From the NCBI RefSeq assembly GCF_008326305.1, contig NZ_BIXY01000006.1:1-64000 (forward strand): DNA of 64,000 nt. Direction: 5' to 3'. The first letter of the stretch is position 1. Each line of letters begins with the position of its first letter. Of this stretch, positions 1 through 64,000 are shown one piece after another. Position numbers and translations under genes: made by a program. This stretch comes from Dictyobacter arantiisoli (GTDB lineage: Bacteria; Chloroflexota; Ktedonobacteria; Ktedonobacterales; Ktedonobacteraceae). The notes under the pieces are model-generated. The model worked only from the letters and a program-made list of their open reading frames with translations, was not told the origin of the DNA and did no database searches.

Positions 1-507
1 ATGGCGTGAGGGGACATCGACATGGAGGCTCTCCTTTCTTTAGACTGGACTCATTCTCTTGTGATCTCTATCGTAGCAAATTTCCGCCTGATTTGCACCC
101 TTGGTAATTTAGCAACAGTATCAACAACGGAGCGGAAAACAACGAGAAGCTGTAAAGCCTCTTCGCAGGCTGACCGATAAGACAAGTTTCTGAGGAAAAG
201 AGATCAATGGTCTCTTGTATGGCCACTCCTTTTACGCTTTTCCTCAGAAAAAATCGCTCTTGCGAGAGTCTTGAGTGATGCAGAATACCCCTTTGGAAAA
301 ACGTCTTTCCTGGGGCTCCTTAAACCACCTGAAGATTACCTGATATATTTGCATAAATCTCTTCCTTATATTATAATCGCTATATAATCTTGCTACAATA
401 AAAAATCTCCAAAACTAATTAGCACCATATTTACAACATGTGCATGTCGATAACAGGGAACTCCAACCTGTTGTGCTATAAAAACAAAGGAACGTCAGAG
501 GATAACC
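1..507. other. Intergenic region upstream of the STAND gene
   Basis: No convincing gene is visible here. A 14-bp perfect inverted repeat (187-200 paired with 237-250) encloses a second small stem, giving a branched hairpin. The last 150 bases are AT-rich and probably hold the promoter of the STAND gene, but I could not single out a clear -35/-10 pair. Confidence 0.4.
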
Positions 508-3225
508 ATGAAAGAAAAAACCGTTTCAAACCAATGGTTACGGCGGGAACGCGAGCGTCGCGGATGGTCACGTTCCTCACTTGCAGAGATGTTAGGCGTT
601 GCTGATCCTAAAACTATCGGGCGTTGGGAACGTGGGGTCACTTTTCCAAGTGCTCATTTCCAACGGAAGCTTCAAGCGCTTTTTGAACTCAATGCTGAGC
701 AGATCGGCCTACTCCCACGTGGGGATGATGAAAAAATTGACGATGTGGCTCTTACAGTGAGGCAGGAACCAACTTTACCCTTGTCAACCTCCCCACCACA
801 CGCTACGTTCTGGAATATTCCTTTCAGGCGTAATCCTTTTTTTACTGGTCGGGAAGAGGTCCTGGAACAGTTACATACCTTCTTGAGAATCGATCAAGCA
901 GTCGGGTTGACCCAGATCTATGCCATACATGGACTGGGAGGAATTGGCAAAACACAGATTGCATTAGAATATGCCTATCGGTACGCGTCTGAATACAGCG
1001 CGGCCTTTTGGATTGAAGCGGAAACTATGGAGAGTGTCGTGTCTGCTCTGCTCCGCATTGCTGAACTGTTATATTTACCAGAGAGCAAAAAAAAGGAGCA
1101 ACAACACATCGTGGTTGCGGTGCAACGTTGGTTGGTGACGCATAGCAATTGGCTACTTATCTGGGATAACCTGGAAGATCTGGAACTGCTTCAACTCTTT
1201 CTGCCGCCTACTCGACAGGGGGCGATCCTGCTCACCACACGTCGCCAGGCACTCGGCACATTGGCACAAGGAATAAATCTGATGCCGATGAGGCAAGCAG
1301 AAGGAATATTGTTTGTATTGCGCCGTGCTAAGGTGATTGGGCCCAAAATGGAGAGTGAACAGATACAGCCTCTTGTGATGAGGATGCCTGCTGAATATGC
1401 TGCTGCCTCGAAATTGGTAACTGAGATGGGAGGATTGCCCCTGGCTATGGATCAGGCAGGGGCTTATATCGAAGAAACCGGATGCGGCTTCGCTGATTAT
1501 CTACGACGTTATGAACTGCAGCACGTCCTTTTGTTGGACCGACGGGGTAGTACCGTAAGTGATCACCCACAGGCTGTAACCACTACTTTCCAGCTAACAA
1601 TGGAACAGGTCGAACAAGGACAGCCAGTAGCTGCAGAAATCCTAAGAATCTGTGCTTTGCTGTATGCTGAAGCCATCCCTGAAGAGTTGTTTATAGTGGG
1701 GGCCACTCATTTGGGACCGATACTTGCACCTCTGGCTAGTGATCCATCCCAGTTTGATCAGGCCATCGCTGTTTTGAGGAATTACTCACTGGTACGACGC
1801 TCAGCACAAACACATACCCTCTCCATCCATCGCCTGGTGCAAACGGTGTTGCGGAATCAGATGGGCGAGCCGGAGCAAATAGCACGTCTAAAACAGATTA
1901 TCGCAGGCCTCGATGCAGTACATCCTGAAGTTACTTACAATACATGGGAACAATGTGAACGCCTCTTACCTCATGTGTTGGCAGTTGCAACCTCCTTCCC
2001 AGATCCAATGGGAGACCAAAAACTGACGCCAGTGTTGCGGAAAACAGCCGACTATCTCTATGAGCGTGCTCAATATAAGGAAGCCGAGCCATTGTATGCA
2101 CAATCTCTACGCATTTTACAACAAACACGAGAAACAGATTATCTGGAACAGGCTACTCTACTCAATCGGCTGGCAAACCTTTACCGTGAGCAAGGAAAAT
2201 ATGAGCTAGCAGAACTATTGTACCAACAATCCTTCTCTACGTTGGAACAAGTATTAGGGACAGAACATCTCAATCTAACTTCTCCTCTCAATGGATTAGC
2301 GCTTCTCTACTTCAGGCAGGGAAAACATAAAGAGGCTGAGTTGTTGTATAAACGAGCTCTGTCTATCTTAAAACAGGAACTGGGACCGGAGCATCCTGAT
2401 CTAGCTACGTCGCTTAACGGACTGGGGTCACTCTACTTTAGACAGGGAAAATATGAGGAGGTCGAGCCTTTCTATAAGCAATCTCTGACCATTCTAGAAC
2501 AGGCGCTGGGACCAGAGCATCCTGATCTAGCCGCTCCACTTAATGGGTTAGCTGATCTCTATCAAGAACAACAGAAATACGAAGAAGCCGAACCTTTCTA
2601 TCAACGAGCATTAATCATCCTAGAACAGATATTAGGGCCAGAGCATCCCCGTATAGCAACTTTGCTAAGTGGGCTAGCTGATCTTTACTCGAATCAAAGG
2701 AAAGATGAGCTAGCAGAGGCATTATATAAGCGAGCACTGTCCATCCTTGAACAATCACTGGGACCGGAACACCCTCATGTGGCTTATACTCTCAACAACC
2801 TGGCTGATCTCTATAATAAGCAGGGAAAGGAGGATAAGCTGGAGCCCTTGTATAAGCAAGCATTATCTATTCTGGAACAAGCGCTGGGATCAGAGCATCC
2901 CCATGTGGCAACTTTCCTGAATGAATTGGCTGATCTTTACGCGAAGCAAAGCAAGGATGAACAAGCAGAATTACTCTATAAGCAGGCTCAACATATTATG
3001 GAACAACATCAAGGTCAACGCCATCCTGAAACAGCACGGAGTATGGCAGGGCTGGCAAGACTTTATGAGAAACAGGGCAAAAGAGAACAGGAGGAATATC
3101 TATTGCAGCAAGCGTATTGCATATTTGAACAGAGTTTAGGCCTGGAACATTCCGAGACCATAAAAACCAGGAAAGCCTATCAATCTTTGCTTGCGCATAA
3201 GGAAAAAGACAAATGTGCTCGGTAG
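508..3225 (+). CDS. HTH / NB-ARC / TPR STAND protein
   Basis: A 905-residue signal-transduction ATPase. Residues about 8-65 are an XRE-like helix-turn-helix (RRERERRGWSRSSLAEMLGV). An NB-ARC nucleotide-binding domain follows, with Walker A GLGGIGKT at about 142-149, Walker B LLIWDN at about 216-221 and the GLPLA motif near 309. From about residue 505 to 880 there are roughly nine TPRs of the 42-residue kinesin-light-chain type (consensus ALGPEHPDLATSLNGLA). STAND proteins oligomerise on ligand sensing. With a DNA-binding N-terminus this one could be a transcriptional regulator, or part of a defence or signalling system; the sequence does not decide. The ATG at 508 follows AGAGGATAACC. No partner effector gene is adjacent. 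The family assignment is firm; the function is inferred. Confidence 0.9.
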   Translation: MKEKTVSNQWLRRERERRGWSRSSLAEMLGVADPKTIGRWERGVTFPSAHFQRKLQALFELNAEQIGLLPRGDDEKIDDVALTVRQEPTLPLSTSPPHATFWNIPFRRNPFFTGREEVLEQLHTFLRIDQAVGLTQIYAIHGLGGIGKTQIALEYAYRYASEYSAAFWIEAETMESVVSALLRIAELLYLPESKKKEQQHIVVAVQRWLVTHSNWLLIWDNLEDLELLQLFLPPTRQGAILLTTRRQALGTLAQGINLMPMRQAEGILFVLRRAKVIGPKMESEQIQPLVMRMPAEYAAASKLVTEMGGLPLAMDQAGAYIEETGCGFADYLRRYELQHVLLLDRRGSTVSDHPQAVTTTFQLTMEQVEQGQPVAAEILRICALLYAEAIPEELFIVGATHLGPILAPLASDPSQFDQAIAVLRNYSLVRRSAQTHTLSIHRLVQTVLRNQMGEPEQIARLKQIIAGLDAVHPEVTYNTWEQCERLLPHVLAVATSFPDPMGDQKLTPVLRKTADYLYERAQYKEAEPLYAQSLRILQQTRETDYLEQATLLNRLANLYREQGKYELAELLYQQSFSTLEQVLGTEHLNLTSPLNGLALLYFRQGKHKEAELLYKRALSILKQELGPEHPDLATSLNGLGSLYFRQGKYEEVEPFYKQSLTILEQALGPEHPDLAAPLNGLADLYQEQQKYEEAEPFYQRALIILEQILGPEHPRIATLLSGLADLYSNQRKDELAEALYKRALSILEQSLGPEHPHVAYTLNNLADLYNKQGKEDKLEPLYKQALSILEQALGSEHPHVATFLNELADLYAKQSKDEQAELLYKQAQHIMEQHQGQRHPETARSMAGLARLYEKQGKREQEEYLLQQAYCIFEQSLGLEHSETIKTRKAYQSLLAHKEKDKCAR

Positions 3226-3329
3226 GATTTTCCACACAAAACGTAAATTGGATATCCATCATTATAAATAGCTAAGGCATGGTTTTGAACCATGCCTAAA
3301 AGAAAAAGGTGCAAGCGTACCATCTCGGA

Positions 3330-3480
3330 GCACCCACAGGTATCTGGAGCCTTGACCGTGCTGGTCAATCTCTACCGTGATCTTGGAAGATACGTCGAGG
3401 CTGAACAGCTTTATAAGCAGGCTCTGATGCTAAATTTGATATGCTATCACAGGCAAGATGATCTTCATTACGAACAATGA
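3330..3480 (+). pseudogene. Orphan TPR fragment
   Basis: About 35 residues (HPQVSGALTVLVNLYRDLGR and on) match one TPR of the kinesin-light-chain type found in the upstream STAND protein. The frame then ends in unrelated residues. It lies 105 bases after the STAND stop in a different frame, and has no plausible start or ribosome-binding site. It is best read as debris from a second TPR gene or from a longer ancestral C-terminus of the STAND protein. Confidence 0.6.
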
Positions 3481-3525
3481 TAGCATATTGAATCTAAAAA
3501 TCGTGAAATACTGCTGAGAGATCTC

Positions 3526-3564
3526 AAACCAGGCAGCCAGGCAATTTGCCTGGCTGCCTGGTTT
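3526..3564. terminator. Bidirectional hairpin terminator
   Basis: A perfect 19-bp inverted repeat (3526-3544 with 3546-3564) whose arms begin AAA and end TTT. It lies between the convergent STAND/TPR region (+) and the urea-transporter gene (-). The A-tract and T-tract flanks let it act as an intrinsic terminator in both directions. Confidence 0.75.
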
Positions 3565-3613
3565 ATAGTCGAAGGTGTGTGATTGGTTGGCTCTGAACAA
3601 AGCTCTTCACATT

Positions 3614-4705
3614 CTAATGGGCAAGCGCACCTTCTCGATACATACGACGAATACGTTCAGGATTAGTGACATCCCTTAGCGTGACTGGAAGTAAGGCCCT
3701 GAAGCCAGCCTTTGGTAGGATGAAAAGCCAGGTGGTCAAGACAAAGGGGGCCGTCAGTGTGGGCATTCCAAATGGTGAGAGCAGGACACTGATCGAGGCA
3801 GTAATGATGGTGGCAATCAGGGCACAAAACAAGGCATAGAGCGCGGACTGCCATGTCAGGACATAGAATACCCCACCGATGGCTATCGCACACAGGACGG
3901 CATTAAAACTATAAAGACCATGATAAGCCCAATAGCCATTTCCACCCAGCAGGAAGAGCCCGCTGAGTAGTCCCACAAGAGAACCAAGCGCTGCAAAGAG
4001 GGCAGAGATCCGTGAATTAATAAGGATGGCTACCAGGAATATTACACCGGTAATCAGATTATCTTGAAAGAAAACCTCGCCAATGCCGCGGAAAAAGGCT
4101 TCTACGAGATTGAGAGGAGTGTTGCCAGAACCAATCAATGTCGTTGGGAACGGTCTGAGGTCGGTCTGCACACTCATGCCTGGCTTTAACAGAGCAGGCT
4201 GGATCGCCTGAGAAGGTTCGAGCCGACTAAACAGAAAGACAGCAAAAAGGAAAAGCCAGGTGGTGATGACAAAAGGTGCCGTGAGAGCAGGAATATCGCG
4301 ATCTCCTAGCAGATTTGACAGAGCCATCATGACGATACTGCTAAGGATACTGGCGATACAGATATAGACCAGCAGCATTGCATTCCAATTGAGGAAAAAT
4401 GCGATACCGATGCCGGTCAGAATGCCATTAAAGCCAAAGAGGCCCGCTCGAATGACACTTCGATCTGCTCTAAGCACCAAAGCCGTCAAAGTACTTACTA
4501 CCAAACCAATTATCCCGGTTATCCCTAATAAACTGGAATTCACAAAAATTCCAATCAGAATGAGGAGACCTGTCAGAGGATTATTTTGGAACATAACCTG
4601 TCCACAGCCGCGCAAGAGCGTATCCACAAAGCTCATCAGAGCGTTTTCGTTCGTGATCCGCTCCCAGGGTGTGGTCAGATGTTCCAGAGTTGTTGGATGC
4701 TCCAT
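3614..4705 (-). CDS. Urea/short-chain amide transporter (UT family)
   Basis: A 363-residue polytopic membrane protein of the urea transporter (SLC14/UT) family. It has two homologous halves, each carrying the family signature: DIPALTAPFVITTWLF in the first and GMPTLTAPFVLTTWLF in the second. The protein is almost entirely hydrophobic helices, as expected for a channel-like transporter. The start chosen is the ATG at 4705, because GGAGGTGAT lies 5 bases upstream; the in-frame GTG at 4714 sits inside that ribosome-binding site. It follows the formamidase gene by about 95 bases on the same strand, so the pair probably forms one nitrogen-scavenging operon. The substrate may be urea, formamide or acetamide. 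Confidence 0.85.
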   Translation of the reverse strand: MEHPTTLEHLTTPWERITNENALMSFVDTLLRGCGQVMFQNNPLTGLLILIGIFVNSSLLGITGIIGLVVSTLTALVLRADRSVIRAGLFGFNGILTGIGIAFFLNWNAMLLVYICIASILSSIVMMALSNLLGDRDIPALTAPFVITTWLFLFAVFLFSRLEPSQAIQPALLKPGMSVQTDLRPFPTTLIGSGNTPLNLVEAFFRGIGEVFFQDNLITGVIFLVAILINSRISALFAALGSLVGLLSGLFLLGGNGYWAYHGLYSFNAVLCAIAIGGVFYVLTWQSALYALFCALIATIITASISVLLSPFGMPTLTAPFVLTTWLFILPKAGFRALLPVTLRDVTNPERIRRMYREGALAH

Positions 4706-4799
4706 CTCTATCACCTCCAGGCCAGTCCGGATACCTTCATTGATGCGTATCCGGGCTGGCGAAAGGTATGACCCAAAGGTATGACCACACAGTGCGCGT

Positions 4800-6044
4800 T
4801 TAACTACTCATTGCTACTTGTCCCTTTTGCGAGACCGCATGCCGCATTGGCTCTATATCGCGCTCAAAAATCTCCATGGGCAGGTACAGTGAGCAACAAG
4901 CATTAGGGATATCCACAATGCCACTGATCCTCCCCTCGATCGGTGCCGCACCCAGGAGAATATAGGCTTGTTCTCCTGTATAGCCACAGGTTTCGAGGTA
5001 GTCGATCGCATTCAAACAGGCGTTTTTGTAGGCAATATGTGCATCCATGTAGTGTTGCTTGCCTGATTCATCCACCGAGATCCCTTCGAAGACCATGAAA
5101 TTGGTGTAGCGGGGCTCCAGTGGGCTGCTCCTAAAAATGGGACTCTGGATCTTATACGTATTCATACCATCCTTAATCAAATTCACCTGGAGATCAATAT
5201 AGCCGGCCATCTCAATGGCACCGCAGAAAGTGATCTCGCCATCGCCCTGTGAGAAGTGGAGATCACCCATTGACAGGTTGGCGCCCTTTATATAGACCGG
5301 GAAGTAGACACGCGATCCGCGGGTCAGATTTTTAATGTCGCAGTTGCCACCATGTTCACGTGGCGGTACCGTGCGAGCTCCCTCGCGCGCCGCATTCTGC
5401 ATATTACCCCCTTTCAATGATCCCATCACCGCATTTTTCTCAAGTGGTGGCAAGGCCAGTGGCGGAACCCGATTAGGATTAGTAGCGATCAGATCTGCTT
5501 CGCGTTTATTCCAGGTATTGAGGAGTTCATGAGAGGGTGCACAACCAATCAAACCAGGATGAGAGATACCAACAAAACGTACATCAGGAATGTGCCGGGA
5601 CGTTGCTACTACTCCTCTCAGATCCCAGACGGCTTTGTGCGCATCGGGGAAATGATCCGTAAGGAAACAGCCGCCATTTTCTTGAGCAAAAATGCCGGTA
5701 TAGCCCCATTCGGTCACCTTTCCTGGAAATGGTGCAACATCGAGAATATCAACGACGAGCACATCGCCTGGCTCTGCACCTTCAATGGCAATTGGACCGC
5801 TAAGTACATGGGGAATAGAGAGATCAACATCGCGTACATCGTTGGCACTATCATTGTTTTGAATCTGTCCATCGGTCCAGTCTTTACATTCCATCCGGAA
5901 GACGGCACCGGGCTTCACTGAAGCGATAGCTGGAATATCTGGATGCCAACGGTTGTGCCCAACAATTTGTTGCTGGCTCCAGGATTTGTTCAGATCTACT
6001 CCGAATAACGTCTCCAGGCCCATTGTAGTTGTAGTAGTCGTCAT
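4800..6044 (-). CDS. fmdA: Formamidase/acetamidase (FmdA/AmdA family)
   Basis: A 414-residue cytoplasmic amidohydrolase of the FmdA/AmdA family, which converts formamide or acetamide to ammonia and the carboxylate. Family-typical segments are visible: EPGDVLVVDILDV, a Gly/Asn-rich stretch (GGNCDIKNL), and GDLHFSQGDGEITFCGAIEM in the middle. The length is normal for the family. The start ATG at 6044 has AAGGG 8-9 bases upstream. It is followed by a urea/amide transporter on the same strand, which supports a role in nitrogen acquisition from small amides. Its first 21 codons and ribosome-binding site are tandemly duplicated just upstream (82-bp unit). Formamide versus acetamide preference cannot be told from sequence. 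Confidence 0.9.
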   Translation of the reverse strand: MTTTTTTMGLETLFGVDLNKSWSQQQIVGHNRWHPDIPAIASVKPGAVFRMECKDWTDGQIQNNDSANDVRDVDLSIPHVLSGPIAIEGAEPGDVLVVDILDVAPFPGKVTEWGYTGIFAQENGGCFLTDHFPDAHKAVWDLRGVVATSRHIPDVRFVGISHPGLIGCAPSHELLNTWNKREADLIATNPNRVPPLALPPLEKNAVMGSLKGGNMQNAAREGARTVPPREHGGNCDIKNLTRGSRVYFPVYIKGANLSMGDLHFSQGDGEITFCGAIEMAGYIDLQVNLIKDGMNTYKIQSPIFRSSPLEPRYTNFMVFEGISVDESGKQHYMDAHIAYKNACLNAIDYLETCGYTGEQAYILLGAAPIEGRISGIVDIPNACCSLYLPMEIFERDIEPMRHAVSQKGQVAMSS

Positions 6045-6143
6045 GATCGTTTCCCTTCACTCAGGATTTGTTCAGATCTACTCCGAATAACGTCTCCAGG
6101 CCCATTGTAGTTGTAGTAGTCGTCATGATCGTTTCCCTTCACT
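5980..6143. repeat. 82-bp tandem duplication over the fmdA start
   Basis: Bases 5980-6061 and 6062-6143 are two head-to-tail copies of one 82-bp unit containing the ribosome-binding site, start codon and first 21 codons of the formamidase gene. In the upstream copy this makes a complete mini-ORF on the minus strand (6126 down to 6061: M, six T, then MGLETLFGVDLNKS and stop). Its TGA lies just before the ribosome-binding site of the real gene. Confidence 0.95.
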
Positions 6144-6594
6144 TAGGCAATAAACACGCTAAGACATATCAATCTTTGCGATTGATATGGTCCATATGAG
6201 TGAAGTGTACGTGATCCTTTTTATGAAGGAGGCGCGCAATCCGTCCGTGACCAGGATCGTTCACGCTACACAAAAAGTACGCTATAGTGTTGCGTTAAAT
6301 GCGAGAGATGAACATCAGCCACAACTTTGTCATTATTCCTATTTTGCAGAGGAAAAGGCGTCGCAGAACGCTAAGTACAGGTATCCCCAGGCTCTTGCTA
6401 AACACAGCTAGCATCTGTGTTTACGCTTATCTTATTTTTCTCTATGTACAATAGCACATTACTCTAAAATATTCTCTCTGTCAAGGGAAGGAGAACACCG
6501 TTTAACTTTTCAATAGAAAAACTCTTTTGTAAGTAGTAAACAAATAGTGTACAATTTCTTTGTATCAAAATTCCCGAGCGCTTAAACGAAAGCA
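6144..6594. promoter_or_regulatory. Divergent intergenic region, fmdA / zinc-ribbon gene
   Basis: About 450 bases between divergent genes. A 10-bp stem (CATATCAATC at 6165-6174 with GATTGATATG at 6180-6189) lies just upstream of the formamidase duplication and could be an operator. Short frames here have no homology that I recognise. Confidence 0.35.
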
Positions 6595-6609
6595 GTGAGG
6601 AGAATAAGT

Positions 6610-6903
6610 ATGCCACGATATGAATTTTGTTGTGAGCAGTGCGGCTCGTTTGAGTGTTTTCGCTCACTTGCAGAGGCGACGGCACCCATGCCATGTCCTG
6701 AATGTCAACGCATAGCCAGGAGGATCTATACAGCGCCTGGTCTGGTGCGTACGCCGCCAGCACAAGCAAGTGCACGTTATCGTGCCGAAAAAAGTGCCTA
6801 CGAACCAGAAATCATCCATACCTACCCTGATAAACGACAAAAGAGGCCAGCCCCTCCCATTGTTCACCAGTCCCATGGACGTCCCTGGATGCTTGGGCAC
6901 TGA
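6610..6903 (+). CDS. FmdB-type zinc-ribbon protein
   Basis: A 97-residue protein with the N-terminal FmdB/putative regulatory zinc ribbon: MPRYEFCCEQCGSFE, then MPCPECQRIARRIYTAPGL, giving the paired CxxC knuckles, here CEQC and CPEC. The rest is polar and low in complexity. I start it at the ATG at 6610 because GTGAGGAGAA supplies a ribosome-binding site there. FmdB-like proteins often sit beside amidase genes, as here, and are assumed to regulate or assist them; that role is not proven. Confidence 0.8.
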   Translation: MPRYEFCCEQCGSFECFRSLAEATAPMPCPECQRIARRIYTAPGLVRTPPAQASARYRAEKSAYEPEIIHTYPDKRQKRPAPPIVHQSHGRPWMLGH

Positions 6904-7300
6904 CAAATTCGCTGAGCATCCCCTGGGATCAACCCTTTCTTTCCTCATTGATGCCACCGCTCCTGCGGCAAGCATTTTACGTTACCCCTGTTGCTCTCGC
7001 CACTCTCTGGGAATCCACACCGTCTTCTACCTCATTGCACCTGCTCCAATTTTCATATGCAAACGTGTATATGCACACCTCCACACCGAATTTCGTTGTT
7101 CCTGCTTGGCTCCCAACTGCCTTAATGCCGAAGCATTTTTGGTCTGATGTCAAGTCCACAGGCGATTTACCGTCAGTCGTCTGAGCCAATACCGGCGACA
7201 GCTTGATCAATGAGCTCGATCATGGGAGAACAGCAAACAGCCACGGTCTGCCAGAGCATTTTACACGAGGACGAAGCGATGGCACGCTGGCTACAACACA
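6904..7300. other. Region without a recognisable gene
   Basis: Short overlapping frames on both strands, none with a family signature I can name. It probably continues the decay seen in the hydrolase fragment to its right. Confidence 0.3.
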
Positions 7301-7305
7301 ATCTC

Positions 7306-7625
7306 TCAAGTGTAGGCAACAGACGTTATCAACACTACAGGAACTGGATGCCCATCAACCTGAATACCCACGCCATTGACCAGAACGAGACCACTTATCA
7401 GTTGCGTGGTATCGCGCAAGGCCATCGTAGACGCGATCCAGCCACCTACTGAGGACCCAATGACCAGGACATCACGCAGGTTGAGCCGTTCCAGCAACTC
7501 AAGATAAGCAAAGGCGAGATCATCAATGCTATTGAACCACTCAGGACGTGGCTCACCTGCAAAACCAGGGTGGGTCGGCAGCAGGACGTGCGCTCTGGAC
7601 AGCCCTGCAGCAATGCTTAATAATG
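7306..7625 (-). pseudogene. Alpha/beta-hydrolase fragment
   Basis: Read on the minus strand, the stretch encodes the central part of an alpha/beta hydrolase. It contains LLPTHPGFAGEPRPEWF, then LAFAYLELLERLNLRDVLVI, then the nucleophile elbow GSSVGGW and LVLVNGVGIQVDGHP. The N-terminal strand and the acid/His part of the triad are missing. There is no start codon at the left end, and the frame breaks after about 100 residues. It abuts a TetR N-terminal fragment in the same orientation at about 7,620-7,640, so two truncated genes have been joined. Confidence 0.75.
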
Positions 7626-7629
7626 AAGA

Positions 7630-7725
7630 ATAAAAAAAACAACCTTTGTGTCGTTATATCCCTTCTCTGCCAACACCTTCGAAGCTACAGCGATGATGCG
7701 TTCTCTCCTCTCAGGTTGTTCCTCT
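7630..7725 (-). pseudogene. TetR-family regulator N-terminal fragment
   Basis: The minus strand encodes EQPERRERIIAVASKVLAEK followed by GYNDTKV, the hallmark first helix and turn of TetR/AcrR DNA-binding domains. The sequence then runs out of homology at about 7,640, before the recognition helix is complete. A 24-bp hairpin lies immediately upstream. This is a remnant, not a working regulator. Confidence 0.65.
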
Positions 7726-7729
7726 AACG

Positions 7730-7781
7730 GTTCATCTGTGGTACATTGCTTGCATGAGCAAGCAATGTACCACAGATGAAC
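7730..7781. terminator. 24-bp perfect hairpin
   Basis: Bases 7730-7753 pair perfectly with 7758-7781 around the 4-base loop ATGA. No U-tract follows directly. It may be a terminator of a lost gene or a mobile palindromic repeat; it is one of several very long hairpins in this window. Confidence 0.6.
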
Positions 7782-7859
7782 GAAAATTGCAAGCTTTGCC
7801 TCGGGAGATTTTGGAGGCGAGGAATGTAACAAACGTTTTCCAAGTGGGCTTCACCTAAA

Positions 7860-8200
7860 ATGTGCCGGATCCAGGATATTCGACAAATGTCAATGGCACA
7901 CTCTGTACACCTCTCGTTAACAGAATGATATAATAGTACAAATATATTGGCATCAACACTGAAACATAAGATGCTAATTTACTTGAACCTTCGAACATCA
8001 TTGTAACCAATGATCTGAAGAGAGAAAACAGGTGATTGCACCAATAGAACAAACGAAGCATTCCTCCCATAATAAACTCTTCTATTCGAAAGTTCAGGAA
8101 AATTACTACAAGACTACTCTCGCTGATATGTGTGAAGCATCATTTTTACTGTCGTAGATGATAAATCATCCCGCAATACTCACTGAGGAGTACTTCGGCT
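7860..8200. other. Region without a recognisable gene
   Basis: AT-rich. One 71-codon hydrophobic frame lies on the minus strand (7855-8070) with no recognisable family. The promoter of the sensor gene at 8201 presumably lies here. Confidence 0.3.
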
Positions 8201-8791
8201 ATGCCACAATTTGTGCGTCAATCACTTCTGATTCAACTGCTAAGCGTCTACCTGCTCTTTATTATTGTTGTGCTCCTAGGTGGGGTGGGGGTCGATACAG
8301 TAGTCGAACGACAGTTACAAAACGATGCCCAGGCATCTGAACTGGCTCTAGCACAGGACATCGCTCTGGATACCAGTCAACAGATACATGATGCTGAAAG
8401 CGCTCTTGTGGCTCTCAGCAATCTCGCTTTACAATCTCCCTCTTCTGACACAACAGCTACTATTTTTCACATTTTCCAGAGTATACATAGTGATGTGGAT
8501 CATGTTTACTGGCTCGACCCGGTCGGCAACCTGCGCGGCATCTGGCCTCAGGACAATCTAGGAGTTGGATCGGAGTTCTCTCCTACGCAGATTGTGGATC
8601 TGGCACGTATGGCGACTGGTCCTGTCTTTGAAGTGGGAATTGCGGTTGAAACGACCTTCAATGCAGGTGTGATTATCGCCGAGCCCATGCGCACCTCCGA
8701 TGGCCGCCTGGTTGGTATTGTTGCGGATAGCCTTTCCCTTGTGGGATTGAGTACTCCACTTACGAAGATCCTCCCAGATCTCCTGATATAG
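8201..8791 (+). pseudogene. Truncated Cache-domain membrane sensor
   Basis: The 196-residue product starts with a transmembrane helix (residues about 8-29, LLIQLLSVYLLFIIVVLLGG). An extracellular dCache-like sensor follows: VYWLDPVGNLRG, then GVIIAEPMRTSDGRLVGIVA. In intact proteins of this type a second membrane helix, HAMP and a histidine-kinase or PAS module follow, and all are missing. From about 8,760 the frame reads through the antisense of an ABC-ATPase C-terminus until a chance TAG. GAGGAG about 10 bases before the ATG shows a genuine translation start. The gene has therefore been cut at its 3' side by a deletion joining it to the neighbouring ATPase gene. Confidence 0.75.
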
Positions 8792-9553
8792 ATGGACGAA
8801 ACGTGGCTCGAAACGGATCTCTGCTAGATTACGCGGACGCGGCAGATCAATAGTATAGATGCCTTTGACAGTGGCTGGCCCAGCGGTTAAGACGCAGACA
8901 CGATCAGCCAGGGAAATGGCTTCTTCCAGATCATGTGTGACAAAGACAACTGAGGCCGAGATGGACGACCACATATGCAGAAGTTCATCTTCCATCAATG
9001 TCCGTGTCTGTACATCAAGAGCGCTAAACGGTTCATCCATTAACAAGATCTCCGGCTCATTGATAAATGTCTGAGCCAGCGCGACACGTTTGCGCATACC
9101 ACCAGAGAGCTGATGAGGATAACGATCCTCGAAACCGGAGAGTCCTACACGCGCAATCCAATCTCTCGCACGCTCGAACGCTTGTGCCTTCGGCTGACCA
9201 CGGAAAAGTGGACCTGTGGCAACGTTATGCAATACATTCTTCCAGGGGAAGATCGCATCAGACTGGAAAACATAGCCGATACGCGGATCAATCCCCTGCA
9301 CAGGCTGCCCCATAACTTTTACCTGTCCCGCACTTGGTCGTTCCAATCCTGTAATGAGACCAAGCGTCGTGGATTTTCCACAACCCGTCGGGCCAACGAT
9401 CGCACAGAATTCGCCCGGTGCGACACTAAGGCTGAGATCCCGTAAAGCTGTGTAAGGGTGACCAGTCGGAGCCAAAAATCTCTTGGTCACATTCTGTAAA
9501 TCAATAGCATAGGGCCCTATCCGGGTAACAACTGAAGAGTCTTTCATACGCAA
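8758..9553 (-). CDS. ABC transporter ATPase (nitrate/sulfonate/taurine type), 3' end lost
   Basis: An ABC ATP-binding subunit of the TauB/SsuB/NrtD group. It has Walker A GPTGCGKST at residues 54-62, signature LSGGMRKRVALAQ, Walker B EILLMDEPFSALD and H-loop VFVTHDLEEA. All catalytic motifs are intact. The recognisable protein ends at about YQEIWEDLRK (near 8,760). After that the open frame continues down to 8558, but only through the antisense of the Cache-sensor fragment, so the last residues are not native. No permease or substrate-binding gene lies beside it, so the transporter is an orphan here. An in-frame ATG at 9547 is an alternative start. Confidence 0.85.
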
Positions 9554-10168
9554 TAAGCGGCGTTCACCGAACCCCTTTCTCGAATAGTATCGAATACACT
9601 TGCATACCAGTTCAAATCTTCTCTAGAGCAGAGGCTGTACACGCAAATACATGACGAAAGACAGCACATTCACTACCCAATCAACATTGTCAAGCTGCCC
9701 AAAACCTCTATCCGCAATATAACAGAGAAAGCATAAATAGCGTATAAATATCCCGCCTCCTCCGTAAACAAAACATAAATGCAGCAGGAAATGATCCTCA
9801 ATACATAATTTCGAAAAGTCCAAAACCTGACCAGGCGCAGAATGGCTAACGCAGCCAGGGTTTTTGCATGCTTTTCGTTTACCACAACATTCGGTTTTTC
9901 AAAAAGTTGACAAAACCATCACAACTTTTAAGCTCCATTTTCGTAGAAAAGAGTGTCAATTCTTTAGAGAGAGATCAAAAATGAGGCAGTCCTTCAAACT
10001 CTGCATTGTTCATGCTGGCAACTTCTACCACTACAAGTTGTTTCGTATCAGCCGAAATTGCTATGCTAAACAGGTGAAGCAATGAGAGGAATATAAGGAG
10101 ATTATCTGCCAGCATATATTAGTTCACAAGCAAATTATCTAGAACTTCCATAAGGATCGGATTACCTC
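9554..10168. other. Region without a recognisable gene
   Basis: About 600 bases with only short, overlapping frames on both strands and no family signature. It contains the upstream region of the LOG-family gene. Confidence 0.35.
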
Positions 10169-10756
10169 ATGCACTATATTTGTGTCTATACTGGATCAAA
10201 CGTAGGAAGGCGACCAGAGTATCAGCAGGCGGCACGTTCGCTCGGTCAGGAGCTCAATGCACGTGGATTGGGGTTGGTGTATGGTGGAGGACGGGCTGGC
10301 TTGATGGGCATCATTGCGGATAGCGTCTTCACGGCTGGTGGTGAAGTCATCGGCGTCATTCCCAGAGATCTCTTCCCACGAGAGATCGCGAACAGTCAAG
10401 TCACCAAACTTTATGAAGTTGGGAGCATGCATGAACGCAAGGCTTTGATGGCCAAGTACGCGGATGGCTTTATCGCGCTCCCAGGAGGCTTTGGTACATT
10501 TGATGAGTTCTTCGAGATGCTCACCTGGTCACAACTCGGCATCCATCAGAAACCGCTGGGCCTGCTCAATATCGCCCACTATTTTGATCCCCTACTCTCA
10601 CTCATCGAACATGCAGTGACCGAGGGCTTCGTCAAAGACGAACATGCCCGCATGATCATCACCGCTGAAGACCCGAGTGATCTGCTCGACGCCTTCACTG
10701 CCTACACGCCATCCAATGGCAACATTTCAAAATGGAGCACCATACCAGAACCCTAA
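10169..10756 (+). CDS. LOG-family phosphoribohydrolase
   Basis: A 195-residue protein of the LOG family (TIGR00730; cytokinin riboside 5'-monophosphate phosphoribohydrolase / lysine-decarboxylase-like fold). It contains the nucleotide-binding N-terminus with GLVYGGGRAGLMG and the defining motif PGGFGTFDEFFE at residues 105-116, preceded by MHERKALM. These enzymes cleave the N-glycosidic bond of nucleoside monophosphates to release the base and ribose 5-phosphate. The bacterial role is often uncertain and may include nucleotide salvage. The ATG at 10169 is preceded by TAAGGAT. It is monocistronic, with a clear hairpin after the stop. Confidence 0.9.
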   Translation: MHYICVYTGSNVGRRPEYQQAARSLGQELNARGLGLVYGGGRAGLMGIIADSVFTAGGEVIGVIPRDLFPREIANSQVTKLYEVGSMHERKALMAKYADGFIALPGGFGTFDEFFEMLTWSQLGIHQKPLGLLNIAHYFDPLLSLIEHAVTEGFVKDEHARMIITAEDPSDLLDAFTAYTPSNGNISKWSTIPEP

Positions 10757-10764
10757 GATTACAG

Positions 10765-10795
10765 AAAAAGGAGCGGTTTGAGACCACTCCTTTTT
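10765..10795 (+). terminator. Rho-independent terminator of the LOG gene
   Basis: AAAAAGGAGCGGT (10765-10777) pairs with ACCACTCCTTTTT (10783-10795), with one G-U pair and a short loop, ending in five T. It begins 9 bases after the stop codon. Confidence 0.85.
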
Positions 10796-11024
10796 CATCG
10801 CCCTGTGCCACCATAACGTTCTCTGTCATAGCGGGCAACAACAGCGTAACATACTACATGGGTCGTGCAAAATCTTCGGTCAACCAGATCTGCCCCTTGC
10901 CATCAACAATAACATCAACACCAATCAGCGTATTTTTTGACAGGATATTAAGGCGGTGCCCATCATGCGGTGGTTTCTCCCCAAACATCGATTGATTCAA
11001 TCTCAGCGACATCGCCAGCGGCGT

Positions 11025-11945
11025 TCAGGGCACGAGTACAATCTTGCCATGGGTATGACGCTGCTCCAACTCGCGATACGCCTCTCGAACATCAGCGAGG
11101 GGATAGACACGGGCAATTGGGATTTCCAGTTCCCCCTGGTCGATACGCTGGGCAAGATCAGCCAGTACAGCCGCACTGGCCGCCTGAGCATTCCCCTCAG
11201 CCTTGACGCCATACGCTGTCACCGCCTCAAAGTTGATAATCGTATCGATACGTTCCGGTTGGACGCCAAGCTTGAGTGCAAGTTCGACGTAATCGGCACC
11301 GAATGTATCAATAAAGGCGTCGAGGTGATCGTCAGTGACCGCACGAATACGCTCCTCGACGCCCTCACCGTAGGCAACCGGGATAACACCGTGGTCGTGC
11401 AGCCACTGATGATGAGCTGGACTGGCCAGGCCAATCACCTTTGCACCCTCTCTTCTTGCCAGTTGAACCACGATAGAGCCGACTCCGCCTGCGGCACCTG
11501 AGACAATGACGGTATCTCCCTGTTTCAGCGAAACAGCGCGAATTGCCGCGTAGGCTGTTGTCCCGGCAATAAACAACGAGCCAGCAACCTCCCAGGAGAC
11601 GTTGCGCGGACGATGGGTAAGATCGCAGCTCTCCACAACAACAAACTCTGCCTGGCTGGCTCGCCCGTTCGTAAAACCAATCACCTCATCGCCGACAGCA
11701 AAACCTTGCACTCCTTCACTGACAACGGCAACAACGCCTGCCAGGTCGCTGCCCTGCCCAGAAGGAAATGTGGCAGGCCACCGATCAGCAAACAATCCCT
11801 TACGGATGGACACCTCCCCTGGATTAATACCGGCTGCCCTGACTTTGACAAGGACTTGTCCCGGACCCGGAACAGGTCGCTCGACATCGACCACCTGCAA
11901 CACATTGATTCCGCCATATTGATCAAATCTGACAGCTTTGGGCAT
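11025..11945 (-). CDS. Zinc-independent MDR oxidoreductase (quinone oxidoreductase-like)
   Basis: A 306-residue medium-chain dehydrogenase/reductase of the quinone-oxidoreductase branch. It starts MPKAVRFDQYGGINVLQVVD, has the GroES-like N-terminal half (AAGINPGEVSIRKG, GSDLAGVVA) and then the NAD(P)H-binding Rossmann motif SGAAGGVGSIVVQLAR. The zinc-ligand cysteines of alcohol dehydrogenases are not seen. The start is the ATG at 11945, since AGGAGGGGAGA lies directly upstream; longer in-frame starts lack this. An HxlR-type regulator gene is divergent about 190 bases away, a common arrangement in which the regulator controls a stress-induced oxidoreductase. Confidence 0.88.
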   Translation of the reverse strand: MPKAVRFDQYGGINVLQVVDVERPVPGPGQVLVKVRAAGINPGEVSIRKGLFADRWPATFPSGQGSDLAGVVAVVSEGVQGFAVGDEVIGFTNGRASQAEFVVVESCDLTHRPRNVSWEVAGSLFIAGTTAYAAIRAVSLKQGDTVIVSGAAGGVGSIVVQLARREGAKVIGLASPAHHQWLHDHGVIPVAYGEGVEERIRAVTDDHLDAFIDTFGADYVELALKLGVQPERIDTIINFEAVTAYGVKAEGNAQAASAAVLADLAQRIDQGELEIPIARVYPLADVREAYRELEQRHTHGKIVLVP

Positions 11946-12138
11946 TCTCCCCTCCTTTTTCTCATTTCTCATTCGATTAAGGAAACTCTCTTCCTTTAAT
12001 AAAGTTACGTGAAAGAACAAGTGAAAGATTTTTTATATCCTTTGATTTCAGATGAGTGAATAACCTATCACTGGTAGCTACTCTACATGAAAAACATCTA
12101 TCTTGTAAGAAGGCACTAAAAAGTGATAGAGTTACCAT

Positions 12139-12542
12139 ATGGAAACTACACAACAAACACCCCCTGATATTTTTCAGGCGAACTGCCTGTCACGGCATGT
12201 GCTCCAATTGATCGCGGATCAGTGGACACCCCTGGTTATCTATGCCTTGGAAAGGGATACTATGCGCTTTGGCCAATTGCTTAAGCGCATTGATGGCATC
12301 TCAAAAAAATGCTGACACAAACATTGCGGGCGCTGGAACGCAATGGCCTGGTCCAGCGCGTCGTCTATCCTGTTGTGCCTCCAGTCAAGGAAAGGTCACG
12401 ATCTCTGTGCGCCTCATCAAAAGTGATAACTTCCCTCTGCATGCGCTTGCTCATCAATCGTCTGGTACCTCTTCACGGAGTAAAGATGTCTTGGGGAGCG
12501 TTGAACAAAGAGTCAAACTCGTTCCAGCTTCTTATTCGCTAA
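12139..12542 (+). pseudogene. HxlR-family regulator, frameshifted
   Basis: The frame from the ATG at 12139 gives a typical HxlR/MarR-like winged-helix start (CLSRHVLQLIADQWTPLVIY and on through RFGQLLKRIDGIS). It then stops shortly after a run of seven A at 12303-12309. The homology resumes one frame over as MLTQTLRALERNGLVQRVVY and PVVPPV. Restoring one A gives the family's continuous GISKKMLTQTL. Beyond PVVPPV the C-terminal helix is not recognisable, and the reading overlaps the antisense of the permease gene. Either decay or a sequencing error in the homopolymer explains the frameshift; the damaged tail favours decay. Confidence 0.75.
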
Positions 12543-13526
12543 TCTGCTTTGCAGGAGAATCACCACAAGCAAAAAGGCACCACGCACAACATCCTGCCAG
12601 AATGGATTGAGTGTTACGCCAGCACCACTCAGAAAGTTCAGAATATTGAGGATAAAGCCAAGAAGCAAAACTCCTACAAAGGTTCCAAAGACTGACCCTT
12701 CACCACCGGAGATGAGCGTACCACCTACGACAACAGCAGCAATGGCTGAGAGTTCATATCCATTTGCCAGATTACCAGAGCCGCTAAAGGTCTGGATCGC
12801 GATAAACACGCCGGCAAGTCCTGCTAAGGCTCCGCTCAGCATATATGCTCCAAGCAACGTGCTATTGACACGAACACCAAGCAATCGGGCAGCCTCTGCA
12901 TTCCCTCCAATCGCCAGCAGGTGGCGAGCAAAACGTGAATAGTTGAGGACAAGCATACCAATCAGAAAAGCCACAACCAGGACGATAACAGGATTGGGAA
13001 TGCCAAAAAGATCCCCATTGCCAAAGTTGATCAGGTCGCTACTCATGACTGTGACGTTATGCTCATTTGAGAAATATAAGGCTAAGCCTCGCACTCCCAA
13101 CAGTGTCGCGAGCGTTGCGACAAAGGGAGGAACGTGCATCTGTGTAATAATAAAGCCATTAAAGAGACCCACCGCCAGACCGGTAAGAACCGCGGCAGCC
13201 AGAGCGAACCACATGCCGTGTGAACTGGTAAGCGCAACCACAACTGAGGAGAGCGCAATCGTTGAACCGACAGACAAATCGATCCCCCCAGTGATAATCA
13301 CAAATGTCATTCCCAGAGCGATGAGTCCAATAGGGACATTCGAAACCAATACGTTGTCCAAAATATTATAGGAAGTCAGGAAGCCATTAAAGCTGATTGA
13401 ACTTATTACAAAAACCAGCACCAGCGCAATCAATGCCCCTTGCTGCCGGATGATTGTGATAGCGGTTGCCCAGGGATTGCTTGCTGATCGTGCTTGCTGA
13501 TTTTTTGGTGTCGCAATTTGTGCCAT
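12513..13526 (-). CDS. Sugar ABC transporter permease (RbsC family)
   Basis: A 337-residue inner-membrane permease of the BPD_transp_2 (RbsC/XylH) family with about ten hydrophobic helices. The family hallmark GMTFVIITGGIDLSVGSTIAL is present, as are GLFNGFIITQMHVPPFVATLA and GNAEAARLLGVRV. The ATG at 13526 has GAGAGGA 8 bases upstream; the TTG two codons earlier is less likely. It lies 60 bases downstream of a second permease of the same family. The usual ATPase and periplasmic binding protein genes are absent nearby, so the transporter must recruit them from elsewhere or is inactive. Confidence 0.88.
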   Translation of the reverse strand: MAQIATPKNQQARSASNPWATAITIIRQQGALIALVLVFVISSISFNGFLTSYNILDNVLVSNVPIGLIALGMTFVIITGGIDLSVGSTIALSSVVVALTSSHGMWFALAAAVLTGLAVGLFNGFIITQMHVPPFVATLATLLGVRGLALYFSNEHNVTVMSSDLINFGNGDLFGIPNPVIVLVVAFLIGMLVLNYSRFARHLLAIGGNAEAARLLGVRVNSTLLGAYMLSGALAGLAGVFIAIQTFSGSGNLANGYELSAIAAVVVGGTLISGGEGSVFGTFVGVLLLGFILNILNFLSGAGVTLNPFWQDVVRGAFLLVVILLQSRLANKKLERV

Positions 13527-13586
13527 CTTCAAATCCTCTCAAAGGATGTGCTCATGTATCAATTAGGAACAGTCATTGCAGGGATC

Positions 13587-14595
13587 TTATGCCGCATTTC
13601 GCTGGGTCTGTAAATAGACCGCCAGGATGATGAGCAGTGCTTCCACAACCCTGGAAATATCAGCAGAGATGTTATTGGCGGTCAAGGAGAAGGTCAGCAA
13701 TTGGATAAAAATCACTCCCACGAAGGTTCCTGGGATGTTGGCCTGCCCACCCAGCAGTGACGAACCTCCGACGGCGACGATAGCGTTCAACTCCATGCCC
13801 AGGCCAATACCACCTGGATCAGCCGAAGAGTTATTTGAGATATAGAATATCCCGGCGATGCCAGCCAGAACGCCTATGATGATATAGACAGTCAATTTTA
13901 CGCGTGCCACAGGAATACCAGCCAGACGAGCAGCAGGTTCATTGCCACCGGTTGCCACCACCTGCTGCCCAAACACTGTTCCACGCACCAGCCAGATAAA
14001 GAAGAGCGCAATGATCAACATCACGATAACCTGGAAAGGAGCACCCAGGATTGTTCCGCTACCGATGAACTGAAAGGTAGGATTTGAGAAATCGACGACC
14101 CCATTCACAAGCACTTCAGCAATGCCGCGTCCAGCAATATATAAGATCAGGGTGGCTACAATGGGCTGGATGCGGAAGACGGTTACCAGGAAGCCATTGA
14201 AAAGGCCACACAGCGCGGCTACGAGCACGGCCACGACAATTGCAACGATATAGGAGATGGGACCACTAAGAGAAAAGATTCTGCCGACGAAGATAAGCGC
14301 GGCTACGGAGCCGGCAATTGACATGACTGAACCGACCGAAAGATCAATACCACCAGTCGCAATTACCAGCGTCATGCCCATTGCCAGAATCACGGTTTCA
14401 GCAACCTGATACAGGTTTGTGCTGAGCGTTTGCGCCGAGAGAAAGTGGGGAGTCACGATCATATTAAAGAGGATCAGCAGAATCAATGCTCCAAACGTTC
14501 CATATATCTGCCCATATTCGCGTAAGCGACCAAATGAAAAGGGAGCTCAGCAATATACTGAGTATGAATGCAAAGAAAAATGTAATACGCCTCAT
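13587..14595 (-). CDS. Sugar ABC transporter permease (RbsC family), frameshift near N-terminus
   Basis: The second permease of the pair, with GMTLVIATGGIDLSVGSVMSI, GLFNGFLVTVFRIQPIVATL and GNEPAARLAGIPV. The intact frame covers about 300 residues from a possible TTG at 14486, short for the family. A better start is the ATG at 14595, with GGAGG about 8-10 bases upstream and a hydrophobic opening MRRITFFFAFILSILLSS. It runs one frame off from the body (RLREYGQIYGTFGALILLIL). Removing one base in the AAAA/GGG tract at about 14537-14543 (plus strand) joins the two into a normal-length permease. The gene is either a pseudogene, translated from the weak internal start, or affected by a sequencing error. 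Confidence 0.75.
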
Positions 14596-15305
14596 AGCAG
14601 AATGTCCTCCTTCAGACACAATCGAGAAAATATGCACGTAAACACAATAAATCCTTACAACTATATCTATAGATATATCCACAAAATCCTTATTCTTACG
14701 TGGCTGCGCCAATGCAGCAGTTTCACACTCCCTAATTATTCGATACAACTCATGCGCCAGAGCATGACAGCTAAAAGGTGAATTGAATGTGGGCTAGCAA
14801 CCTCCCTTTTTGCTCTTCCTCCGTAGCCAGCAAAGTACCTCCTGGCAGCTTGCTCGATTGAGCACAAAAATCATTAGGAAGCAAGCAATACATCATATAA
14901 TTCAAATTCAATTAGGAAAAATACGAATTGAATAATTACAGTGTAAACTCAAAAAGCTTGAATGTCAAGGTCGGTCCTTATTTGAATGCTATGCAAGATC
15001 TACCAGCAATATACTATGTTGGAACATAGAATCAGGAATATTTCCGGTAAATTTAACCTAAAAAGAAAAAATCTAGCAGATAAAGTCTCTATTTCCTCCT
15101 ATTTCGAATACGGATGAGTCAATAAGCGTGTATAATGAAGGAAATACTGTTTGCAGCCTGTGCGATAAGTGTTCAGCTATTGACAGCGCAATGGCTACCC
15201 TTTCTATTAGACGGTAACGATTAGCCATGCAACGAATTGAAGGGAGATATCGAATAAGATGTCATGTATCGTAGTGGAAGTTCTCAATGAACAAATAGCG
15301 GTGAT
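14596..15305. promoter_or_regulatory. Divergent control region, permeases / ArsR regulator
   Basis: About 700 AT-rich bases without a gene. TCAATTAGGAAAAATACGAATTGA at about 14,909 has inverted TCAATT/AATTGA halves, resembling TCAATTAGGAACAG upstream of the second permease (13,560) and TCAATTAAGAACAG upstream of the glycosidase pair (20,098). This may be a shared operator of the adjacent ArsR-type regulator. Confidence 0.35.
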
Positions 15306-16325
15306 ATGATGCAAGGAAAAGTATTATTTCTCGATCTGACCACTGATAATGAGGTATCACTCAGAATGTTAAAAGCACTGAGTTCTGATACACGCCTGGC
15401 AATACTATCTTATTTAGGTGATCGCACCATCAATGTAAATGAGATTGCAGAAGCATTGCAAATCGCACCCTCTTCAGCGACAACGCATATACAAATACTA
15501 GAAAAGGCGGATTTGATACGCACAAAAGTGATACCTGCGACCCATGGCTTACAGAAGCTCTGTGCCCGTACCTATGATGATGTACATATCCATATAGAGC
15601 ACACGGAAAAGAATACCAATGAATCGTTTAGTGTGACAATGCCGGTCGGGCAATTTTATGATTTTGAGGTACAACCCACCTGCGGCTTAGCTAGTTCAAC
15701 CAGCCTGATCGGATTGCTGGATCATCCAGCCAGCTTCTACGAACCTGATCATGTGCATGCCCAATTGCTCTGGTTTGGCAATGGCTATGTTGCCTACCGT
15801 TTTCCCAATCACCTGCCCATCGGGGCCACAGCACTCCAACTCGATCTGAGTGCGGAAATCTGTTCGGAAGCACCATTGCATCATCTCAACTGGCCGTCGG
15901 ATATCACTTTGTGGATCAATGGCGTAGAGATTGGGAGCTGGACCAGTCCGGCAGACTTTGGCGGAAAACGTGGTTTTTTAACACCTTCATGGTGGAGCAC
16001 AAAAGATAGTCAGTACGGCATGCTCAAAATCTGGTCAGTAACAGGGGAGAACAGTTACATCGATGGAAAAATGATCAGCTCAGTCTGTGTAGACGATCTC
16101 CATATTAGCGAGAAACCCTTCATCGATGTGCGTCTGGGTATTAAATCCGACGCATTGAACGTGGGAGGACTCAATCTCTTTGGCGAACAATTTGGCAATT
16201 ATCCTCAGCCAATTGTACTCAATGTGAATTATGCCCATTCGAAAAATTCTGGGAATACCAGGACGAATCAGCAAGCAGTAAGGACTGGTGATACGACCGT
16301 AGAACAGGAAAGTGCTTTAGGGTAA
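15306..16325 (+). CDS. ArsR-type regulator with large C-terminal domain
   Basis: A 339-residue protein whose residues about 18-90 form an ArsR winged helix (ALSSDTRLAILSYLGDRTIN, then EIAEALQIAPSSATTHIQIL, EKADLIRT). About 230 residues with a beta-rich, ligand-binding-like composition follow. No metal-binding Cys pair of classical ArsR is visible. Regulators with this architecture are often found beside sugar transport and glycosidase genes; here they are the permease pair on one side and two exported enzymes on the other, so sugar-responsive control is a reasonable inference. The start is one of two adjacent ATGs (15306 or 15309). No strong ribosome-binding site is visible. Confidence 0.8.
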   Translation: MMQGKVLFLDLTTDNEVSLRMLKALSSDTRLAILSYLGDRTINVNEIAEALQIAPSSATTHIQILEKADLIRTKVIPATHGLQKLCARTYDDVHIHIEHTEKNTNESFSVTMPVGQFYDFEVQPTCGLASSTSLIGLLDHPASFYEPDHVHAQLLWFGNGYVAYRFPNHLPIGATALQLDLSAEICSEAPLHHLNWPSDITLWINGVEIGSWTSPADFGGKRGFLTPSWWSTKDSQYGMLKIWSVTGENSYIDGKMISSVCVDDLHISEKPFIDVRLGIKSDALNVGGLNLFGEQFGNYPQPIVLNVNYAHSKNSGNTRTNQQAVRTGDTTVEQESALG

Positions 16326-16480
16326 AGCAGGAAAAAGAACCATATCTCTATAGAAAGCGCTTTCTCACCGCATTCGTCACGCTCATATCTCTACATGCAT
16401 GAGCTTACAACAGGCCTGAAAGAAAACGTTCTCTAAGAGAGTGTCAGCCTCCCAGTACCACCGGGATCTTGCTGCTCACT

Positions 16481-16515
16481 GGCTGGCAGGCGCGCAAGCG
16501 CCTGCCAGCCTTTTT
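16481..16515 (+). terminator. Rho-independent terminator
   Basis: A 13-bp perfect GC-rich stem (16481-16493 with 16498-16510), a GCAA tetraloop, then five T. It is a textbook intrinsic terminator for the ArsR-type gene about 155 bases upstream. Confidence 0.85.
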
Positions 16516-16569
16516 AGTGTGTAATGCAGGAAAGGTGCTATGCACCTTTCCTGCATTACACACTAAAAA
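16511..16569. terminator. 28-bp perfect hairpin
   Basis: Bases 16511-16538 pair perfectly with 16542-16569 around a 3-base loop. The arms begin TTTTT and end AAAAA, so it could terminate in either direction. It shares its TTTTT with the preceding terminator, giving a tandem arrangement. Confidence 0.7.
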
Positions 16570-16763
16570 ACAGTTTTGAGCACCGCAGGTGCGAAAACTC
16601 ATGCACAGAGATCATGGAGTGCATGGGAATCAAACACTATCTAAATTATGCGGTATGCTTCTGTTTATCCAACTCGGATGGCTGAAATTTCTGTAACGAG
16701 ATTGCAAATCAAAGAGGATTAGCATAGATGTAAGCATGCTATCTCCGCGACAGTCCTTTACAG

Positions 16764-16819
16764 GCGTAGCAGAGAGTGGAAGAATTCCATCCAGAGGTCG
16801 CTTCCACTCTCTGCTACGC
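16764..16819. terminator. 19-bp perfect inverted repeat after the GtaA-like gene
   Basis: Bases 16764-16782 pair perfectly with 16801-16819, with an 18-base loop. It lies about 40 bases beyond the stop of the minus-strand gene that ends at 16861, in a convergent gap, and is probably that gene's terminator. Confidence 0.6.
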
Positions 16820-16860
16820 AAGTCAATCACTCTTCAGCGGCAAGCTCAATTGCAAGCAGG

Positions 16861-19719
16861 CTAATGACCACTCTTAATACGCGCGAGAAGTGAGAAGAGA
16901 CCTCCAACCACTGGACGAGCCTGAAAACCATTTTGTGTGTTTGAGATGGTATCATACCAGTCGGTAAAAGGAACCCGCGATGGGGATGTGTTTGCAAAGG
17001 AATACAGGGCATCAATTAAAAATTGACGGAGCTGAATATTGTCGGTAGACGCGGCGGTCCAGAGTTCCCAGTCAGACTTTGTATAGGTATGACGTGTGTC
17101 AAGTGGAATGCCATACTGATTCTTCTTCTGGAGATACCAGTTAGCCTCCTCCTGCAGGACAGAGGTAGGAATCAAGTTCAGTCCTAGCGTACGATCGGGA
17201 AATGCATTGTACTTCAGACTGTAGGTGCCTGCACCAGTGCCCTGATCAGTATCTGCCTCCGTATAGGCAATGTCAAGGTGCGCCTGTGAGGAATCCTGAC
17301 CAAGTTGTGCCCATTGTGTGATCAAAGTGGCAGCGGTATTGGAGTAGAATTGCTGATCAGAGGACTTTCCGGCTGCATGAGCAATAATACCCATAGCACC
17401 AATTCCAAGGATGCCTTTGAGCGCGAGATTAGTACTGTGGGCAATCAGGCCAGTGAAATCATCGGTCTGGTTTTGTAACAACGGATCAAGGGCATTGGGT
17501 CGGCTGGGATTCCCTCCATTGGGGGCGTTGAGATAGTCAGCCCACTGCTTAAAAATGGTGTAATGGGCATTACTGTAGGTGGAAGCATCACTGGCACTTG
17601 CCTGAAGGATATAAGCAGCTGCCATGATTAACATATTTGCAGTCTCTTCAACTTGCATGTTTTCTCCACCGCCATCGTTGTGTCCACTGGCATTGGGATA
17701 GGATGATCCCAGGTCATGCACACAATAAGGCCGCGGCCAGAGTCCACTTTCGACATAATGGAGGATCGGTGCCAGGATCAGGCTTAACAGGTTCGGGCTC
17801 AGGTAGTAAAGGATAGGGAACATAGGATAGATGACATCTATCGTTGAGACATTCCCATCACTACTGATCTCTTTGAGGAATAACCAGGGAGCACTCGATG
17901 TGTTCACTAGTTCGATCCCTCCGAAGGCCTGACGAGCTGCCAGTGCACAAAGAGCCGCATAATGTGCGCCACCCGCTGCGACAGCGGCGCGCGCAATCGA
18001 GGCGTCCAGCGTATTTGCCCGTGCGAGTACTGCCAATGCGGTCGCATCATTGTAGGCTGCCCCCAACATCTGAGACCAGTTGGACCAGTAGGATTGCCAC
18101 AACGGGGATATTTGTCCGCCCTGATAACTTACAGCTGGCTGGCGGACATGACCAAGAACGAAGACAATTGGTGCATTGGGTGTCCCACTCAGGGTGCCCA
18201 GATTAAAATTGAAGCCGAAGACAGGCCAGCGATCATTGATAGCACGCGGCATACCCGTGTCCATAGTATTGCTAAGGTTACCTTGCGACACGGCCTGAGA
18301 ACGCACTACGCTATCCTGACCACTCTGATAGGTAAAACCGGGTCCGTTGGTCGCCCAGATGGCTGATCCCCACGATGGATAATCATTGGTCTCAGCGAGT
18401 ATCTGGGGCACATTGGGTGTTACCGAGAAGGCGTTGACATTCTGCGTTCCAGTGTTGATGGTCTGATACGCCCAGTTGATCGGCGTGGTATTGGTTCCAT
18501 GTGCCCACTCACCTGAGATATCCATATAAACGCTAACAGTATGTGTTTTCCCATCATTACTATGCGCCTGAACGTAAATATATCCAAAGGGGATGGAGAG
18601 CAGTTGAACGTTTGTTGCTTCAATAGGCGAAAGGAAGTTGACATACAGATTTACCGCGCCGGCTTGAAAGACGTAGCGCGACTGCGTTGCGGTAATCTCT
18701 AGCTGAATTTGTGTTGCGGTCTGGACGGTGCCAATACTGCCAGGCGCACCAAAGAAGACGTAAGAGGTGCCATCCACGCGCACAATACCAGTAATCGCTT
18801 TCACGTTCCCATTCCAAAAGGTCGACCAGCTCCCTGGAGCGACATCAGAATTTTGCCAGGTGCTGACATAAGGATTACGTACAATCAGGGGGACGGATGG
18901 CGGACGAAGAGGCGTCAATGCAGGTACCGTCTGATACAGAGTGCGGACATCTGCATCACTGAGCGCCTGACGAGAGATCTGCACATCATCAATTAAGCCA
19001 GACCAGTAATCCACCGAACCACCAAATTTTGCGCGCCCAATCACTGTCTCACCAGTCGCATTCCAGGCCGAGCTTACCGTCTGTGTACCCACCAGCGCTC
19101 CGTTGACATAGAGACGGCTCTGATGATTTGCTGCATCATAGACACCTACAAGGTGGTACCAGGTGTTGACAATGGGTGAGAATGGTGAGGTAGCCCGTAC
19201 AGAGGTTCCTGTTGTCGCATCCGCATTGACCAAACTAAACGCGAATTTTCCTCCCTCTGAACCAGCCGCTGGACTGGTATATTGAAGAAAGAAACCACTC
19301 ACGTTCGAGCCATCCTGACTCACAGCGGTAGCCCAGTTGTTTAACGAGGCTAATTGGACCCATGCGGCAACTGAAAAACTGCTACTTGTGTCGACCACAT
19401 TGTGGTTGATATCAACAGTGGTATTGCTTCCGTTGAAACTGAGCGCAGTACCATTCTTACCCGTTGTCCAGGTAGGATTGCCATTTAATACGCCGTTATG
19501 ATTGCCACCGGATGTATCAGTTGCGCTTGTACCGCTCCCATTGTCTAAGGGCCAGTAACCAGCAAGACCAGGAGTTGCTGCATGGGCAGCCTGAGAGGAG
19601 AAAAACATGCTGTCTAAGGCAGCAGCTGAGATGCCAAGGGCGGCCCCCATTTTCAGAAAATTACGGCGGCTCACATTCCCCATCAACGGGAAATGAAATA
19701 ATCGTTGCTGCTCATCCAT
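16861..19719 (-). CDS. Tat-exported LamG / glutaminase A-like protein
   Basis: A 952-residue exported protein. The N-terminus has a twin-arginine signal (SRRNFLKMGAALGIS, cleavage after AHA at about residue 47). Residues about 50-270 are a LamG/concanavalin-like jelly roll (GLAGYWPLDNGSGTSATDTS, then VDYWSGLIDDVQISRQALSD). From about 275 onward the protein matches the GtaA-type family of fungal glutaminase A (DUF4964/DUF5127, DUF4965, DUF1793), with RPPSVPLIVRNPYVSTW, MQVEETANMLIMAAA, YTKSDWELW and the C-terminal PVVGGLFSLL. It probably acts outside the cell on glutamine-containing or glycan substrates; the true substrate is unknown. AAGGAG about 10 bases before the ATG supports the start. 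It is divergent from the GH127 gene. Confidence 0.8.
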   Translation of the reverse strand: MDEQQRLFHFPLMGNVSRRNFLKMGAALGISAAALDSMFFSSQAAHAATPGLAGYWPLDNGSGTSATDTSGGNHNGVLNGNPTWTTGKNGTALSFNGSNTTVDINHNVVDTSSSFSVAAWVQLASLNNWATAVSQDGSNVSGFFLQYTSPAAGSEGGKFAFSLVNADATTGTSVRATSPFSPIVNTWYHLVGVYDAANHQSRLYVNGALVGTQTVSSAWNATGETVIGRAKFGGSVDYWSGLIDDVQISRQALSDADVRTLYQTVPALTPLRPPSVPLIVRNPYVSTWQNSDVAPGSWSTFWNGNVKAITGIVRVDGTSYVFFGAPGSIGTVQTATQIQLEITATQSRYVFQAGAVNLYVNFLSPIEATNVQLLSIPFGYIYVQAHSNDGKTHTVSVYMDISGEWAHGTNTTPINWAYQTINTGTQNVNAFSVTPNVPQILAETNDYPSWGSAIWATNGPGFTYQSGQDSVVRSQAVSQGNLSNTMDTGMPRAINDRWPVFGFNFNLGTLSGTPNAPIVFVLGHVRQPAVSYQGGQISPLWQSYWSNWSQMLGAAYNDATALAVLARANTLDASIARAAVAAGGAHYAALCALAARQAFGGIELVNTSSAPWLFLKEISSDGNVSTIDVIYPMFPILYYLSPNLLSLILAPILHYVESGLWPRPYCVHDLGSSYPNASGHNDGGGENMQVEETANMLIMAAAYILQASASDASTYSNAHYTIFKQWADYLNAPNGGNPSRPNALDPLLQNQTDDFTGLIAHSTNLALKGILGIGAMGIIAHAAGKSSDQQFYSNTAATLITQWAQLGQDSSQAHLDIAYTEADTDQGTGAGTYSLKYNAFPDRTLGLNLIPTSVLQEEANWYLQKKNQYGIPLDTRHTYTKSDWELWTAASTDNIQLRQFLIDALYSFANTSPSRVPFTDWYDTISNTQNGFQARPVVGGLFSLLARIKSGH

Positions 19720-20499
19720 GATAAGATACTCCTTTGCATCATTGCATCAGTACTCTTATTAGAAAACAAACTGCTTGTTTCTGGGTAAAATAAAAGTTCG
19801 TATCAAGTTAAAAAAACAGTGTACAACTCAATCCTTGATAGACACCTCCCTCTGCACTTTTCTCTCGCTAAGATCTACTCTGCTGCCCCTGGTTGAAAGA
19901 CGCCAGAATGCTCCATTCAACCTTGCTGTGAAATGCTCATTTTCCAATTCTTTTTCTTCGCGTAAATACGAATCAAACGACCTGAATTATCTTCTTCAGC
20001 CTGCCTGGATACCCATGCGTGAAGCGCAACACGCTAAAAGCAGGTTAAGAAATACCGATTAAGGCTCGTCATTACTTTTGGATCAGATAATCCCTAATCA
20101 ATTAAGAACAGTATAAATGGGCTCCAAGAAAAAAGTCAAGTGCTTTTTGAGTAAATACACATTTTTAAAGCCTACTTTCATCTATTGACAATCCCGGTCA
20201 ATTACATTATGCTATTGCTAATTGATTAGTCATAATACGTTCCAATACCACAAGGCTCCTTTTTTTAGATGCCTTTGTAGTGCTCTAACGTGCCTTTATT
20301 TGCATTGAAGCAGAACAATTCAAGGGAGCAAAGGCAAGCAAGAAGCAACAGCACCATACATTGTCAGCAATAGCAAATCGTGAAAACAATGTTCATGAGG
20401 AACATGTTGTAGGACAGGGAGGTTCCTGACGATGCCACATGCTCAACATCTGGGTGCCTCTCTGTCACTACAAATAGTGACCATGGAGGTACACCGAAC
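19720..20499. promoter_or_regulatory. Divergent control region of two exported enzymes
   Basis: 780 bases without a credible gene. CTAATCAATTA at 20094-20104 and its exact reverse complement TAATTGATTAG at 20219-20229 form a widely spaced inverted pair, a plausible looping operator serving both divergent genes. Confidence 0.4.
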
Positions 20500-23091
20500 A
20501 TGACGATGGAACGTCGTGAATTTCTAAAGCGCGGACTCCTCACTGCAGGAGGATTAGCACTCATTGGTCATGAGATTACATTCAGCCGTGTTGCGCATGC
20601 AGCCACGGGAGGCTTTTACACACCCAATCTATCCCCTCTACAACCTGCTTCCTTTTATCGTCTGCCACCGGGCAGCATCAAAGCACAGGGATGGCTGGCA
20701 AATCAGCTGCATCTGCAACTCAATGGTCTGAACGGGCAGATGACACAGGTTTCTAGCTTCCTGCAATACAGCTCGACCGGCTGGATCAATCCTGATCAGA
20801 TTGGGTGGGAGGAGGTACCTTACTGGCTCCGTGGCTATGGCGATCTGGCTTATGTTACGGGTGACACTACCGCACTTGCCACTACAAAACAGTGGATCAA
20901 TGGCATCTTAGCCACTCAGCAATCAGACGGCTTCTTCGGCCCTTCATCACTCCGTACCTCCCTCAATGGGGGGCCAGATTTCTGGCCCCATATGCCTATG
21001 CTCCAGGCCTTGCGCTCCTTCCAGGAATATACGAACGATACGCGCATTATTCCCTTCCTGACAAAATACTTCCAGCTTCAGAATGCGCAATCAAGCTCGG
21101 TTTTTTCTCAAGGCTGGGGCTACTATCGCTGGGCTGACAACATTGATAGCATTTACTGGCTTTATAACAGGACAGGTGCCTCATGGTTGCTTGATCTGGT
21201 AAAGAAAATCCATCAAAACTCCGCCAACTATATGAATAACCTACCCACGCTGCATAATGTCAACCTGGCCCAGGGGTTCCGCGAGCCAGCACAGTATGGG
21301 GTACTGATTGGTGGCTCTCAGTATACTTCTGCAACCTATCAAAACTACAATACGATCATGGGTACGTATGGACAGTTTCCTGGCGGCGGCTTCGCTGGCG
21401 ATGAGCATGCTCGACCTGGCTACAGTGATCCCCGTCAGGGATTTGAGACCTGTGGGATTGTCGAGTTCATGCAGAGTCACGAACTGCTTACTCGTATCAC
21501 AGGTGATCCTATCTGGGCAGACCGCACCGAAAATCTGGCATTTAACTCATTACCTGCCGCATTTGATCCTCAGCAGAAAACGACACACTACATAACCAGT
21601 GCAAACAGCATCCAACTGGATAATGTGCAAAAAAACGAGGGCCAGTTCGACAATACTTTTGCGATGCAGGCGTATATCAAAGGCATTGTTCAATATCGCT
21701 GCTGCCCCCATAACTATGGTCAGGGCTGGCCCTTCTTTACTGAAGAACTCTGGCTGGCAACGCCGGACAAGGGCATCTGCGCCTCTCTTTATGCACCCAG
21801 TACTGTTACAGCCAGAGTCGGCGATGGCACCGGCGTGACATTTGTCGAGCAAACAGATTATCCTTTCTCAGATACGATTATCCTCACGCTCTCCACGCCT
21901 ACCTCACAAACCTTCCCGCTGTATCTACGTATCCCAGGCTGGTGTCAAAACCCCGTCTTAAAGATCAATGGACAAAATACCGCAGGCAAAGCCGGGCCAA
22001 GCTATGTCACGATCAATCGTACCTGGGCCAATGGCGATACCGTCACGCTCCAATTGCCGATGCAGACAGGAATACAAACCTGGGCAAACAATCATCATGC
22101 AGTTTCAGTGAATTATGGACCCCTGACATTCTCACTACAAATCGGCGCGAACTTCAGCCGCTTTAACAACAGTACAGATCAATGGCCTGAGTATCAGGTC
22201 TATCCCACCACCCCCTGGAACTATGGACTTGTACTCAACACCAGCAATCCGACACAATCATTCACTGTGAATAAAAGCTCTGGAGCACTGGCAGCAAACC
22301 CATTTACCCAGCAGACGGTCCCGATCACCATGCAGGTACAGGCTCAACAGATTGTCAACTGGCAAGCGGATAATCAGAACGTCGTCACTCCCTTGCAGGA
22401 TAGCCCGGTACTCTCCAACGCCCCAACCCAGACCATTACTCTCATTCCTATGGGGGCTGCGCGGCTCCGCATTTCTGCTATTCCAACGATCGGCACCGGA
22501 TCGGGAGCGCATACCTGGCTGGCTCCAGGAACGGGATCATACTTCCGTATCCAGAACCAGAACAGTGGCAAAGTCCTTGGCGTCTCCAATATGTCAACCG
22601 CTGATAGCGCCCAGGTTGTCCAGTTTACCGACAATGGCACCTCCGATCATCTCTGGCTCTTGATCGACAATGGTAATGGCTATTTTCGTATCCAGAATCA
22701 GAACAGTGGCAAAGTCCTTGGCGTCTCTAATATGTCGACTGCTGATAGCGCCCAGGTCGTTCAATTCACGGACAATGGGACTCCCGATCATCTCTGGGAG
22801 TTCATTCCCGATGCAAATGGCTACTTCCGTATTCAGAATCAGAATAGCAATAAGGTACTCAGTGTTTCCACTATGTCCACAGCTGATAACGCTCAGGTGG
22901 TTCAGTTTACCGACAATGGAAGCTCCGATCATCTCTGGCGCTTACGCTATGATAGCAGCCACTTCTTCCGCATCCAGAATCAAAATAGTGGCAAAGTCCT
23001 TGGCGTCTCTAACATGTCGATTGCTGATAGCGCTCAGGTCGTCCAGTTTACCGACAACGGCACCTCCGATCATCGCTGGTGCTTCCTATGA
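20500..23091 (+). CDS. Tat-exported GH127 beta-L-arabinofuranosidase-like enzyme with ricin-like repeats
   Basis: An 863-residue exported glycosidase. Tat signal: ERREFLKRGLLTAGGLALIG, cleavage after AHA at about residue 34. The catalytic part (about 45-660) is GH127/DUF1680. It keeps the residues that hold zinc and act in the well-studied arabinofuranosidase: E316 and C318 (ETCGIVEF) and the adjacent C401-C402 (RCCPHN). The C-terminus (about 680-863) is four near-identical 47-residue repeats (FRIQNQNSGKVLGVSNMS, then DSAQVVQFTDNGTSDHLW) of ricin/beta-trefoil type, likely to bind carbohydrate. GGAGGT lies 9 bases before the ATG. The stop codon directly abuts the left end of the transposon at 23092. 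The likely substrate is arabinose-containing plant polysaccharide. Confidence 0.88.
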   Translation: MTMERREFLKRGLLTAGGLALIGHEITFSRVAHAATGGFYTPNLSPLQPASFYRLPPGSIKAQGWLANQLHLQLNGLNGQMTQVSSFLQYSSTGWINPDQIGWEEVPYWLRGYGDLAYVTGDTTALATTKQWINGILATQQSDGFFGPSSLRTSLNGGPDFWPHMPMLQALRSFQEYTNDTRIIPFLTKYFQLQNAQSSSVFSQGWGYYRWADNIDSIYWLYNRTGASWLLDLVKKIHQNSANYMNNLPTLHNVNLAQGFREPAQYGVLIGGSQYTSATYQNYNTIMGTYGQFPGGGFAGDEHARPGYSDPRQGFETCGIVEFMQSHELLTRITGDPIWADRTENLAFNSLPAAFDPQQKTTHYITSANSIQLDNVQKNEGQFDNTFAMQAYIKGIVQYRCCPHNYGQGWPFFTEELWLATPDKGICASLYAPSTVTARVGDGTGVTFVEQTDYPFSDTIILTLSTPTSQTFPLYLRIPGWCQNPVLKINGQNTAGKAGPSYVTINRTWANGDTVTLQLPMQTGIQTWANNHHAVSVNYGPLTFSLQIGANFSRFNNSTDQWPEYQVYPTTPWNYGLVLNTSNPTQSFTVNKSSGALAANPFTQQTVPITMQVQAQQIVNWQADNQNVVTPLQDSPVLSNAPTQTITLIPMGAARLRISAIPTIGTGSGAHTWLAPGTGSYFRIQNQNSGKVLGVSNMSTADSAQVVQFTDNGTSDHLWLLIDNGNGYFRIQNQNSGKVLGVSNMSTADSAQVVQFTDNGTPDHLWEFIPDANGYFRIQNQNSNKVLSVSTMSTADNAQVVQFTDNGSSDHLWRLRYDSSHFFRIQNQNSGKVLGVSNMSIADSAQVVQFTDNGTSDHRWCFL
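22536..23088 (+). repeat. Four tandem 141-bp coding repeats (ricin-like)
   Basis: The 3' end of the GH127 gene holds four copies of a unit of about 47 codons. Copies 1, 2 and 4 are nearly identical at protein level (SGKVLGVSNMS, QVVQFTDNG). The third has SNKVLSVSTMS and so diverged slightly. The pattern suggests recent amplification or gene conversion. Confidence 0.85.
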
Positions 23092-23139
23092 TGTAAATAT
23101 GAAAATTATTTGAGGTAATTTTTGGGTAATTATCTGAGG
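23092..23139 (+). repeat. Left terminal inverted repeat
   Basis: Begins TGTAAATATGAAAATTATTT. The first 32 bases are identical to the right end read on the other strand, then come four mostly mismatched bases, then 12 identical bases. It starts immediately after the GH127 stop codon. Confidence 0.9.
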
Positions 23140-23191
23140 TAATACCTGAAATTGGTAGCTTGCTTGGTTGAGGATGATCTCCTCTTTGAAT

Positions 23192-23767
23192 TCACGAGTC
23201 CGAGGCCGGTGGAGTAGCCTCTTTGACGTAGCGATACAAGATCGAGCGAGAGATCTCAAGTGTCGAGCAAATCTCTGGGAGAGACTGGTTTGGATCAGCA
23301 AACAACCGCCGGGCAAGAACCACTTTTCCATTGGTCGCCAGTCTCTTTGGCCTCCCTCCAATACGTCCCCTTGCACGAGCAGCAGCGAGCCCAGCATTAG
23401 TACGTTCACGAATGAGATCTCGCTCAAACTCAGCCAGTGCTCCCATGAGATGGAAAATCAGTTTCCCACCTGGCGTTGTCGTATCGATGTTCTCGGTGAC
23501 GCTGATAAAGTCAACACCACGATCTTTGAGGACGTTAAGGGTTTCGATAAGATCTTTGAGCGAGCGTCCCAAGCGATCAAGTTTCCACACGACGACGGTA
23601 TCCCCTGACCGCACAAATGCCAGTAGCTCCTCTAACCCTTTCCGCTCAAATTTCGAGCCGGTGATCTTATCGCCGAAATACTTCTCACAGCCTACTTCTT
23701 TTAACGCATCTCTTTGTAAAGCCTCGTTTTGCTCCTGTTTGGAAACACGTGTATAGCCAATCTTTAT
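23192..23767 (-). CDS. Serine recombinase (Tn3-family resolvase, TniR-like)
   Basis: A 191-codon resolvase. The catalytic N-terminus IKIGYTRVSKQEQNEALQRD carries the nucleophilic Ser of YTRVS. VVVWKLDRLGRSLKDL and GALAEFERDLIRERT, the conserved core and arm, follow, and then a C-terminal Hin-type HTH (SLPEICSTLEISRSILYRY). The family almost always begins M-K-I-G-Y; here the corresponding codon is ATA (23767), and the nearest in-frame stop is nine codons further upstream with no ATG between. A shorter GTG start at 23614 would remove the catalytic Ser. Initiation may thus have been lost by an ATG-to-ATA change, or uses a rare start. It would resolve cointegrates of the transposon. Confidence 0.8.
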   Translation of the reverse strand: MKIGYTRVSKQEQNEALQRDALKEVGCEKYFGDKITGSKFERKGLEELLAFVRSGDTVVVWKLDRLGRSLKDLIETLNVLKDRGVDFISVTENIDTTTPGGKLIFHLMGALAEFERDLIRERTNAGLAAARARGRIGGRPKRLATNGKVVLARRLFADPNQSLPEICSTLEISRSILYRYVKEATPPASDS

Positions 23768-24083
23768 AGAACCTCTGCAATTTGTGTCAGGTACTCATCT
23801 CGCCTACAAAAATTTGAGACTTTGATTTTGACACATTTTTTGAGACAGGTCAATTCTCTGCATCATGCTTGCGGATGTCGTGATCTGCAACTGTGGAAAA
23901 GCTGATCAATTTGTGCCAGAAAACGGACGATTTCGAGACGTATGAAACGGCCGGTTCTGGACCTCATGAAACGGTCGGTTTTGAAATAATCTGGCGATAG
24001 GCCAACGCACAGGCGTGTTTCTGTGCGTTGGCCCTTGAGGCAATTGAGCTCTCTCGTTATTTCCATGTTCCCTTTATTAAGCA
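23768..24083. other. Resolvase upstream region, likely res site
   Basis: About 315 bases with no clear gene. It holds two direct repeats of an 18-base motif (ATGAAACGGCCGGTTCTG at 23942-23959 and ATGAAACGGTCGGTTTTG at 23966-23983) and a 12-bp perfect hairpin (24001-24012 with 24021-24032). Resolution sites normally lie here, so a res function is suggested by position only. Confidence 0.4.
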
Positions 24084-24112
24084 TTGACTTAATTAAGTAA
24101 TTGTTTTATAAT
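24084..24112 (+). promoter_or_regulatory. Sigma-70 promoter with internal palindrome
   Basis: TTGACT (24084-24089), a 17-base spacer and TATAAT (24107-24112) form a near-consensus promoter. The -35/spacer junction holds the perfect 12-bp palindrome ACTTAATTAAGT (24087-24098), a good operator candidate for the ArsR protein encoded just downstream. The ATG follows the -10 by only six bases, so the transcript should be leaderless. Confidence 0.8.
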
Positions 24113-24118
24113 CAGGGT

Positions 24119-24469
24119 ATGGATATGTTTGTTGCGCTGGCCGATCCGACACGAAGGGCTATTCTAGAACTCCTTGCGAGTAGTGGTGAGTTATCTGCCA
24201 CTGCTATCTACGAGCATTTTCCTGTCAGCCCGCAAGCGATCTCACAGCATCTCAAAGTCTTGCGTGAGGCTCACTTAGTGGAGATGGAAAAACGCGCCCA
24301 AAAGCATATGTACCGCCTCAATCCACAGACGCTCTCTCAATTTGAAACATGGCTTCAACACACACGACAAAGGTGGAGTGAGCGTTTTGAGGTGTTAGAT
24401 AGCACACTCGAAACTGAAAAGAAGAAACAAGCGACTAAGAGAAAAAAGGATGGAGAAGAACTGCTATGA
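24119..24469 (+). CDS. ArsR-family regulator (passenger operon)
   Basis: A small regulator of about 116 residues with a canonical winged helix: [20 protein letters not shown], then [35 protein letters not shown]. It is the subtype usually paired with an SRPBCC/AHSA1 gene, and indeed overlaps the next gene by ATGA. No metal-binding cysteines are present. The start is the ATG at 24119 (or 24125). Upstream TTG codons lie within the promoter's -10 region and cannot be used by the mapped promoter. It probably represses its own operon through the palindrome in the promoter spacer. Confidence 0.88.
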
Positions 24470-24957
24470 CAGCGAATGAAACGATCATTGTCGCGGAGCC
24501 GGGAAAACAAGAGATGCTCATCATACGCGAATTCGATGCGCCGCGCGAACTTGTGTTTCGAGCCTTCACCGACCCAACGCTGTACGTCCAGTGGCTGGGA
24601 CCACGAAGGGGCACCATGACGCTCGATGTCTTTGAACCAAAGACCAATGGGAAGTGGCGGTATCTGTACACCGATCCAAATGGTGGAGTGTCTGCATTTC
24701 ATGGAGTCTATCACGAAGTGCTCACTTCTGAGCTCATCATTAATACCTTTGAGTTTGAAGGGATACCAGAAAAAGGACATGTGTGTCTGGAAACGGTACG
24801 TTTTGAGGAATTCCCTGGAGAAAGAACCAAGCTCACCGCTCACTCCATTTTCCAGTCCGTCGCTGACCGCGATAGCATGCTGCAAAGTGGGATGGAAGAA
24901 GGAACCAGTGATTCCTTTGAGCGCCTTGCAGAGCTTTTAAAAACGATGGAGAAGTGA
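24466..24957 (+). CDS. SRPBCC/AHSA1-domain protein
   Basis: A 163-residue START-like (AHSA1/ActivatorHsp90-like) protein. It contains [20 protein letters not shown], then [20 protein letters not shown] and GKWRYLY, the usual N-terminal strand and helix pattern, ending with [16 protein letters not shown]. The family has a hydrophobic cavity and binds small hydrophobic ligands. Its start overlaps the ArsR stop (ATGA), so translation is coupled. ArsR-AHSA1 pairs are common on bacterial genomes, but their function is generally unknown. Confidence 0.88.
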
Positions 24958-25069
24958 CTGCAAGAAAGCACATCATGCCCTCAGAGCAACAGTGGGCTGA
25001 ATCCACTCAGCTCTGCACAGCAAAGGAAGAGCAAGCACGATCTTGCATACGAGAGAAAGGAAACACCTT

Positions 25070-25561
25070 ATGGCAGGCAACACTCGTGAAGGAGAAAGAA
25101 GCATGACAGAGAAGATAAGCACAGGATCTCCCTCCCAGGCAGTTTCACCTCGCTCTGATTTGAAACAGTTGGAGAAGTTAGTCGGGACATGGGAACTCTC
25201 CGGCGAGACTTCGGGGCGGATCACCTACGAGTGGCTAGAAGGGAGCTTTTTCCTTCTGCAACACGTGGATATGGAACACGCCGGTAACCATATCAAGGGC
25301 CTGGAGGTCATTGGGCATCTGCGGCCCTTTGGGGAAGAGCCAGGCCCAGATATCAAATCACGTTTCTATAGCTCAACCGGCGACACCCTCGACTATGTCT
25401 ACGAACTGGTTAACAATACGCTCATGATCTGGGGTGGGGAGAAAGGTTCTCCTGCCTACTTCAAGGGAAGATTCAGCGAAGATGGCAACGCCTGCACCGG
25501 TGCCTGGGTCTTTCCGGGCGGCGGTGGGTATAGTACCACTATGACCAGAGTGGTACTATAG
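25070..25561 (+). CDS. DUF1579-like protein
   Basis: About 163 residues (152 if the ATG at 25103 is used, which has GGAG at a better distance). The sequence LKQLEKLVGTWELSGETSGR, then ITYEWLEGSFFLLQHVD and YVYELVNNTLMIWGG resembles the DUF1579/lipocalin-like proteins that measure or bind a small molecule. The fold is probably a small beta-barrel. It is the third gene of the passenger operon, 12 bases before the membrane-protein gene. Function unknown. Confidence 0.7.
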   Translation: MAGNTREGERSMTEKISTGSPSQAVSPRSDLKQLEKLVGTWELSGETSGRITYEWLEGSFFLLQHVDMEHAGNHIKGLEVIGHLRPFGEEPGPDIKSRFYSSTGDTLDYVYELVNNTLMIWGGEKGSPAYFKGRFSEDGNACTGAWVFPGGGGYSTTMTRVVL

Positions 25562-25573
25562 GAGGATCGAGAA

Positions 25574-26266
25574 ATGGCTCAACCACTTCCCATCACGAAA
25601 TCAGTATTCACTGGACAAACCCTGGCAGCGCGGATTTCCATCGCCACAGGAGTGCTCTTCGTGCTCCTGCTCTTGAGTCTCCACGTGCTTGAGCCAGAGT
25701 TTGACCCGACCTGGCGCTTCGTCAGCGAGTATGCTCTTGGCCCCTTTGGCTGGCTGATGCACCTGGCATTCTTCCTGCTTGCAACCAGCCTGGCAAGTGC
25801 AGGGGTCGTCCTCTTTTCCTCCGTCCGCAGCATGGTGAGCAAAATCAGTCGCCTGGTGGGCTACATCGGTCTCGCCATCCTGGGCCTGGCTGCTATCGGC
25901 ATACTCATCGCGGCCATCTTTACCACCGACCCCATGACCACTCCTCCAGCGGCGATGACCTTGAGCGGGAATATGCATGTCTTTGGCGCTTCACTGGATT
26001 ATACGCCGGTGGCTGCTCTTGTGCTGAGTTTCGTTCTGGCGCGTCAGCCAGCCTGGCGGCCTATTCGTCGATGGCTGTTTCTCACCGCCGGAGTAATGCT
26101 ACTCGCCATGGTAGCATTTATGCTCATGCTGCCACATGACGGTAAATTCGGTCCTGGCGTGCTTGCCGGCCTGTTCGGACGCTTCCTGCTGGTGTCCTAT
26201 CTCGGCTGGCTCTTGACCATTGGGTTCCACACCCTCAAGCTGTACCGCCGAGCTGACAACGCCTGA
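25574..26266 (+). CDS. DUF998-like membrane protein
   Basis: A 230-residue integral membrane protein with six or seven hydrophobic helices. A DUF998-type pattern is visible: LHVLEPEFDPTWRFVSEYAL, GPFGWLMHLAFFLL, IFTTDPMTTPP, MHVFGASLDY. GGAGGATCGAGAA precedes the ATG. It is the last gene of the passenger operon and is followed by a strong hairpin. Function unknown. Together with the ArsR and ligand-binding proteins it could form a small lipid or stress response unit. Confidence 0.75.
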   Translation: MAQPLPITKSVFTGQTLAARISIATGVLFVLLLLSLHVLEPEFDPTWRFVSEYALGPFGWLMHLAFFLLATSLASAGVVLFSSVRSMVSKISRLVGYIGLAILGLAAIGILIAAIFTTDPMTTPPAAMTLSGNMHVFGASLDYTPVAALVLSFVLARQPAWRPIRRWLFLTAGVMLLAMVAFMLMLPHDGKFGPGVLAGLFGRFLLVSYLGWLLTIGFHTLKLYRRADNA

Positions 26267-26296
26267 CCGATGCTGATCTACCGTGCACAGTCATAC

Positions 26297-26338
26297 AAGT
26301 CGTCCCCCTCTCGCAGCAGAGGGAGACGACTTGCTTTT
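26297..26338 (+). terminator. Terminator of the passenger operon
   Basis: A 15-bp stem with one mismatch (26297-26311 with 26318-26332), a 6-base loop, followed by GCTTTTT. It lies 30 bases after the DUF998-like stop and between convergent genes. Confidence 0.75.
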
Positions 26339-26418
26339 TCATACATCTCTTTGTCGCAAAAAACCAACGGTTTTGAGATGATCCCTTCTTGCTTTCTCAA
26401 TGGAGAGACGATCATCAA

Positions 26419-27300
26419 TCAATCTGGCCCAATGATGAGATTCTTGCGGGCCGTCTCCACCACTTCTTTCGTGACGACGGTGAGTTGGTTGGCGACCAGA
26501 ACATGTTCGACTTGCATCATCAGGCGCTCAATGACGCGAATATTGCCCCTGGTGATGCGAAGAATGGTCGCGACGGCCTCCTGATCGGTAAAATCGTCGG
26601 AATGTGCCGATACCCGATGACTCCAGCGCTGATCGAGGAAAAAGCGTGTCTCCTCCTCAGATAACAGCTCCATCTCATGATTAAATCCAATACGTGAGTA
26701 CAACTGCGGAGCACGTGCGACACGCTTCTCCAAGCCGGGCATGCCCAACAACACCAAGCCAATCTTCCCACGATCGGCGATATCGCGAACCTGCTCCAGC
26801 CCCATGTCCTTGAGCCGGTTGGCCTCATCAACCACCAACAGCTCAATCAGCCGTGAAAAGCGGCGTGTTACCAAAAACTCTTCTTTGTCCTCGTGACGCC
26901 GATTGGCGGCTTCCACCAGATACGAAAATGCTGCAAACAACGTCAGCACCTCTTTTTCGATGCGCCCAGGAGCCCCCGTCACTGGAGGAGTATAGAAGAC
27001 CGTTCGGCAGTGCTGAATGGAAGCGTCCAATGGGGCAGAAGTGAAGGCCAGAGGTCGGTAGGGATAGAGGCCATCCACTGCGCTGCGTCCCGTGAAGGTA
27101 ATCAAGGGTTCTGGTAAGTATGGCTCGATCTGGTTCCATTGAGCATAGTAGGTTGCAGACTCCGTTTTTCCCGTGCCAGGAGGTCCATATCCCAGACCGA
27201 CCACACGGGCACGCCGACAGGCATCACACATTTCGGCAAAGCGCCGATATCCTTTGGTCACTACAAACCCCTGTGACGGTTTCTTGTCGTGGTTAGTCAT
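26419..27300 (-). CDS. tniB: TniB/TnsC-like transposition ATPase
   Basis: A 293-residue AAA+ ATPase. Walker A GPPGTGKTES is at residues 39-48 and Walker B LIELLVVDEANRL at about 157-169. A sensor-like segment KIGLVLLGMPGLEKRV and the C-terminal RITRGNIRVIERLMMQVEHV follow. Such proteins select the target and activate the DDE transposase. The start ATG at 27300 overlaps the end of the transposase gene by 8 bases, the normal tniA-tniB coupling. No defect is visible in this gene. Confidence 0.88.
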   Translation of the reverse strand: MTNHDKKPSQGFVVTKGYRRFAEMCDACRRARVVGLGYGPPGTGKTESATYYAQWNQIEPYLPEPLITFTGRSAVDGLYPYRPLAFTSAPLDASIQHCRTVFYTPPVTGAPGRIEKEVLTLFAAFSYLVEAANRRHEDKEEFLVTRRFSRLIELLVVDEANRLKDMGLEQVRDIADRGKIGLVLLGMPGLEKRVARAPQLYSRIGFNHEMELLSEEETRFFLDQRWSHRVSAHSDDFTDQEAVATILRITRGNIRVIERLMMQVEHVLVANQLTVVTKEVVETARKNLIIGPD

Positions 27301-28457
27301 TGATATACCTCTTGAGCGATGGTCGTGAAGTGCTGGGCGCTGGTGGAGCGACAGGCATCATGAGTTCCGGGGTTGGTTCGTGATGGATTTCAAGAAAGCG
27401 ATCAACCATTGCTGCTCGCGTCGAGAGTTCCGCTCGGACCTGTTTGCGGCGAAGAGACCTCGCCTTCTCAATCTCTTTCAAGCTCACCATCTGCCCAGAG
27501 AGTTCCTGACAAATGGCACGGCAGACAAAGCGCTCCTGGTGAAAGACCCGGATGATGGCCAGATCGGCAGGATCGTATCGAATCACGACCTCTTCTTTGA
27601 CATACCCCGCGAGCGTTGGATCTATATAGCGGTACCCTTGAAAGCGGATGCCATCCTGCTGCACTCGACGCGTTTTCGCCACGGTTAAAAGCAACAAGTC
27701 CAATTGTTCGAGCGACTTCGGCGTTCGTGGGAGAAATCCTCCCGCTTCCCAGCGCTCCTGGGGTTTGCATTTGGTTTCGATGTGGACACGGGTGTGGTAG
27801 TCTTCAAGCAACCAGGTCCGAAAGCGTTGCTCAAAGGCTGGTAACGTCAGCGTTGCCTTTGCTCCGGTCGATCCCTTTGGGGCATATCCTGGCAAATCTT
27901 GCAGCAGTAACTGCTCGACGCTACGGAAAAAGCGTTCTACCTTGCCACGACCGCGAGGAATACTCACTTGCGAGAAGATCAACTCCATTGGGAGGTCAGC
28001 GGCGACCTGTTCCATGTGTTTGCTGGTGAAATCGGAGCCGTGATCAGTGTAGAAGACGCTCGGAATCCCGTACGCATGCCAGCGAGGATCTTCTTTGGAA
28101 CAGATCGCGTGACGAAGTGCGAGCGCGGTGGTCAGCGCAGTCGATGCTTGAAAGCTGAAGCGATAGCCAACAATCATCCGACTGTAATCATCTTCGAAGG
28201 GTAATGGCCTCTGCGGATAAGCGACGAGATGTGTCTCTGTCAGAACGTCTGGCATTTGCCAGCCCTGCGAGTCCTTTTTCTCGATACTGTTTGATCCAGC
28301 GTTGGATCGTCGAGAGAGGAATCTGTTGATCGCGTGCAAGCTGCGTCTGGGAGATCTGGCCTTCTAAGGCAGGACGTAAGAGCGCAAAGCGTTCGAGAGC
28401 CTGCGTGCGCTGTGCCTCTGAGAGGCTCGTCAGTGATGGTGATGCTTTTGTTGTCAT
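27293..28457 (-). pseudogene. tniA: TniA-like DDE transposase, internally deleted
   Basis: The 5' part (28457 to about 28,195) encodes an N-terminal helix-turn-helix: LARDQQIPLSTIQRWIKQYR, LAGLANARRSDRD. It then switches, in another frame, to the second half of the integrase core: EDDYSRMIVGYRFSF, then YTDHGSDFTSKHMEQ with the second Asp, and PRGRGKVERFFRSVEQ with the Glu. The C-terminal Mu-type beta-barrel follows (FLPRTPKSLEQLDLLLLTVA and on). Missing between them is the stretch of roughly 150 residues that normally contains the first catalytic Asp (WQ-D-H-T type motif). The join at about 28,190-28,205 is out of frame. The transposase cannot be functional. Confidence 0.85.
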
Positions 28458-28518
28458 TGAGCGTCACGTTTCGCAGAAAAAGAACCAACTGCACCGTACC
28501 TCTCAAGTATACCCACTC

Positions 28519-28566
28519 CCTCAGATAATTGTCAAAAAATTACCTCAAATAATTTTCATATTTACA
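28519..28566 (-). repeat. Right terminal inverted repeat
   Basis: The reverse complement begins TGTAAATATGAAAATTATTT, identical to the left end over 32 bases, and resumes identity over the last 12. It lies 62 bases outside the transposase start. Confidence 0.9.
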
Positions 28567-28605
28567 GGCTCGCGCATACCAATGCGATTGAGAGGAGCAA
28601 CATAC

Positions 28606-29324
28606 ATGGACCTTACAGGTCAACGCATCGTCATCATGGGGGAAGCTCAGGAATCGGTCTCGCTACTGCACAGATGCTTGTAGAGGCCGGGGCGGAAGTC
28701 ACTATTACAGGACGAAACCCGGAGAAAATCAATACTGCGGTCGCGCTACTGGGAGAGCGCGCTCACGGCTCAGTCGTAGATGCTGCATCTATTCCGCAAC
28801 TACAAACCTTTTTTCGCGAACACGGGGCCTTTGAACATCTGGTCATTGCTGTGAGTGGCGCTGCAGGCGGTGGAGCATTTCATTCCCTTGATTTGCAGGA
28901 TTTGCGTCACGGTTTCGAGGCGAAGTTCTGGCCACAGATCGCCGTTGCTCAGACCAGCCTGCAAATATTACAACGTGATGGATCGATTACATTCATCACT
29001 GCTGGTTCATCGCGTCAGGCTCTTCCTGGGACAGTTGGCCTGGCGGCGATTAACGGTGCGCTGGATGCCATGATTCCAACGCTCGCCGTAGAACTGCGTC
29101 CCCTGCGCGTCAACGCCGTTTCGCCCGGTATTATCGTCACGCCGTGGTGGGACCGCGTATCGGAAGACTTCCGCAATGACTTCTTCGCGCAATCAGCGGC
29201 TGGCACACCAGTTGGGCGCGTCGGTCAGCCGGAAGATGTCGCGCAGACCATCATTTTCCTCATCCAAAACACCTTCGTGACTGGCAGCATCATCGACTGT
29301 GATGGTGGAGCTCGCCTCTGCTAA
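28606..29324 (+). pseudogene. Short-chain dehydrogenase/reductase, frameshifted
   Basis: It starts at the ATG at 28606 with GAGGAGC upstream, giving MDLTGQRIVIMG. The glycine-rich cofactor loop continues only one frame over (GSSGIGLATAQMLVEAGAEV). A run of five G at 28638-28642 needs a sixth to restore the frame. The rest is a typical SDR (ITGRNPEKINTAVALLGERA, RVNAVSPGIIVTPWWDRVS, GRVGQPEDVAQTIIFLIQNT), ending in DCDGGARLC. The usual catalytic Y-x-x-x-K is not seen: the corresponding region reads GLAAINGAL. So even without the frameshift this would be an atypical SDR. It lies 40 bases beyond the transposon. Confidence 0.8.
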
Positions 29325-29339
29325 GCAGCCATTGTAAGG

Positions 29340-29384
29340 GATGACCACGATGATACGCCAGATGGTAAGGCAATCGTGGTCATC
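29340..29384 (+). terminator. Hairpin after the SDR gene
   Basis: GATGACCACGAT (29340-29351) pairs perfectly with ATCGTGGTCATC (29373-29384), with a 21-base loop, 15 bases after the SDR stop. No U-tract follows. Confidence 0.5.
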
Positions 29385-29445
29385 TCATGATATTTGCCTT
29401 TTTCTTCTGCTAGACACAACGAGTTGGGACCCTGTCACTGTGTAA

Positions 29446-29597
29446 AAAAGCCGTAGCCGCCCTCGTTCTACGGGGGAGTGAAACGCACCTCTTCCCCCAT
29501 GGTGAGCGTCACCCTCTAACCCCTGTTCCTGCCTCGCTTGGAGCGCCTTCGGGGGATGTTTTGCGTACGACTCCACCGTAGAATGGTGGCGGCTACG
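29446..29597 (-). ncRNA. Possible structured RNA or IS200/IS605-type end
   Basis: On the minus strand, 29597-29576 pairs with 29473-29452 (19 of 22 positions: CGTAGCCGCC...TTCTACGG against its complement), enclosing about 100 bases with smaller stems (for example GGTGA-GCG-TCACC). The closing stem is followed by GGCTTTTTT (29451-29443 region), a U-tract. This looks like a structured RNA with its own terminator, or the subterminal hairpins left by an IS200/IS605-like insertion. No protein is convincing here. Confidence 0.4.
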
Positions 29598-29700
29598 TTA
29601 GTTCTCCCCATCCACCCGCACCATGATTTCCCTTTTTCATTTTTGTGCCATTTTCATTTGTAAAAAAGCATAAGATGATCGAAGAAGCCGCCCTTAGAGC

Positions 29701-30055
29701 TTAGCGTTGCACACTCATACGAATGCTCAGCAAGAACGTCAGCAATGCCAACGCCACAAATGCTGCGCTGATCCACCCGAGCGCATTGATTGGAGCAAAT
29801 TGCAGCGCAAAGCCACCGAGAGCTGCCCCTCCGGCAATACCCAGATAGAGTGTTGAGTTATTGGGGCCAGGATCACATTGGCGTGCTCAGGAGCCAGGCC
29901 ACGGAGACGGCGCTGCTGCGTAATAAAAGCGAGCGATCCTAAGGCTCCCCAGATAAAGAGCACGATAAGCGCACTGACTGGATTTGTGTCCGAAAAAGAG
30001 AGTGCTTCTTTTTTCACTCTGATGACACGTGGTCCGCCAACAATGGATTCAGTCC
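29701..30055 (-). pseudogene. MFS transporter C-terminal fragment
   Basis: Only the last third of a major facilitator (sugar/arabinose efflux-like) is present. TNPVSALIVLFIWGALGSLA and FITQQRRLRGLAPEHANVIL lie in one frame. After a frameshift near 29,858 comes NNSTLYLGIAGGAALGGFAL, ending LLTFLLSIRMSVQR and TAA at 29701. Everything before about residue 250 of a normal MFS protein is missing, and the right end meets the cupin promoter region. It is non-functional. Confidence 0.8.
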
Positions 30056-30172
30056 AGCACATCTCTCATGATCCAAAACGCGATCCATTTCGGCTATAAT
30101 GAAAGCGTCAATCGAGAACCAACCGTAGCTTTCGACTTACTTCAATTCACGACTAAAGAAAGAAGGATGGGT

Positions 30173-30532
30173 ATGTCAACGATGCAGATCAAGAGTTTGA
30201 ACACACCAGAGGAAATTAGAACCCTGCCCAAGACCATGGTCGAAGTAATCACCTTTGGTGAGTTATCGCTCATGAAATTAACCTTCCAACCGGGCTGGCG
30301 ATGGTCGGAGCACGTAAAACCCACCGCTGGTACACAAAGTTGTGAGGTACCTCATTTTAACTACGGTCTTTCTGGACGCTTACACGTGCGCATGGATGAT
30401 GGCACGGAGAGTGAAATAGGTCCAGGCGACGTCCAGTTGCTCCCACCAGGGCACGATGCCTGGGTTGTCGGGGATGAACCCTACGTTGGGTTGGACTTCC
30501 AGGGTGGTCATCTCTATGGTAAGCCTTCTTGA
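30173..30532 (+). CDS. Cupin-domain protein
   Basis: A protein of about 119 residues forming a single cupin barrel: FGELSLMKLTFQPGWRWSEH, then HFNYGLSGRLHVRMDDGTES, EIGPGDVQLLPPGHDAWVV. Metal-ligand histidines (EH, H at the two cupin motifs) are partly present. The start is the ATG at 30173, 5 bases after AAGGA; longer in-frame starts (GTG at 30029) run through the promoter region. TATAAT at 30095-30100 may be its -10. Small cupins of this type are often dioxygenases or ligand-binding proteins; no specific function can be assigned. A strong hairpin follows the stop. Confidence 0.8.
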   Translation: MSTMQIKSLNTPEEIRTLPKTMVEVITFGELSLMKLTFQPGWRWSEHVKPTAGTQSCEVPHFNYGLSGRLHVRMDDGTESEIGPGDVQLLPPGHDAWVVGDEPYVGLDFQGGHLYGKPS

Positions 30533-30537
30533 CTCTG

Positions 30538-30600
30538 GCAGTTTAAAAGAGCACCATGGGAAAAACTTTATGCTCTTCCCATGGTGCTCTTTTAAACTGC
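30538..30600. terminator. 25-bp perfect hairpin, bidirectional
   Basis: Bases 30538-30562 pair perfectly with 30576-30600, with a 13-base loop. It lies just after the cupin stop and before the 3' end of the convergent glycosyltransferase gene, so it can terminate both. Confidence 0.75.
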
Positions 30601-30659
30601 TTTCCCGCTTTACTATAAGATAATATGATATCTCTTCACAGAGACACTTCCAGAAATGC

Positions 30660-31928
30660 CTATAGTATCGATCGAAGAACAGAGACTGCATTACCAACAC
30701 CATCTTCAGCCCTGATTTGCTGTCCCAAAATGGCAGCTTTCTTCCGCATCATCTGATCTTCAAGCATCCTATGAATAGCACTGGAAAGCGCATTCACGCT
30801 GAGCTTTTTGACAGGGATAGGATCTGGACCAACTCCCAATGCAGCTACACGCTTTCCCCAAAACAATTGTTCTGAATAGACAGGAGCAAATGGCACGACA
30901 AGAGTTGGAATACCAGCGCGTAAACTGGCTCCAGTCGTACCCGGGCCACCATGATGAATCGCTGCTGCCACACGAGGAAGTAACCAGTCATGAGGAACGC
31001 TTTCAAGCAGTAATACATTTTCAGGGGCCTCTGAAACCATAAGTCCTCCCCAACCAGTAGCCAGTATTGCACGCACGCCAGTTTGTTTGACCGCATCCAA
31101 AACGCACTGGCTTACACGCTCTGTATCCTGACTTCTCATGCTGCCAAAACCAATATAGACAGGAGGTGGCCCTCCTTTTAAAAAGGCAAGCAGTTCGGCT
31201 GTAGGTTGCCACGTCTTTGGCGCAGGCAGAAACCAGAAACCGGTCAGATGGACATGCTCACCCCAATCTGCTGGTTTGGGAAAAGCTATAGGACTGAATG
31301 CATAGAGAAGTGGTCTATCAGTAGCAAGGATAGGAGCGAACATGCTTTTCGTATACAAATCCAGGTGCAGCGTCTGCTGCCTCCATTTGTTTAAAGCTGG
31401 GCGCATTGCCAGACTGCTCAAGCGCTCAAACAGTGTATAAGTGAGCTGATTGTACCAGCAGCCCAGGGGGAGAAGAGGCATTCCAATACACGGAAAGGCA
31501 CGCGTGGGAAGAATATAAGAATGAAGATGTGCCGGAATGGACTGGATACCAAGCTTTTCGGCAATATGGGGAACTGAAAAAGTGCCTATAAATGAATAAA
31601 TAAGCACATCCGCACCTTCCACCAGAGAGGGAAGCGTTTCTCGTAACAAACGCAGGAACGTCTGTCTCGCATTACGGTCCGCGCGGGAAGCGCTCATACC
31701 TTCGGCTATTTCCTGGTCCATCCGATCCATGATTGTCACCAAGTCCCATTCTACGGTGAGACATGGTAAACCCTGCTCTTCGACAAAAGATTTAAAATTG
31801 GCATTGGTCCCTACTGAAATATCAAAACCCGCTTGCTGCAATCCAAGTCCCAAAGCAATATAGGGCTGGATATCGCCTCGTGTTCCCAGAGCCAGGATAC
31901 GTACATGCTTATTCTTCGTAGCTAACAT
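30660..31928 (-). CDS. GT1-family glycosyltransferase (MGT/UGT type)
   Basis: A 422-residue cytoplasmic glycosyltransferase of the GT-B fold. The N-terminus VRILALGTRGDIQPYIALGL is the acceptor-domain start typical of sterol/macrolide glycosyltransferases. The donor-binding part has VYIGFGSM, then VAAAIHHGGPGTTGASLRAG and PTLVVPFAPVYSEQLFWGKR. Such enzymes add a sugar from a nucleotide diphosphate donor to macrolides, sterols or other lipophilic acceptors. Its position 10 kb left of the PKS core, near P450 and exporter genes, makes a tailoring role possible but not certain. No deoxysugar biosynthesis genes are in view. Length is normal. Confidence 0.85.
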   Translation of the reverse strand: MLATKNKHVRILALGTRGDIQPYIALGLGLQQAGFDISVGTNANFKSFVEEQGLPCLTVEWDLVTIMDRMDQEIAEGMSASRADRNARQTFLRLLRETLPSLVEGADVLIYSFIGTFSVPHIAEKLGIQSIPAHLHSYILPTRAFPCIGMPLLPLGCWYNQLTYTLFERLSSLAMRPALNKWRQQTLHLDLYTKSMFAPILATDRPLLYAFSPIAFPKPADWGEHVHLTGFWFLPAPKTWQPTAELLAFLKGGPPPVYIGFGSMRSQDTERVSQCVLDAVKQTGVRAILATGWGGLMVSEAPENVLLLESVPHDWLLPRVAAAIHHGGPGTTGASLRAGIPTLVVPFAPVYSEQLFWGKRVAALGVGPDPIPVKKLSVNALSSAIHRMLEDQMMRKKAAILGQQIRAEDGVGNAVSVLRSIL

Positions 31929-32228
31929 ACCAACTCCTTACTTGATCTAGACACTTAAAAACAGGCTGAATCACTTAGAAGCGCTTGATAATGCTACATA
32001 GATTTCATGCTAATCAAGTATTGCATAGCAAATACGCAATACCCATAGCTGAAAAACAGAGCCTCATTCTCCATGTAAAAAAGGGCGACCTTGACTCTAA
32101 TTTAAATAGCTGGATCGTGTATAAGCTTGTCTAATTTCATTGACTTTAAAATACATTTAGTATATATTTCATAATGGAATATATAAGAATACAGGTGCTG
32201 AGTATACGCCTATTGAGGTAACTATTTG
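31929..32228. promoter_or_regulatory. Divergent intergenic region
   Basis: About 300 AT-rich bases between the glycosyltransferase and LRR genes. No gene, and no promoter clear enough to call. Confidence 0.3.
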
Positions 32229-33302
32229 ATGAACAAGCAAGAGCACGGTAGCGACAAACTCCTTGTTGGGAGACTCCTGAGCGCTTTAAGGGCAAAACCG
32301 AAAGATATTCAATACAATGAAAAAGAAGAACTGATTGCGCTGGATCTCTCTGACCTAGCTCTGAGTGAAATACCTTTTGAAGTAACACAATTCCATAATT
32401 TACAACAACTCTCGCTCTCAGGGAATCGGATCTCTCTGATCCCAACTGAAATTGGACACTTGCATAATCTCCAGGAACTCTTGCTCGATGCCAACCAATT
32501 GCTATCAGTGCCCGCTGAAATTGGACGCTTGCGCAATCTACGGCAACTCTCAATTTCATGGAATCAACTGCTATCAATACCTGCTGAAATTGGACACTTG
32601 CATAATCTCCAGGAACTCTTGCTAACGGGGAATCGCCTACCATCAATACCGGCAACGATAGGGCAGGCGCACAATCTTCAAAAAATCTCGCTGGAGGCCA
32701 ATAGACTGACGGAGCTCCCTATCGAGATCGGACAACTGGGCAATCTTCAGGAACTCTCTCTCTCATGGAACCAGCTCTCCTCCTTGCCTGTTGAAATCGG
32801 ACGTCTGGGCAGCTTGCAAAAACTTTTTTTAGCAAAAAACCGACTGACAGAGCTCCTTATTGAGATCGGGCATCTGAACAATCTTCAGGAACTCTCTCTC
32901 TCATGGAATCAACTCTCATCTTTGCCCATTGAAATCGGGCATCTGAGCAACCTGCGTCAGCTCACATTAATTGGTAATCGATTATCAGCACTCCCCACCG
33001 AGATTGGACAACTGAGCAATCTTCAAGAACTCACCCTCACAGGGAACCAGCTGCTAGCAGTACCAACTGAAATCGGGCTCCTGAGCAACTTGCAAGAGCT
33101 TTCGCTCTACGGAAATAAGTTAACATCAATACCAATAGAGATTGGAGATTGCTTAAATCTCCGAGAACTCGCTCTGGACAAAAACCAGCTGCTATCGATA
33201 CCAGCCGAGATTGGACGCTTGAAGCATTTAGAACGGCTTTCGCTCACCGGGAACCGGCTTCTAGCGATACCAACCGGCCTAAGCCATATAGCAAAGTTAT
33301 AA
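32229..33302 (+). CDS. Leucine-rich-repeat protein
   Basis: A 357-residue protein made almost wholly of about thirteen 23-residue leucine-rich repeats of the plant-PIRL/bacterial type (consensus LPxEIGxLxNLQELSLxxNxL). A short 40-residue polar leader precedes them. There is no signal peptide, kinase or GTPase (Roc) domain, so it is likely an intracellular protein-binding scaffold. The ATG at 32229 is preferred over the TTG just before it. GAGG lies about 10 bases upstream. The DNA repeats share a 69-base period and some segments are nearly identical (LQELSLSWNQLSSLP occurs twice), suggesting recent duplication. Its partner is unknown. Confidence 0.85.
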   Translation: MNKQEHGSDKLLVGRLLSALRAKPKDIQYNEKEELIALDLSDLALSEIPFEVTQFHNLQQLSLSGNRISLIPTEIGHLHNLQELLLDANQLLSVPAEIGRLRNLRQLSISWNQLLSIPAEIGHLHNLQELLLTGNRLPSIPATIGQAHNLQKISLEANRLTELPIEIGQLGNLQELSLSWNQLSSLPVEIGRLGSLQKLFLAKNRLTELLIEIGHLNNLQELSLSWNQLSSLPIEIGHLSNLRQLTLIGNRLSALPTEIGQLSNLQELTLTGNQLLAVPTEIGLLSNLQELSLYGNKLTSIPIEIGDCLNLRELALDKNQLLSIPAEIGRLKHLERLSLTGNRLLAIPTGLSHIAKL

Positions 33303-33344
33303 GCAGAGCAGAAGATACTTGAGCATCCGAGTAACTTGCAACAA

Positions 33345-33395
33345 TGCGCCCGTTCCCCGGCTATGGAAATTCTGGAAACCGGAGAAACGGGCGCA
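33345..33395 (+). terminator. Hairpin after the LRR gene
   Basis: TGCGCCCGTT (33345-33354) pairs with AACGGGCGCA (33386-33395), with further pairing inside (CCGG/CCGG). It lies between convergent genes. Confidence 0.5.
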
Positions 33396-33481
33396 AATTG
33401 TTTCATACATGAAAGGTAGGCAATGAGCCAGCTCACTATCCATCCATCCTCATTGTCCTCCCCTGTCCATGCAGCCAGAAA

Positions 33482-35842
33482 TTAGTGGATGGTGGCACAA
33501 TCATATAACACTGGTTTTCCACTGGCGGGATCTCCAGTATCAGATTTTGAACGCCCCCACTGGTCCGCTGTAACAACTGTGCAGTTACGACTCACCCAGT
33601 TAAGCAATTGGTAATTTGCGTTGTTCGCCTGTACTTGCTCTAATTCCTTCATAACAGTTCTCAGGCGCGGTGTCAATTGATCAATCTGGGTAGAAGAGAG
33701 AAAAAACGATGATAGCCAGAAGTAACGTACCCGTCCACTGGCAATCTGCTGCTTGAGTTTATTCACAGTGAATATCTCATCATTACCATTGAAACCTCCC
33801 AGTGGCATAACATTCCTTCCACTCTGTAATACAAAAGGGGCCGCTGCCAGTGAGGTTGAAGTGGCTACCATGTCGTGCTGACTTTCCTGATGCGTCTCCA
33901 GATAGTTTACCAGTTGCGGATCAACCTGCGCATAATCTACGACACCTTGCAATAACAAGATAAAAGGATCGCTCGCAGCGGAACGCGCAGGACCAGCAAC
34001 CGGAACGAGACCATTGGCAGGATGTTGTATCGTTGACACAGACCACAGTGTAGGGGCAAGCAATATTGTAATGATTCCTGATGCAAAAACAATTCCGGAG
34101 AAGGCTATATGGGCTCCTGGAAGTTGCCAGCCTGGTTTCAGAGGAGCCGCTCCTGCTACAACTTCAGGCTCTTGCTGAAACACCTGTGCCGGTCGAGCCA
34201 AACGGAACCAGACAAGAAGAATAACGACGATCAACAAGACCGCTACAATAATTGGAGTTAACCAATAGTTATAGCTAGCAAAAGGTGCAATGAGAAACGC
34301 ATGAAGCAATGCCGTGAGCGCAAACCCGAACGGCAACAACCACCCTCGCCATCCCGGCTTCCGATATGCATGCCAGAGCTCGATAATCCCAATGCTTGCG
34401 AGGGCCGCTATCGATGGCGCAAGGACCACAAGATAATATGATTGCACAAGCACGTCCAGGGTGAAAAAAATCGCCTGAATGATAAACCAGGCCCCCCAGA
34501 AAATAAATGCTTGCTGCTGCCTCGATAGACGCTTGACATGCACGCCTTTCTCTGTTGACACCTCACGCTTTTGCCAGATGAAAGCAAACAAACCGATTAC
34601 GGCCAATGGCAACAGCCAGCTCACCTGATCCCCCAGGGTTGTGAGCAGGCGTAATGGTCCACCAGCCAGGACATATAACTTTCCAATAATATTTGCACTA
34701 CTCGATGAGCTGCTCACACCAGAAATCAAAAGACCGAGAATTGCGCCCAGAGGACGCTCAACTCCGTTGTTACCAAGACCAAGCCCAACCTCTGTATCAT
34801 TTCCACTTGAGCCAACATAGGGTCTCTGACTGGCAGGAAAGCTATCAACAATGAATGACCACGAAAACGAGACGACTGCGATTACCAGAATAGCTAGCAC
34901 AATATGTGCTAACCGCACTCGTCGCCGCTTCGGAGCAGCCCGCAAGTAGAGGAGAATAAATGCAGGCAGTACCAGATACGCCTCCATCATCTTAATATTG
35001 AAGCCTAATCCTAAAATAACTGCGCTCGTCAGCAACCAACCCAGGCTGCCTTTTTCCGCCGCCTTAATCAATGCCCATGACGCAAGCAAGATATCCAGTG
35101 TGAGTAAACCATCCATGGTTGTCGCACGACTGGCGACTACACTCACTGGCATAAGCGCCAGGAACAATGCTGCAATTAATCCGGCAGGTACTCCAAATGC
35201 ACGTTTGACTAGATGATAGAGCACTGCCACGGATGCAATTCCTGCCAGCGCGAGCGGCAACATCAAACTCACACCACTAAATCTAAATATCTTTACACTC
35301 ACTACCTGCAACCACAATGAGATCGGGGGTTTATCCATAGCAATAAAGCCACCCGGCTCAAATGAGACAAAAAAGAAATTATGCCAGCTCATTGACATAC
35401 TTTTCACGGTCGCTGCGTAGTAGATGTTACCAAGATTATTTTGTGAGATCTGACAGAAATAGAAAAATGCGGAGAGAAAAAGAATACCCAATAATGCTAG
35501 ATTCGACCAATGTGTCAAAACGCTATTTGCCTGCTTCTGATCTTCTAGCCCTGAAGAAACTTCTGCATTCTGGCGTTGCTTCTTCCAGCGCAGAATAGGC
35601 CTGGATACAAACTGTTCATTGATCAGAAACACAAGCGTCAACTCCACCGCAACGAGAAAACTGCCCAATACCTGTGGTGAGTCCCAGGAGTATACTGTAC
35701 TCACCGCAATCAGTCCACACAACAGGCCAATTACAGCTCCTGCCGCTGTCAAAATACCAATGATATCAATACGTGGCGACTCGCTATTCTCTGGGATTTG
35801 TTGGCCTGGAGCAGGCACGCTGGGGGATTCCGATTCACTCAC
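33482..35842 (-). CDS. GT39-like membrane glycosyltransferase (ArnT/YkcB type)
   Basis: A 786-residue membrane protein of the ArnT/PMT family (GT-C fold). There is a Pro-rich cytoplasmic N-terminus, then about 12-13 transmembrane helices. The first extracytoplasmic loop after the second or third helix holds the motif region QNNLGNIYYAATVKSMSMSW and the conserved FEPGGFIAMDKPPISLWLQ (Asp/Lys-Pro-Pro). A soluble C-terminal domain of about 150 residues follows, ending in a Cys-containing tail. Such enzymes transfer sugars or arabinose-like units from lipid carriers to envelope acceptors. The start is a GTG at 35842 with AGAGGTG just upstream. It is a long single gene with no obvious operon partner. 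Confidence 0.85.
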   Translation of the reverse strand: MSESESPSVPAPGQQIPENSESPRIDIIGILTAAGAVIGLLCGLIAVSTVYSWDSPQVLGSFLVAVELTLVFLINEQFVSRPILRWKKQRQNAEVSSGLEDQKQANSVLTHWSNLALLGILFLSAFFYFCQISQNNLGNIYYAATVKSMSMSWHNFFFVSFEPGGFIAMDKPPISLWLQVVSVKIFRFSGVSLMLPLALAGIASVAVLYHLVKRAFGVPAGLIAALFLALMPVSVVASRATTMDGLLTLDILLASWALIKAAEKGSLGWLLTSAVILGLGFNIKMMEAYLVLPAFILLYLRAAPKRRRVRLAHIVLAILVIAVVSFSWSFIVDSFPASQRPYVGSSGNDTEVGLGLGNNGVERPLGAILGLLISGVSSSSSSANIIGKLYVLAGGPLRLLTTLGDQVSWLLPLAVIGLFAFIWQKREVSTEKGVHVKRLSRQQQAFIFWGAWFIIQAIFFTLDVLVQSYYLVVLAPSIAALASIGIIELWHAYRKPGWRGWLLPFGFALTALLHAFLIAPFASYNYWLTPIIVAVLLIVVILLVWFRLARPAQVFQQEPEVVAGAAPLKPGWQLPGAHIAFSGIVFASGIITILLAPTLWSVSTIQHPANGLVPVAGPARSAASDPFILLLQGVVDYAQVDPQLVNYLETHQESQHDMVATSTSLAAAPFVLQSGRNVMPLGGFNGNDEIFTVNKLKQQIASGRVRYFWLSSFFLSSTQIDQLTPRLRTVMKELEQVQANNANYQLLNWVSRNCTVVTADQWGRSKSDTGDPASGKPVLYDCATIH

Positions 35843-35983
35843 ATAACACCTCTTTCTTCATTCAAAAAGGGCGGATTTACTATTTTCATGCAACCATCCG
35901 GCTCTTTTGTTGTTTATAAAGTAATTGCCCACCTGAAGCAGCAGCATTACTCAGGAGATGCATATGCACCCAACCTGATATAA

Positions 35984-36035
35984 GCGCACACCATTCTAAT
36001 CTTGATAGGTGAAGAGATTAGAATGGTGTGCGCTG
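35984..36035. terminator. 20-bp perfect hairpin after the first P450 gene
   Basis: Bases 35984-36003 pair perfectly with 36016-36035, with a 12-base loop, 23 bases beyond the P450 stop (minus strand). There is no U-tract on the minus strand side. Confidence 0.6.
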
Positions 36036-36057
36036 TTTCTACATCATAGAGATAAAC

Positions 36058-37428
36058 TTATGCGTTCTTCTGAACAACCGCAGCCAGTTTTCCATTCGGG
36101 CACAGTGTAATGTTTTGCGATGGGTCTGGTGCCACATGTTGTCCCGGGATTAATGAAAAGGTCACATGTTGCGCAAGGGTTGCAACCAGTAATTGACCCA
36201 TCATTAAAACAAAATGATTGCCGATACAAATCTGTGGCCCAGCCCCAAAGGGGAGGTATGCATTACGTGGTTGCAGTCTCTCATTCTCGGCAGAGAAACG
36301 GTCGGGATTAAACTGATAGGGATCAGGGAAATATTCTGCTTTACGGTGCATCGTATAGGGCGAGACCAACAAACTCGCACCTTTCGGTATGCGGTAACCG
36401 TCAATCGTGACATCCTCTAGTGTCTCGCGTAGAATAAAGGGAACTGGTGGATAAATGCGCATGGCTTCTTTAAAAACCTGCAAACAGAGAGGCAGCCTGG
36501 CAAGATCCTTTACAGTCGCCTTCTGTCCTTGCAAAGCATCCTGCACTTCTTGTTGTACTTGCTTATAGATCTCAGGATTTTCACAGAGGAAGTACCAGGT
36601 CCAGGAGAGCGCAGCCATGGTGGTTTCGTAACCAGCACCAATCAAGGCAACAAATTCGTCAATGATACGCAGGCTACTGACACGATTACCATCTTCATCA
36701 AGTGTGTCACTGAGTACGGAAAGCATATCCAGGCGATTGGAAATTTGTGGATCTTCAGGCTGATTGCCACGTCGTTCCAGAATCATTGCATCAATGCTGT
36801 GATCAAGAAAGCTTTTTGCCTCATGCACATGTCGGTTATAGGCGGTAGGCCAACTTTCTGGTAGTGTAAAAGATCTGGTCCGCCGCGCAGTATGCTTATA
36901 TCCAACCACGAAGGCATCTAACAATTCAGAGACCCGCCGTGGATTATCAACATCGAAAAGAACTTTGACAATAATACTCATGGTGAGATCGGCCATCTGC
37001 TCCTTGATGTCAATATTCTCTTTATCATTCCAGGATCGCGCACGTTCCTCTGCATACTGTACAATTGTATCTGCGTAATGAGTAATATGCCGTGGCTGGA
37101 ACATCGGGGCCATTACCTTACGCCGCTGACGGTGTGTATTCCCCAGACTGAAGAAGAGTGCTTCTCTCTGCGTAAAACGACGCGATATACGACTCTTCGA
37201 GAAATAGTCATATGCATACTCAACCATAACGCTCTGCACGTACTCAGCTTTGTTAAGAAGAATCATGGTAATCGGCCCCATATGAAAACCACAGATGTCC
37301 CCCTCCGCCGCCAGACGCTCAAAAAAACGTAATTGATCGTGCGTAAAGTTACGCAAACTTCCAATTATGGGAACTTCACGAATAAAAGGAACAGTTTTCG
37401 CTTCGGATGTGTGAGCTGGAATAATCAT
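36058..37428 (-). CDS. Cytochrome P450 (CYP102/CYP4-like class)
   Basis: A 456-residue P450. The I-helix oxygen-binding motif is intact (VALIGAGYETTMAAL), the ExxR pair lies in FKEAMRIYPPVPF, and the heme-ligand Cys (near residue 401) is in PFGAGPQICIGNHF. AKVLFDVDNPRRVSELLD and the long N-terminus fit the eukaryotic-like bacterial group rather than the CYP107 type. GGAGG lies 6 bases before the ATG. Its partner ferredoxin and reductase are not in view. It lies on the same strand as a second P450 and a MATE gene left of the PKS core, so oxidative tailoring of the polyketide is likely but unproven. Confidence 0.9.
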   Translation of the reverse strand: MIIPAHTSEAKTVPFIREVPIIGSLRNFTHDQLRFFERLAAEGDICGFHMGPITMILLNKAEYVQSVMVEYAYDYFSKSRISRRFTQREALFFSLGNTHRQRRKVMAPMFQPRHITHYADTIVQYAEERARSWNDKENIDIKEQMADLTMSIIVKVLFDVDNPRRVSELLDAFVVGYKHTARRTRSFTLPESWPTAYNRHVHEAKSFLDHSIDAMILERRGNQPEDPQISNRLDMLSVLSDTLDEDGNRVSSLRIIDEFVALIGAGYETTMAALSWTWYFLCENPEIYKQVQQEVQDALQGQKATVKDLARLPLCLQVFKEAMRIYPPVPFILRETLEDVTIDGYRIPKGASLLVSPYTMHRKAEYFPDPYQFNPDRFSAENERLQPRNAYLPFGAGPQICIGNHFVLMMGQLLVATLAQHVTFSLIPGQHVAPDPSQNITLCPNGKLAAVVQKNA

Positions 37429-37647
37429 TTTTTCCTCCTTGGGGAAAATGGATACATTGCCAATAGCAAGTAGGCTTTTTCGTGGCGGAGAACTTTTACA
37501 CGATGTATCACACTCTTCTCATAACAGAAAAAGATGGGTTCGCTCCTTTCCTGTAAAAAGGTATGGAGTGTGCATGTGACTTATGGTTACAAACAGGATC
37601 AGGCAAAACCAGGCAAGGACCACACCAGGAACAGTAGCTGTGAATAT

Positions 37648-38871
37648 TTAAGAAGGGGTAAATGTGACTGGTAAATGCTTGAGCCCATAGACAATACGAC
37701 GTCCATCGAGGAGCTCTAATGGCTCATGATCCGCCCTCCTGAGATTGGGTAGTTGTTCAAGCACCATACGTAAGGCAATTGATGTCTCTAAACGACTTAA
37801 TGGAGCCCCGATACAATGATGAATACCATAACCAAAGGAGAGGTGACGATTGGGTTTACGCGACACCTCAAACTTTTCAGGTGTGGTAAATTGTTCTGGA
37901 TCACGATTGGCGGAGGCAATCCAGGCCATTACGACTGCTCCTTCGGGAATTGTGACACCGCTGAGTGTCACCTCACTGGTCGTGACACGCATCATACGCC
38001 AGGCAGGAAAGGAGAAGCGTAAGACCTCTTCCATCGCCAATGGAACCTTATCTGGTTGCTCTTTCAGGTATTGCATTGCCTCCGGATTCGCATCCAGGCA
38101 GGCAACCATGTGCCCTAAAATGCTCGTTGTCGTCAAATAGCCAGCCAGATAAAGCTGAAAACAAAAACTAATCAATTCATCATTATTTAAATGCCTGCCT
38201 TCAATCTCTGCTGTCGCCAATTCACTGATGACGTCCTGGCGCGGATGCAAACGGCGATCTTCGATCATCTCCTCAAAATAATCAGCCATCTCTTCGGCAC
38301 TCTGACGTCCACGGCGGAATGCTTCAGGCTCTTCACCTGAAAACATCTGTGCATCACTGACCTGCATAGCCAGCAGCTCGTCGGTCCAATGTTTACACTT
38401 ATACCATTCATTGGTAGGCATACCCAACATCTCTGAAATGACACGTACAGGCAAGGCATAGGCAAAGTCGTCAATCACATCCATCTTCCCGGAGGAACGC
38501 ACATTATCCAAAAGCTCCTGCACAATCTCTTTGATGCGTCCCGAAAGCTGGGCAATCGACTGTGGCGAAAAAGCAGAGGTAACCAAATTGCGCAAAAGCT
38601 CGTGCTGCGGTGGATCAATCGATAGCAACAGGCCTATCGTAAAATCAGAGGATCGTTTGCTGGAAATGGAACGTATAGGTGTACGTGATCGGATATCAGC
38701 GGAAAATCGGCTGTAATCATTGAGTACAACACGCACATCATCATAGCGAAAAATATGCCAGCATTTACTCCTCTCATCCAGCCAGATAGGCTGGTCTACA
38801 CGCATCTGGTCAAACCATTGATATAACTTTTGCACGTCGTCGGTAGTATAAAGGGCATCCAGCGAAATCAT
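37648..38871 (-). CDS. Cytochrome P450 (bacterial class I type), altered I-helix
   Basis: A 407-residue soluble P450. The ExxR helix region is MEEVLRFSFPAWRMMRVTTS and the heme loop is LSFGYGIHHCIGAPLSRLE (Cys near residue 350). The oxygen-activation motif in helix I reads LYLAGYLTTTSILG: the acidic residue normally before the conserved Thr (AGxE/DTT) is replaced by Leu, while Thr is kept. I start it at the ATG at 38871, because GGAG lies about 9 bases upstream; the upstream in-frame ATG at 38895 precedes that site. The class includes many polyketide hydroxylases, so a tailoring role is plausible. Confidence 0.9.
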   Translation of the reverse strand: MISLDALYTTDDVQKLYQWFDQMRVDQPIWLDERSKCWHIFRYDDVRVVLNDYSRFSADIRSRTPIRSISSKRSSDFTIGLLLSIDPPQHELLRNLVTSAFSPQSIAQLSGRIKEIVQELLDNVRSSGKMDVIDDFAYALPVRVISEMLGMPTNEWYKCKHWTDELLAMQVSDAQMFSGEEPEAFRRGRQSAEEMADYFEEMIEDRRLHPRQDVISELATAEIEGRHLNNDELISFCFQLYLAGYLTTTSILGHMVACLDANPEAMQYLKEQPDKVPLAMEEVLRFSFPAWRMMRVTTSEVTLSGVTIPEGAVVMAWIASANRDPEQFTTPEKFEVSRKPNRHLSFGYGIHHCIGAPLSRLETSIALRMVLEQLPNLRRADHEPLELLDGRRIVYGLKHLPVTFTPS

Positions 38872-38931
38872 GCCGTCTTTTCTCCTTTTCTGCATCCTTA
38901 GCCATAAAACGTTTTTCTATAAATATCAGTA

Positions 38932-38983
38932 CTACCGTATTTGAACAATAGAGATAATCATCTCTATTGTTCAAATACGGTAG
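38932..38983. terminator. 24-bp perfect hairpin between MATE and P450 genes
   Basis: Bases 38932-38955 pair perfectly with 38960-38983 with a 4-base loop. It separates the MATE gene from the downstream P450 gene on the same strand, so it could end the MATE transcript. Confidence 0.65.
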
Positions 38984-39061
38984 CACTTCAATACGCTAAT
39001 TCAATCGCTACAGCTAACAATGTTGCATCCCGATCAAGGGATAAGCACTTTCAGTTACTCT

Positions 39062-40492
39062 CTATTGAGCAGAATCTGCTTCATCAATGATCTGATCACT
39101 GTTTGCTGTTGCTCCTACAACGGAGACCTCGGATTGCGCACGCTTCTCCTGATATCTTTTGTTCAATCGGCGCACTTCAATAATGAGCCAGGTACCCGTG
39201 GTGAGAAAGGTAATGGCATCAGTCACCGGACTGGAAGCCAACACTCCTTGCAATCCAAAAAAATTTGGAAGGATCAAAAGTAACGGAATGAAAAAGATAA
39301 GTGGTCTGGCATAGGTAATGATTAATGCATCTCTAGCTTTACCAATGGCTTGAAAGAAACCACTTCCAATAGACTGCACGACAATAATTGGCAAGCCAAG
39401 TAAGTAGATGCGCATGGCATAGCTACCAAACCGAATCATCGCTTGATCACGACTATCAAAAAATGCCACAATCTGGCCAGGAATCAACTGGGTAATGATA
39501 AAGAAAAACAGGCTTACGATGAAACCCATCAGCAAACCATATTTCAATGCATCTTTGACTCGGTTCAGTTGTCCAGCCCCATAGTTAAAACCAATAATGG
39601 GCTGAATACCCTGGCTGATACCTAAAAGCGGAATAGTACAGAGAATCTGGATACTGACAATAACTCCCATGGCTGAGATTGCAACATCACCACCATAGCG
39701 CCCCAGACTATTGTTAATAATAAAATTCAAAAGGCTCGATGTCAGTGGAACACCACAGGGAGCTGCACCTAGCGCCAGAATTGGACCAACCTGCGAGGCC
39801 CGCAATCTCAGATTCTTTGTATAAAATTTGACATGGCTTCTTCCCAGGAGGAAATGCGATAATACCCAGGCAGCTGATGCCAGCTGCGCGAGAACGGTTG
39901 CCCAGGCAGCACCTTTAATCCCCCAGCCAAAACCGAAAATGAAGATAGGAGCAAGAATCACATTCAGCAATGGCCCAATTAACAAAGTGACCATGGCCTT
40001 TTGCGGGTTTCCTTCACCTCGAATAAAATTATTCATTCCAGTACTGAGCAGGTTGACAATGGTGCCCAGCAGAATAATCTGCAAGTAATCTGTCGCGTAG
40101 GGCAAGATCTCTTTGCTTGCCCCGTATGCCTGCAAAATCGGGGTGACAAACACAAGCCCCAGAATGGTGAAAATGATCGAGACAAGTATCAGGAGTGTGA
40201 GCCCGTTTCCTAAGATCTGCTCCGCTTCATCTCTTTTTCCTTCACCTATCTTGATGGAAAGTAAAGCTGCTCCGCCCGTACCCACCAGCGTTGAAAGGGC
40301 CGCCATGATCATCATGACTGGAAATGCAATTGTCACACCCGCAATACCAAGAGAACCAACACTGTTACCAATAAAGACTCTATCGATGATGTTATAAATT
40401 GCGCTGACAAGCAATACAATGATTGCGGGTAGAGAAAATTGCAAAACTAATTTTCCAACCTTCTCATCTCTGAGCTTCGTACTCTGATCCAT
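39062..40492 (-). CDS. MATE-family efflux transporter
   Basis: A 476-residue inner-membrane transporter of the MATE family with twelve hydrophobic helices. Characteristic features: LVLQFSLPAIIVLLVSAIYN, IIDRVFIGNSVGSLGIAGVT at the start and the duplicated second half (QILCTIPLLGISQGIQPIIG, FNYGAGQLNRV). It is of the DinF/NorM-like type that uses Na+ or H+ gradients to export drugs or secondary metabolites. The start is the ATG at 40492. In this place it is a likely exporter or self-resistance pump for the polyketide. Confidence 0.88.
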   Translation of the reverse strand: MDQSTKLRDEKVGKLVLQFSLPAIIVLLVSAIYNIIDRVFIGNSVGSLGIAGVTIAFPVMMIMAALSTLVGTGGAALLSIKIGEGKRDEAEQILGNGLTLLILVSIIFTILGLVFVTPILQAYGASKEILPYATDYLQIILLGTIVNLLSTGMNNFIRGEGNPQKAMVTLLIGPLLNVILAPIFIFGFGWGIKGAAWATVLAQLASAAWVLSHFLLGRSHVKFYTKNLRLRASQVGPILALGAAPCGVPLTSSLLNFIINNSLGRYGGDVAISAMGVIVSIQILCTIPLLGISQGIQPIIGFNYGAGQLNRVKDALKYGLLMGFIVSLFFFIITQLIPGQIVAFFDSRDQAMIRFGSYAMRIYLLGLPIIVVQSIGSGFFQAIGKARDALIITYARPLIFFIPLLLILPNFFGLQGVLASSPVTDAITFLTTGTWLIIEVRRLNKRYQEKRAQSEVSVVGATANSDQIIDEADSAQ

Positions 40493-41028
40493 ATTGGGTT
40501 CTACCTCGTACCTCTCTCAATAGCAATTCTATGTCTTAACTCGATATCCGTTGAATCCACTGACCTCACTCACGTGATGCAAGCAAGCTGTACACCCGAT
40601 GATCTCCGTATCTCCTCCTGGTGTACAGTAGTAATCTGCTCTTTTCACTCAGCAAATAGATCCTTTACCAGATTTCAGGTTTCTTTCATCTATCACCATT
40701 TTTGGTCTCAAAAACACTTGACAACGAAAGATTTTTGTGTTATGCTATAAAGTGAGAGCATTAACCATAAATTGATTATAACCCAATCATGAATGCTAAG
40801 TCAACATACCCCTTTCTTCTTATCAGTTCTTTCCATAAGGATATTCTTCAGCCTTTCTCACTCCAACGCTACTCTTTTTTCTTCCAACCTTACCTTTTTA
40901 CTCATGGCAGAACCGGAATTTCGAGCATATAGATAGAAAAAAACATGCGGAAAATCCATTTCTGTGAGTTTAGAAGGAGAATTTTTCGCATGGAGTAAGA
41001 GAGCTGGCTTACTTGATAATTACCTGCC
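40493..41028. promoter_or_regulatory. Intergenic region with an outward-facing promoter-like pair
   Basis: No gene is recognisable. TTGACA (40718-40723) and TATGCT (40741-40746) with a 17-base spacer look like a sigma-70 promoter reading rightward, but the next plus-strand gene begins at 41842. It may make an untranslated or antisense RNA over the ACP gene, or may be fortuitous. Confidence 0.35.
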
Positions 41029-41277
41029 TCAAGCAGATTGAAGCTTGCGATAAAGCGTGTCGACCAGACCATCAATAGTGTTAATACCTGCTAATGCCAC
41101 TCGTGGCATGTGCAAGGATAGGCTCTCTAAAGTTAACGTGACAATTTCAGCACGGTCAATCGAGTTAGCTCCCAGATCAGTCAGGCTCTCGCCAGGCTTG
41201 AACTCATGGCCTTCTAACTCGGGCAGAACTTCATAGCAATGACGTATCACAATATCAAAAACATCCTGTTTGCTCAG
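41029..41277 (-). CDS. Stand-alone acyl carrier protein (AcpK-like, beta-branching donor)
   Basis: An 82-residue carrier protein. The phosphopantetheine site is GANSIDRAEI (Ser in the middle), preceded by PELEGHEFKPGESLTDL and followed by LTLESLSLHMPRVALAGI. This sequence type is that of the free ACPs of HMG-CoA-synthase cassettes (AcpK/MacpC group), which carry the acetyl unit for beta-branching. The likely start is CTG at 41277 (giving MSKQDVFDIVIRHCYEV), because GGAGG (41285-41289, plus-strand CCTCC) is spaced 7 bases from it and no ATG is in frame. A GTG start at 41250 would cut the first helix. It is transcribed away from the PKS operon. Confidence 0.85.
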   Translation of the reverse strand: MSKQDVFDIVIRHCYEVLPELEGHEFKPGESLTDLGANSIDRAEIVTLTLESLSLHMPRVALAGINTIDGLVDTLYRKLQSA

Positions 41278-41841
41278 ATTGGTGCCTCCTTCATGCTACA
41301 AGCCTTGTATTGGCAGGGATACAACAAGATTTTTCTCAACACACGCGATAGAGATTAGTTGAGAGGCAATGATATTACAATCAAAGATTGATATATCTAG
41401 ATACAAGAAACAGGTTCCACCATCCCATCCAGGATTAGATGGGATAATAGAATATATGAAACCATTCTATCAGAGCAAACGCTACAACGAATAGAATAAT
41501 TTAGGAGTAAATGGAAGCGCATTTTAATGCAAACCCTGTTCTCAATCAAAAAACACCTTGCTACAACTACAGGTTTGCATGTATACAATATAAGTATTCC
41601 ATAGTATAACTAATCTGTCAAGGTAGAACGGATCTAGCAGCAGGCTCTCCATTTCTGAGCCATAGAGGGAGACAGAGAATAATCAATCAAATGTTTGACT
41701 CAAAACATATTCGTGTTCTTCCTGTTTGTTCAACAAAGACCACAAAACTTGAATAAATCTCAGAAGTGGGAATGCTTAATTACAACAGTCATTGCCCTAT
41801 CATCAGAGAAAAAATGCTCCATTTATTGAAAGGGTTTCTAG
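41278..41841. promoter_or_regulatory. Divergent control region, ACP / PKS operon
   Basis: About 560 AT-rich bases without a gene. A small stem (ATCCCATC 41422-41429 with GATGGGAT 41438-41445) lies in the ACP leader. The promoter of the PKS operon should be in the right half but cannot be named with confidence. Confidence 0.35.
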
Positions 41842-42528
41842 ATGAGAGATACTATATACACAACTTATGATATACATCAATTGGAAGTAGGATTTTTTAA
41901 TATGTTCAATTTCAATTATATTATTGTTGATAAATCGTCCCGCCAGACTGCGATTATCGATCCAGCCTGGAATGAAGGGCACATTATCCGTACGTTTGAT
42001 GAACTTGGCGTAAAACCAGATCTCATTCTGCTAACGCACTCTCATATTGATCATGTAAATCTCGTACCTCAGCTCGTCGAACGCTTTCATTCTCGTGTCT
42101 ATATGTCTGCACAGGAAATTGACTTTTACCACTTCCACAGCCATAATCTCTTTCCCCTCTATGATCTAGAGGAAATTCAGCTCGGGGAAACACGTATGAC
42201 CTGCCTGCTCACACCAGGTCATACGGTGGGCAGCCTCTGCTTTCTGCTATCAGATAGCCTCTTTACAGGGGATACTATTTTTACTGAAGGATGCGGTATC
42301 TGTACCCAAACTGGTGGATCGCCTGAACAGATGTTTGAGAGTATTCAAAGGATAAAAAAACTTGTTCCACCTCATGTACACGTCTACCCTGGACATACCT
42401 ACGGTAAAGCACCTGGACAGTCTATAGACTATCTCTTACTCAATAATATTTATTTTCAGTTTAACAAAAAAGAACAATTTGTTCAATTTAGAATGAGAAA
42501 AAATCAACCAAAACTGTTTTTTACTTAA
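41842..42528 (+). CDS. PksB/BaeB-like metallo-beta-lactamase-fold hydrolase
   Basis: A 228-residue metal-dependent hydrolase. The zinc-binding motif THSHIDH, the later His of LTPGHTVGS, the Asp of FTGDTIF, and the His of YPGHTYG are all present. Proteins of this type (PksB, BaeB) occur at the start of trans-AT PKS clusters and are known or thought to hydrolyse acyl groups from carrier proteins. AAAGGG lies 10 bases upstream of the ATG. It is the first gene of a plus-strand operon that continues through the giant PKS gene. It is somewhat shorter than typical glyoxalase II proteins, as usual for this group. Confidence 0.88.
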   Translation: MRDTIYTTYDIHQLEVGFFNMFNFNYIIVDKSSRQTAIIDPAWNEGHIIRTFDELGVKPDLILLTHSHIDHVNLVPQLVERFHSRVYMSAQEIDFYHFHSHNLFPLYDLEEIQLGETRMTCLLTPGHTVGSLCFLLSDSLFTGDTIFTEGCGICTQTGGSPEQMFESIQRIKKLVPPHVHVYPGHTYGKAPGQSIDYLLLNNIYFQFNKKEQFVQFRMRKNQPKLFFT

Positions 42529-42891
42529 GAGTAGGATGCTGAAATTCCCAAAGTTTCTAACTCTATAACTCCCAGGACAGCAATAAATTTTCTATTAATA
42601 AAACATCCTTCTGCATTTCTTTTACCCAATGCATAGAAAATTACTTGAAGGTAATAGGATTCGCGCTTTCCTATCATCCAGCTATATTGAACTTGACAAC
42701 CCTATTAGTTTACCTTAAAATAATAATGTGCAAAAAAATCATAAGCTAAATGTCATGATTAATTTCTCTCTTAGGACTTAATAGCTTGTGTTTATTTTAT
42801 AGCCAAAAAAAACCATAAGCCCTTTCATACATGAGGTAGATAAGAAAAATGGGCAATGAAGCTGCTAGAGAAATGCACGAAAGGACAACAA
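42529..42891. other. Gap before the AT-like gene
   Basis: About 330-360 AT-rich bases. Nothing recognisable beyond a possible second promoter; no clear terminator is present, so read-through from the hydrolase gene is possible. Confidence 0.3.
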
Positions 42892-43869
42892 TTGAGCAAA
42901 ACAGTGGTTTTCCTCTTCTCCGGGCAAGGATCTCAATATTTCCAGATGGGAAAAGAACTTTTTGCACATAATCAGATCTTTCGCCGCTGGATGCTTCATT
43001 TAGACTCACTTGTAAAAACCAATGCCTCTATTTCTGTCATTCAACAGTTATATGCAGAAGATAAAAATCCGAGTGAACCATTCAAGCGCACACTCTATAC
43101 TCATCCAGCAATCTTTATGGTCGAGTTTGCGCTCGCACAAACGCTTATAGAACAACAGGTAATCCCTGATGTGCTGGTAGGGTATAGTCTGGGCGAGTTC
43201 GTCGCAGCAACGGTCGCTGGCATGCTCAAGGTGGAAGAAGCCCTTGACCTGGTTATCAAACAGGCTCGTCTCTTTGAGACGTACTGTCAGCCGGGCACAA
43301 TGCTGGCTATTCTTCATCATATCGATCTCTATTATCAGACTCCTGAACTCTCTACCCTGTGCGAACTTGCTGCCGTCAATCATGATACCCACTTTGTCGT
43401 TTCTGGGAAAGAAGCACATATTCATAAATTGAAAAGTTTTTTAACGGGTAAAGGGATCCTTTGCGAAATACTGCCCGTTTCTTACGCGTTTCACTCAGCG
43501 TACATCAATACCATAGAACCACACTACAAAAGGTTACTGGCGACGACAAGCTATTCTCCACCTCAGATCCCTATTTTCTCTTCTCTTTCTGGCAAACAAA
43601 TCTTCAATTTGTCTCCTGAGTATTTCTGGGAAGTAGTACGCAAGCCGATGAACTTTTCTCAGACAATCCAAACGTTAGAAGAAGATGGACCTCATCAGTA
43701 TGTAGATGTTGGTCCAGGAGGGACACTGACAAATCTGACAAAAAGAAATCAACATCTCAATGCTCTCACTCAATGCTATACGATTCTTTCACCTTTTCAC
43801 CAGGATGTAAAAAATACAGCACGAGTCACTCAGATGCTATCCAGGAGAGGTGCAATCAATGAAAGGTAA
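42892..43869 (+). CDS. AT-like acyl hydrolase (AH) of the trans-AT PKS
   Basis: About 325 residues of the malonyl-transferase fold: VVFLFSGQGSQYFQMGKELF, the nucleophile elbow VGYSLGEF, the later His in LPVSYAFHSAYINT, and VGPGGTLTNL. At the position of the Arg that binds the malonyl carboxylate in FabD (25 residues after the Ser) it has Gln (LVIKQARLFE), and GHSLG is GYSLG. This is the pattern known from PedC-type acyl hydrolases, which proofread stalled ACPs, rather than true malonyl loaders. TTG at 42892 has AAAGGA 6 bases upstream; the ATG at 42856 is an alternative start. It precedes the AT-ER gene by a few bases. Confidence 0.8.
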   Translation: MSKTVVFLFSGQGSQYFQMGKELFAHNQIFRRWMLHLDSLVKTNASISVIQQLYAEDKNPSEPFKRTLYTHPAIFMVEFALAQTLIEQQVIPDVLVGYSLGEFVAATVAGMLKVEEALDLVIKQARLFETYCQPGTMLAILHHIDLYYQTPELSTLCELAAVNHDTHFVVSGKEAHIHKLKSFLTGKGILCEILPVSYAFHSAYINTIEPHYKRLLATTSYSPPQIPIFSSLSGKQIFNLSPEYFWEVVRKPMNFSQTIQTLEEDGPHQYVDVGPGGTLTNLTKRNQHLNALTQCYTILSPFHQDVKNTARVTQMLSRRGAINER

Positions 43870-43877
43870 GATTGAAC

Positions 43878-46178
43878 ATGAAGGCATTTCTCTTTCCAGG
43901 CCAGGGCTCGCAACAGAAAGGGATGGGGGGGACACTTTTTGATGAATTTCCTGAGATTACTCGCGCAGCTGATGACATTCTGGGTTATTCAATTAAGAAC
44001 CTCTGCCTGCACGACCCTCAACAAAATCTAGGCAAAACTCAATTTACCCAGCCTGCATTATATACTGCCAATGCTCTGATATACTTGAAAAATCTCCAGG
44101 AGAACGGGCACCCTCCTGCTTACGCCGCTGGCCATAGCCTGGGGGAATATAATGCACTCCTGGCCGCTGGAGCCTTCGACTTTGCGACTGGCTTAAAGCT
44201 GGTCAAAAAACGCGGTGAACTGATGAGTCAGGCAACTGGTGGTGGTATGGCAGCAGTTCTTGGCTTAAATGTTACACAAGTACTCAAGGTACTGCGCGAA
44301 AATGCGCTCTCTGAAATCGATATTGCCAACCATAATTCGTCTACCCAGATTGTTATTGCTGGCCCAAAAAGTGTAATTGAGAGAGCTAAAGAAATCTTTG
44401 AGCAGAATGGTGCTCACTTGTATATCCCTTTAAATGTGAGTGGCGCTTTTCATTCACGTGCACTGGCACCCGCGCAACAACAATTCGCTCGCTTTTTGCA
44501 AGATTTTACTTTTTCAGCAGTATCTTTTCCTGTTATCTCCAACGTACATGCCCTCCCCTATCCAGAGAGAGAGATTCGTGAGAATCTCATCCAACAAATA
44601 ACGCATCAGGTGCGCTGGCTCGATACAATTCAGTATTTGTTAAATCAGAGTGATATAGAGATGCTGGAAATTGGGCCTGGAAATGTGCTAACGAAACTGA
44701 ATGCGCAAATACGTAGAGACAACAAGAACCTTGAGAAGATAAAGGGCGATCCTGCAAGTGAACTAGCCAATCGCAAGAGCGAGGAACAGCGCCACCAACC
44801 AGTACCAAATGGATATATTACGGCACAGCAGCTAGGAGATGCCCAATTCAAGAAGGACTATGGTTTAACATATGCCTATATTACAGGGGCTATGTTTCGC
44901 GGTATTGCCTCTGAGAAACTGGTGGTGAAGGTTGCTCGCGCCGGCATGCTGGGATTCTATGGGGCAGGTGGTCTGCGCCTGACAAAAATCGAAGAGGCTA
45001 TTTGCTTTATACAAAAAGAGCTCCGCAACCAGGAAGCGTATGGCATGAATCTGCTACACAATCCAACCAATCCAACATTAGAAGAGCAGACGGTCAATCT
45101 CTATCTCAAATATAAGGTGTCTATTGTGGAGGCCTCGGCCTTTATGAGTATAACGCCAGCGCTTATCATTTATCGCGCCCGAGGTCTCAAACGTGCCTTC
45201 AATGGCGAGATTACAATCGGCAATCGAATCGTTGCCAAGGTCTCCAGGCCTGAAGTAGCAGAAGCTTTTTTAAGTCCAGCACCAGAACGACTGGTAGGAA
45301 AACTGCTCCAGGAACGAAAAATCACACAGGAAGAGGCCACACTCCTGAGCCGAATACCAATGGCCGATGATCTCAGCGTCGAAGCAGACTCCGGTGGACA
45401 TACAGACCTTGGAGTCGCCTACGCTTTGATGCCCGCCATAGTGCAATTACGTGATGAGATGATGAAAAAATATCAGTATGCAAAACGGGTTCGTGTCGGC
45501 GCTGCTGGCGGTATTGGCACTCCCGCAGCAGCCTCTGCAGCATTTATTCTCGGTGCGGACTTTATCGTAACAGGTTCCATCAATCAGTGTACGGTGGAGG
45601 CGGGCACCAGTGATATTGCTAAAGATTTGTTACAGCAAGCCAACGTCCAGGATACCGACTATGCCCCAGCTGGAGATATGTTTGAACTTGGCGCCAGAAT
45701 TCAGGTACTGAAAAAAAGCTTGTTCTTTCCGGCACGCGCGAATAAATTATACGAGTTGTATCGACACCATAATTCTTTAGATGAGATCGACGAGAAAACA
45801 AAAAACATGCTGCAAACAAAATTTTTCTATCGCAGCTTTGATGACATCTACGAAGAGCTCAAATCTACCTATCCACCTACTGAAATTGAAAAGGCTGAAC
45901 GCAATCCTAAGTATAAGATGGTACTGATCTTCAAGTGGTATTTCCATTATTCTAGCCGTCTGGCTCTCAGTGGAAATACCGAGCATAAAGTTGATTATCA
46001 GATTCATTGCGGGCCCGCTCTTGGCTCCTTCAATCAGTGGGTAAAAGAAACGGGGCTGGAAAATTGGAGAAATCGTCATGTCGATGAAATTGGTATCAAA
46101 CTGATACAAGAGACAGCTACATTGCTTAATCAACGCATTCTATCTCTGCAAGGTGTTCGCCAGGAGGTCCAACTGTGA
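43878..46178 (+). CDS. Discrete AT fused to PfaD-type enoylreductase (PksE-like)
   Basis: About 766 residues, the AT-ER architecture of PksE/BaeE. Residues about 1-285: malonyl-CoA:ACP transacylase with FPGQGSQQKGMG, AGHSLGEYNALLAAG and the Arg of LKLVKKRGELMSQ at the expected position, then NVSGAFHSRAL with the catalytic His. Residues about 310-750: FMN-dependent PfaD-family ER, with ITGAMFRGIASEKLVV, LGFYGAGGLRLTK, VEADSGGHTDLGVAYALMPA and GAAGGIGTPAAASAAFILGA. It should load malonyl units in trans onto every PKS module, and could reduce enoyl intermediates in trans. ATG at 43878 or TTG at 43872 starts it. Confidence 0.92.
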   Translation: MKAFLFPGQGSQQKGMGGTLFDEFPEITRAADDILGYSIKNLCLHDPQQNLGKTQFTQPALYTANALIYLKNLQENGHPPAYAAGHSLGEYNALLAAGAFDFATGLKLVKKRGELMSQATGGGMAAVLGLNVTQVLKVLRENALSEIDIANHNSSTQIVIAGPKSVIERAKEIFEQNGAHLYIPLNVSGAFHSRALAPAQQQFARFLQDFTFSAVSFPVISNVHALPYPEREIRENLIQQITHQVRWLDTIQYLLNQSDIEMLEIGPGNVLTKLNAQIRRDNKNLEKIKGDPASELANRKSEEQRHQPVPNGYITAQQLGDAQFKKDYGLTYAYITGAMFRGIASEKLVVKVARAGMLGFYGAGGLRLTKIEEAICFIQKELRNQEAYGMNLLHNPTNPTLEEQTVNLYLKYKVSIVEASAFMSITPALIIYRARGLKRAFNGEITIGNRIVAKVSRPEVAEAFLSPAPERLVGKLLQERKITQEEATLLSRIPMADDLSVEADSGGHTDLGVAYALMPAIVQLRDEMMKKYQYAKRVRVGAAGGIGTPAAASAAFILGADFIVTGSINQCTVEAGTSDIAKDLLQQANVQDTDYAPAGDMFELGARIQVLKKSLFFPARANKLYELYRHHNSLDEIDEKTKNMLQTKFFYRSFDDIYEELKSTYPPTEIEKAERNPKYKMVLIFKWYFHYSSRLALSGNTEHKVDYQIHCGPALGSFNQWVKETGLENWRNRHVDEIGIKLIQETATLLNQRILSLQGVRQEVQL

Positions 46179-46981
46179 CTGTAGCTACGCAACTGGAATT
46201 TGTCGCTTATGAGCCAGAAACATCTACGGAAACGCCGCCTCTCTTGTTTGTTCACGGTGGTTCTCACGCCGCCTGGTGCTGGAGAGAGCATTTCCTTCCC
46301 TATTTCGCTGCCGCTGGCTTTCCTTCTTATGCTCTAAGCTTTCGTGGACATGGTGAAAGCTCCGGCTATGAACAGGTCGCATCCTATGTCCTGGATGACT
46401 ATGTGGAAGATGTTCTTCAAATCCTCACAAAGATCCAGCAAGCTCCAGTGCTGATTGGACATTCTCTTGGGGGTGCGGTGGTACAAAAGGTCTGGCAGCA
46501 GCATCCCGATAAGCTCAAAGCAGTGGTACTCATGGCCTCTAGTCCACCTGATGGAATGACACTGGAGTGGCTTAAGGTTCTCTTTAAACGTTTTAAAGCT
46601 ATTTACCAAATGAATCTATTCAATCTCGGCAAAATTGAACATTTTCCAGCTCGGGCTCGCGATCTGTTTTTCTCTTCAGATTTGCCAGTTGAGCAAAAAG
46701 AGCAGTATACCAATCTTCTGCAGCGTGAGTCAATTAAAGCGGGGCAGGCGATGATTCAAAAAACTATCGATCCGCGTTCCATGGATACAACCATTCCGCT
46801 GCTAGTCCTTGGCTCACGAAAGGATCAGTTTTTATCTGAAAGAGTGGCGCAAAAAGTTGCCAGAACATACAAAGTTACGCCGGTAATCTTTGATACTCTG
46901 TGTCACGATATGATGTTAGACACGCAATGGCCCATAGTTGCCGAGGCCATCCTGAAATTTTTGCAGACATCTGTAGCTTAA
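46175..46981 (+). CDS. Alpha/beta hydrolase in PKS operon
   Basis: A 268-residue alpha/beta-fold hydrolase. The oxyanion region is LLFVHGGSHAAWCWREHF, the nucleophile Ser is in IGHSLGGAVVQ, the acid is probably the Asp of LVLGSRKDQFLSE, and the His is in DTLCHDMMLDTQ. It starts with GTG overlapping the AT-ER stop codon (GTGA), so it is translationally coupled. Possible roles are a type II thioesterase, product release, or a tailoring (de)esterification; sequence alone does not choose. Confidence 0.85.
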   Translation: MTVATQLEFVAYEPETSTETPPLLFVHGGSHAAWCWREHFLPYFAAAGFPSYALSFRGHGESSGYEQVASYVLDDYVEDVLQILTKIQQAPVLIGHSLGGAVVQKVWQQHPDKLKAVVLMASSPPDGMTLEWLKVLFKRFKAIYQMNLFNLGKIEHFPARARDLFFSSDLPVEQKEQYTNLLQRESIKAGQAMIQKTIDPRSMDTTIPLLVLGSRKDQFLSERVAQKVARTYKVTPVIFDTLCHDMMLDTQWPIVAEAILKFLQTSVA

Positions 46982-46999
46982 AACGGAGAAGCAAAGACG

Positions 47000-47821
47000 A
47001 TGACGCGAGAAGGCTCCTATCACGTTCAAAGTATTGGTAGTAATGTCGAAATCGAAATTAAACGTTTGCAAGCGCAGGTCGAGCTGTTTTGGCCGAACGA
47101 GTTGAAGCATTATAGAGAGTTTGGCTTGAGCGATGGGATGTCTGTGGTAGAGCTGGGAGCTGGACCAGGATTTATGATTGATAAAATTGCCGAACGTTTC
47201 CCGCGGTGCCAGCTCACTGCCCTGGAGGTTGATCCCTTACTGGTCGAATACGCAAAAAATTACCTGACCCAAAAAAACAGGCAGGATTGCAGGGTTATTC
47301 AAGGATCTATTATGGCAACTGGGCTGGCCGAGAATTCATTCGATTTTGCGCTAATCAGGATGGTGCTTGAACATTTGCCTGATATAGAGGGAGCAATTCG
47401 AGAAGTGTTACGGATCTTAAAACCTGGTGGGAAAGCAGTTTTCGTTGATAATGATTTTGAGATGCATATTATGACTTATCCACATATACCCGAACTACGC
47501 GAACTCTATGATGCCTATTGCCAGGCGCGCTCCAACGAAGGGGGCAGCCCTAAAATTGGCCGGGAATTACCAGTGCTCTTAAAAAAGGGGGGATTTTCTC
47601 GAGTGGATTTTGATGTTGTCAGCGCCCATAGCGATATTGTAGGCGATGAGATGTTTTTTCGCTCTGAGGGAATCGGTATTCCATCAAAATTGGTCACTGA
47701 GGGCTATCTGTCGAGTAAAACGCTGGGAAAGATTTCTGTGGGATGGCGTAATATGGTCAAGAACAAAGACCATGCGATTATTCGGCAAATCTATCTAGCT
47801 GCTGGCGAGAAAAAGCGCTAG
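47000..47821 (+). CDS. Class I SAM-dependent methyltransferase
   Basis: A 273-residue Rossmann-fold methyltransferase. Motif I is VVELGAGPGFMIDKIAERFP, the acidic residue of motif II is in LTALEVDPLLVEYAK, and the motif IV region is FDFALIRMVLEHLPDIEGA, followed by LRILKPGGKAVFVDNDFE. This is a general O/N/C-methyltransferase type. Within the PKS operon it may methylate the polyketide at oxygen or carbon. GGAG lies about 12 bases before the ATG. The next gene begins 8 bases after its stop. Confidence 0.85.
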   Translation: MTREGSYHVQSIGSNVEIEIKRLQAQVELFWPNELKHYREFGLSDGMSVVELGAGPGFMIDKIAERFPRCQLTALEVDPLLVEYAKNYLTQKNRQDCRVIQGSIMATGLAENSFDFALIRMVLEHLPDIEGAIREVLRILKPGGKAVFVDNDFEMHIMTYPHIPELRELYDAYCQARSNEGGSPKIGRELPVLLKKGGFSRVDFDVVSAHSDIVGDEMFFRSEGIGIPSKLVTEGYLSSKTLGKISVGWRNMVKNKDHAIIRQIYLAAGEKKR

Positions 47822-47828
47822 GAAGGAA

Positions 47829-50800
47829 ATGTGTTGCGTGAAAAAGGCGAATTCTCGTGTTCATTTCGAGCAGGTTTTACAAACGCTGCAAACAGCTACA
47901 GCAAGCGTGCTACAGGTGCCCGAAGCCTCTCTCTCCACACAGATCAGCATTATCGATCAAGGGATGAGCTCTCTGCTGGCAGTGGAATTTATCGAAATAC
48001 TCAATCAACGCCTGGGGACACAACTGGGAGTAGAGGTGATCTTTGATTATCCAGATCTCGAACACTTAGCCGCTCACGTTGCCAGCCAGCTTCCCGAAAT
48101 ATCACGCACAAAGGCGGTGAGTCACGAAAACAAGCGCAAAGGGAAACGCAGCCGTCAGGATAAAGGCTCACAAGTCACAATTGAAGTCAGGGTAAAAGAA
48201 ATCATTGCGGAACTTCTACAAGTTTCTGCTGACACACTAGATGTGGAGAAAAACTTTGTCGACCTGGGAATGAGCTCTCTCCTGGCGGTCGATATGGTTG
48301 AGGCAATCAATCAGCATCTGGGTCTGCATCTAGAGGTTGAGGTGATCTTTGAATATCAGAGTATCGCCACTATCGTTGATCATATACGTCCACTCATTGA
48401 ATCAGATGTTCCAGGCACTCCTCAAGATATCATCTCTACACCTGACATAGATAGCGCCTCACCCGATCCTGCTTCAGAGCAACGGAGTGGGGATATCGCG
48501 ATCATTGGCATTTCAGGGCAATTTGCAGGCTCCACCACACTGGAAGAATTCTGGGAACACCTGCAGGCTGGTGACAACTGTATTCGCGAGATTAATCGTG
48601 AAGACTGGCAAGAGCAACGCTATTATGATCCCCATCCAGACAAAAAAAATGCCTCTATCAGTAAATGGGGAGGCTTGCTTGATGCAATCGACAAATTTGA
48701 TGCCGCCTTCTTTCATATCTCTCCAGCAGAAGCAGAGAGAATGGATCCACAACAGCGCTTATTTTTACAAGAAGCATTTAAGGCTATTGAAGATGGCGGA
48801 TATTCACAGGAACAGCTCTCTGGTCAGAAAATAGGCGTCTTTGTGGGTGGACGGAACTCAGAGTATAAAAGTAAACGTCTCGACGACGATCCTACCGCAC
48901 AGACGTTTCTGGGCAACGAGATGTCCATTTTAGCTTCTCGCCTCTCATATTTCTTTAACTGGCATGGACCCAGTTATACAATCGATACTGCCTGTTCCTC
49001 TTCTCTGGTGGCAATTCATCTGGCATGTGAGAGCATTCGTCGACACGAGTCAAGTATGGCACTGGCAGGTGGGGTTTTTCTCATGCCTACGCCAGAATTT
49101 TTGGTGCTATCATCAAAGGCTGGTATGCTATCACCGGATGGCACATGTAATACATTCGATAATAGCGCAAATGGGATGGTCCTTGGAGAAGGAGTGGGCA
49201 CCCTGCTATTAAAACGCCTTGAAGAAGCTATTCACGATGGTGATGTCATTCATGGTGTGATTAAGGGCTCGGCAATAAATCAATCGGGCAAAACCAACGG
49301 CATTACGGCTCCAAGTGTCAGTTCTCAAAAAGAACTACTCATTGAAGCTTATACTAATGCAGCCATTTCACCAGCAAGCATCTCCTATGTTGAAGCCCAT
49401 GGAACAGGAACCAAACTTGGCGACTCAATCGAGGTCAAAGCGCTCAATGAGACCTTCCACCTCTATACAGATCAGAGTGCCTTCTGTATTCTGGGTTCGC
49501 ATAAACCAAATTTCGGACATGCAACGCTGGTAGCCGGGTGCGCCGGTGTTTTTAAAGTGTTACTGGCAATGCGGCATAAACAGATCCCTCCTACCATTAG
49601 CATAAAAAAGGTCAATGAATATATCAATATGGATGGGAGCCCATTCATATTCAATCGTGAAACACTCGCCTGGCAGCGCCATGATGGGCAACCATTACGC
49701 GCAGGTGTCAGTTCTTTTGGCTCTAATGGCACTAACTGCCATCTGATTATTGAAGAGGCTCCTCAACAAGATGATCGCTACTCTTCATCTCCCCTCCCTG
49801 CTTATCTCTTTCCATTCTCAGCCCAAACGCCCGCAGCACTGCGACAAAAAATCAGTATGATGGCCCACTGGCTCGAAAAAACAACCACACCGCCATCCCC
49901 ACAAAATGTGGCTTATACTTTATTGGTAGGGCGCAGCCATTTTCCTCACCGTTCTGCTTTTATCGCCAGTAACCTGGCTGAACTCCAACAGGCTATCGCG
50001 ACATTTCTACAAACGGGATCAACTCAGGCATATTTTGACAGCGCGGACCAGGCGATGATGCCCACAATCAATGCGGATTTACCACTTTCTGGCGAGCAAT
50101 TGATCAACGAGTTAGCCAATGGGATACAGTTACCAGCTCACACCTATCAAGAAAAACTCACTGCCCTGGCAAGTTACTACCTCAAAGGATACAATCTCCC
50201 CTGGAAAAACCTCTATCAATACGTGAATTGCACCCGCATCTCACTCCCTTCTTATCCATTTTCTGGAGAACGCTACTGGATCAAGGAAAATACAAAGGCT
50301 CACACAGAACAAGAGTACATAGAACCGATCAAGACTTCATTGCTTCCTTCTGTAATCCTTGAGCTCCAATCGCAAAAGGGGCAACCTCCCACACAGGATC
50401 TTACGCCAGAAGGAGGCCTACAAGTACGAGGAATGAATAAGATTTTAGCGAAATTCCTCTGGGCCTCTCTGTACACTGGTACCATCTTTACGGAGAGCGC
50501 ACAAACTGAAGCTGAATTGCAGGCCAGAGCCAGCTTATCATTCCCCTATAATCACTGGTTCGCGGAAAGCCTGCGATTTTTATGCCGTGAGCAGTACCTT
50601 ACCTACGATGGACAAAAATATGCGATCAATACTCACGCACGCTTCAATGAAACACTCCTCTGGCAGGAGTGGAACGATCAGAAAAAATACTGGCAGGCCA
50701 ATCCAGCAACAGCGGCGCAGACTAATCTGGTCGAGGCGATGTTACGTGCACTCCCTGCTATTCTCGCTGGCAAGCAACGAGCTACCGATAGTATGTTCCC

Positions 50801-53800
50801 TTCTTCTTCAATGCAATTAGTAGAGGGCATTTATAAAAATAATCCGGTAGCAGATTATTTCAATACAACACTTGCTGAGACACTGCTGACCTATGTACAG
50901 CTACGCTTACGACAGGATCCAAACGCCCACATTCGCATCCTTGAAATTGGAGCTGGAACGGGAGGGAATAGCGAGGTTATATTCCAGCGACTCAAACCAT
51001 ATCACACCGCTATCCAGGAATATTGCTATACCGATATCTCCCAAAGCTTCTTGCTCTACGCAAAAAAAATGTATGGGCCAGCTAATCCTTATTTGAACTA
51101 TCGGCTCTTTGATGTTGAGACACCGATTACCAGACAGGGCTTTACACCACAAACATACGATATTGTTGTTGCCGTCAATGTGCTGCACGCAACCAGGCAG
51201 ATTGACCAGACACTGCGCAACGTCAAAGCGCTTTTAAAACCCAATGGATTACTCCTGCTCAATGAAATCAACCAGAATTCTCTTTTCCTCCATCTTACCT
51301 TTGGCCTGTTAGAGGGTTGGTGGCGTTTCACTGATGGAGAAGTGCGCATACAAGGATGCCCGGCACTGACACCACAAAACTGGCAAACAGCCTTACAGGC
51401 AGAAGGATTTCGCGCAACATTTTTCCCGGCTCAGGCTGCGCATGAATCAGGTCAACAGATCATCGTTGCCGAAAGCGATGGTGTCCTGCTCGCTCAGGAA
51501 TTAGCCAACATCGATCATAAAACATCACAGCAGCATGAGAAAAAAAGCCAACTGGTAAACACAGCCCAATCGTCGTTTACGCAGAGCCAGATCCTTGCAT
51601 CTACACTCACAGATCAGAAAATAGAGGAGTATGTTCGCGGCATCATTGTCGATCATCTTGCCAGCACATTAGAGATAGCCATTACAACTATTGATACCGA
51701 TATCCCATTGCGCGAGATGCAAGTCGACTCAATCCTTGGAGTCACACTGGTACAAAACATTAATCAATCTCTTGCACTCACGCTGGAAACAACGATTCTC
51801 TTTGACTATCGCTCTGTCAATGAGTTAACTGCCTATATTATGTCGCATCATAAGGACCGTGTAATCTCAACCTTTACAGCCAGCCAATCGCAACCCCCAC
51901 TTACTACCAGTGCTACACCAGCGACGCCCCTTGATACACATAGCACGCCAATAAGATTTGTACCAGAGCCGGCCTTCACTCCAACTGACGATACAACCTC
52001 CACATCAGCCTTGAATCGGGAGCCAATCGCTATCATTGGAATGAGTGGTCGCTTTGGTGGTTGTGACACGGTCGATGATTTATGGGATAAGCTGGCACAA
52101 GGTGCAAATCTCGTTGAAAAGGTTACACGCTGGGATCTTTCACGCTATTATTCAGATCAGACGGACTATTGCAATTCTGGCAGCTTTATCAATGGTATCG
52201 ACCAATTTGATCCACTTTTCTTCAATATCTCTGGGCTTGAAGCAACCTACATGGACCCACAGCAACGTCTCTTTCTAGAGGAGGCCTGGAAAGCATTGGA
52301 GGACGCTGGCTATGCGGCGAGTGCACAGGGGCGTCTTTGTGGGGTTTATGTTGGATGTGAAAAAGGTGACTACCAGCACTTGCTACCCCAGGATGCACCT
52401 GCGCAAGCATTCTGGGGTAATCTTGGCTCATTAATTCCTGCCCGCATCGCTTATTATCTGGATCTTCAAGGTCCGGCTATTGCCGTAGATAGTGCCTGTT
52501 CCAGCTCTCTAGTTGCCATCCACCTGGCCTGTCAGAGCCTATGGACCCGAGAAACAGAGATGGCTCTGGCCGGTGGTGTCTTTATTCACTCCACATCTGC
52601 TTTCTATCTGGCTGCCAATCGAGCTGATATGCTCTCATCAACCGGGCATTGCTATACGTTTGATGAACGGGCCGATGGGATGGTGCCCGGTGAGGCCGTG
52701 GGCGTGGTCATACTCAAACGGCTTAGCGCTGCACTTGCCGATGGTGACCATATCTATGCAACTATTCGCGGTTCCGGTATCAATCAAGATGGAGCCAGCA
52801 ATGGCATCACCGCTCCTAGTCTCAAGTCACAGGAACGGCTGGAGCGGTATGTCTATGATACATTCCAGATAGATCCTGCGGAGATTCAGATGGTGGAGGC
52901 CCATGGCACGGGTACCAGACTGGGCGATCCTATCGAGTATCAGGCGATTAGTCGTGCCTTCCGGGCCTATACAAGCAAACAAGCCTATTGTGCAATCGGC
53001 TCAATCAAGACCAATCTTGGCCATACGCAGATTGCGGCTGGCATAACCGGTCTGATCAAACTCTTACTCTCACTGAAACATCGGCAGATGCCACCATCTC
53101 TGCATTTTCAGTCTGGGAATCGCGCCATCCAGTTCGAGGATAGCCCATTCTATGTCAATACCCACTTGAGAGACTGGGAAACCCGATCTGGCACTCCACG
53201 ACGTGCAGCTCTGAGCTCCTTCGGGGCCAGTGGTACCAATGCACATATGGTCATCGAAGAAGCACCTGCATCTGAGCGCTATCATCGGGAAAAACCCGGC
53301 TATTTGATTGTCTTATCAGCTCGCTCATCGGAACAATTACAGCAACAGGCGGCACAACTTATCGCCTTTTGTCGACGCGAACCGGAGAGCGACTGCGGTA
53401 ATATAAGCTATACACTGCTGCTGGGCAGAAAACATTTTAAGCATCGACTGGCCTGCGTGGTAAGCACGGTTTCTGAATTGATTACACTGCTTACGGATTG
53501 GCTGGAGAAAGGGAAAACCTCACAGCAGTTGCTGGTCTCTGAGGTGCGTGAGGGTGAACGACGAGAACAACTTTCCTTAAAACGCTATGGCAATGAGTGT
53601 ATCCAACGGTGTCGTGAGGATATATTAGCTAATAGCTATCTGGAACAACTCGCTGTGGTAGCTGATCTATATGTACAGGCCTACACGCTCGACTTTGATC
53701 AGCTATTCACCAGCGATCAATATCCTGATCACTATACGCGCATGGCACTGCCAACCTATCCCTTCGCTCGTGAAAGCTACTGGGTACCGGAGAAAACGGA

Positions 53801-56800
53801 TATCTCTTCTACAGCATATATATCTCCTCCACCTGTATACGCGGAACATCCAGAATATCCAGCCAACAAGATGGAAGATCGAAACATCATCGGCGAACAC
53901 ACTATTGGTATGCCATCGTTTCCTCCTTTGCAGGGAACACTCACCCTCGCACCGGTCTGGACACCTGCATCGTTCCAGCCAGGACCACGCTGGCCCACGC
54001 CTACTGAGCATGTTGTCTTATTAGGCGATCATGAACAGCTTCATACTACGCTCGAACGCTACTACACGCATGTGCAACATCTGAAGCTTGCTTCGGATGC
54101 CAGTCAGGCTAGCATTGCTCACGCATTAACCTCCTTTGGCGCTATCGATCACATTTTCTGGCTGGCTCCAACCAGCCAGCCACAACCCTTGACCGAAGAG
54201 GCAATCATTACCGACCAGAAGCAAGGAGTACTGCAAATCTTCCGCTTGATTAAGGCGCTCCTGGAGGCAGGCTATAGCAGCAAAACTCTCTCATGGACAA
54301 TTATCACACGCCAGAGTCAGGCAATCAGCAACCATGAAGCGCTAAACCCAATCCATGCCAGCATCCACGGATTAATTGGAGCATTGGCAAAAGAATATGC
54401 TCACTGGCAAATTCGGCTACTTGATCTTCCTGCCGAGGGAGAATGGCCTGTGAATGAGATCTTCAGCCTCCCGGCAGACCCACAGGGGAATACCTGGGTC
54501 TGGCGCAATCAGGAATGGTATCGCCAACTATTACTTCCCGAGCAGCATGTTCAGCCAACGCAAAGTCCTTACCGTACCGGGGGGGTCTATGTTGTGATTG
54601 GTGGTGCTGGTGGTATCGGAGAGGTCTGGAGCGAGCATATGCTTCGCACATATCAGGCTCAGATTATCTGGATCGGTCGTCGCCCTTTAAACCAGCATAT
54701 TCAAAATAAAATTGATCGCCTGGCTGCCTCAGGTCCAACGCCGCTCTATATCTCAGCTGACGCAAGCAATCTGCAATCTCTGCAACAAGCCTATAGCCGG
54801 ATCAAACAACGCTATCCACATATCCATGGAATTATTCACTCAGCTATCGTGCTACTGGACCAGAGTCTGGCCAGAATGAGCGAAGAACGCTTCCTGGCAA
54901 CACTTTCAGCCAAGGTAGATATAAGTGTGAGAATGGCTCAGGTCTTTCAGCAAGAAAGACTGGATTTTGTCCTCTTCTTCTCTTCCATCAATTCCTTTAT
55001 GCGTCAGGCCGGTCAAAGTAACTATGCAGCAGGCTCTACCTTTGAAGATGCCTTTGCGCATCAACTGGCGAAAGACTGGTCATGCAATGTACGTGTTATC
55101 AACTGGGGATATTGGGGAGAAGTCGGAGTCGTAGCCTCTCAAGCGTATCAAGAACGTATGGCAGCAACAGGTTTGGACTCAATAGACACGCCCGAAGCAA
55201 TCGCATCACTGGATAACTTGCTTACCGGACCGCTGCGACAACTGGCGCTGGTGAAAACGACCCGCCCTGCTGCTTTGGAGAATGTGAGCCAGACAGAATT
55301 TCTGATTCACTATGGAGTGAACCCGGTCTCACTCCTTGATTACTTACAACATACAGTACGTGAAGACTACACGGTACCGCTGGCTTTCATGACGACGCAT
55401 CAGCCAGAGATCGATGATCTAACAAGCTATGTAAGTATTCTCTTGCAAGAAATAGCTTCGCAAGTCCTACAGGTGCCGGTAGAAGAGGTTGATGCAGATC
55501 TTGATCTGCATGAGTACGGTTGGGACCAGTTTAAGCTCAATACCTGGCTTGATCTTCTCAATCAGAAGTATGAACTGTCACTAACCCCAGACCTGCTACT
55601 TGAGTACGCAACACTACGCAAGATAGCAGCATATCTGATACAAACAGATGCAGCACGCTGGAACAAAGAGGTTCCGACAACCTCAACGAATCCACTCAAG
55701 CACACTATGAGCACTGCATCCAGCATGGACATACTACTCTACAAGCTCCTCTGGGCACAGTTACTGGCCCTGGGATGGTTTACACAACAGCCCACGGTAC
55801 TCACGGATCTCCAGGCACATGTAATTCTATCCTATCTACGCGACCGCTGGCTACCGGAAAGCCTCAGGCTGCTGGCAACTCAACACTACCTCGACTTTGA
55901 TGGTTCCTTGTGTCGACCTATCAATACACATCCCGGTGAGATCCGTCAACTCTGGCAGGAATGGGAACGGCAAAAAAGCTTCTGGTTGCAGGATGCGACG
56001 CTGCATGCTCGCGCAGTTCTGGCCGAGATGATGCTTACTACCTTACCTGCCCTACTAACGGGAAAACAAACGGCCACAGAAATCATGTTCCCTCACGGAT
56101 CGTTGGAACTGGTCGAAGCCATCTACCAGGGCAACCCGCTGGCTGATTATTACAATGAGACCCTGGCAAAGATTGTAGAAGCATATATAAAGGAACGGCT
56201 CAAACACGATCCTACGGCACGGCTACGCATCCTGGAAATCGGAGCAGGCACAGGAGCAACAACTACCAGGGTTCTGAAAAAACTTCAACCCTATCAGTTT
56301 GCACTCCAGGAATACTGCTATAGTGATCTTTCCAAAGCCTTTTTACTGCATGCAGAGCAAGCTTATGGCGCGCACTATCCCTATATGAACTATCAGATTT
56401 TCAATGTGGAGCAACCTGTTGCAGCTCAGGGAATTGCTGCTGGTACCTATGATCTGGTGATCGCCACCAATGTACTTCATGCGACCCGTGATATACGACA
56501 AACATTGCGCAATGCGAAAGCAGCCTTACGCAGCGGCGGACTTCTCCTCATCAACGAGATCACCGAGCATACGATCTGGTCTCATCTCACCTTTGGTCTG
56601 CTTGAAGGATGGTGGCGCTTTGATGATCCAAGATTACGTATCCAGGGTAGCGCATGTCTCTCTTTACAGACCTGGCAGATGCTCCTGGAAAGTGAAGGAT
56701 TCCGCTCAATCGACGTGCCAACCGCAGAAATACAGATACAGGAACAGCATATTATCATCGCTGAGAGTAATGGAGTTGCCCGCCAGCAACATCCAACACC

Positions 56801-59800
56801 TGTTGCTTCCATCGCCTTACATCAGGAGACATTGAAACAGCCAGAAACCCGACAATCGCCAACGCCACACTTGAAGCCCGGCGCTACGACGCAAGAAATG
56901 TTACGCGAGAAAAGCACTGCTTATATAAAACAGCTGATCGCCAATACGCTGAAATTCCCAACAGCAAAGATCCATCCCGATGCGCCTTTAGAAGAGTATG
57001 GGATTGATTCACTCCTGATAATCCAGCTTACTACCAGATTAAGCCAACTCTTTCCGCAAATCAGTAGCACTGTCTTCTTTGAATATCGCACCATCTCGGC
57101 CCTGGTGGAACATCTTCTTCAGGCACATACAGCCACATTGATGACGCTGGTCGGGTTGTCAGAATTGTCAGAATTGTCAGAGCCTCCCATAGCTGAAGAG
57201 AAACCGACAACACAAACAAGCACTCAAACCATTCCGGCTAGCGTAGCACCCACAGACAAGTATCCAGAGCGCTCTTTAGCGCGTGAGGCAACGCCTGTAG
57301 CGGAAAGTCAGCATGCTCCGCATGTACAGGATATTGCCATCATCGGGCTTTCCGGGCGCTATCCAGGCGCAAGAAATATGCAGGAGTTCTGGCAATTGCT
57401 CCGAAATGGCTCCAGCAGCATTACTGAAATTCCTGCTGATCGCTGGGATTGGCAGCAGTATTTTGCGGAAGCACGAGGAAAAAAAGGCACAAGCTATACA
57501 AAATGGGGAGGATTTCTGAAGGATGTAGATGCCTTCGATCCCTTATTCTTTCATATCTCACCTAAAGAGGCTGAACAAATGGACCCACAGGAGCGTCTCT
57601 TCCTGGAAGAAGCCTATGCCAGCATCGAAGACGCGGGCTATACCCCGGCAAACTTGTCTGCAAAAGGGAGAGTTGGCGTGTTCGTTGGCGTCACAAACGC
57701 CAATTATCCTTCAGGGGCTAGCTACTGGTCCATTGCAAATCGGGTCTCCTATCTCTTAGATTTCCATGGCCCGAGCCTGGCCGTCGATACAGCTTGCTCT
57801 TCATCTCTTACGGCTATTCATCTGGCACTCGAAAGCTTGTATAGCGGCACGAGTACCTGCGCTATTGCTGGTGGAGTAAATTTAATCGTCGATCCAGCAC
57901 ACTACATCAAGTTATCAGAGCTAACAATGCTCTCGTCGGGCGAGCAGTGTCGGGCCTTTGGTGATCAAGCTGATGGTTTTGTGGATGGTGAAGGAGTAGG
58001 AGCAATTGTACTGAAACCGTTGCCGCAGGCTATTGCCGATGGCGATCATATCTATGGTGTCCTTAAGGGAAGCATGCTCAATGCTGGAGGTAAAACCAAT
58101 GGCTATACGGTTCCTAATCCTCATGCTCAGGGTGATCTCGTACGAGCAGCGCTGGAGAGAGCTGGCATTAATGCTCGTACAATCTCTTATATAGAGGCAC
58201 ATGGAACCGGAACAACTCTCGGCGATCCGATTGAGATTACAGGACTGACACGCGCATTCACACCAGATACAACTGATACACAATTCTGTGCCCTGGGTTC
58301 AGTTAAATCTAATATTGGACATACTGAGAGTGCAGCGGGCATCGCGGGTTTGAGTAAAGTCCTGTTACAACTCAAATATGCTCAATACGCTCCTTCACTA
58401 CATTCACAAGTGCTAAATCCTTATATCAACTTCAATACAACTCCATTCACAGTTCAACAGGAACTCGCTGAATGGAAGCGTCCGCTGATCAAAAGCGATG
58501 GGCAGATACGGGAATATCCACGTCGCGCCGGTATCTCCTCCTTTGGTGCCGGGGGGGCCAACGCTCATATACTTGTCGAGGAATATATTCCTGCGCAACA
58601 GACTCTGCCATCATTTAGTATTACGTCCCTCAATCCAGCAATAATTGTTTTATCAGCCAAAAGCGCACAGCAATTACAGGAACAAGCACAAAGATTATTA
58701 GCCTCTATTCAAGAGCAAGCTGTTACCGCATCTGATCTGGCTGCAATCGCCTACACGCTTCAAGTAGGGCGCGAGGCCATGGAGGAACGGCTAGCCTTGC
58801 TGGTACACTCATTGGCAGATTTACAGGAAAAATTGCAGGCATTTGTGTCTGGGAAAGAGGATATTGCTGATCTCTATCGCGGTCAAGTCAAGCAGAACCA
58901 GGAAACTATCACGCTCTTTGCAGATGATGAACTACAGATTGCGGTAAAACGCTGGATTGAAGCACGAAAATATACAAAAATCGCAGATCTATGGGCCAGA
59001 GGGCTAACATTCGATTGGAACTATTTCTATGATCAACACAAACCTGGGCGCATCAGCCTGCCAACCTATCCTTTCGCCAGGGAGCGCTATTGGATGTCCA
59101 GAGATGAGATGCCAGCAGCCGGATCAAGTATTGCTGCTGTCAGTCATGTGAGCGAGAGTTCCAATCAAACTCAACTGCCCACCAACACAGAACTTCTGGT
59201 CTTTGAAGAGACCTGGCAAGAAGCTACAGCAGGACTTTCTGCTACTCCTGGTCTCTGGACACCGCGCACTCTGGTCTGCTTCCTTTCACAACCCCAATCC
59301 CAGCAGGAGATCACTACTGCTCTGCGTGTATTTGCACCAAACTGTACCATTATCTTCCTCTCACAGGGTTTATCTTTTGCACAATCCTCTCCCAACCACT
59401 ATACGCTCGATCACACGCTCCCCTCGTCCTATCAGGAGGCATTGCAAACATTGCAAAATCTATATGGGCACATCGACACAATTTTTTATCTCTTTCCGTT
59501 AGAAGATCCCTCGTGCCGACGTGATCCTGCCTCCCTACTCTCACTCATTCAGGCACTACCAGTCACACCAACACATACAACTACACGCCTGCTCTGGGCC
59601 TCCTCCTTCTCCTCTGATCTGGAGCAGGCAACCCTGGAAGCATGGATCGGTCTGGAACGTTCGCTGGGTCTGATTCTGCCTCAACTTCAACTCTCTGGAC
59701 TCCTTGCTCGCACTTCAGAGCAAGAACATTCGTTACCTATTGCACGCTGGGCTCAGTGGCTCTGGCAGGCGCTGCAAATGCCCAAAGCAGAGAGCCTTCT

Positions 59801-62800
59801 TTATACAGACACAGCTACGCCTAAATATTTGCGAACGCAACCAGTCCTTCTGCAACCAACCACAGCTAGCCTTTTACGTCAGGGAGGCACCTATTTGATC
59901 ACAGGCGGTCTGGGCGGACTTGGTGTACTCTTCGCTACCTATCTCGCTCGCATGTATTCGGCGCGCATACTTTTACTGGGTCGCTCATCACTAGATGAAT
60001 CCCGACAAGCCGCACTCGCCTCTATACAGGCTGCAGGCGGCGAGGTACTCTATCTACAGGCAGATGTCTGCAATGCCATCCAGCTACGAGAAGCACTTCT
60101 CCAGGGTAAAGAGCGCTTTGGCCCATTGCATGGTGTGATTCATGCTGCGGGACTGTCTGGTCATGAGACGATCTTACAGAAGAGCCATGCCTCCTTCCGG
60201 CACACTCTGGCTGCTAAAATCCAGGGCACGCTCCTTCTCGACGAGTTACTGGCACAGGAACCATTGGACTTTACCTGTTACTTCTCTTCTTCTGCAGCCA
60301 TCCTCGGTGACTTTGGCGCGGGCGACTATGCTGTAGGCAATCGTTTCTTGATAAGCTATGGTAGCTTACGCGAGCAATGGCGGCAGCAGGGAAAACGGAG
60401 CGGGAAGACTCTGGTAATCAATTGGCCTCTCTGGAGAGAGGGTGGAATGAGGATGGATGATGCAGAGCAGACACAGATGTATCTGGCCTCCAGCGGACAA
60501 CGCTATCTGGAAACTGCAGAGGGACTGCGCATCTTCGAACAATTACTCACTCAGGCTGGCACCCAGTATCTGATCCTGGCAGGTCAAACAGATCGCATCA
60601 CACACTTTCTCGGACTGACAGATGATAAGCCTGCTCCCACTCATGAAGGCATACACCATACCCATCATAACGGCACTGGCAGGCAGGCATATATGAAAGG
60701 CTGGACAGTTGAACAATGTCTGGAATGGGATCTCAGCACTCTGATAGGTCAGGTGCTCAAACTGGGACGAGAGCGCCTGGATCAAACAGCAAACCTGACG
60801 GATTTCGGCTTTGATTCTATCAGTCTGGCTGAGTTTGCCAGAGTGCTTTCTCAACACTATACATTGAATATCACTCCAGCACTATTCTTCGGCTATCCAA
60901 CCCTGCGAAGACTGCTACACTACTTCCTTTCTGAGCATGCTGCAGCCATTCATACATTTTATGAAGAAGAATCCACGCCTGTCGCATCCATCACCACACC
61001 GGCGGCGCCCGCACCCGCTGCAACGTTACATCCATCTCATAAGATTTACGAGCAGAGTAGTGAGTCAACTCTATCCGAGCCCATCGCGATTATTGGAATG
61101 AGCGGGCGTTTCCCTCAGGCACGCAATATTGACGAATTCTGGAACACGCTAAGTGAGGGTCAGGATGTGATTAGCGCACCACCAGTTGAGCGCTTCTCAC
61201 AACAGAAGCAAAACTGGCGCGGCGGCTGGATTCCAGGGGTACGGGAGTTTGATCCAGCTTTCTTTGAAATATCTCCACGCGAAGCCGAGTTTATGGATCC
61301 ACGCCAACGTCTTCTTTTGCAGGAATCCTGGAACGCTCTAGAAGATGCAGGCTATGGTTCTCAACAGATCACTAACAGTAAAATTGCAATGTTTGTCGGA
61401 GTGGAGAGCGGCGACTATCAACTTCTAACGGGGACACAGACGCCCATTACCTCTAATCACGATGGCATTCTGGCTGCTCGTCTGGCGTATTTCCTCAATT
61501 TACACGGACCGGTAATGTCTATCAACACCGCCTGCTCATCTGGACTGGTGGCCGCTCATCAGGCTTGCTTGAGCCTGCGCAACCAGGAGTGCGATACCGC
61601 TATCGCCGCCGGAGTGAGTCTTCTCCTGGCAAGCGAAACAATGGAAGCAATGGATCACGCGGGAATGCTCTCTGAGGATGGGCGCTGCTATGCGTTCGAC
61701 AGACGTGCTAATGGGTTGGTGCCCGGTGAGGCCGTTGCGGTTGTTGTCCTCAAGCGGCTTTCACAGGCCATAGCTGATGGCGATCCCATCTATGCTCTCA
61801 TTAAGGGTAGCGGCATTAACTACGATGGTAAAACCAACGGCATTACCGCACCAGGCCTGATAGCGCAAACAGATTTGCTGCAAACTATCTATGATCGTTA
61901 TCAGATCAATCCAGAACAGATCAGCTATATTATTACTCATGGCACAGGGACCAGATTGGGAGATCCCATTGAGATTCAGGCTCTATCTGATGCCTTCAAA
62001 AAATATACCCATCGTGAAGGCTACTGTGCATTGACCTCGACTAAGACAAATGTGGGTCATACCTTTGCAGCCTCAGGTCTGGTCAGTCTTATCGCACTGG
62101 TCCAGGCGCTGCGTCATAATACTATTCCCGCCAGTTTGCATTGTGAAGAGGAAAACGATTTTATCAACTGGAAACAAAGCCCATTCTATATCAATAAAAC
62201 GGCCCGACCCTGGACTCCCCCTCTTTCGCAGCCAGCTCTCGGTGCGGTCAGCGCTTTTGGTGTCAGCGGAACCAACGCTCACATGGTGGTGGAGCGTTAC
62301 GATGTGGAGCGTTACGATTATGCATCAGTTACACGACATACAAATCCACATCCTGTCTCGCTATTACTTTTCTCGGCACGCACCAGTGAGGAACTAATCG
62401 CTAAAATCACTGCCATGCTCACTTTCTTACAAGCCCATAATGCACAGGATTTCGATCTTACTGCTCTCAGCTATACATTAATGATAGGGCGCCAGCATTT
62501 CGCTCAGCGCTGTGCCATGGTAGTACAGGATTATGAGGATGCTCTCCAGGCACTACAGCGGGCGGCACAAATGGAGGCGTGGCCAGGCATATTAAGAGGA
62601 AATGTAGCTCGCGATTTTAGCAGCCAGAAAGCACTGGAAACTTTTGCGCAAGATCTGCTGGTACAATGCCGCTCGCTACACACAAATAAGCAAAAATATC
62701 AGGAAAATCTGCACGCGCTAGCTGATCTGTACTGTCAGGGATATACACTGCCCTGGCAAGAACTCTTCACACCAGAGACGCCAGAGCGGCTTCACTTACC

Positions 62801-64000
62801 AACGTATCCGTTTGCTAGAAACCAGTACTGGATACAGGTACGGGAGAATCGAACAGCCAACAACAAGCCAAAAGATACTTCAATACTCGAATCACCTATC
62901 GATCTTCAAGGCACCAGCACTTTCACCTTGCCGTCACTTATTCCTGCATCACAGATACACAACGGCGAAAAATCCGCAGTCCAACCACAGACAAAACCGC
63001 GGGAAATCGTTTTGAGTACCTTAACAACTGATCCTATAATCCCAATGCCCGAAGCAACAACTCGGCTTGAGCAAGGGAAAACAGTATTGCCACCGCTCGG
63101 ACTCACACCACAAGTTCAAAATGAACATCCATCACAAAATACAGCACAATTAAGCATGGAGGCTCCTGCCATGGATATGATAGAAACGTTGCAAGAGGAC
63201 CTGGCTCTTAGCCTGGCAGATATCCTCTATATGGAACGCAATGAAATTGACCTGGATAGAAAATTTGTCGAGTTGGGATTGGATTCAATCATTGGCGTGG
63301 AATGGATCAAAACGATCAATAAACAATACACTATGTCACTTACAGCCAGCCGCGTCTATGATTATCCTACGATCCGTGAATTTTCAGATTTTCTGGCCAG
63401 ACAAATCTCTAAGCAGGGGAAACAGCCAGCCGCCGCTGCCCCCCCATCACGTAGTGCCCCACCACCGGAGCCCGCACCATTAGAGTCTGAAATCAAACCA
63501 TCATCACGTATGATCCAAAGTTCGAATACTTCCAGCGCAGCCTGGACCAGCCCGAGCGAAAAACCACAGGTCCAGTTACTAACAGGCACTGAACAATCAC
63601 GCGAGGCCATTGCACAGCCACAGGAAGAAATCCTGCCAGCGCGCCTGGGAAATCCTCTTTTTCAGACCCGCTATCACTGTAAATGGAGCTACTACGCCGG
63701 TTCCATGGGAGATGGAGTAGCTTCGGTAGAGTTGGTTACCGCCTTAGGCAATCACGACCTTCTGGGTATTTTCGGCAGTGCTGGACTCCGTAGCGAGCAG
63801 GTTGCAGACCATCTGCAACGCATTCGTGCTCGACTCGCGCCAGATAAAATCTACGGCATGTGCTTGCTATCTAATTTTCATCATCCAGAAGAGGAACAAC
63901 GTCTGGTTGATTTATTCCTGAAATGGCAGGTTCCAGTTATCGAGGCCGCAGCATTTTCAGCGGTCACTGAGCCACTGGTCTACTTTAGAGTCAAAGGTCT
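47829..64000 (+). CDS. Giant trans-AT polyketide synthase (partial at window end)
   Basis: A single reading frame is open from the ATG at 47829 (AGGAAGG just upstream; GTG at 47838 possible) to the right edge: more than 5,390 codons, no stop seen, and it continues past 64000. Domains in order: ACP1 (Ser 48), ACP2 (Ser 150); KS1, C-methyltransferase, ACP3 (Ser 1301); KS2, KR, ACP4 (Gln 2567 instead of Ser), C-methyltransferase, ACP5 (Ser 3061); KS3, KR, ACP6 (Ser 4330); KS4, ACP7 (Ser 5153), then a PfaD-type ER. There is no AT domain after any KS; each KS is followed by the LPxYPFxRExYW linker of trans-AT systems. The malonyl supply should come from the AT-ER protein upstream. KS Cys and both His are intact in all four KSs. 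Confidence 0.95.
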   Translation, partial: MCCVKKANSRVHFEQVLQTLQTATASVLQVPEASLSTQISIIDQGMSSLLAVEFIEILNQRLGTQLGVEVIFDYPDLEHLAAHVASQLPEISRTKAVSHENKRKGKRSRQDKGSQVTIEVRVKEIIAELLQVSADTLDVEKNFVDLGMSSLLAVDMVEAINQHLGLHLEVEVIFEYQSIATIVDHIRPLIESDVPGTPQDIISTPDIDSASPDPASEQRSGDIAIIGISGQFAGSTTLEEFWEHLQAGDNCIREINREDWQEQRYYDPHPDKKNASISKWGGLLDAIDKFDAAFFHISPAEAERMDPQQRLFLQEAFKAIEDGGYSQEQLSGQKIGVFVGGRNSEYKSKRLDDDPTAQTFLGNEMSILASRLSYFFNWHGPSYTIDTACSSSLVAIHLACESIRRHESSMALAGGVFLMPTPEFLVLSSKAGMLSPDGTCNTFDNSANGMVLGEGVGTLLLKRLEEAIHDGDVIHGVIKGSAINQSGKTNGITAPSVSSQKELLIEAYTNAAISPASISYVEAHGTGTKLGDSIEVKALNETFHLYTDQSAFCILGSHKPNFGHATLVAGCAGVFKVLLAMRHKQIPPTISIKKVNEYINMDGSPFIFNRETLAWQRHDGQPLRAGVSSFGSNGTNCHLIIEEAPQQDDRYSSSPLPAYLFPFSAQTPAALRQKISMMAHWLEKTTTPPSPQNVAYTLLVGRSHFPHRSAFIASNLAELQQAIATFLQTGSTQAYFDSADQAMMPTINADLPLSGEQLINELANGIQLPAHTYQEKLTALASYYLKGYNLPWKNLYQYVNCTRISLPSYPFSGERYWIKENTKAHTEQEYIEPIKTSLLPSVILELQSQKGQPPTQDLTPEGGLQVRGMNKILAKFLWASLYTGTIFTESAQTEAELQARASLSFPYNHWFAESLRFLCREQYLTYDGQKYAINTHARFNETLLWQEWNDQKKYWQANPATAAQTNLVEAMLRALPAILAGKQRATDSMFPSSSMQLVEGIYKNNPVADYFNTTLAETLLTYVQLRLRQDPNAHIRILEIGAGTGGNSEVIFQRLKPYHTAIQEYCYTDISQSFLLYAKKMYGPANPYLNYRLFDVETPITRQGFTPQTYDIVVAVNVLHATRQIDQTLRNVKALLKPNGLLLLNEINQNSLFLHLTFGLLEGWWRFTDGEVRIQGCPALTPQNWQTALQAEGFRATFFPAQAAHESGQQIIVAESDGVLLAQELANIDHKTSQQHEKKSQLVNTAQSSFTQSQILASTLTDQKIEEYVRGIIVDHLASTLEIAITTIDTDIPLREMQVDSILGVTLVQNINQSLALTLETTILFDYRSVNELTAYIMSHHKDRVISTFTASQSQPPLTTSATPATPLDTHSTPIRFVPEPAFTPTDDTTSTSALNREPIAIIGMSGRFGGCDTVDDLWDKLAQGANLVEKVTRWDLSRYYSDQTDYCNSGSFINGIDQFDPLFFNISGLEATYMDPQQRLFLEEAWKALEDAGYAASAQGRLCGVYVGCEKGDYQHLLPQDAPAQAFWGNLGSLIPARIAYYLDLQGPAIAVDSACSSSLVAIHLACQSLWTRETEMALAGGVFIHSTSAFYLAANRADMLSSTGHCYTFDERADGMVPGEAVGVVILKRLSAALADGDHIYATIRGSGINQDGASNGITAPSLKSQERLERYVYDTFQIDPAEIQMVEAHGTGTRLGDPIEYQAISRAFRAYTSKQAYCAIGSIKTNLGHTQIAAGITGLIKLLLSLKHRQMPPSLHFQSGNRAIQFEDSPFYVNTHLRDWETRSGTPRRAALSSFGASGTNAHMVIEEAPASERYHREKPGYLIVLSARSSEQLQQQAAQLIAFCRREPESDCGNISYTLLLGRKHFKHRLACVVSTVSELITLLTDWLEKGKTSQQLLVSEVREGERREQLSLKRYGNECIQRCREDILANSYLEQLAVVADLYVQAYTLDFDQLFTSDQYPDHYTRMALPTYPFARESYWVPEKTDISSTAYISPPPVYAEHPEYPANKMEDRNIIGEHTIGMPSFPPLQGTLTLAPVWTPASFQPGPRWPTPTEHVVLLGDHEQLHTTLERYYTHVQHLKLASDASQASIAHALTSFGAIDHIFWLAPTSQPQPLTEEAIITDQKQGVLQIFRLIKALLEAGYSSKTLSWTIITRQSQAISNHEALNPIHASIHGLIGALAKEYAHWQIRLLDLPAEGEWPVNEIFSLPADPQGNTWVWRNQEWYRQLLLPEQHVQPTQSPYRTGGVYVVIGGAGGIGEVWSEHMLRTYQAQIIWIGRRPLNQHIQNKIDRLAASGPTPLYISADASNLQSLQQAYSRIKQRYPHIHGIIHSAIVLLDQSLARMSEERFLATLSAKVDISVRMAQVFQQERLDFVLFFSSINSFMRQAGQSNYAAGSTFEDAFAHQLAKDWSCNVRVINWGYWGEVGVVASQAYQERMAATGLDSIDTPEAIASLDNLLTGPLRQLALVKTTRPAALENVSQTEFLIHYGVNPVSLLDYLQHTVREDYTVPLAFMTTHQPEIDDLTSYVSILLQEIASQVLQVPVEEVDADLDLHEYGWDQFKLNTWLDLLNQKYELSLTPDLLLEYATLRKIAAYLIQTDAARWNKEVPTTSTNPLKHTMSTASSMDILLYKLLWAQLLALGWFTQQPTVLTDLQAHVILSYLRDRWLPESLRLLATQHYLDFDGSLCRPINTHPGEIRQLWQEWERQKSFWLQDATLHARAVLAEMMLTTLPALLTGKQTATEIMFPHGSLELVEAIYQGNPLADYYNETLAKIVEAYIKERLKHDPTARLRILEIGAGTGATTTRVLKKLQPYQFALQEYCYSDLSKAFLLHAEQAYGAHYPYMNYQIFNVEQPVAAQGIAAGTYDLVIATNVLHATRDIRQTLRNAKAALRSGGLLLINEITEHTIWSHLTFGLLEGWWRFDDPRLRIQGSACLSLQTWQMLLESEGFRSIDVPTAEIQIQEQHIIIAESNGVARQQHPTPVASIALHQETLKQPETRQSPTPHLKPGATTQEMLREKSTAYIKQLIANTLKFPTAKIHPDAPLEEYGIDSLLIIQLTTRLSQLFPQISSTVFFEYRTISALVEHLLQAHTATLMTLVGLSELSELSEPPIAEEKPTTQTSTQTIPASVAPTDKYPERSLAREATPVAESQHAPHVQDIAIIGLSGRYPGARNMQEFWQLLRNGSSSITEIPADRWDWQQYFAEARGKKGTSYTKWGGFLKDVDAFDPLFFHISPKEAEQMDPQERLFLEEAYASIEDAGYTPANLSAKGRVGVFVGVTNANYPSGASYWSIANRVSYLLDFHGPSLAVDTACSSSLTAIHLALESLYSGTSTCAIAGGVNLIVDPAHYIKLSELTMLSSGEQCRAFGDQADGFVDGEGVGAIVLKPLPQAIADGDHIYGVLKGSMLNAGGKTNGYTVPNPHAQGDLVRAALERAGINARTISYIEAHGTGTTLGDPIEITGLTRAFTPDTTDTQFCALGSVKSNIGHTESAAGIAGLSKVLLQLKYAQYAPSLHSQVLNPYINFNTTPFTVQQELAEWKRPLIKSDGQIREYPRRAGISSFGAGGANAHILVEEYIPAQQTLPSFSITSLNPAIIVLSAKSAQQLQEQAQRLLASIQEQAVTASDLAAIAYTLQVGREAMEERLALLVHSLADLQEKLQAFVSGKEDIADLYRGQVKQNQETITLFADDELQIAVKRWIEARKYTKIADLWARGLTFDWNYFYDQHKPGRISLPTYPFARERYWMSRDEMPAAGSSIAAVSHVSESSNQTQLPTNTELLVFEETWQEATAGLSATPGLWTPRTLVCFLSQPQSQQEITTALRVFAPNCTIIFLSQGLSFAQSSPNHYTLDHTLPSSYQEALQTLQNLYGHIDTIFYLFPLEDPSCRRDPASLLSLIQALPVTPTHTTTRLLWASSFSSDLEQATLEAWIGLERSLGLILPQLQLSGLLARTSEQEHSLPIARWAQWLWQALQMPKAESLLYTDTATPKYLRTQPVLLQPTTASLLRQGGTYLITGGLGGLGVLFATYLARMYSARILLLGRSSLDESRQAALASIQAAGGEVLYLQADVCNAIQLREALLQGKERFGPLHGVIHAAGLSGHETILQKSHASFRHTLAAKIQGTLLLDELLAQEPLDFTCYFSSSAAILGDFGAGDYAVGNRFLISYGSLREQWRQQGKRSGKTLVINWPLWREGGMRMDDAEQTQMYLASSGQRYLETAEGLRIFEQLLTQAGTQYLILAGQTDRITHFLGLTDDKPAPTHEGIHHTHHNGTGRQAYMKGWTVEQCLEWDLSTLIGQVLKLGRERLDQTANLTDFGFDSISLAEFARVLSQHYTLNITPALFFGYPTLRRLLHYFLSEHAAAIHTFYEEESTPVASITTPAAPAPAATLHPSHKIYEQSSESTLSEPIAIIGMSGRFPQARNIDEFWNTLSEGQDVISAPPVERFSQQKQNWRGGWIPGVREFDPAFFEISPREAEFMDPRQRLLLQESWNALEDAGYGSQQITNSKIAMFVGVESGDYQLLTGTQTPITSNHDGILAARLAYFLNLHGPVMSINTACSSGLVAAHQACLSLRNQECDTAIAAGVSLLLASETMEAMDHAGMLSEDGRCYAFDRRANGLVPGEAVAVVVLKRLSQAIADGDPIYALIKGSGINYDGKTNGITAPGLIAQTDLLQTIYDRYQINPEQISYIITHGTGTRLGDPIEIQALSDAFKKYTHREGYCALTSTKTNVGHTFAASGLVSLIALVQALRHNTIPASLHCEEENDFINWKQSPFYINKTARPWTPPLSQPALGAVSAFGVSGTNAHMVVERYDVERYDYASVTRHTNPHPVSLLLFSARTSEELIAKITAMLTFLQAHNAQDFDLTALSYTLMIGRQHFAQRCAMVVQDYEDALQALQRAAQMEAWPGILRGNVARDFSSQKALETFAQDLLVQCRSLHTNKQKYQENLHALADLYCQGYTLPWQELFTPETPERLHLPTYPFARNQYWIQVRENRTANNKPKDTSILESPIDLQGTSTFTLPSLIPASQIHNGEKSAVQPQTKPREIVLSTLTTDPIIPMPEATTRLEQGKTVLPPLGLTPQVQNEHPSQNTAQLSMEAPAMDMIETLQEDLALSLADILYMERNEIDLDRKFVELGLDSIIGVEWIKTINKQYTMSLTASRVYDYPTIREFSDFLARQISKQGKQPAAAAPPSRSAPPPEPAPLESEIKPSSRMIQSSNTSSAAWTSPSEKPQVQLLTGTEQSREAIAQPQEEILPARLGNPLFQTRYHCKWSYYAGSMGDGVASVELVTALGNHDLLGIFGSAGLRSEQVADHLQRIRARLAPDKIYGMCLLSNFHHPEEEQRLVDLFLKWQVPVIEAAAFSAVTEPLVYFRVKG
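47860..48400 (+). other. PKS domains: tandem ACP1-ACP2
   Basis: Two carrier domains with the same site (GMSSLLAVEF and GMSSLLAVDM), phosphopantetheine serines at 47970 and 48276. They are joined by a Lys/Arg-rich linker and stand at the very N-terminus with no preceding KS. They may receive a starter or a chain from another subunit. Confidence 0.9.
48492..51840 (+). other. PKS module A: KS1-MT-ACP3
   Basis: KS1 has the active-site Cys at 48993 (DTACSSSL) and His at 49398 (EAHGTGT) and 49518 (NFGH). Linker LPSYPFSGERYW is near 50,245. The C-methyltransferase (about 50,430-51,475) has ILEIGAGTGGNSEVI. ACP3 Ser is at 51729 (MQVDSILG). There is no KR, so an alpha-methyl-beta-keto product is predicted. 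Confidence 0.9.
52017..57125 (+). other. PKS module B: KS2-KR-ACP4(inactive)-MT-ACP5
   Basis: KS2 Cys is at 52497. KR (about 53,910-55,270) has VVIGGAGGIGE and the Ser/Tyr pair FFSSINSF and SNYAAGS. ACP4 (about 55,420-55,650) reads EYGWDQFKL, lacking the carrier Ser. The second C-methyltransferase (about 55,710-56,790) has ILEIGAGTGATTTRV. ACP5 Ser is at 57009 (EYGIDSLL). Predicted product: alpha-methyl-beta-hydroxy. Confidence 0.9.
57327..60930 (+). other. PKS module C: KS3-KR-ACP6
   Basis: KS3 Cys is at 57795 (VDTACSSSL). KR (about 59,180-60,600) has LITGGLGGLG and YFSSSAAILGDFGAGDYAVG. ACP6 Ser is at 60816 (DFGFDSIS). No DH is visible, so a beta-hydroxy product is predicted. Confidence 0.9.
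61077..64000 (+). other. PKS module D: KS4-ACP7-ER (partial)
   Basis: KS4 Cys is at 61533 (NTACSSGL); its first His motif reads ITHGTGT instead of EAHGTGT. There is no KR or DH, so a beta-keto thioester is predicted. ACP7 (Ser at 63285) reads GLDSIIGVEW with Trp six residues after the Ser, the flag of beta-branching ACPs. From about 63,640 a PfaD-like ER begins (YYAGSMGDGVASVELV, LGIFGSAGLRSEQV) and runs off the window. Confidence 0.85.

Follow-up and report, generated by a model that had tools for sequence, protein, structure and literature searches.

Dictyobacter arantiisoli in all likelihood carries a complete trans-AT PKS assembly line of the aurantinin (ART) type that has been rearranged and extended, and this is our best explanation for the large reading frame described below. 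The cluster is complete and occupies about 39–118 kb of a 119,964-bp contig that contains no N, in a genome of 7,209,578 bp in 256 contigs. The window, by which we mean the whole stretch of 64,000 nucleotides analysed, is bases 1-64000 of this contig, and contig positions beyond 64000 continue its numbering. The initial annotation had proposed one uninterrupted PKS frame of more than 16 kb and over 5,390 residues. Both the ORF listing and the translation agree with it, since from the ATG at 47829 to the end of the window there are 5,390 codons and no stop, and extension to the right into the rest of the contig meets a stop only at 70805, giving a protein (PksA) of 7,658 aa. A stop-free run of this length cannot be chance. 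PksA is the first of four giant trans-AT PKS proteins, with 15 KSs in total and 20,920 codons free of stops and frameshifts. The size of the protein is not remarkable, as giant single proteins are ordinary among trans-AT PKSs. The four proteins are the following:

47829..64000 in the window, on to 70805, + strand: PksA, first PKS protein, 7,658 aa
70831-81174: PksB, 3,447 aa
81176-101476: PksC, 6,766 aa
101516-110665: PksD, 3,049 aa

Domains were called by purpose-built HMMs and Pfam. Within the window the order is ACP-ACP, KS1-MT-ACP, KS2-KR-ACP-MT-ACP, KS3-KR-ACP, KS4-ACP-ER. The four KSs, two C-MTs, one inactive ACP, Trp-flagged ACP and ER after that ACP that had been read from the letters were thus all recovered with HMMs and motifs, and the protein contains no AT, the AT genes lying separately at 42856 and 43872. 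AT-less modules with a free-standing AT are what defines a trans-AT PKS. The features of PksA inside the window are:

47880..48386, + strand: two N-terminal loading ACPs (GMSS, GMSS)
48492..49748, + strand: KS1, in the clade of first KSs of art-like clusters, Cys-His-His intact
50826..51428, + strand: core of the module 1 C-methyltransferase
52023..53252, + strand: KS2, 76% to its tail paralogue KS14
53784..59093, + strand: inserted exchange unit, module 2/3 (KR, inactive ACP, MT, ACP, KS3), PksA aa about 1986-3755
55437..55637, + strand: inactive ACP, GWDQ, Ser to Gln, at aa ~2567
57330..58574, + strand: KS3, in one clade with KSs placed after MT modules (own KS8 and KS11, bacillaene KS9)
59886..60437, + strand: KR of module 3, no LDD-type Asp, 80% to the module 14 KR
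61080..62288, + strand: KS4, 81% to its paralogue KS15
63195..63395, + strand: Trp-flagged beta-branching ACP of module 4, GLDSIIGVEW
63612..64000, on to 64850, + strand: in-cis PfaD-type ER of module 4, best PDB match DfnA (4cw5)

Over the whole line the order is as follows, where ACP(dead) has lost its serine, ACPw carries the Trp flag DSxxxxxW of beta-branching acceptors and DH(Tyr) has Tyr at the catalytic His:

PksA: ACP-ACP; 1, KS-MT-ACP; 2, KS-KR-ACP(dead)-MT-ACP; 3, KS-KR-ACP; 4, KS-ACPw-ER; 5, KS-ACP(dead)-ACPw; 6, KS-DH
PksB: KR-ACP (rest of 6); 7, KS-DH-KR-MT-ACP; 8, KS-DH
PksC: ACP; 9, KS-DH-KR-ACP; 10, KS-DH-KR-MT-ACP; 11, KS-ACP; 12, KS-DH-KR-ACP; 13, KS-ACP(dead)
PksD: MT-ACP; 14, KS-DH(Tyr)-KR-ACP; 15, KS-ACPw-ACPw

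Trp-flagged ACPs are therefore found in modules 4, 5 and 15, MT domains in modules 1, 2, 7, 10 and 13, and the inactive DH in module 14, while modules 8 and 11 have no KR. The dead ACPs, with motifs GWDQ, GMDA and GFDQ (Ser to Gln or Ala in modules 2, 5 and 13), each precede an active ACP. The Cys-His-His triad is intact in all 15 KSs. Scored by the LDD rule, every KR keeps the Asp except those of modules 3 and 14.

The comparison with ART draws on the text of two papers (PMC8302727, PMC11425284) and on uncharacterised relatives. For the art cluster, that of B. subtilis fmb60, the papers report that Art28 methylates malonyl-ACP at the start, that Art9 strips the ester and that the methyls at C-5 and C-7 come from two consecutive beta-branch modules. 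Behind the tail come KS, HMGS, ECH1, ECH2 and Art21, the last being an ECH-TE in which Gln replaces the catalytic His. The D. arantiisoli line has in common with it the malonyl-ACP O-MT/esterase pair, a loading ACP followed by a KS1-MT-ACP first module, two consecutive beta-branch modules near the head (here 4 and 5), an MT-ACP tail that ends in twin Trp-flagged ACPs, and an inactive DH with Tyr for His. KS1 groups with KS1 of three art-like clusters, those of the Bacilli genome G572, T. daqus and G. dipsosauri (support 1.0). The Trp flags of modules 4, 5 and 15 correspond to those of ART modules 3, 4 and 15. The genes upstream of PksA are listed here:

36058..37428, - strand: cytochrome P450 (Pfam p450, E 4e-80), cluster membership uncertain
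37648..38895, - strand: cytochrome P450 (Pfam p450), probable tailoring enzyme
39062..40492, - strand: MATE efflux pump (Pfam MatE), probable exporter
41029..41250, - strand: AcpK-like free donor ACP of the beta-branching cassette (Pfam PP-binding)
41842..42528, + strand: metallo-beta-lactamase-fold hydrolase, PksB-like (Pfam Lactamase_B)
42856..43869, + strand: stand-alone AT homologue, GYSL for GHSL, malonyl-binding Arg replaced by Gln
43872..46178, + strand: AT-ER fusion, PksE-like (fabD and pfaD_fam matches), GHSLG and Arg present
46175..46981, + strand: alpha/beta hydrolase, a methyl esterase resembling Art9, 46-55% to its counterparts in three art-like clusters
47000..47821, + strand: SAM methyltransferase, putative Art28-like malonyl-ACP O-methyltransferase

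The O-methyltransferase is 61-64% identical to its homologues in T. daqus (61%), G. dipsosauri and G572. Thd235 of T. daqus H-18 is a malonyl-ACP O-MT in vitro (PMC8302727), and we infer that the gene on the T. daqus contig is Thd235. The esterase found no comparable match in the bacillaene cluster. The stand-alone AT homologue has PksD (8avz) as its best PDB match (E 1.5e-85, compared with 2.8e-23 for PksC) and, judged from its residues, is most likely an acyl hydrolase of the PksD/PedC type and no malonyl transferase. That role would fall to the AT-ER protein (57-64% to Bacillota AT-ER proteins), predicted to combine a malonyl transferase with a trans PfaD-type ER. Identities to the art-like and bacillaene clusters are 47-57% for the metallo-beta-lactamase-fold hydrolase; the free ACP reaches 55-59% with the free ACPs of the T. 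daqus, G593 (a second Bacilli genome) and bacillaene clusters, and the MATE gene 45-51% with those of the art-like clusters of G572, T. daqus and G. dipsosauri. The P450 at 37648..38895 is 33-36% identical to P450s of the G572 art-like and bacillaene clusters; in the P450 at 36058..37428 no match to the canonical heme-binding motif FxxGx[RH]xCxG was found. A GT28/EryCIII-like glycosyltransferase, a PMT-family mannosyltransferase and the two P450s adjoin the cluster on the minus strand (window 30660-38895). Some 12 kb upstream of the cluster lie an AAA ATPase (26419-27300), a Mu-type transposase (27293-28339) and an SDR gene nearby, a group (26419-29324) that is possibly the trace of a mobile element.

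Downstream of PksD, the cassette runs in the order of art17-art21 (KS-HMGS-ECH1-ECH2-ECHQ-TE):

from 110910: decarboxylating KS, active-site Cys replaced (SASASG)
from 112164: HMGS
from 113423: ECH1
from 114187: ECH2
114994-117018: ECH-TE fusion (ECHQ-TE)
117097: small ORF, no Pfam match
117672-118277: RfaH/LoaP-like NusG paralogue at the cluster end

With the donor ACP and the Trp-flagged acceptor ACPs, the beta-branching set is complete. At the cluster end, the NusG paralogue has a counterpart in art1 of the aurantinin cluster, likewise an antiterminator. The ECH of the fusion reads MQEQTF where ECH2 enzymes have MHEKTF, and this Gln for the PksI/ECH2 His is the ECHQ signature. Twenty-three ECHQ-TE proteins have been reported, one of them, Dar43, from Chloroflexi; in the B. 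subtilis art21-ech mutant, Dar43 brought aurantinin production back to some level and did not block auritriacids (PMC11425284). Among 29 genomes of the family Ktedonobacteraceae, D. arantiisoli alone has an ECH-TE, so that Dar43 is very probably the ECH-TE gene of the present cluster. The family, and probably this cluster, is thus already on record through Dar43; its product is not.

The TE half of the fusion carries GGYALGG where three relatives have GGYSLGG, the nucleophile Ser being replaced by Ala (codon GCG at contig 116362-116364). In an aurantinin producer proper, this part would be a type II TE with the catalytic Ser. The natural change is the same as that in the laboratory mutant art21-te S390A, in which aurantinin was lowered but not abolished. 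Together with the serines lost from ACPs of modules 2, 5 and 13 and the KR-less modules 8 and 11, it could mark a decaying cluster from which no product is made. We consider this unlikely, as the PKS codons contain neither stop nor frameshift, every dead ACP is followed by an active one, all KS triads are intact, and the S390A mutant still gave low-level ART.

The line is nevertheless not that of ART. It has an extra methylating module in its head, absent from ART, and its KS1 is full length with an intact triad, whereas that of ART is truncated. The inactive DH sits in module 14 and not, as in ART, in module 13 between KS13 and MT13; module 13 is here KS-ACP(dead), then MT-ACP. MTs at modules 1, 2, 7, 10 and 13 contrast with those at 1, 7, 9 and 13 only in ART, and the MTs and KRs of the polyene part are arranged otherwise. 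Neither an Art2-type succinyl transferase nor an Art4-like C-methyltransferase was identified in the cluster. A product identical to a known aurantinin, or only trivially different from one, with the same scaffold and minor tailoring, is very improbable: flanking genes, head, tail and cassette are shared with art-type clusters and ART can form in B. subtilis with the help of Dar43, but the extra module 2 with its own MT, the MTs at modules 7 and 10, the KR-less modules 8 and 11, the DH(Tyr) in another module and the failure to find an Art4-like C-methyltransferase all oppose it. Where the initial annotation could name no pathway, the family can now be named, that of the ART lines of Bacillota, while its statement still holds that the module order fits no characterised line compared; as this order is absent from the characterised pathways compared, the unknown compound that it had thought possible is likely.

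The closest relative is the cluster of G572 (contig C15, ~59-129 kb). The KS tree covered 113 KSs from about a dozen clusters, and the genome searches are samples; 9 of the 15 KSs (KS1, 2, 4, 5, 6, 12, 13, 14 and 15) pair in order with G572 KSs at 63-78% identity. The same upstream order of AT, AT-ER, esterase and O-MT leads there into a PksA of ACP-ACP-KS-MT-ACP-KS-KR-ACP-KS-ACPw-ACPw-ER-KS-ACPw-ACPw-KS-DH. Head, tail, HMGS, two ECHs, ECH-TE and an in-cis ER after Trp-flagged ACPs (64%) are shared. G572 differs in having no inserted head unit, twin Trp-flagged ACPs in module 3, an additional later beta-branch module (KS6-ACPw), a different polyene part and no DH(Tyr) in the KS13 module. In G572 C15 the last PKS gene is directly followed by that for HMGS, and a decarboxylating KS gene was looked for but not found. 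Thermoactinomyces daqus H-18 and Gracilibacillus dipsosauri DD1 share the O-MT, the esterase, the trimodule ACP-KS-MT-ACP-KS-KR-ACP-KS-ACPw-ACPw, the cassette and the ECH-TE, with the G. dipsosauri copy split between contigs. In T. daqus the trimodule is the sole PKS found on the contig, whereas D. arantiisoli has it twice, as head and as tail. Contig 4 of Bacillus inaquosorum, searched as a possible art relative, gave just one isolated ECH besides an AT-ER and a KR-like match. Among 29 genomes of the family, queries with ACP-ER and ECH-TE found no conserved orthologous cluster, and a literature search on Ktedonobacter trans-AT PKSs returned nothing direct.

Head and tail are paralogous, and this is what makes the insertion in the head visible. 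KS2, KR3, ACP3 and KS4 are 76-81% identical to KS14, KR14, ACP14 and KS15. In blocks of 40 residues, head and tail are 55-90% identical up to PksA aa 2000; identity is absent from there to ~3780 and then returns at 50-90% save for short linkers. The left break lies directly past LPTYPFARESYW (aa 1974-1985) and the right one directly past LPTYPFARERYW (aa 3744-3755), so that the insert is bounded on both sides by LPTYPF motifs. For trans-AT PKSs, LPTYPF has been proposed as the place at which units recombine and can be engineered (PMC11260071), and the position of the breaks makes KR-ACP(dead)-MT-ACP-KS3 one exchange unit in the sense of that work. Because G572, T. daqus and G. dipsosauri all have the uninserted KS-KR-ACP form, insertion is a simpler reading than loss. 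Among the targets compared, the best match of the unit is a D. vulcani bacillaene-type unit (55% over 1,436 aa). As the T. daqus PKS is one trimodule, the D. arantiisoli line appears to be two copies of such a trimodule flanking a polyene part. We put forward, tentatively, that head and tail form a natural before/after pair, in which the head trimodule gained one LPTYPF-bounded unit, the product became longer by a methyl-bearing unit and the ECHQ-TE without its TE serine is purely a programming factor. On this reading the donor would probably be a bacillaene-like unit.

The inserted unit resembles bacillaene-type units, and a congener, Dictyobacter G008 (probably D. vulcani), has a bacillaene-like trans-AT PKS cluster (C2, ~464-540 kb) with nearly the domain order of B. 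spizizenii pks. In the genome table of PMC13289182 a size of 7,209,578 bp stands under D. vulcani, PMC12453558 gives 7.42 Mb, and the entry looks swapped. The bacillaene PKSs of B. spizizenii and G008 share with our cluster the PksB-like hydrolase, the AT-ER, the acyl hydrolase, the HMGS cassette and related polyene KSs; of all targets compared, none comes nearer to the inserted unit than their KR-MT-ACP-KS unit, and KS3, KS8 and KS11 also resemble bacillaene-type units. They differ in loading, module order and release, and have no O-MT and no ECH-TE. Since the domain order differs, a bacillaene-type line as in the sister species is refuted to the point of being extremely improbable; that most KSs pair with G572 and that the O-MT/esterase pair and ECH-TE are present here also speak against it, and this identity was rejected on domain order and KS pairing. 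Difficidin- and macrolactin-type lines were compared through single domains at most.

The in-cis ER of module 4 is 64% identical to an ER of G572 and 61% to one of G593, where the ER begins the next PKS protein and has three Trp-flagged ACPs immediately before it. Other matches to the module 4 ACP-ER, namely AT-ER proteins and discrete ERs, reach 35-45%. The three in-cis ERs form one clade (support 1.0), as do the KSs that follow them (support 1.0). In 400 Chloroflexota genomes, with the top three candidates per genome scored, no close in-cis ER relative was found, nor did the literature searched on PfaD-type ERs yield any direct report. The module 4 ER retains the GGHT motif; in FabK and GbnE the His of this motif takes part in catalysis. 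An ER after an ACP is not unusual, as the active in-cis ACP-ER didomain of gladiolin module 1 (PMC10921412) and the two Bacilli relatives show, and its novelty was rejected on both grounds. In both gladiolin module 1 and module 4 the ER is fused downstream of the ACP. The gladiolin ER acts within its own module on an ordinary enoyl thioester, whereas here the ER follows a beta-branching ACP, and it may reduce the beta-branch. In compound 9, an auritriacid derived from ART, H-5 is coupled to 5-CH3, which indicates saturation of the first beta-branch of ART; this would be explained by an ER at the corresponding module.

Read from gene order, domain order and active-site residues, biosynthesis may proceed as follows. 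The malonyl transferase of the AT-ER would load malonate on the N-terminal ACPs, and the Art28-like enzyme would convert malonyl-ACP into its methyl ester. Module 1 would C-methylate the starter, module 2, the inserted exchange unit, would add a methyl-bearing hydroxyl unit, and module 3 a beta-hydroxyl. At module 4 the HMGS cassette would introduce a beta-methyl branch, which the fused ER would then saturate, and a second branch, at module 5, would stay unreduced. Modules 6-12 would make a polyene with two more C-methyl groups, although with modules 8 and 11 lacking a KR this part is not readable with confidence. Modules 13-15 would repeat the logic of the head (MT, KR, beta-branch), like ART modules 13-15, the ECHQ-TE protein would act on the last modules, and the Art9-like esterase would strip the ester at the end. 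The product is best predicted to be a polyene polycarboxylic acid, akin to aurantinin or auritriacid, with a longer head.

Within this explanation there is a considerable, slightly less than even chance that the line makes one chain in the manner of auritriacids, running straight through module 15 with release as a di- or tri-acid and no succinyl-primed second chain. The residues of the sole free AT homologue are those of an acyl hydrolase, and it clusters with that of G572, apart from the T. daqus/G. dipsosauri AT pair; the triads of KS1 to KS15 are all intact; and Dar43 swapped into B. subtilis left auritriacid formation unblocked. Against it, the ECH keeps the Gln for His, and Dar43 restored some ART production, suggesting that its own line is still reprogrammed.

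Aurantinins, antibiotics of Bacillus, are active against MRSA, and their line combines an unusual protecting-group start with a reprogramming factor. A complete, rearranged aurantinin-type line in Chloroflexota, here in a bacterium from soil, is a target for isolating a new member. The ECHQ-TE without its Ser could serve as a natural experiment on whether the ECHQ domain suffices for programming, and a single-unit insertion pinned to LPTYPF by head/tail paralogy would be a natural precedent for the exchange-site rule (PMC11260071). If head and tail are indeed the before/after pair proposed above, the compound made would represent a novel Chloroflexota antibiotic scaffold.
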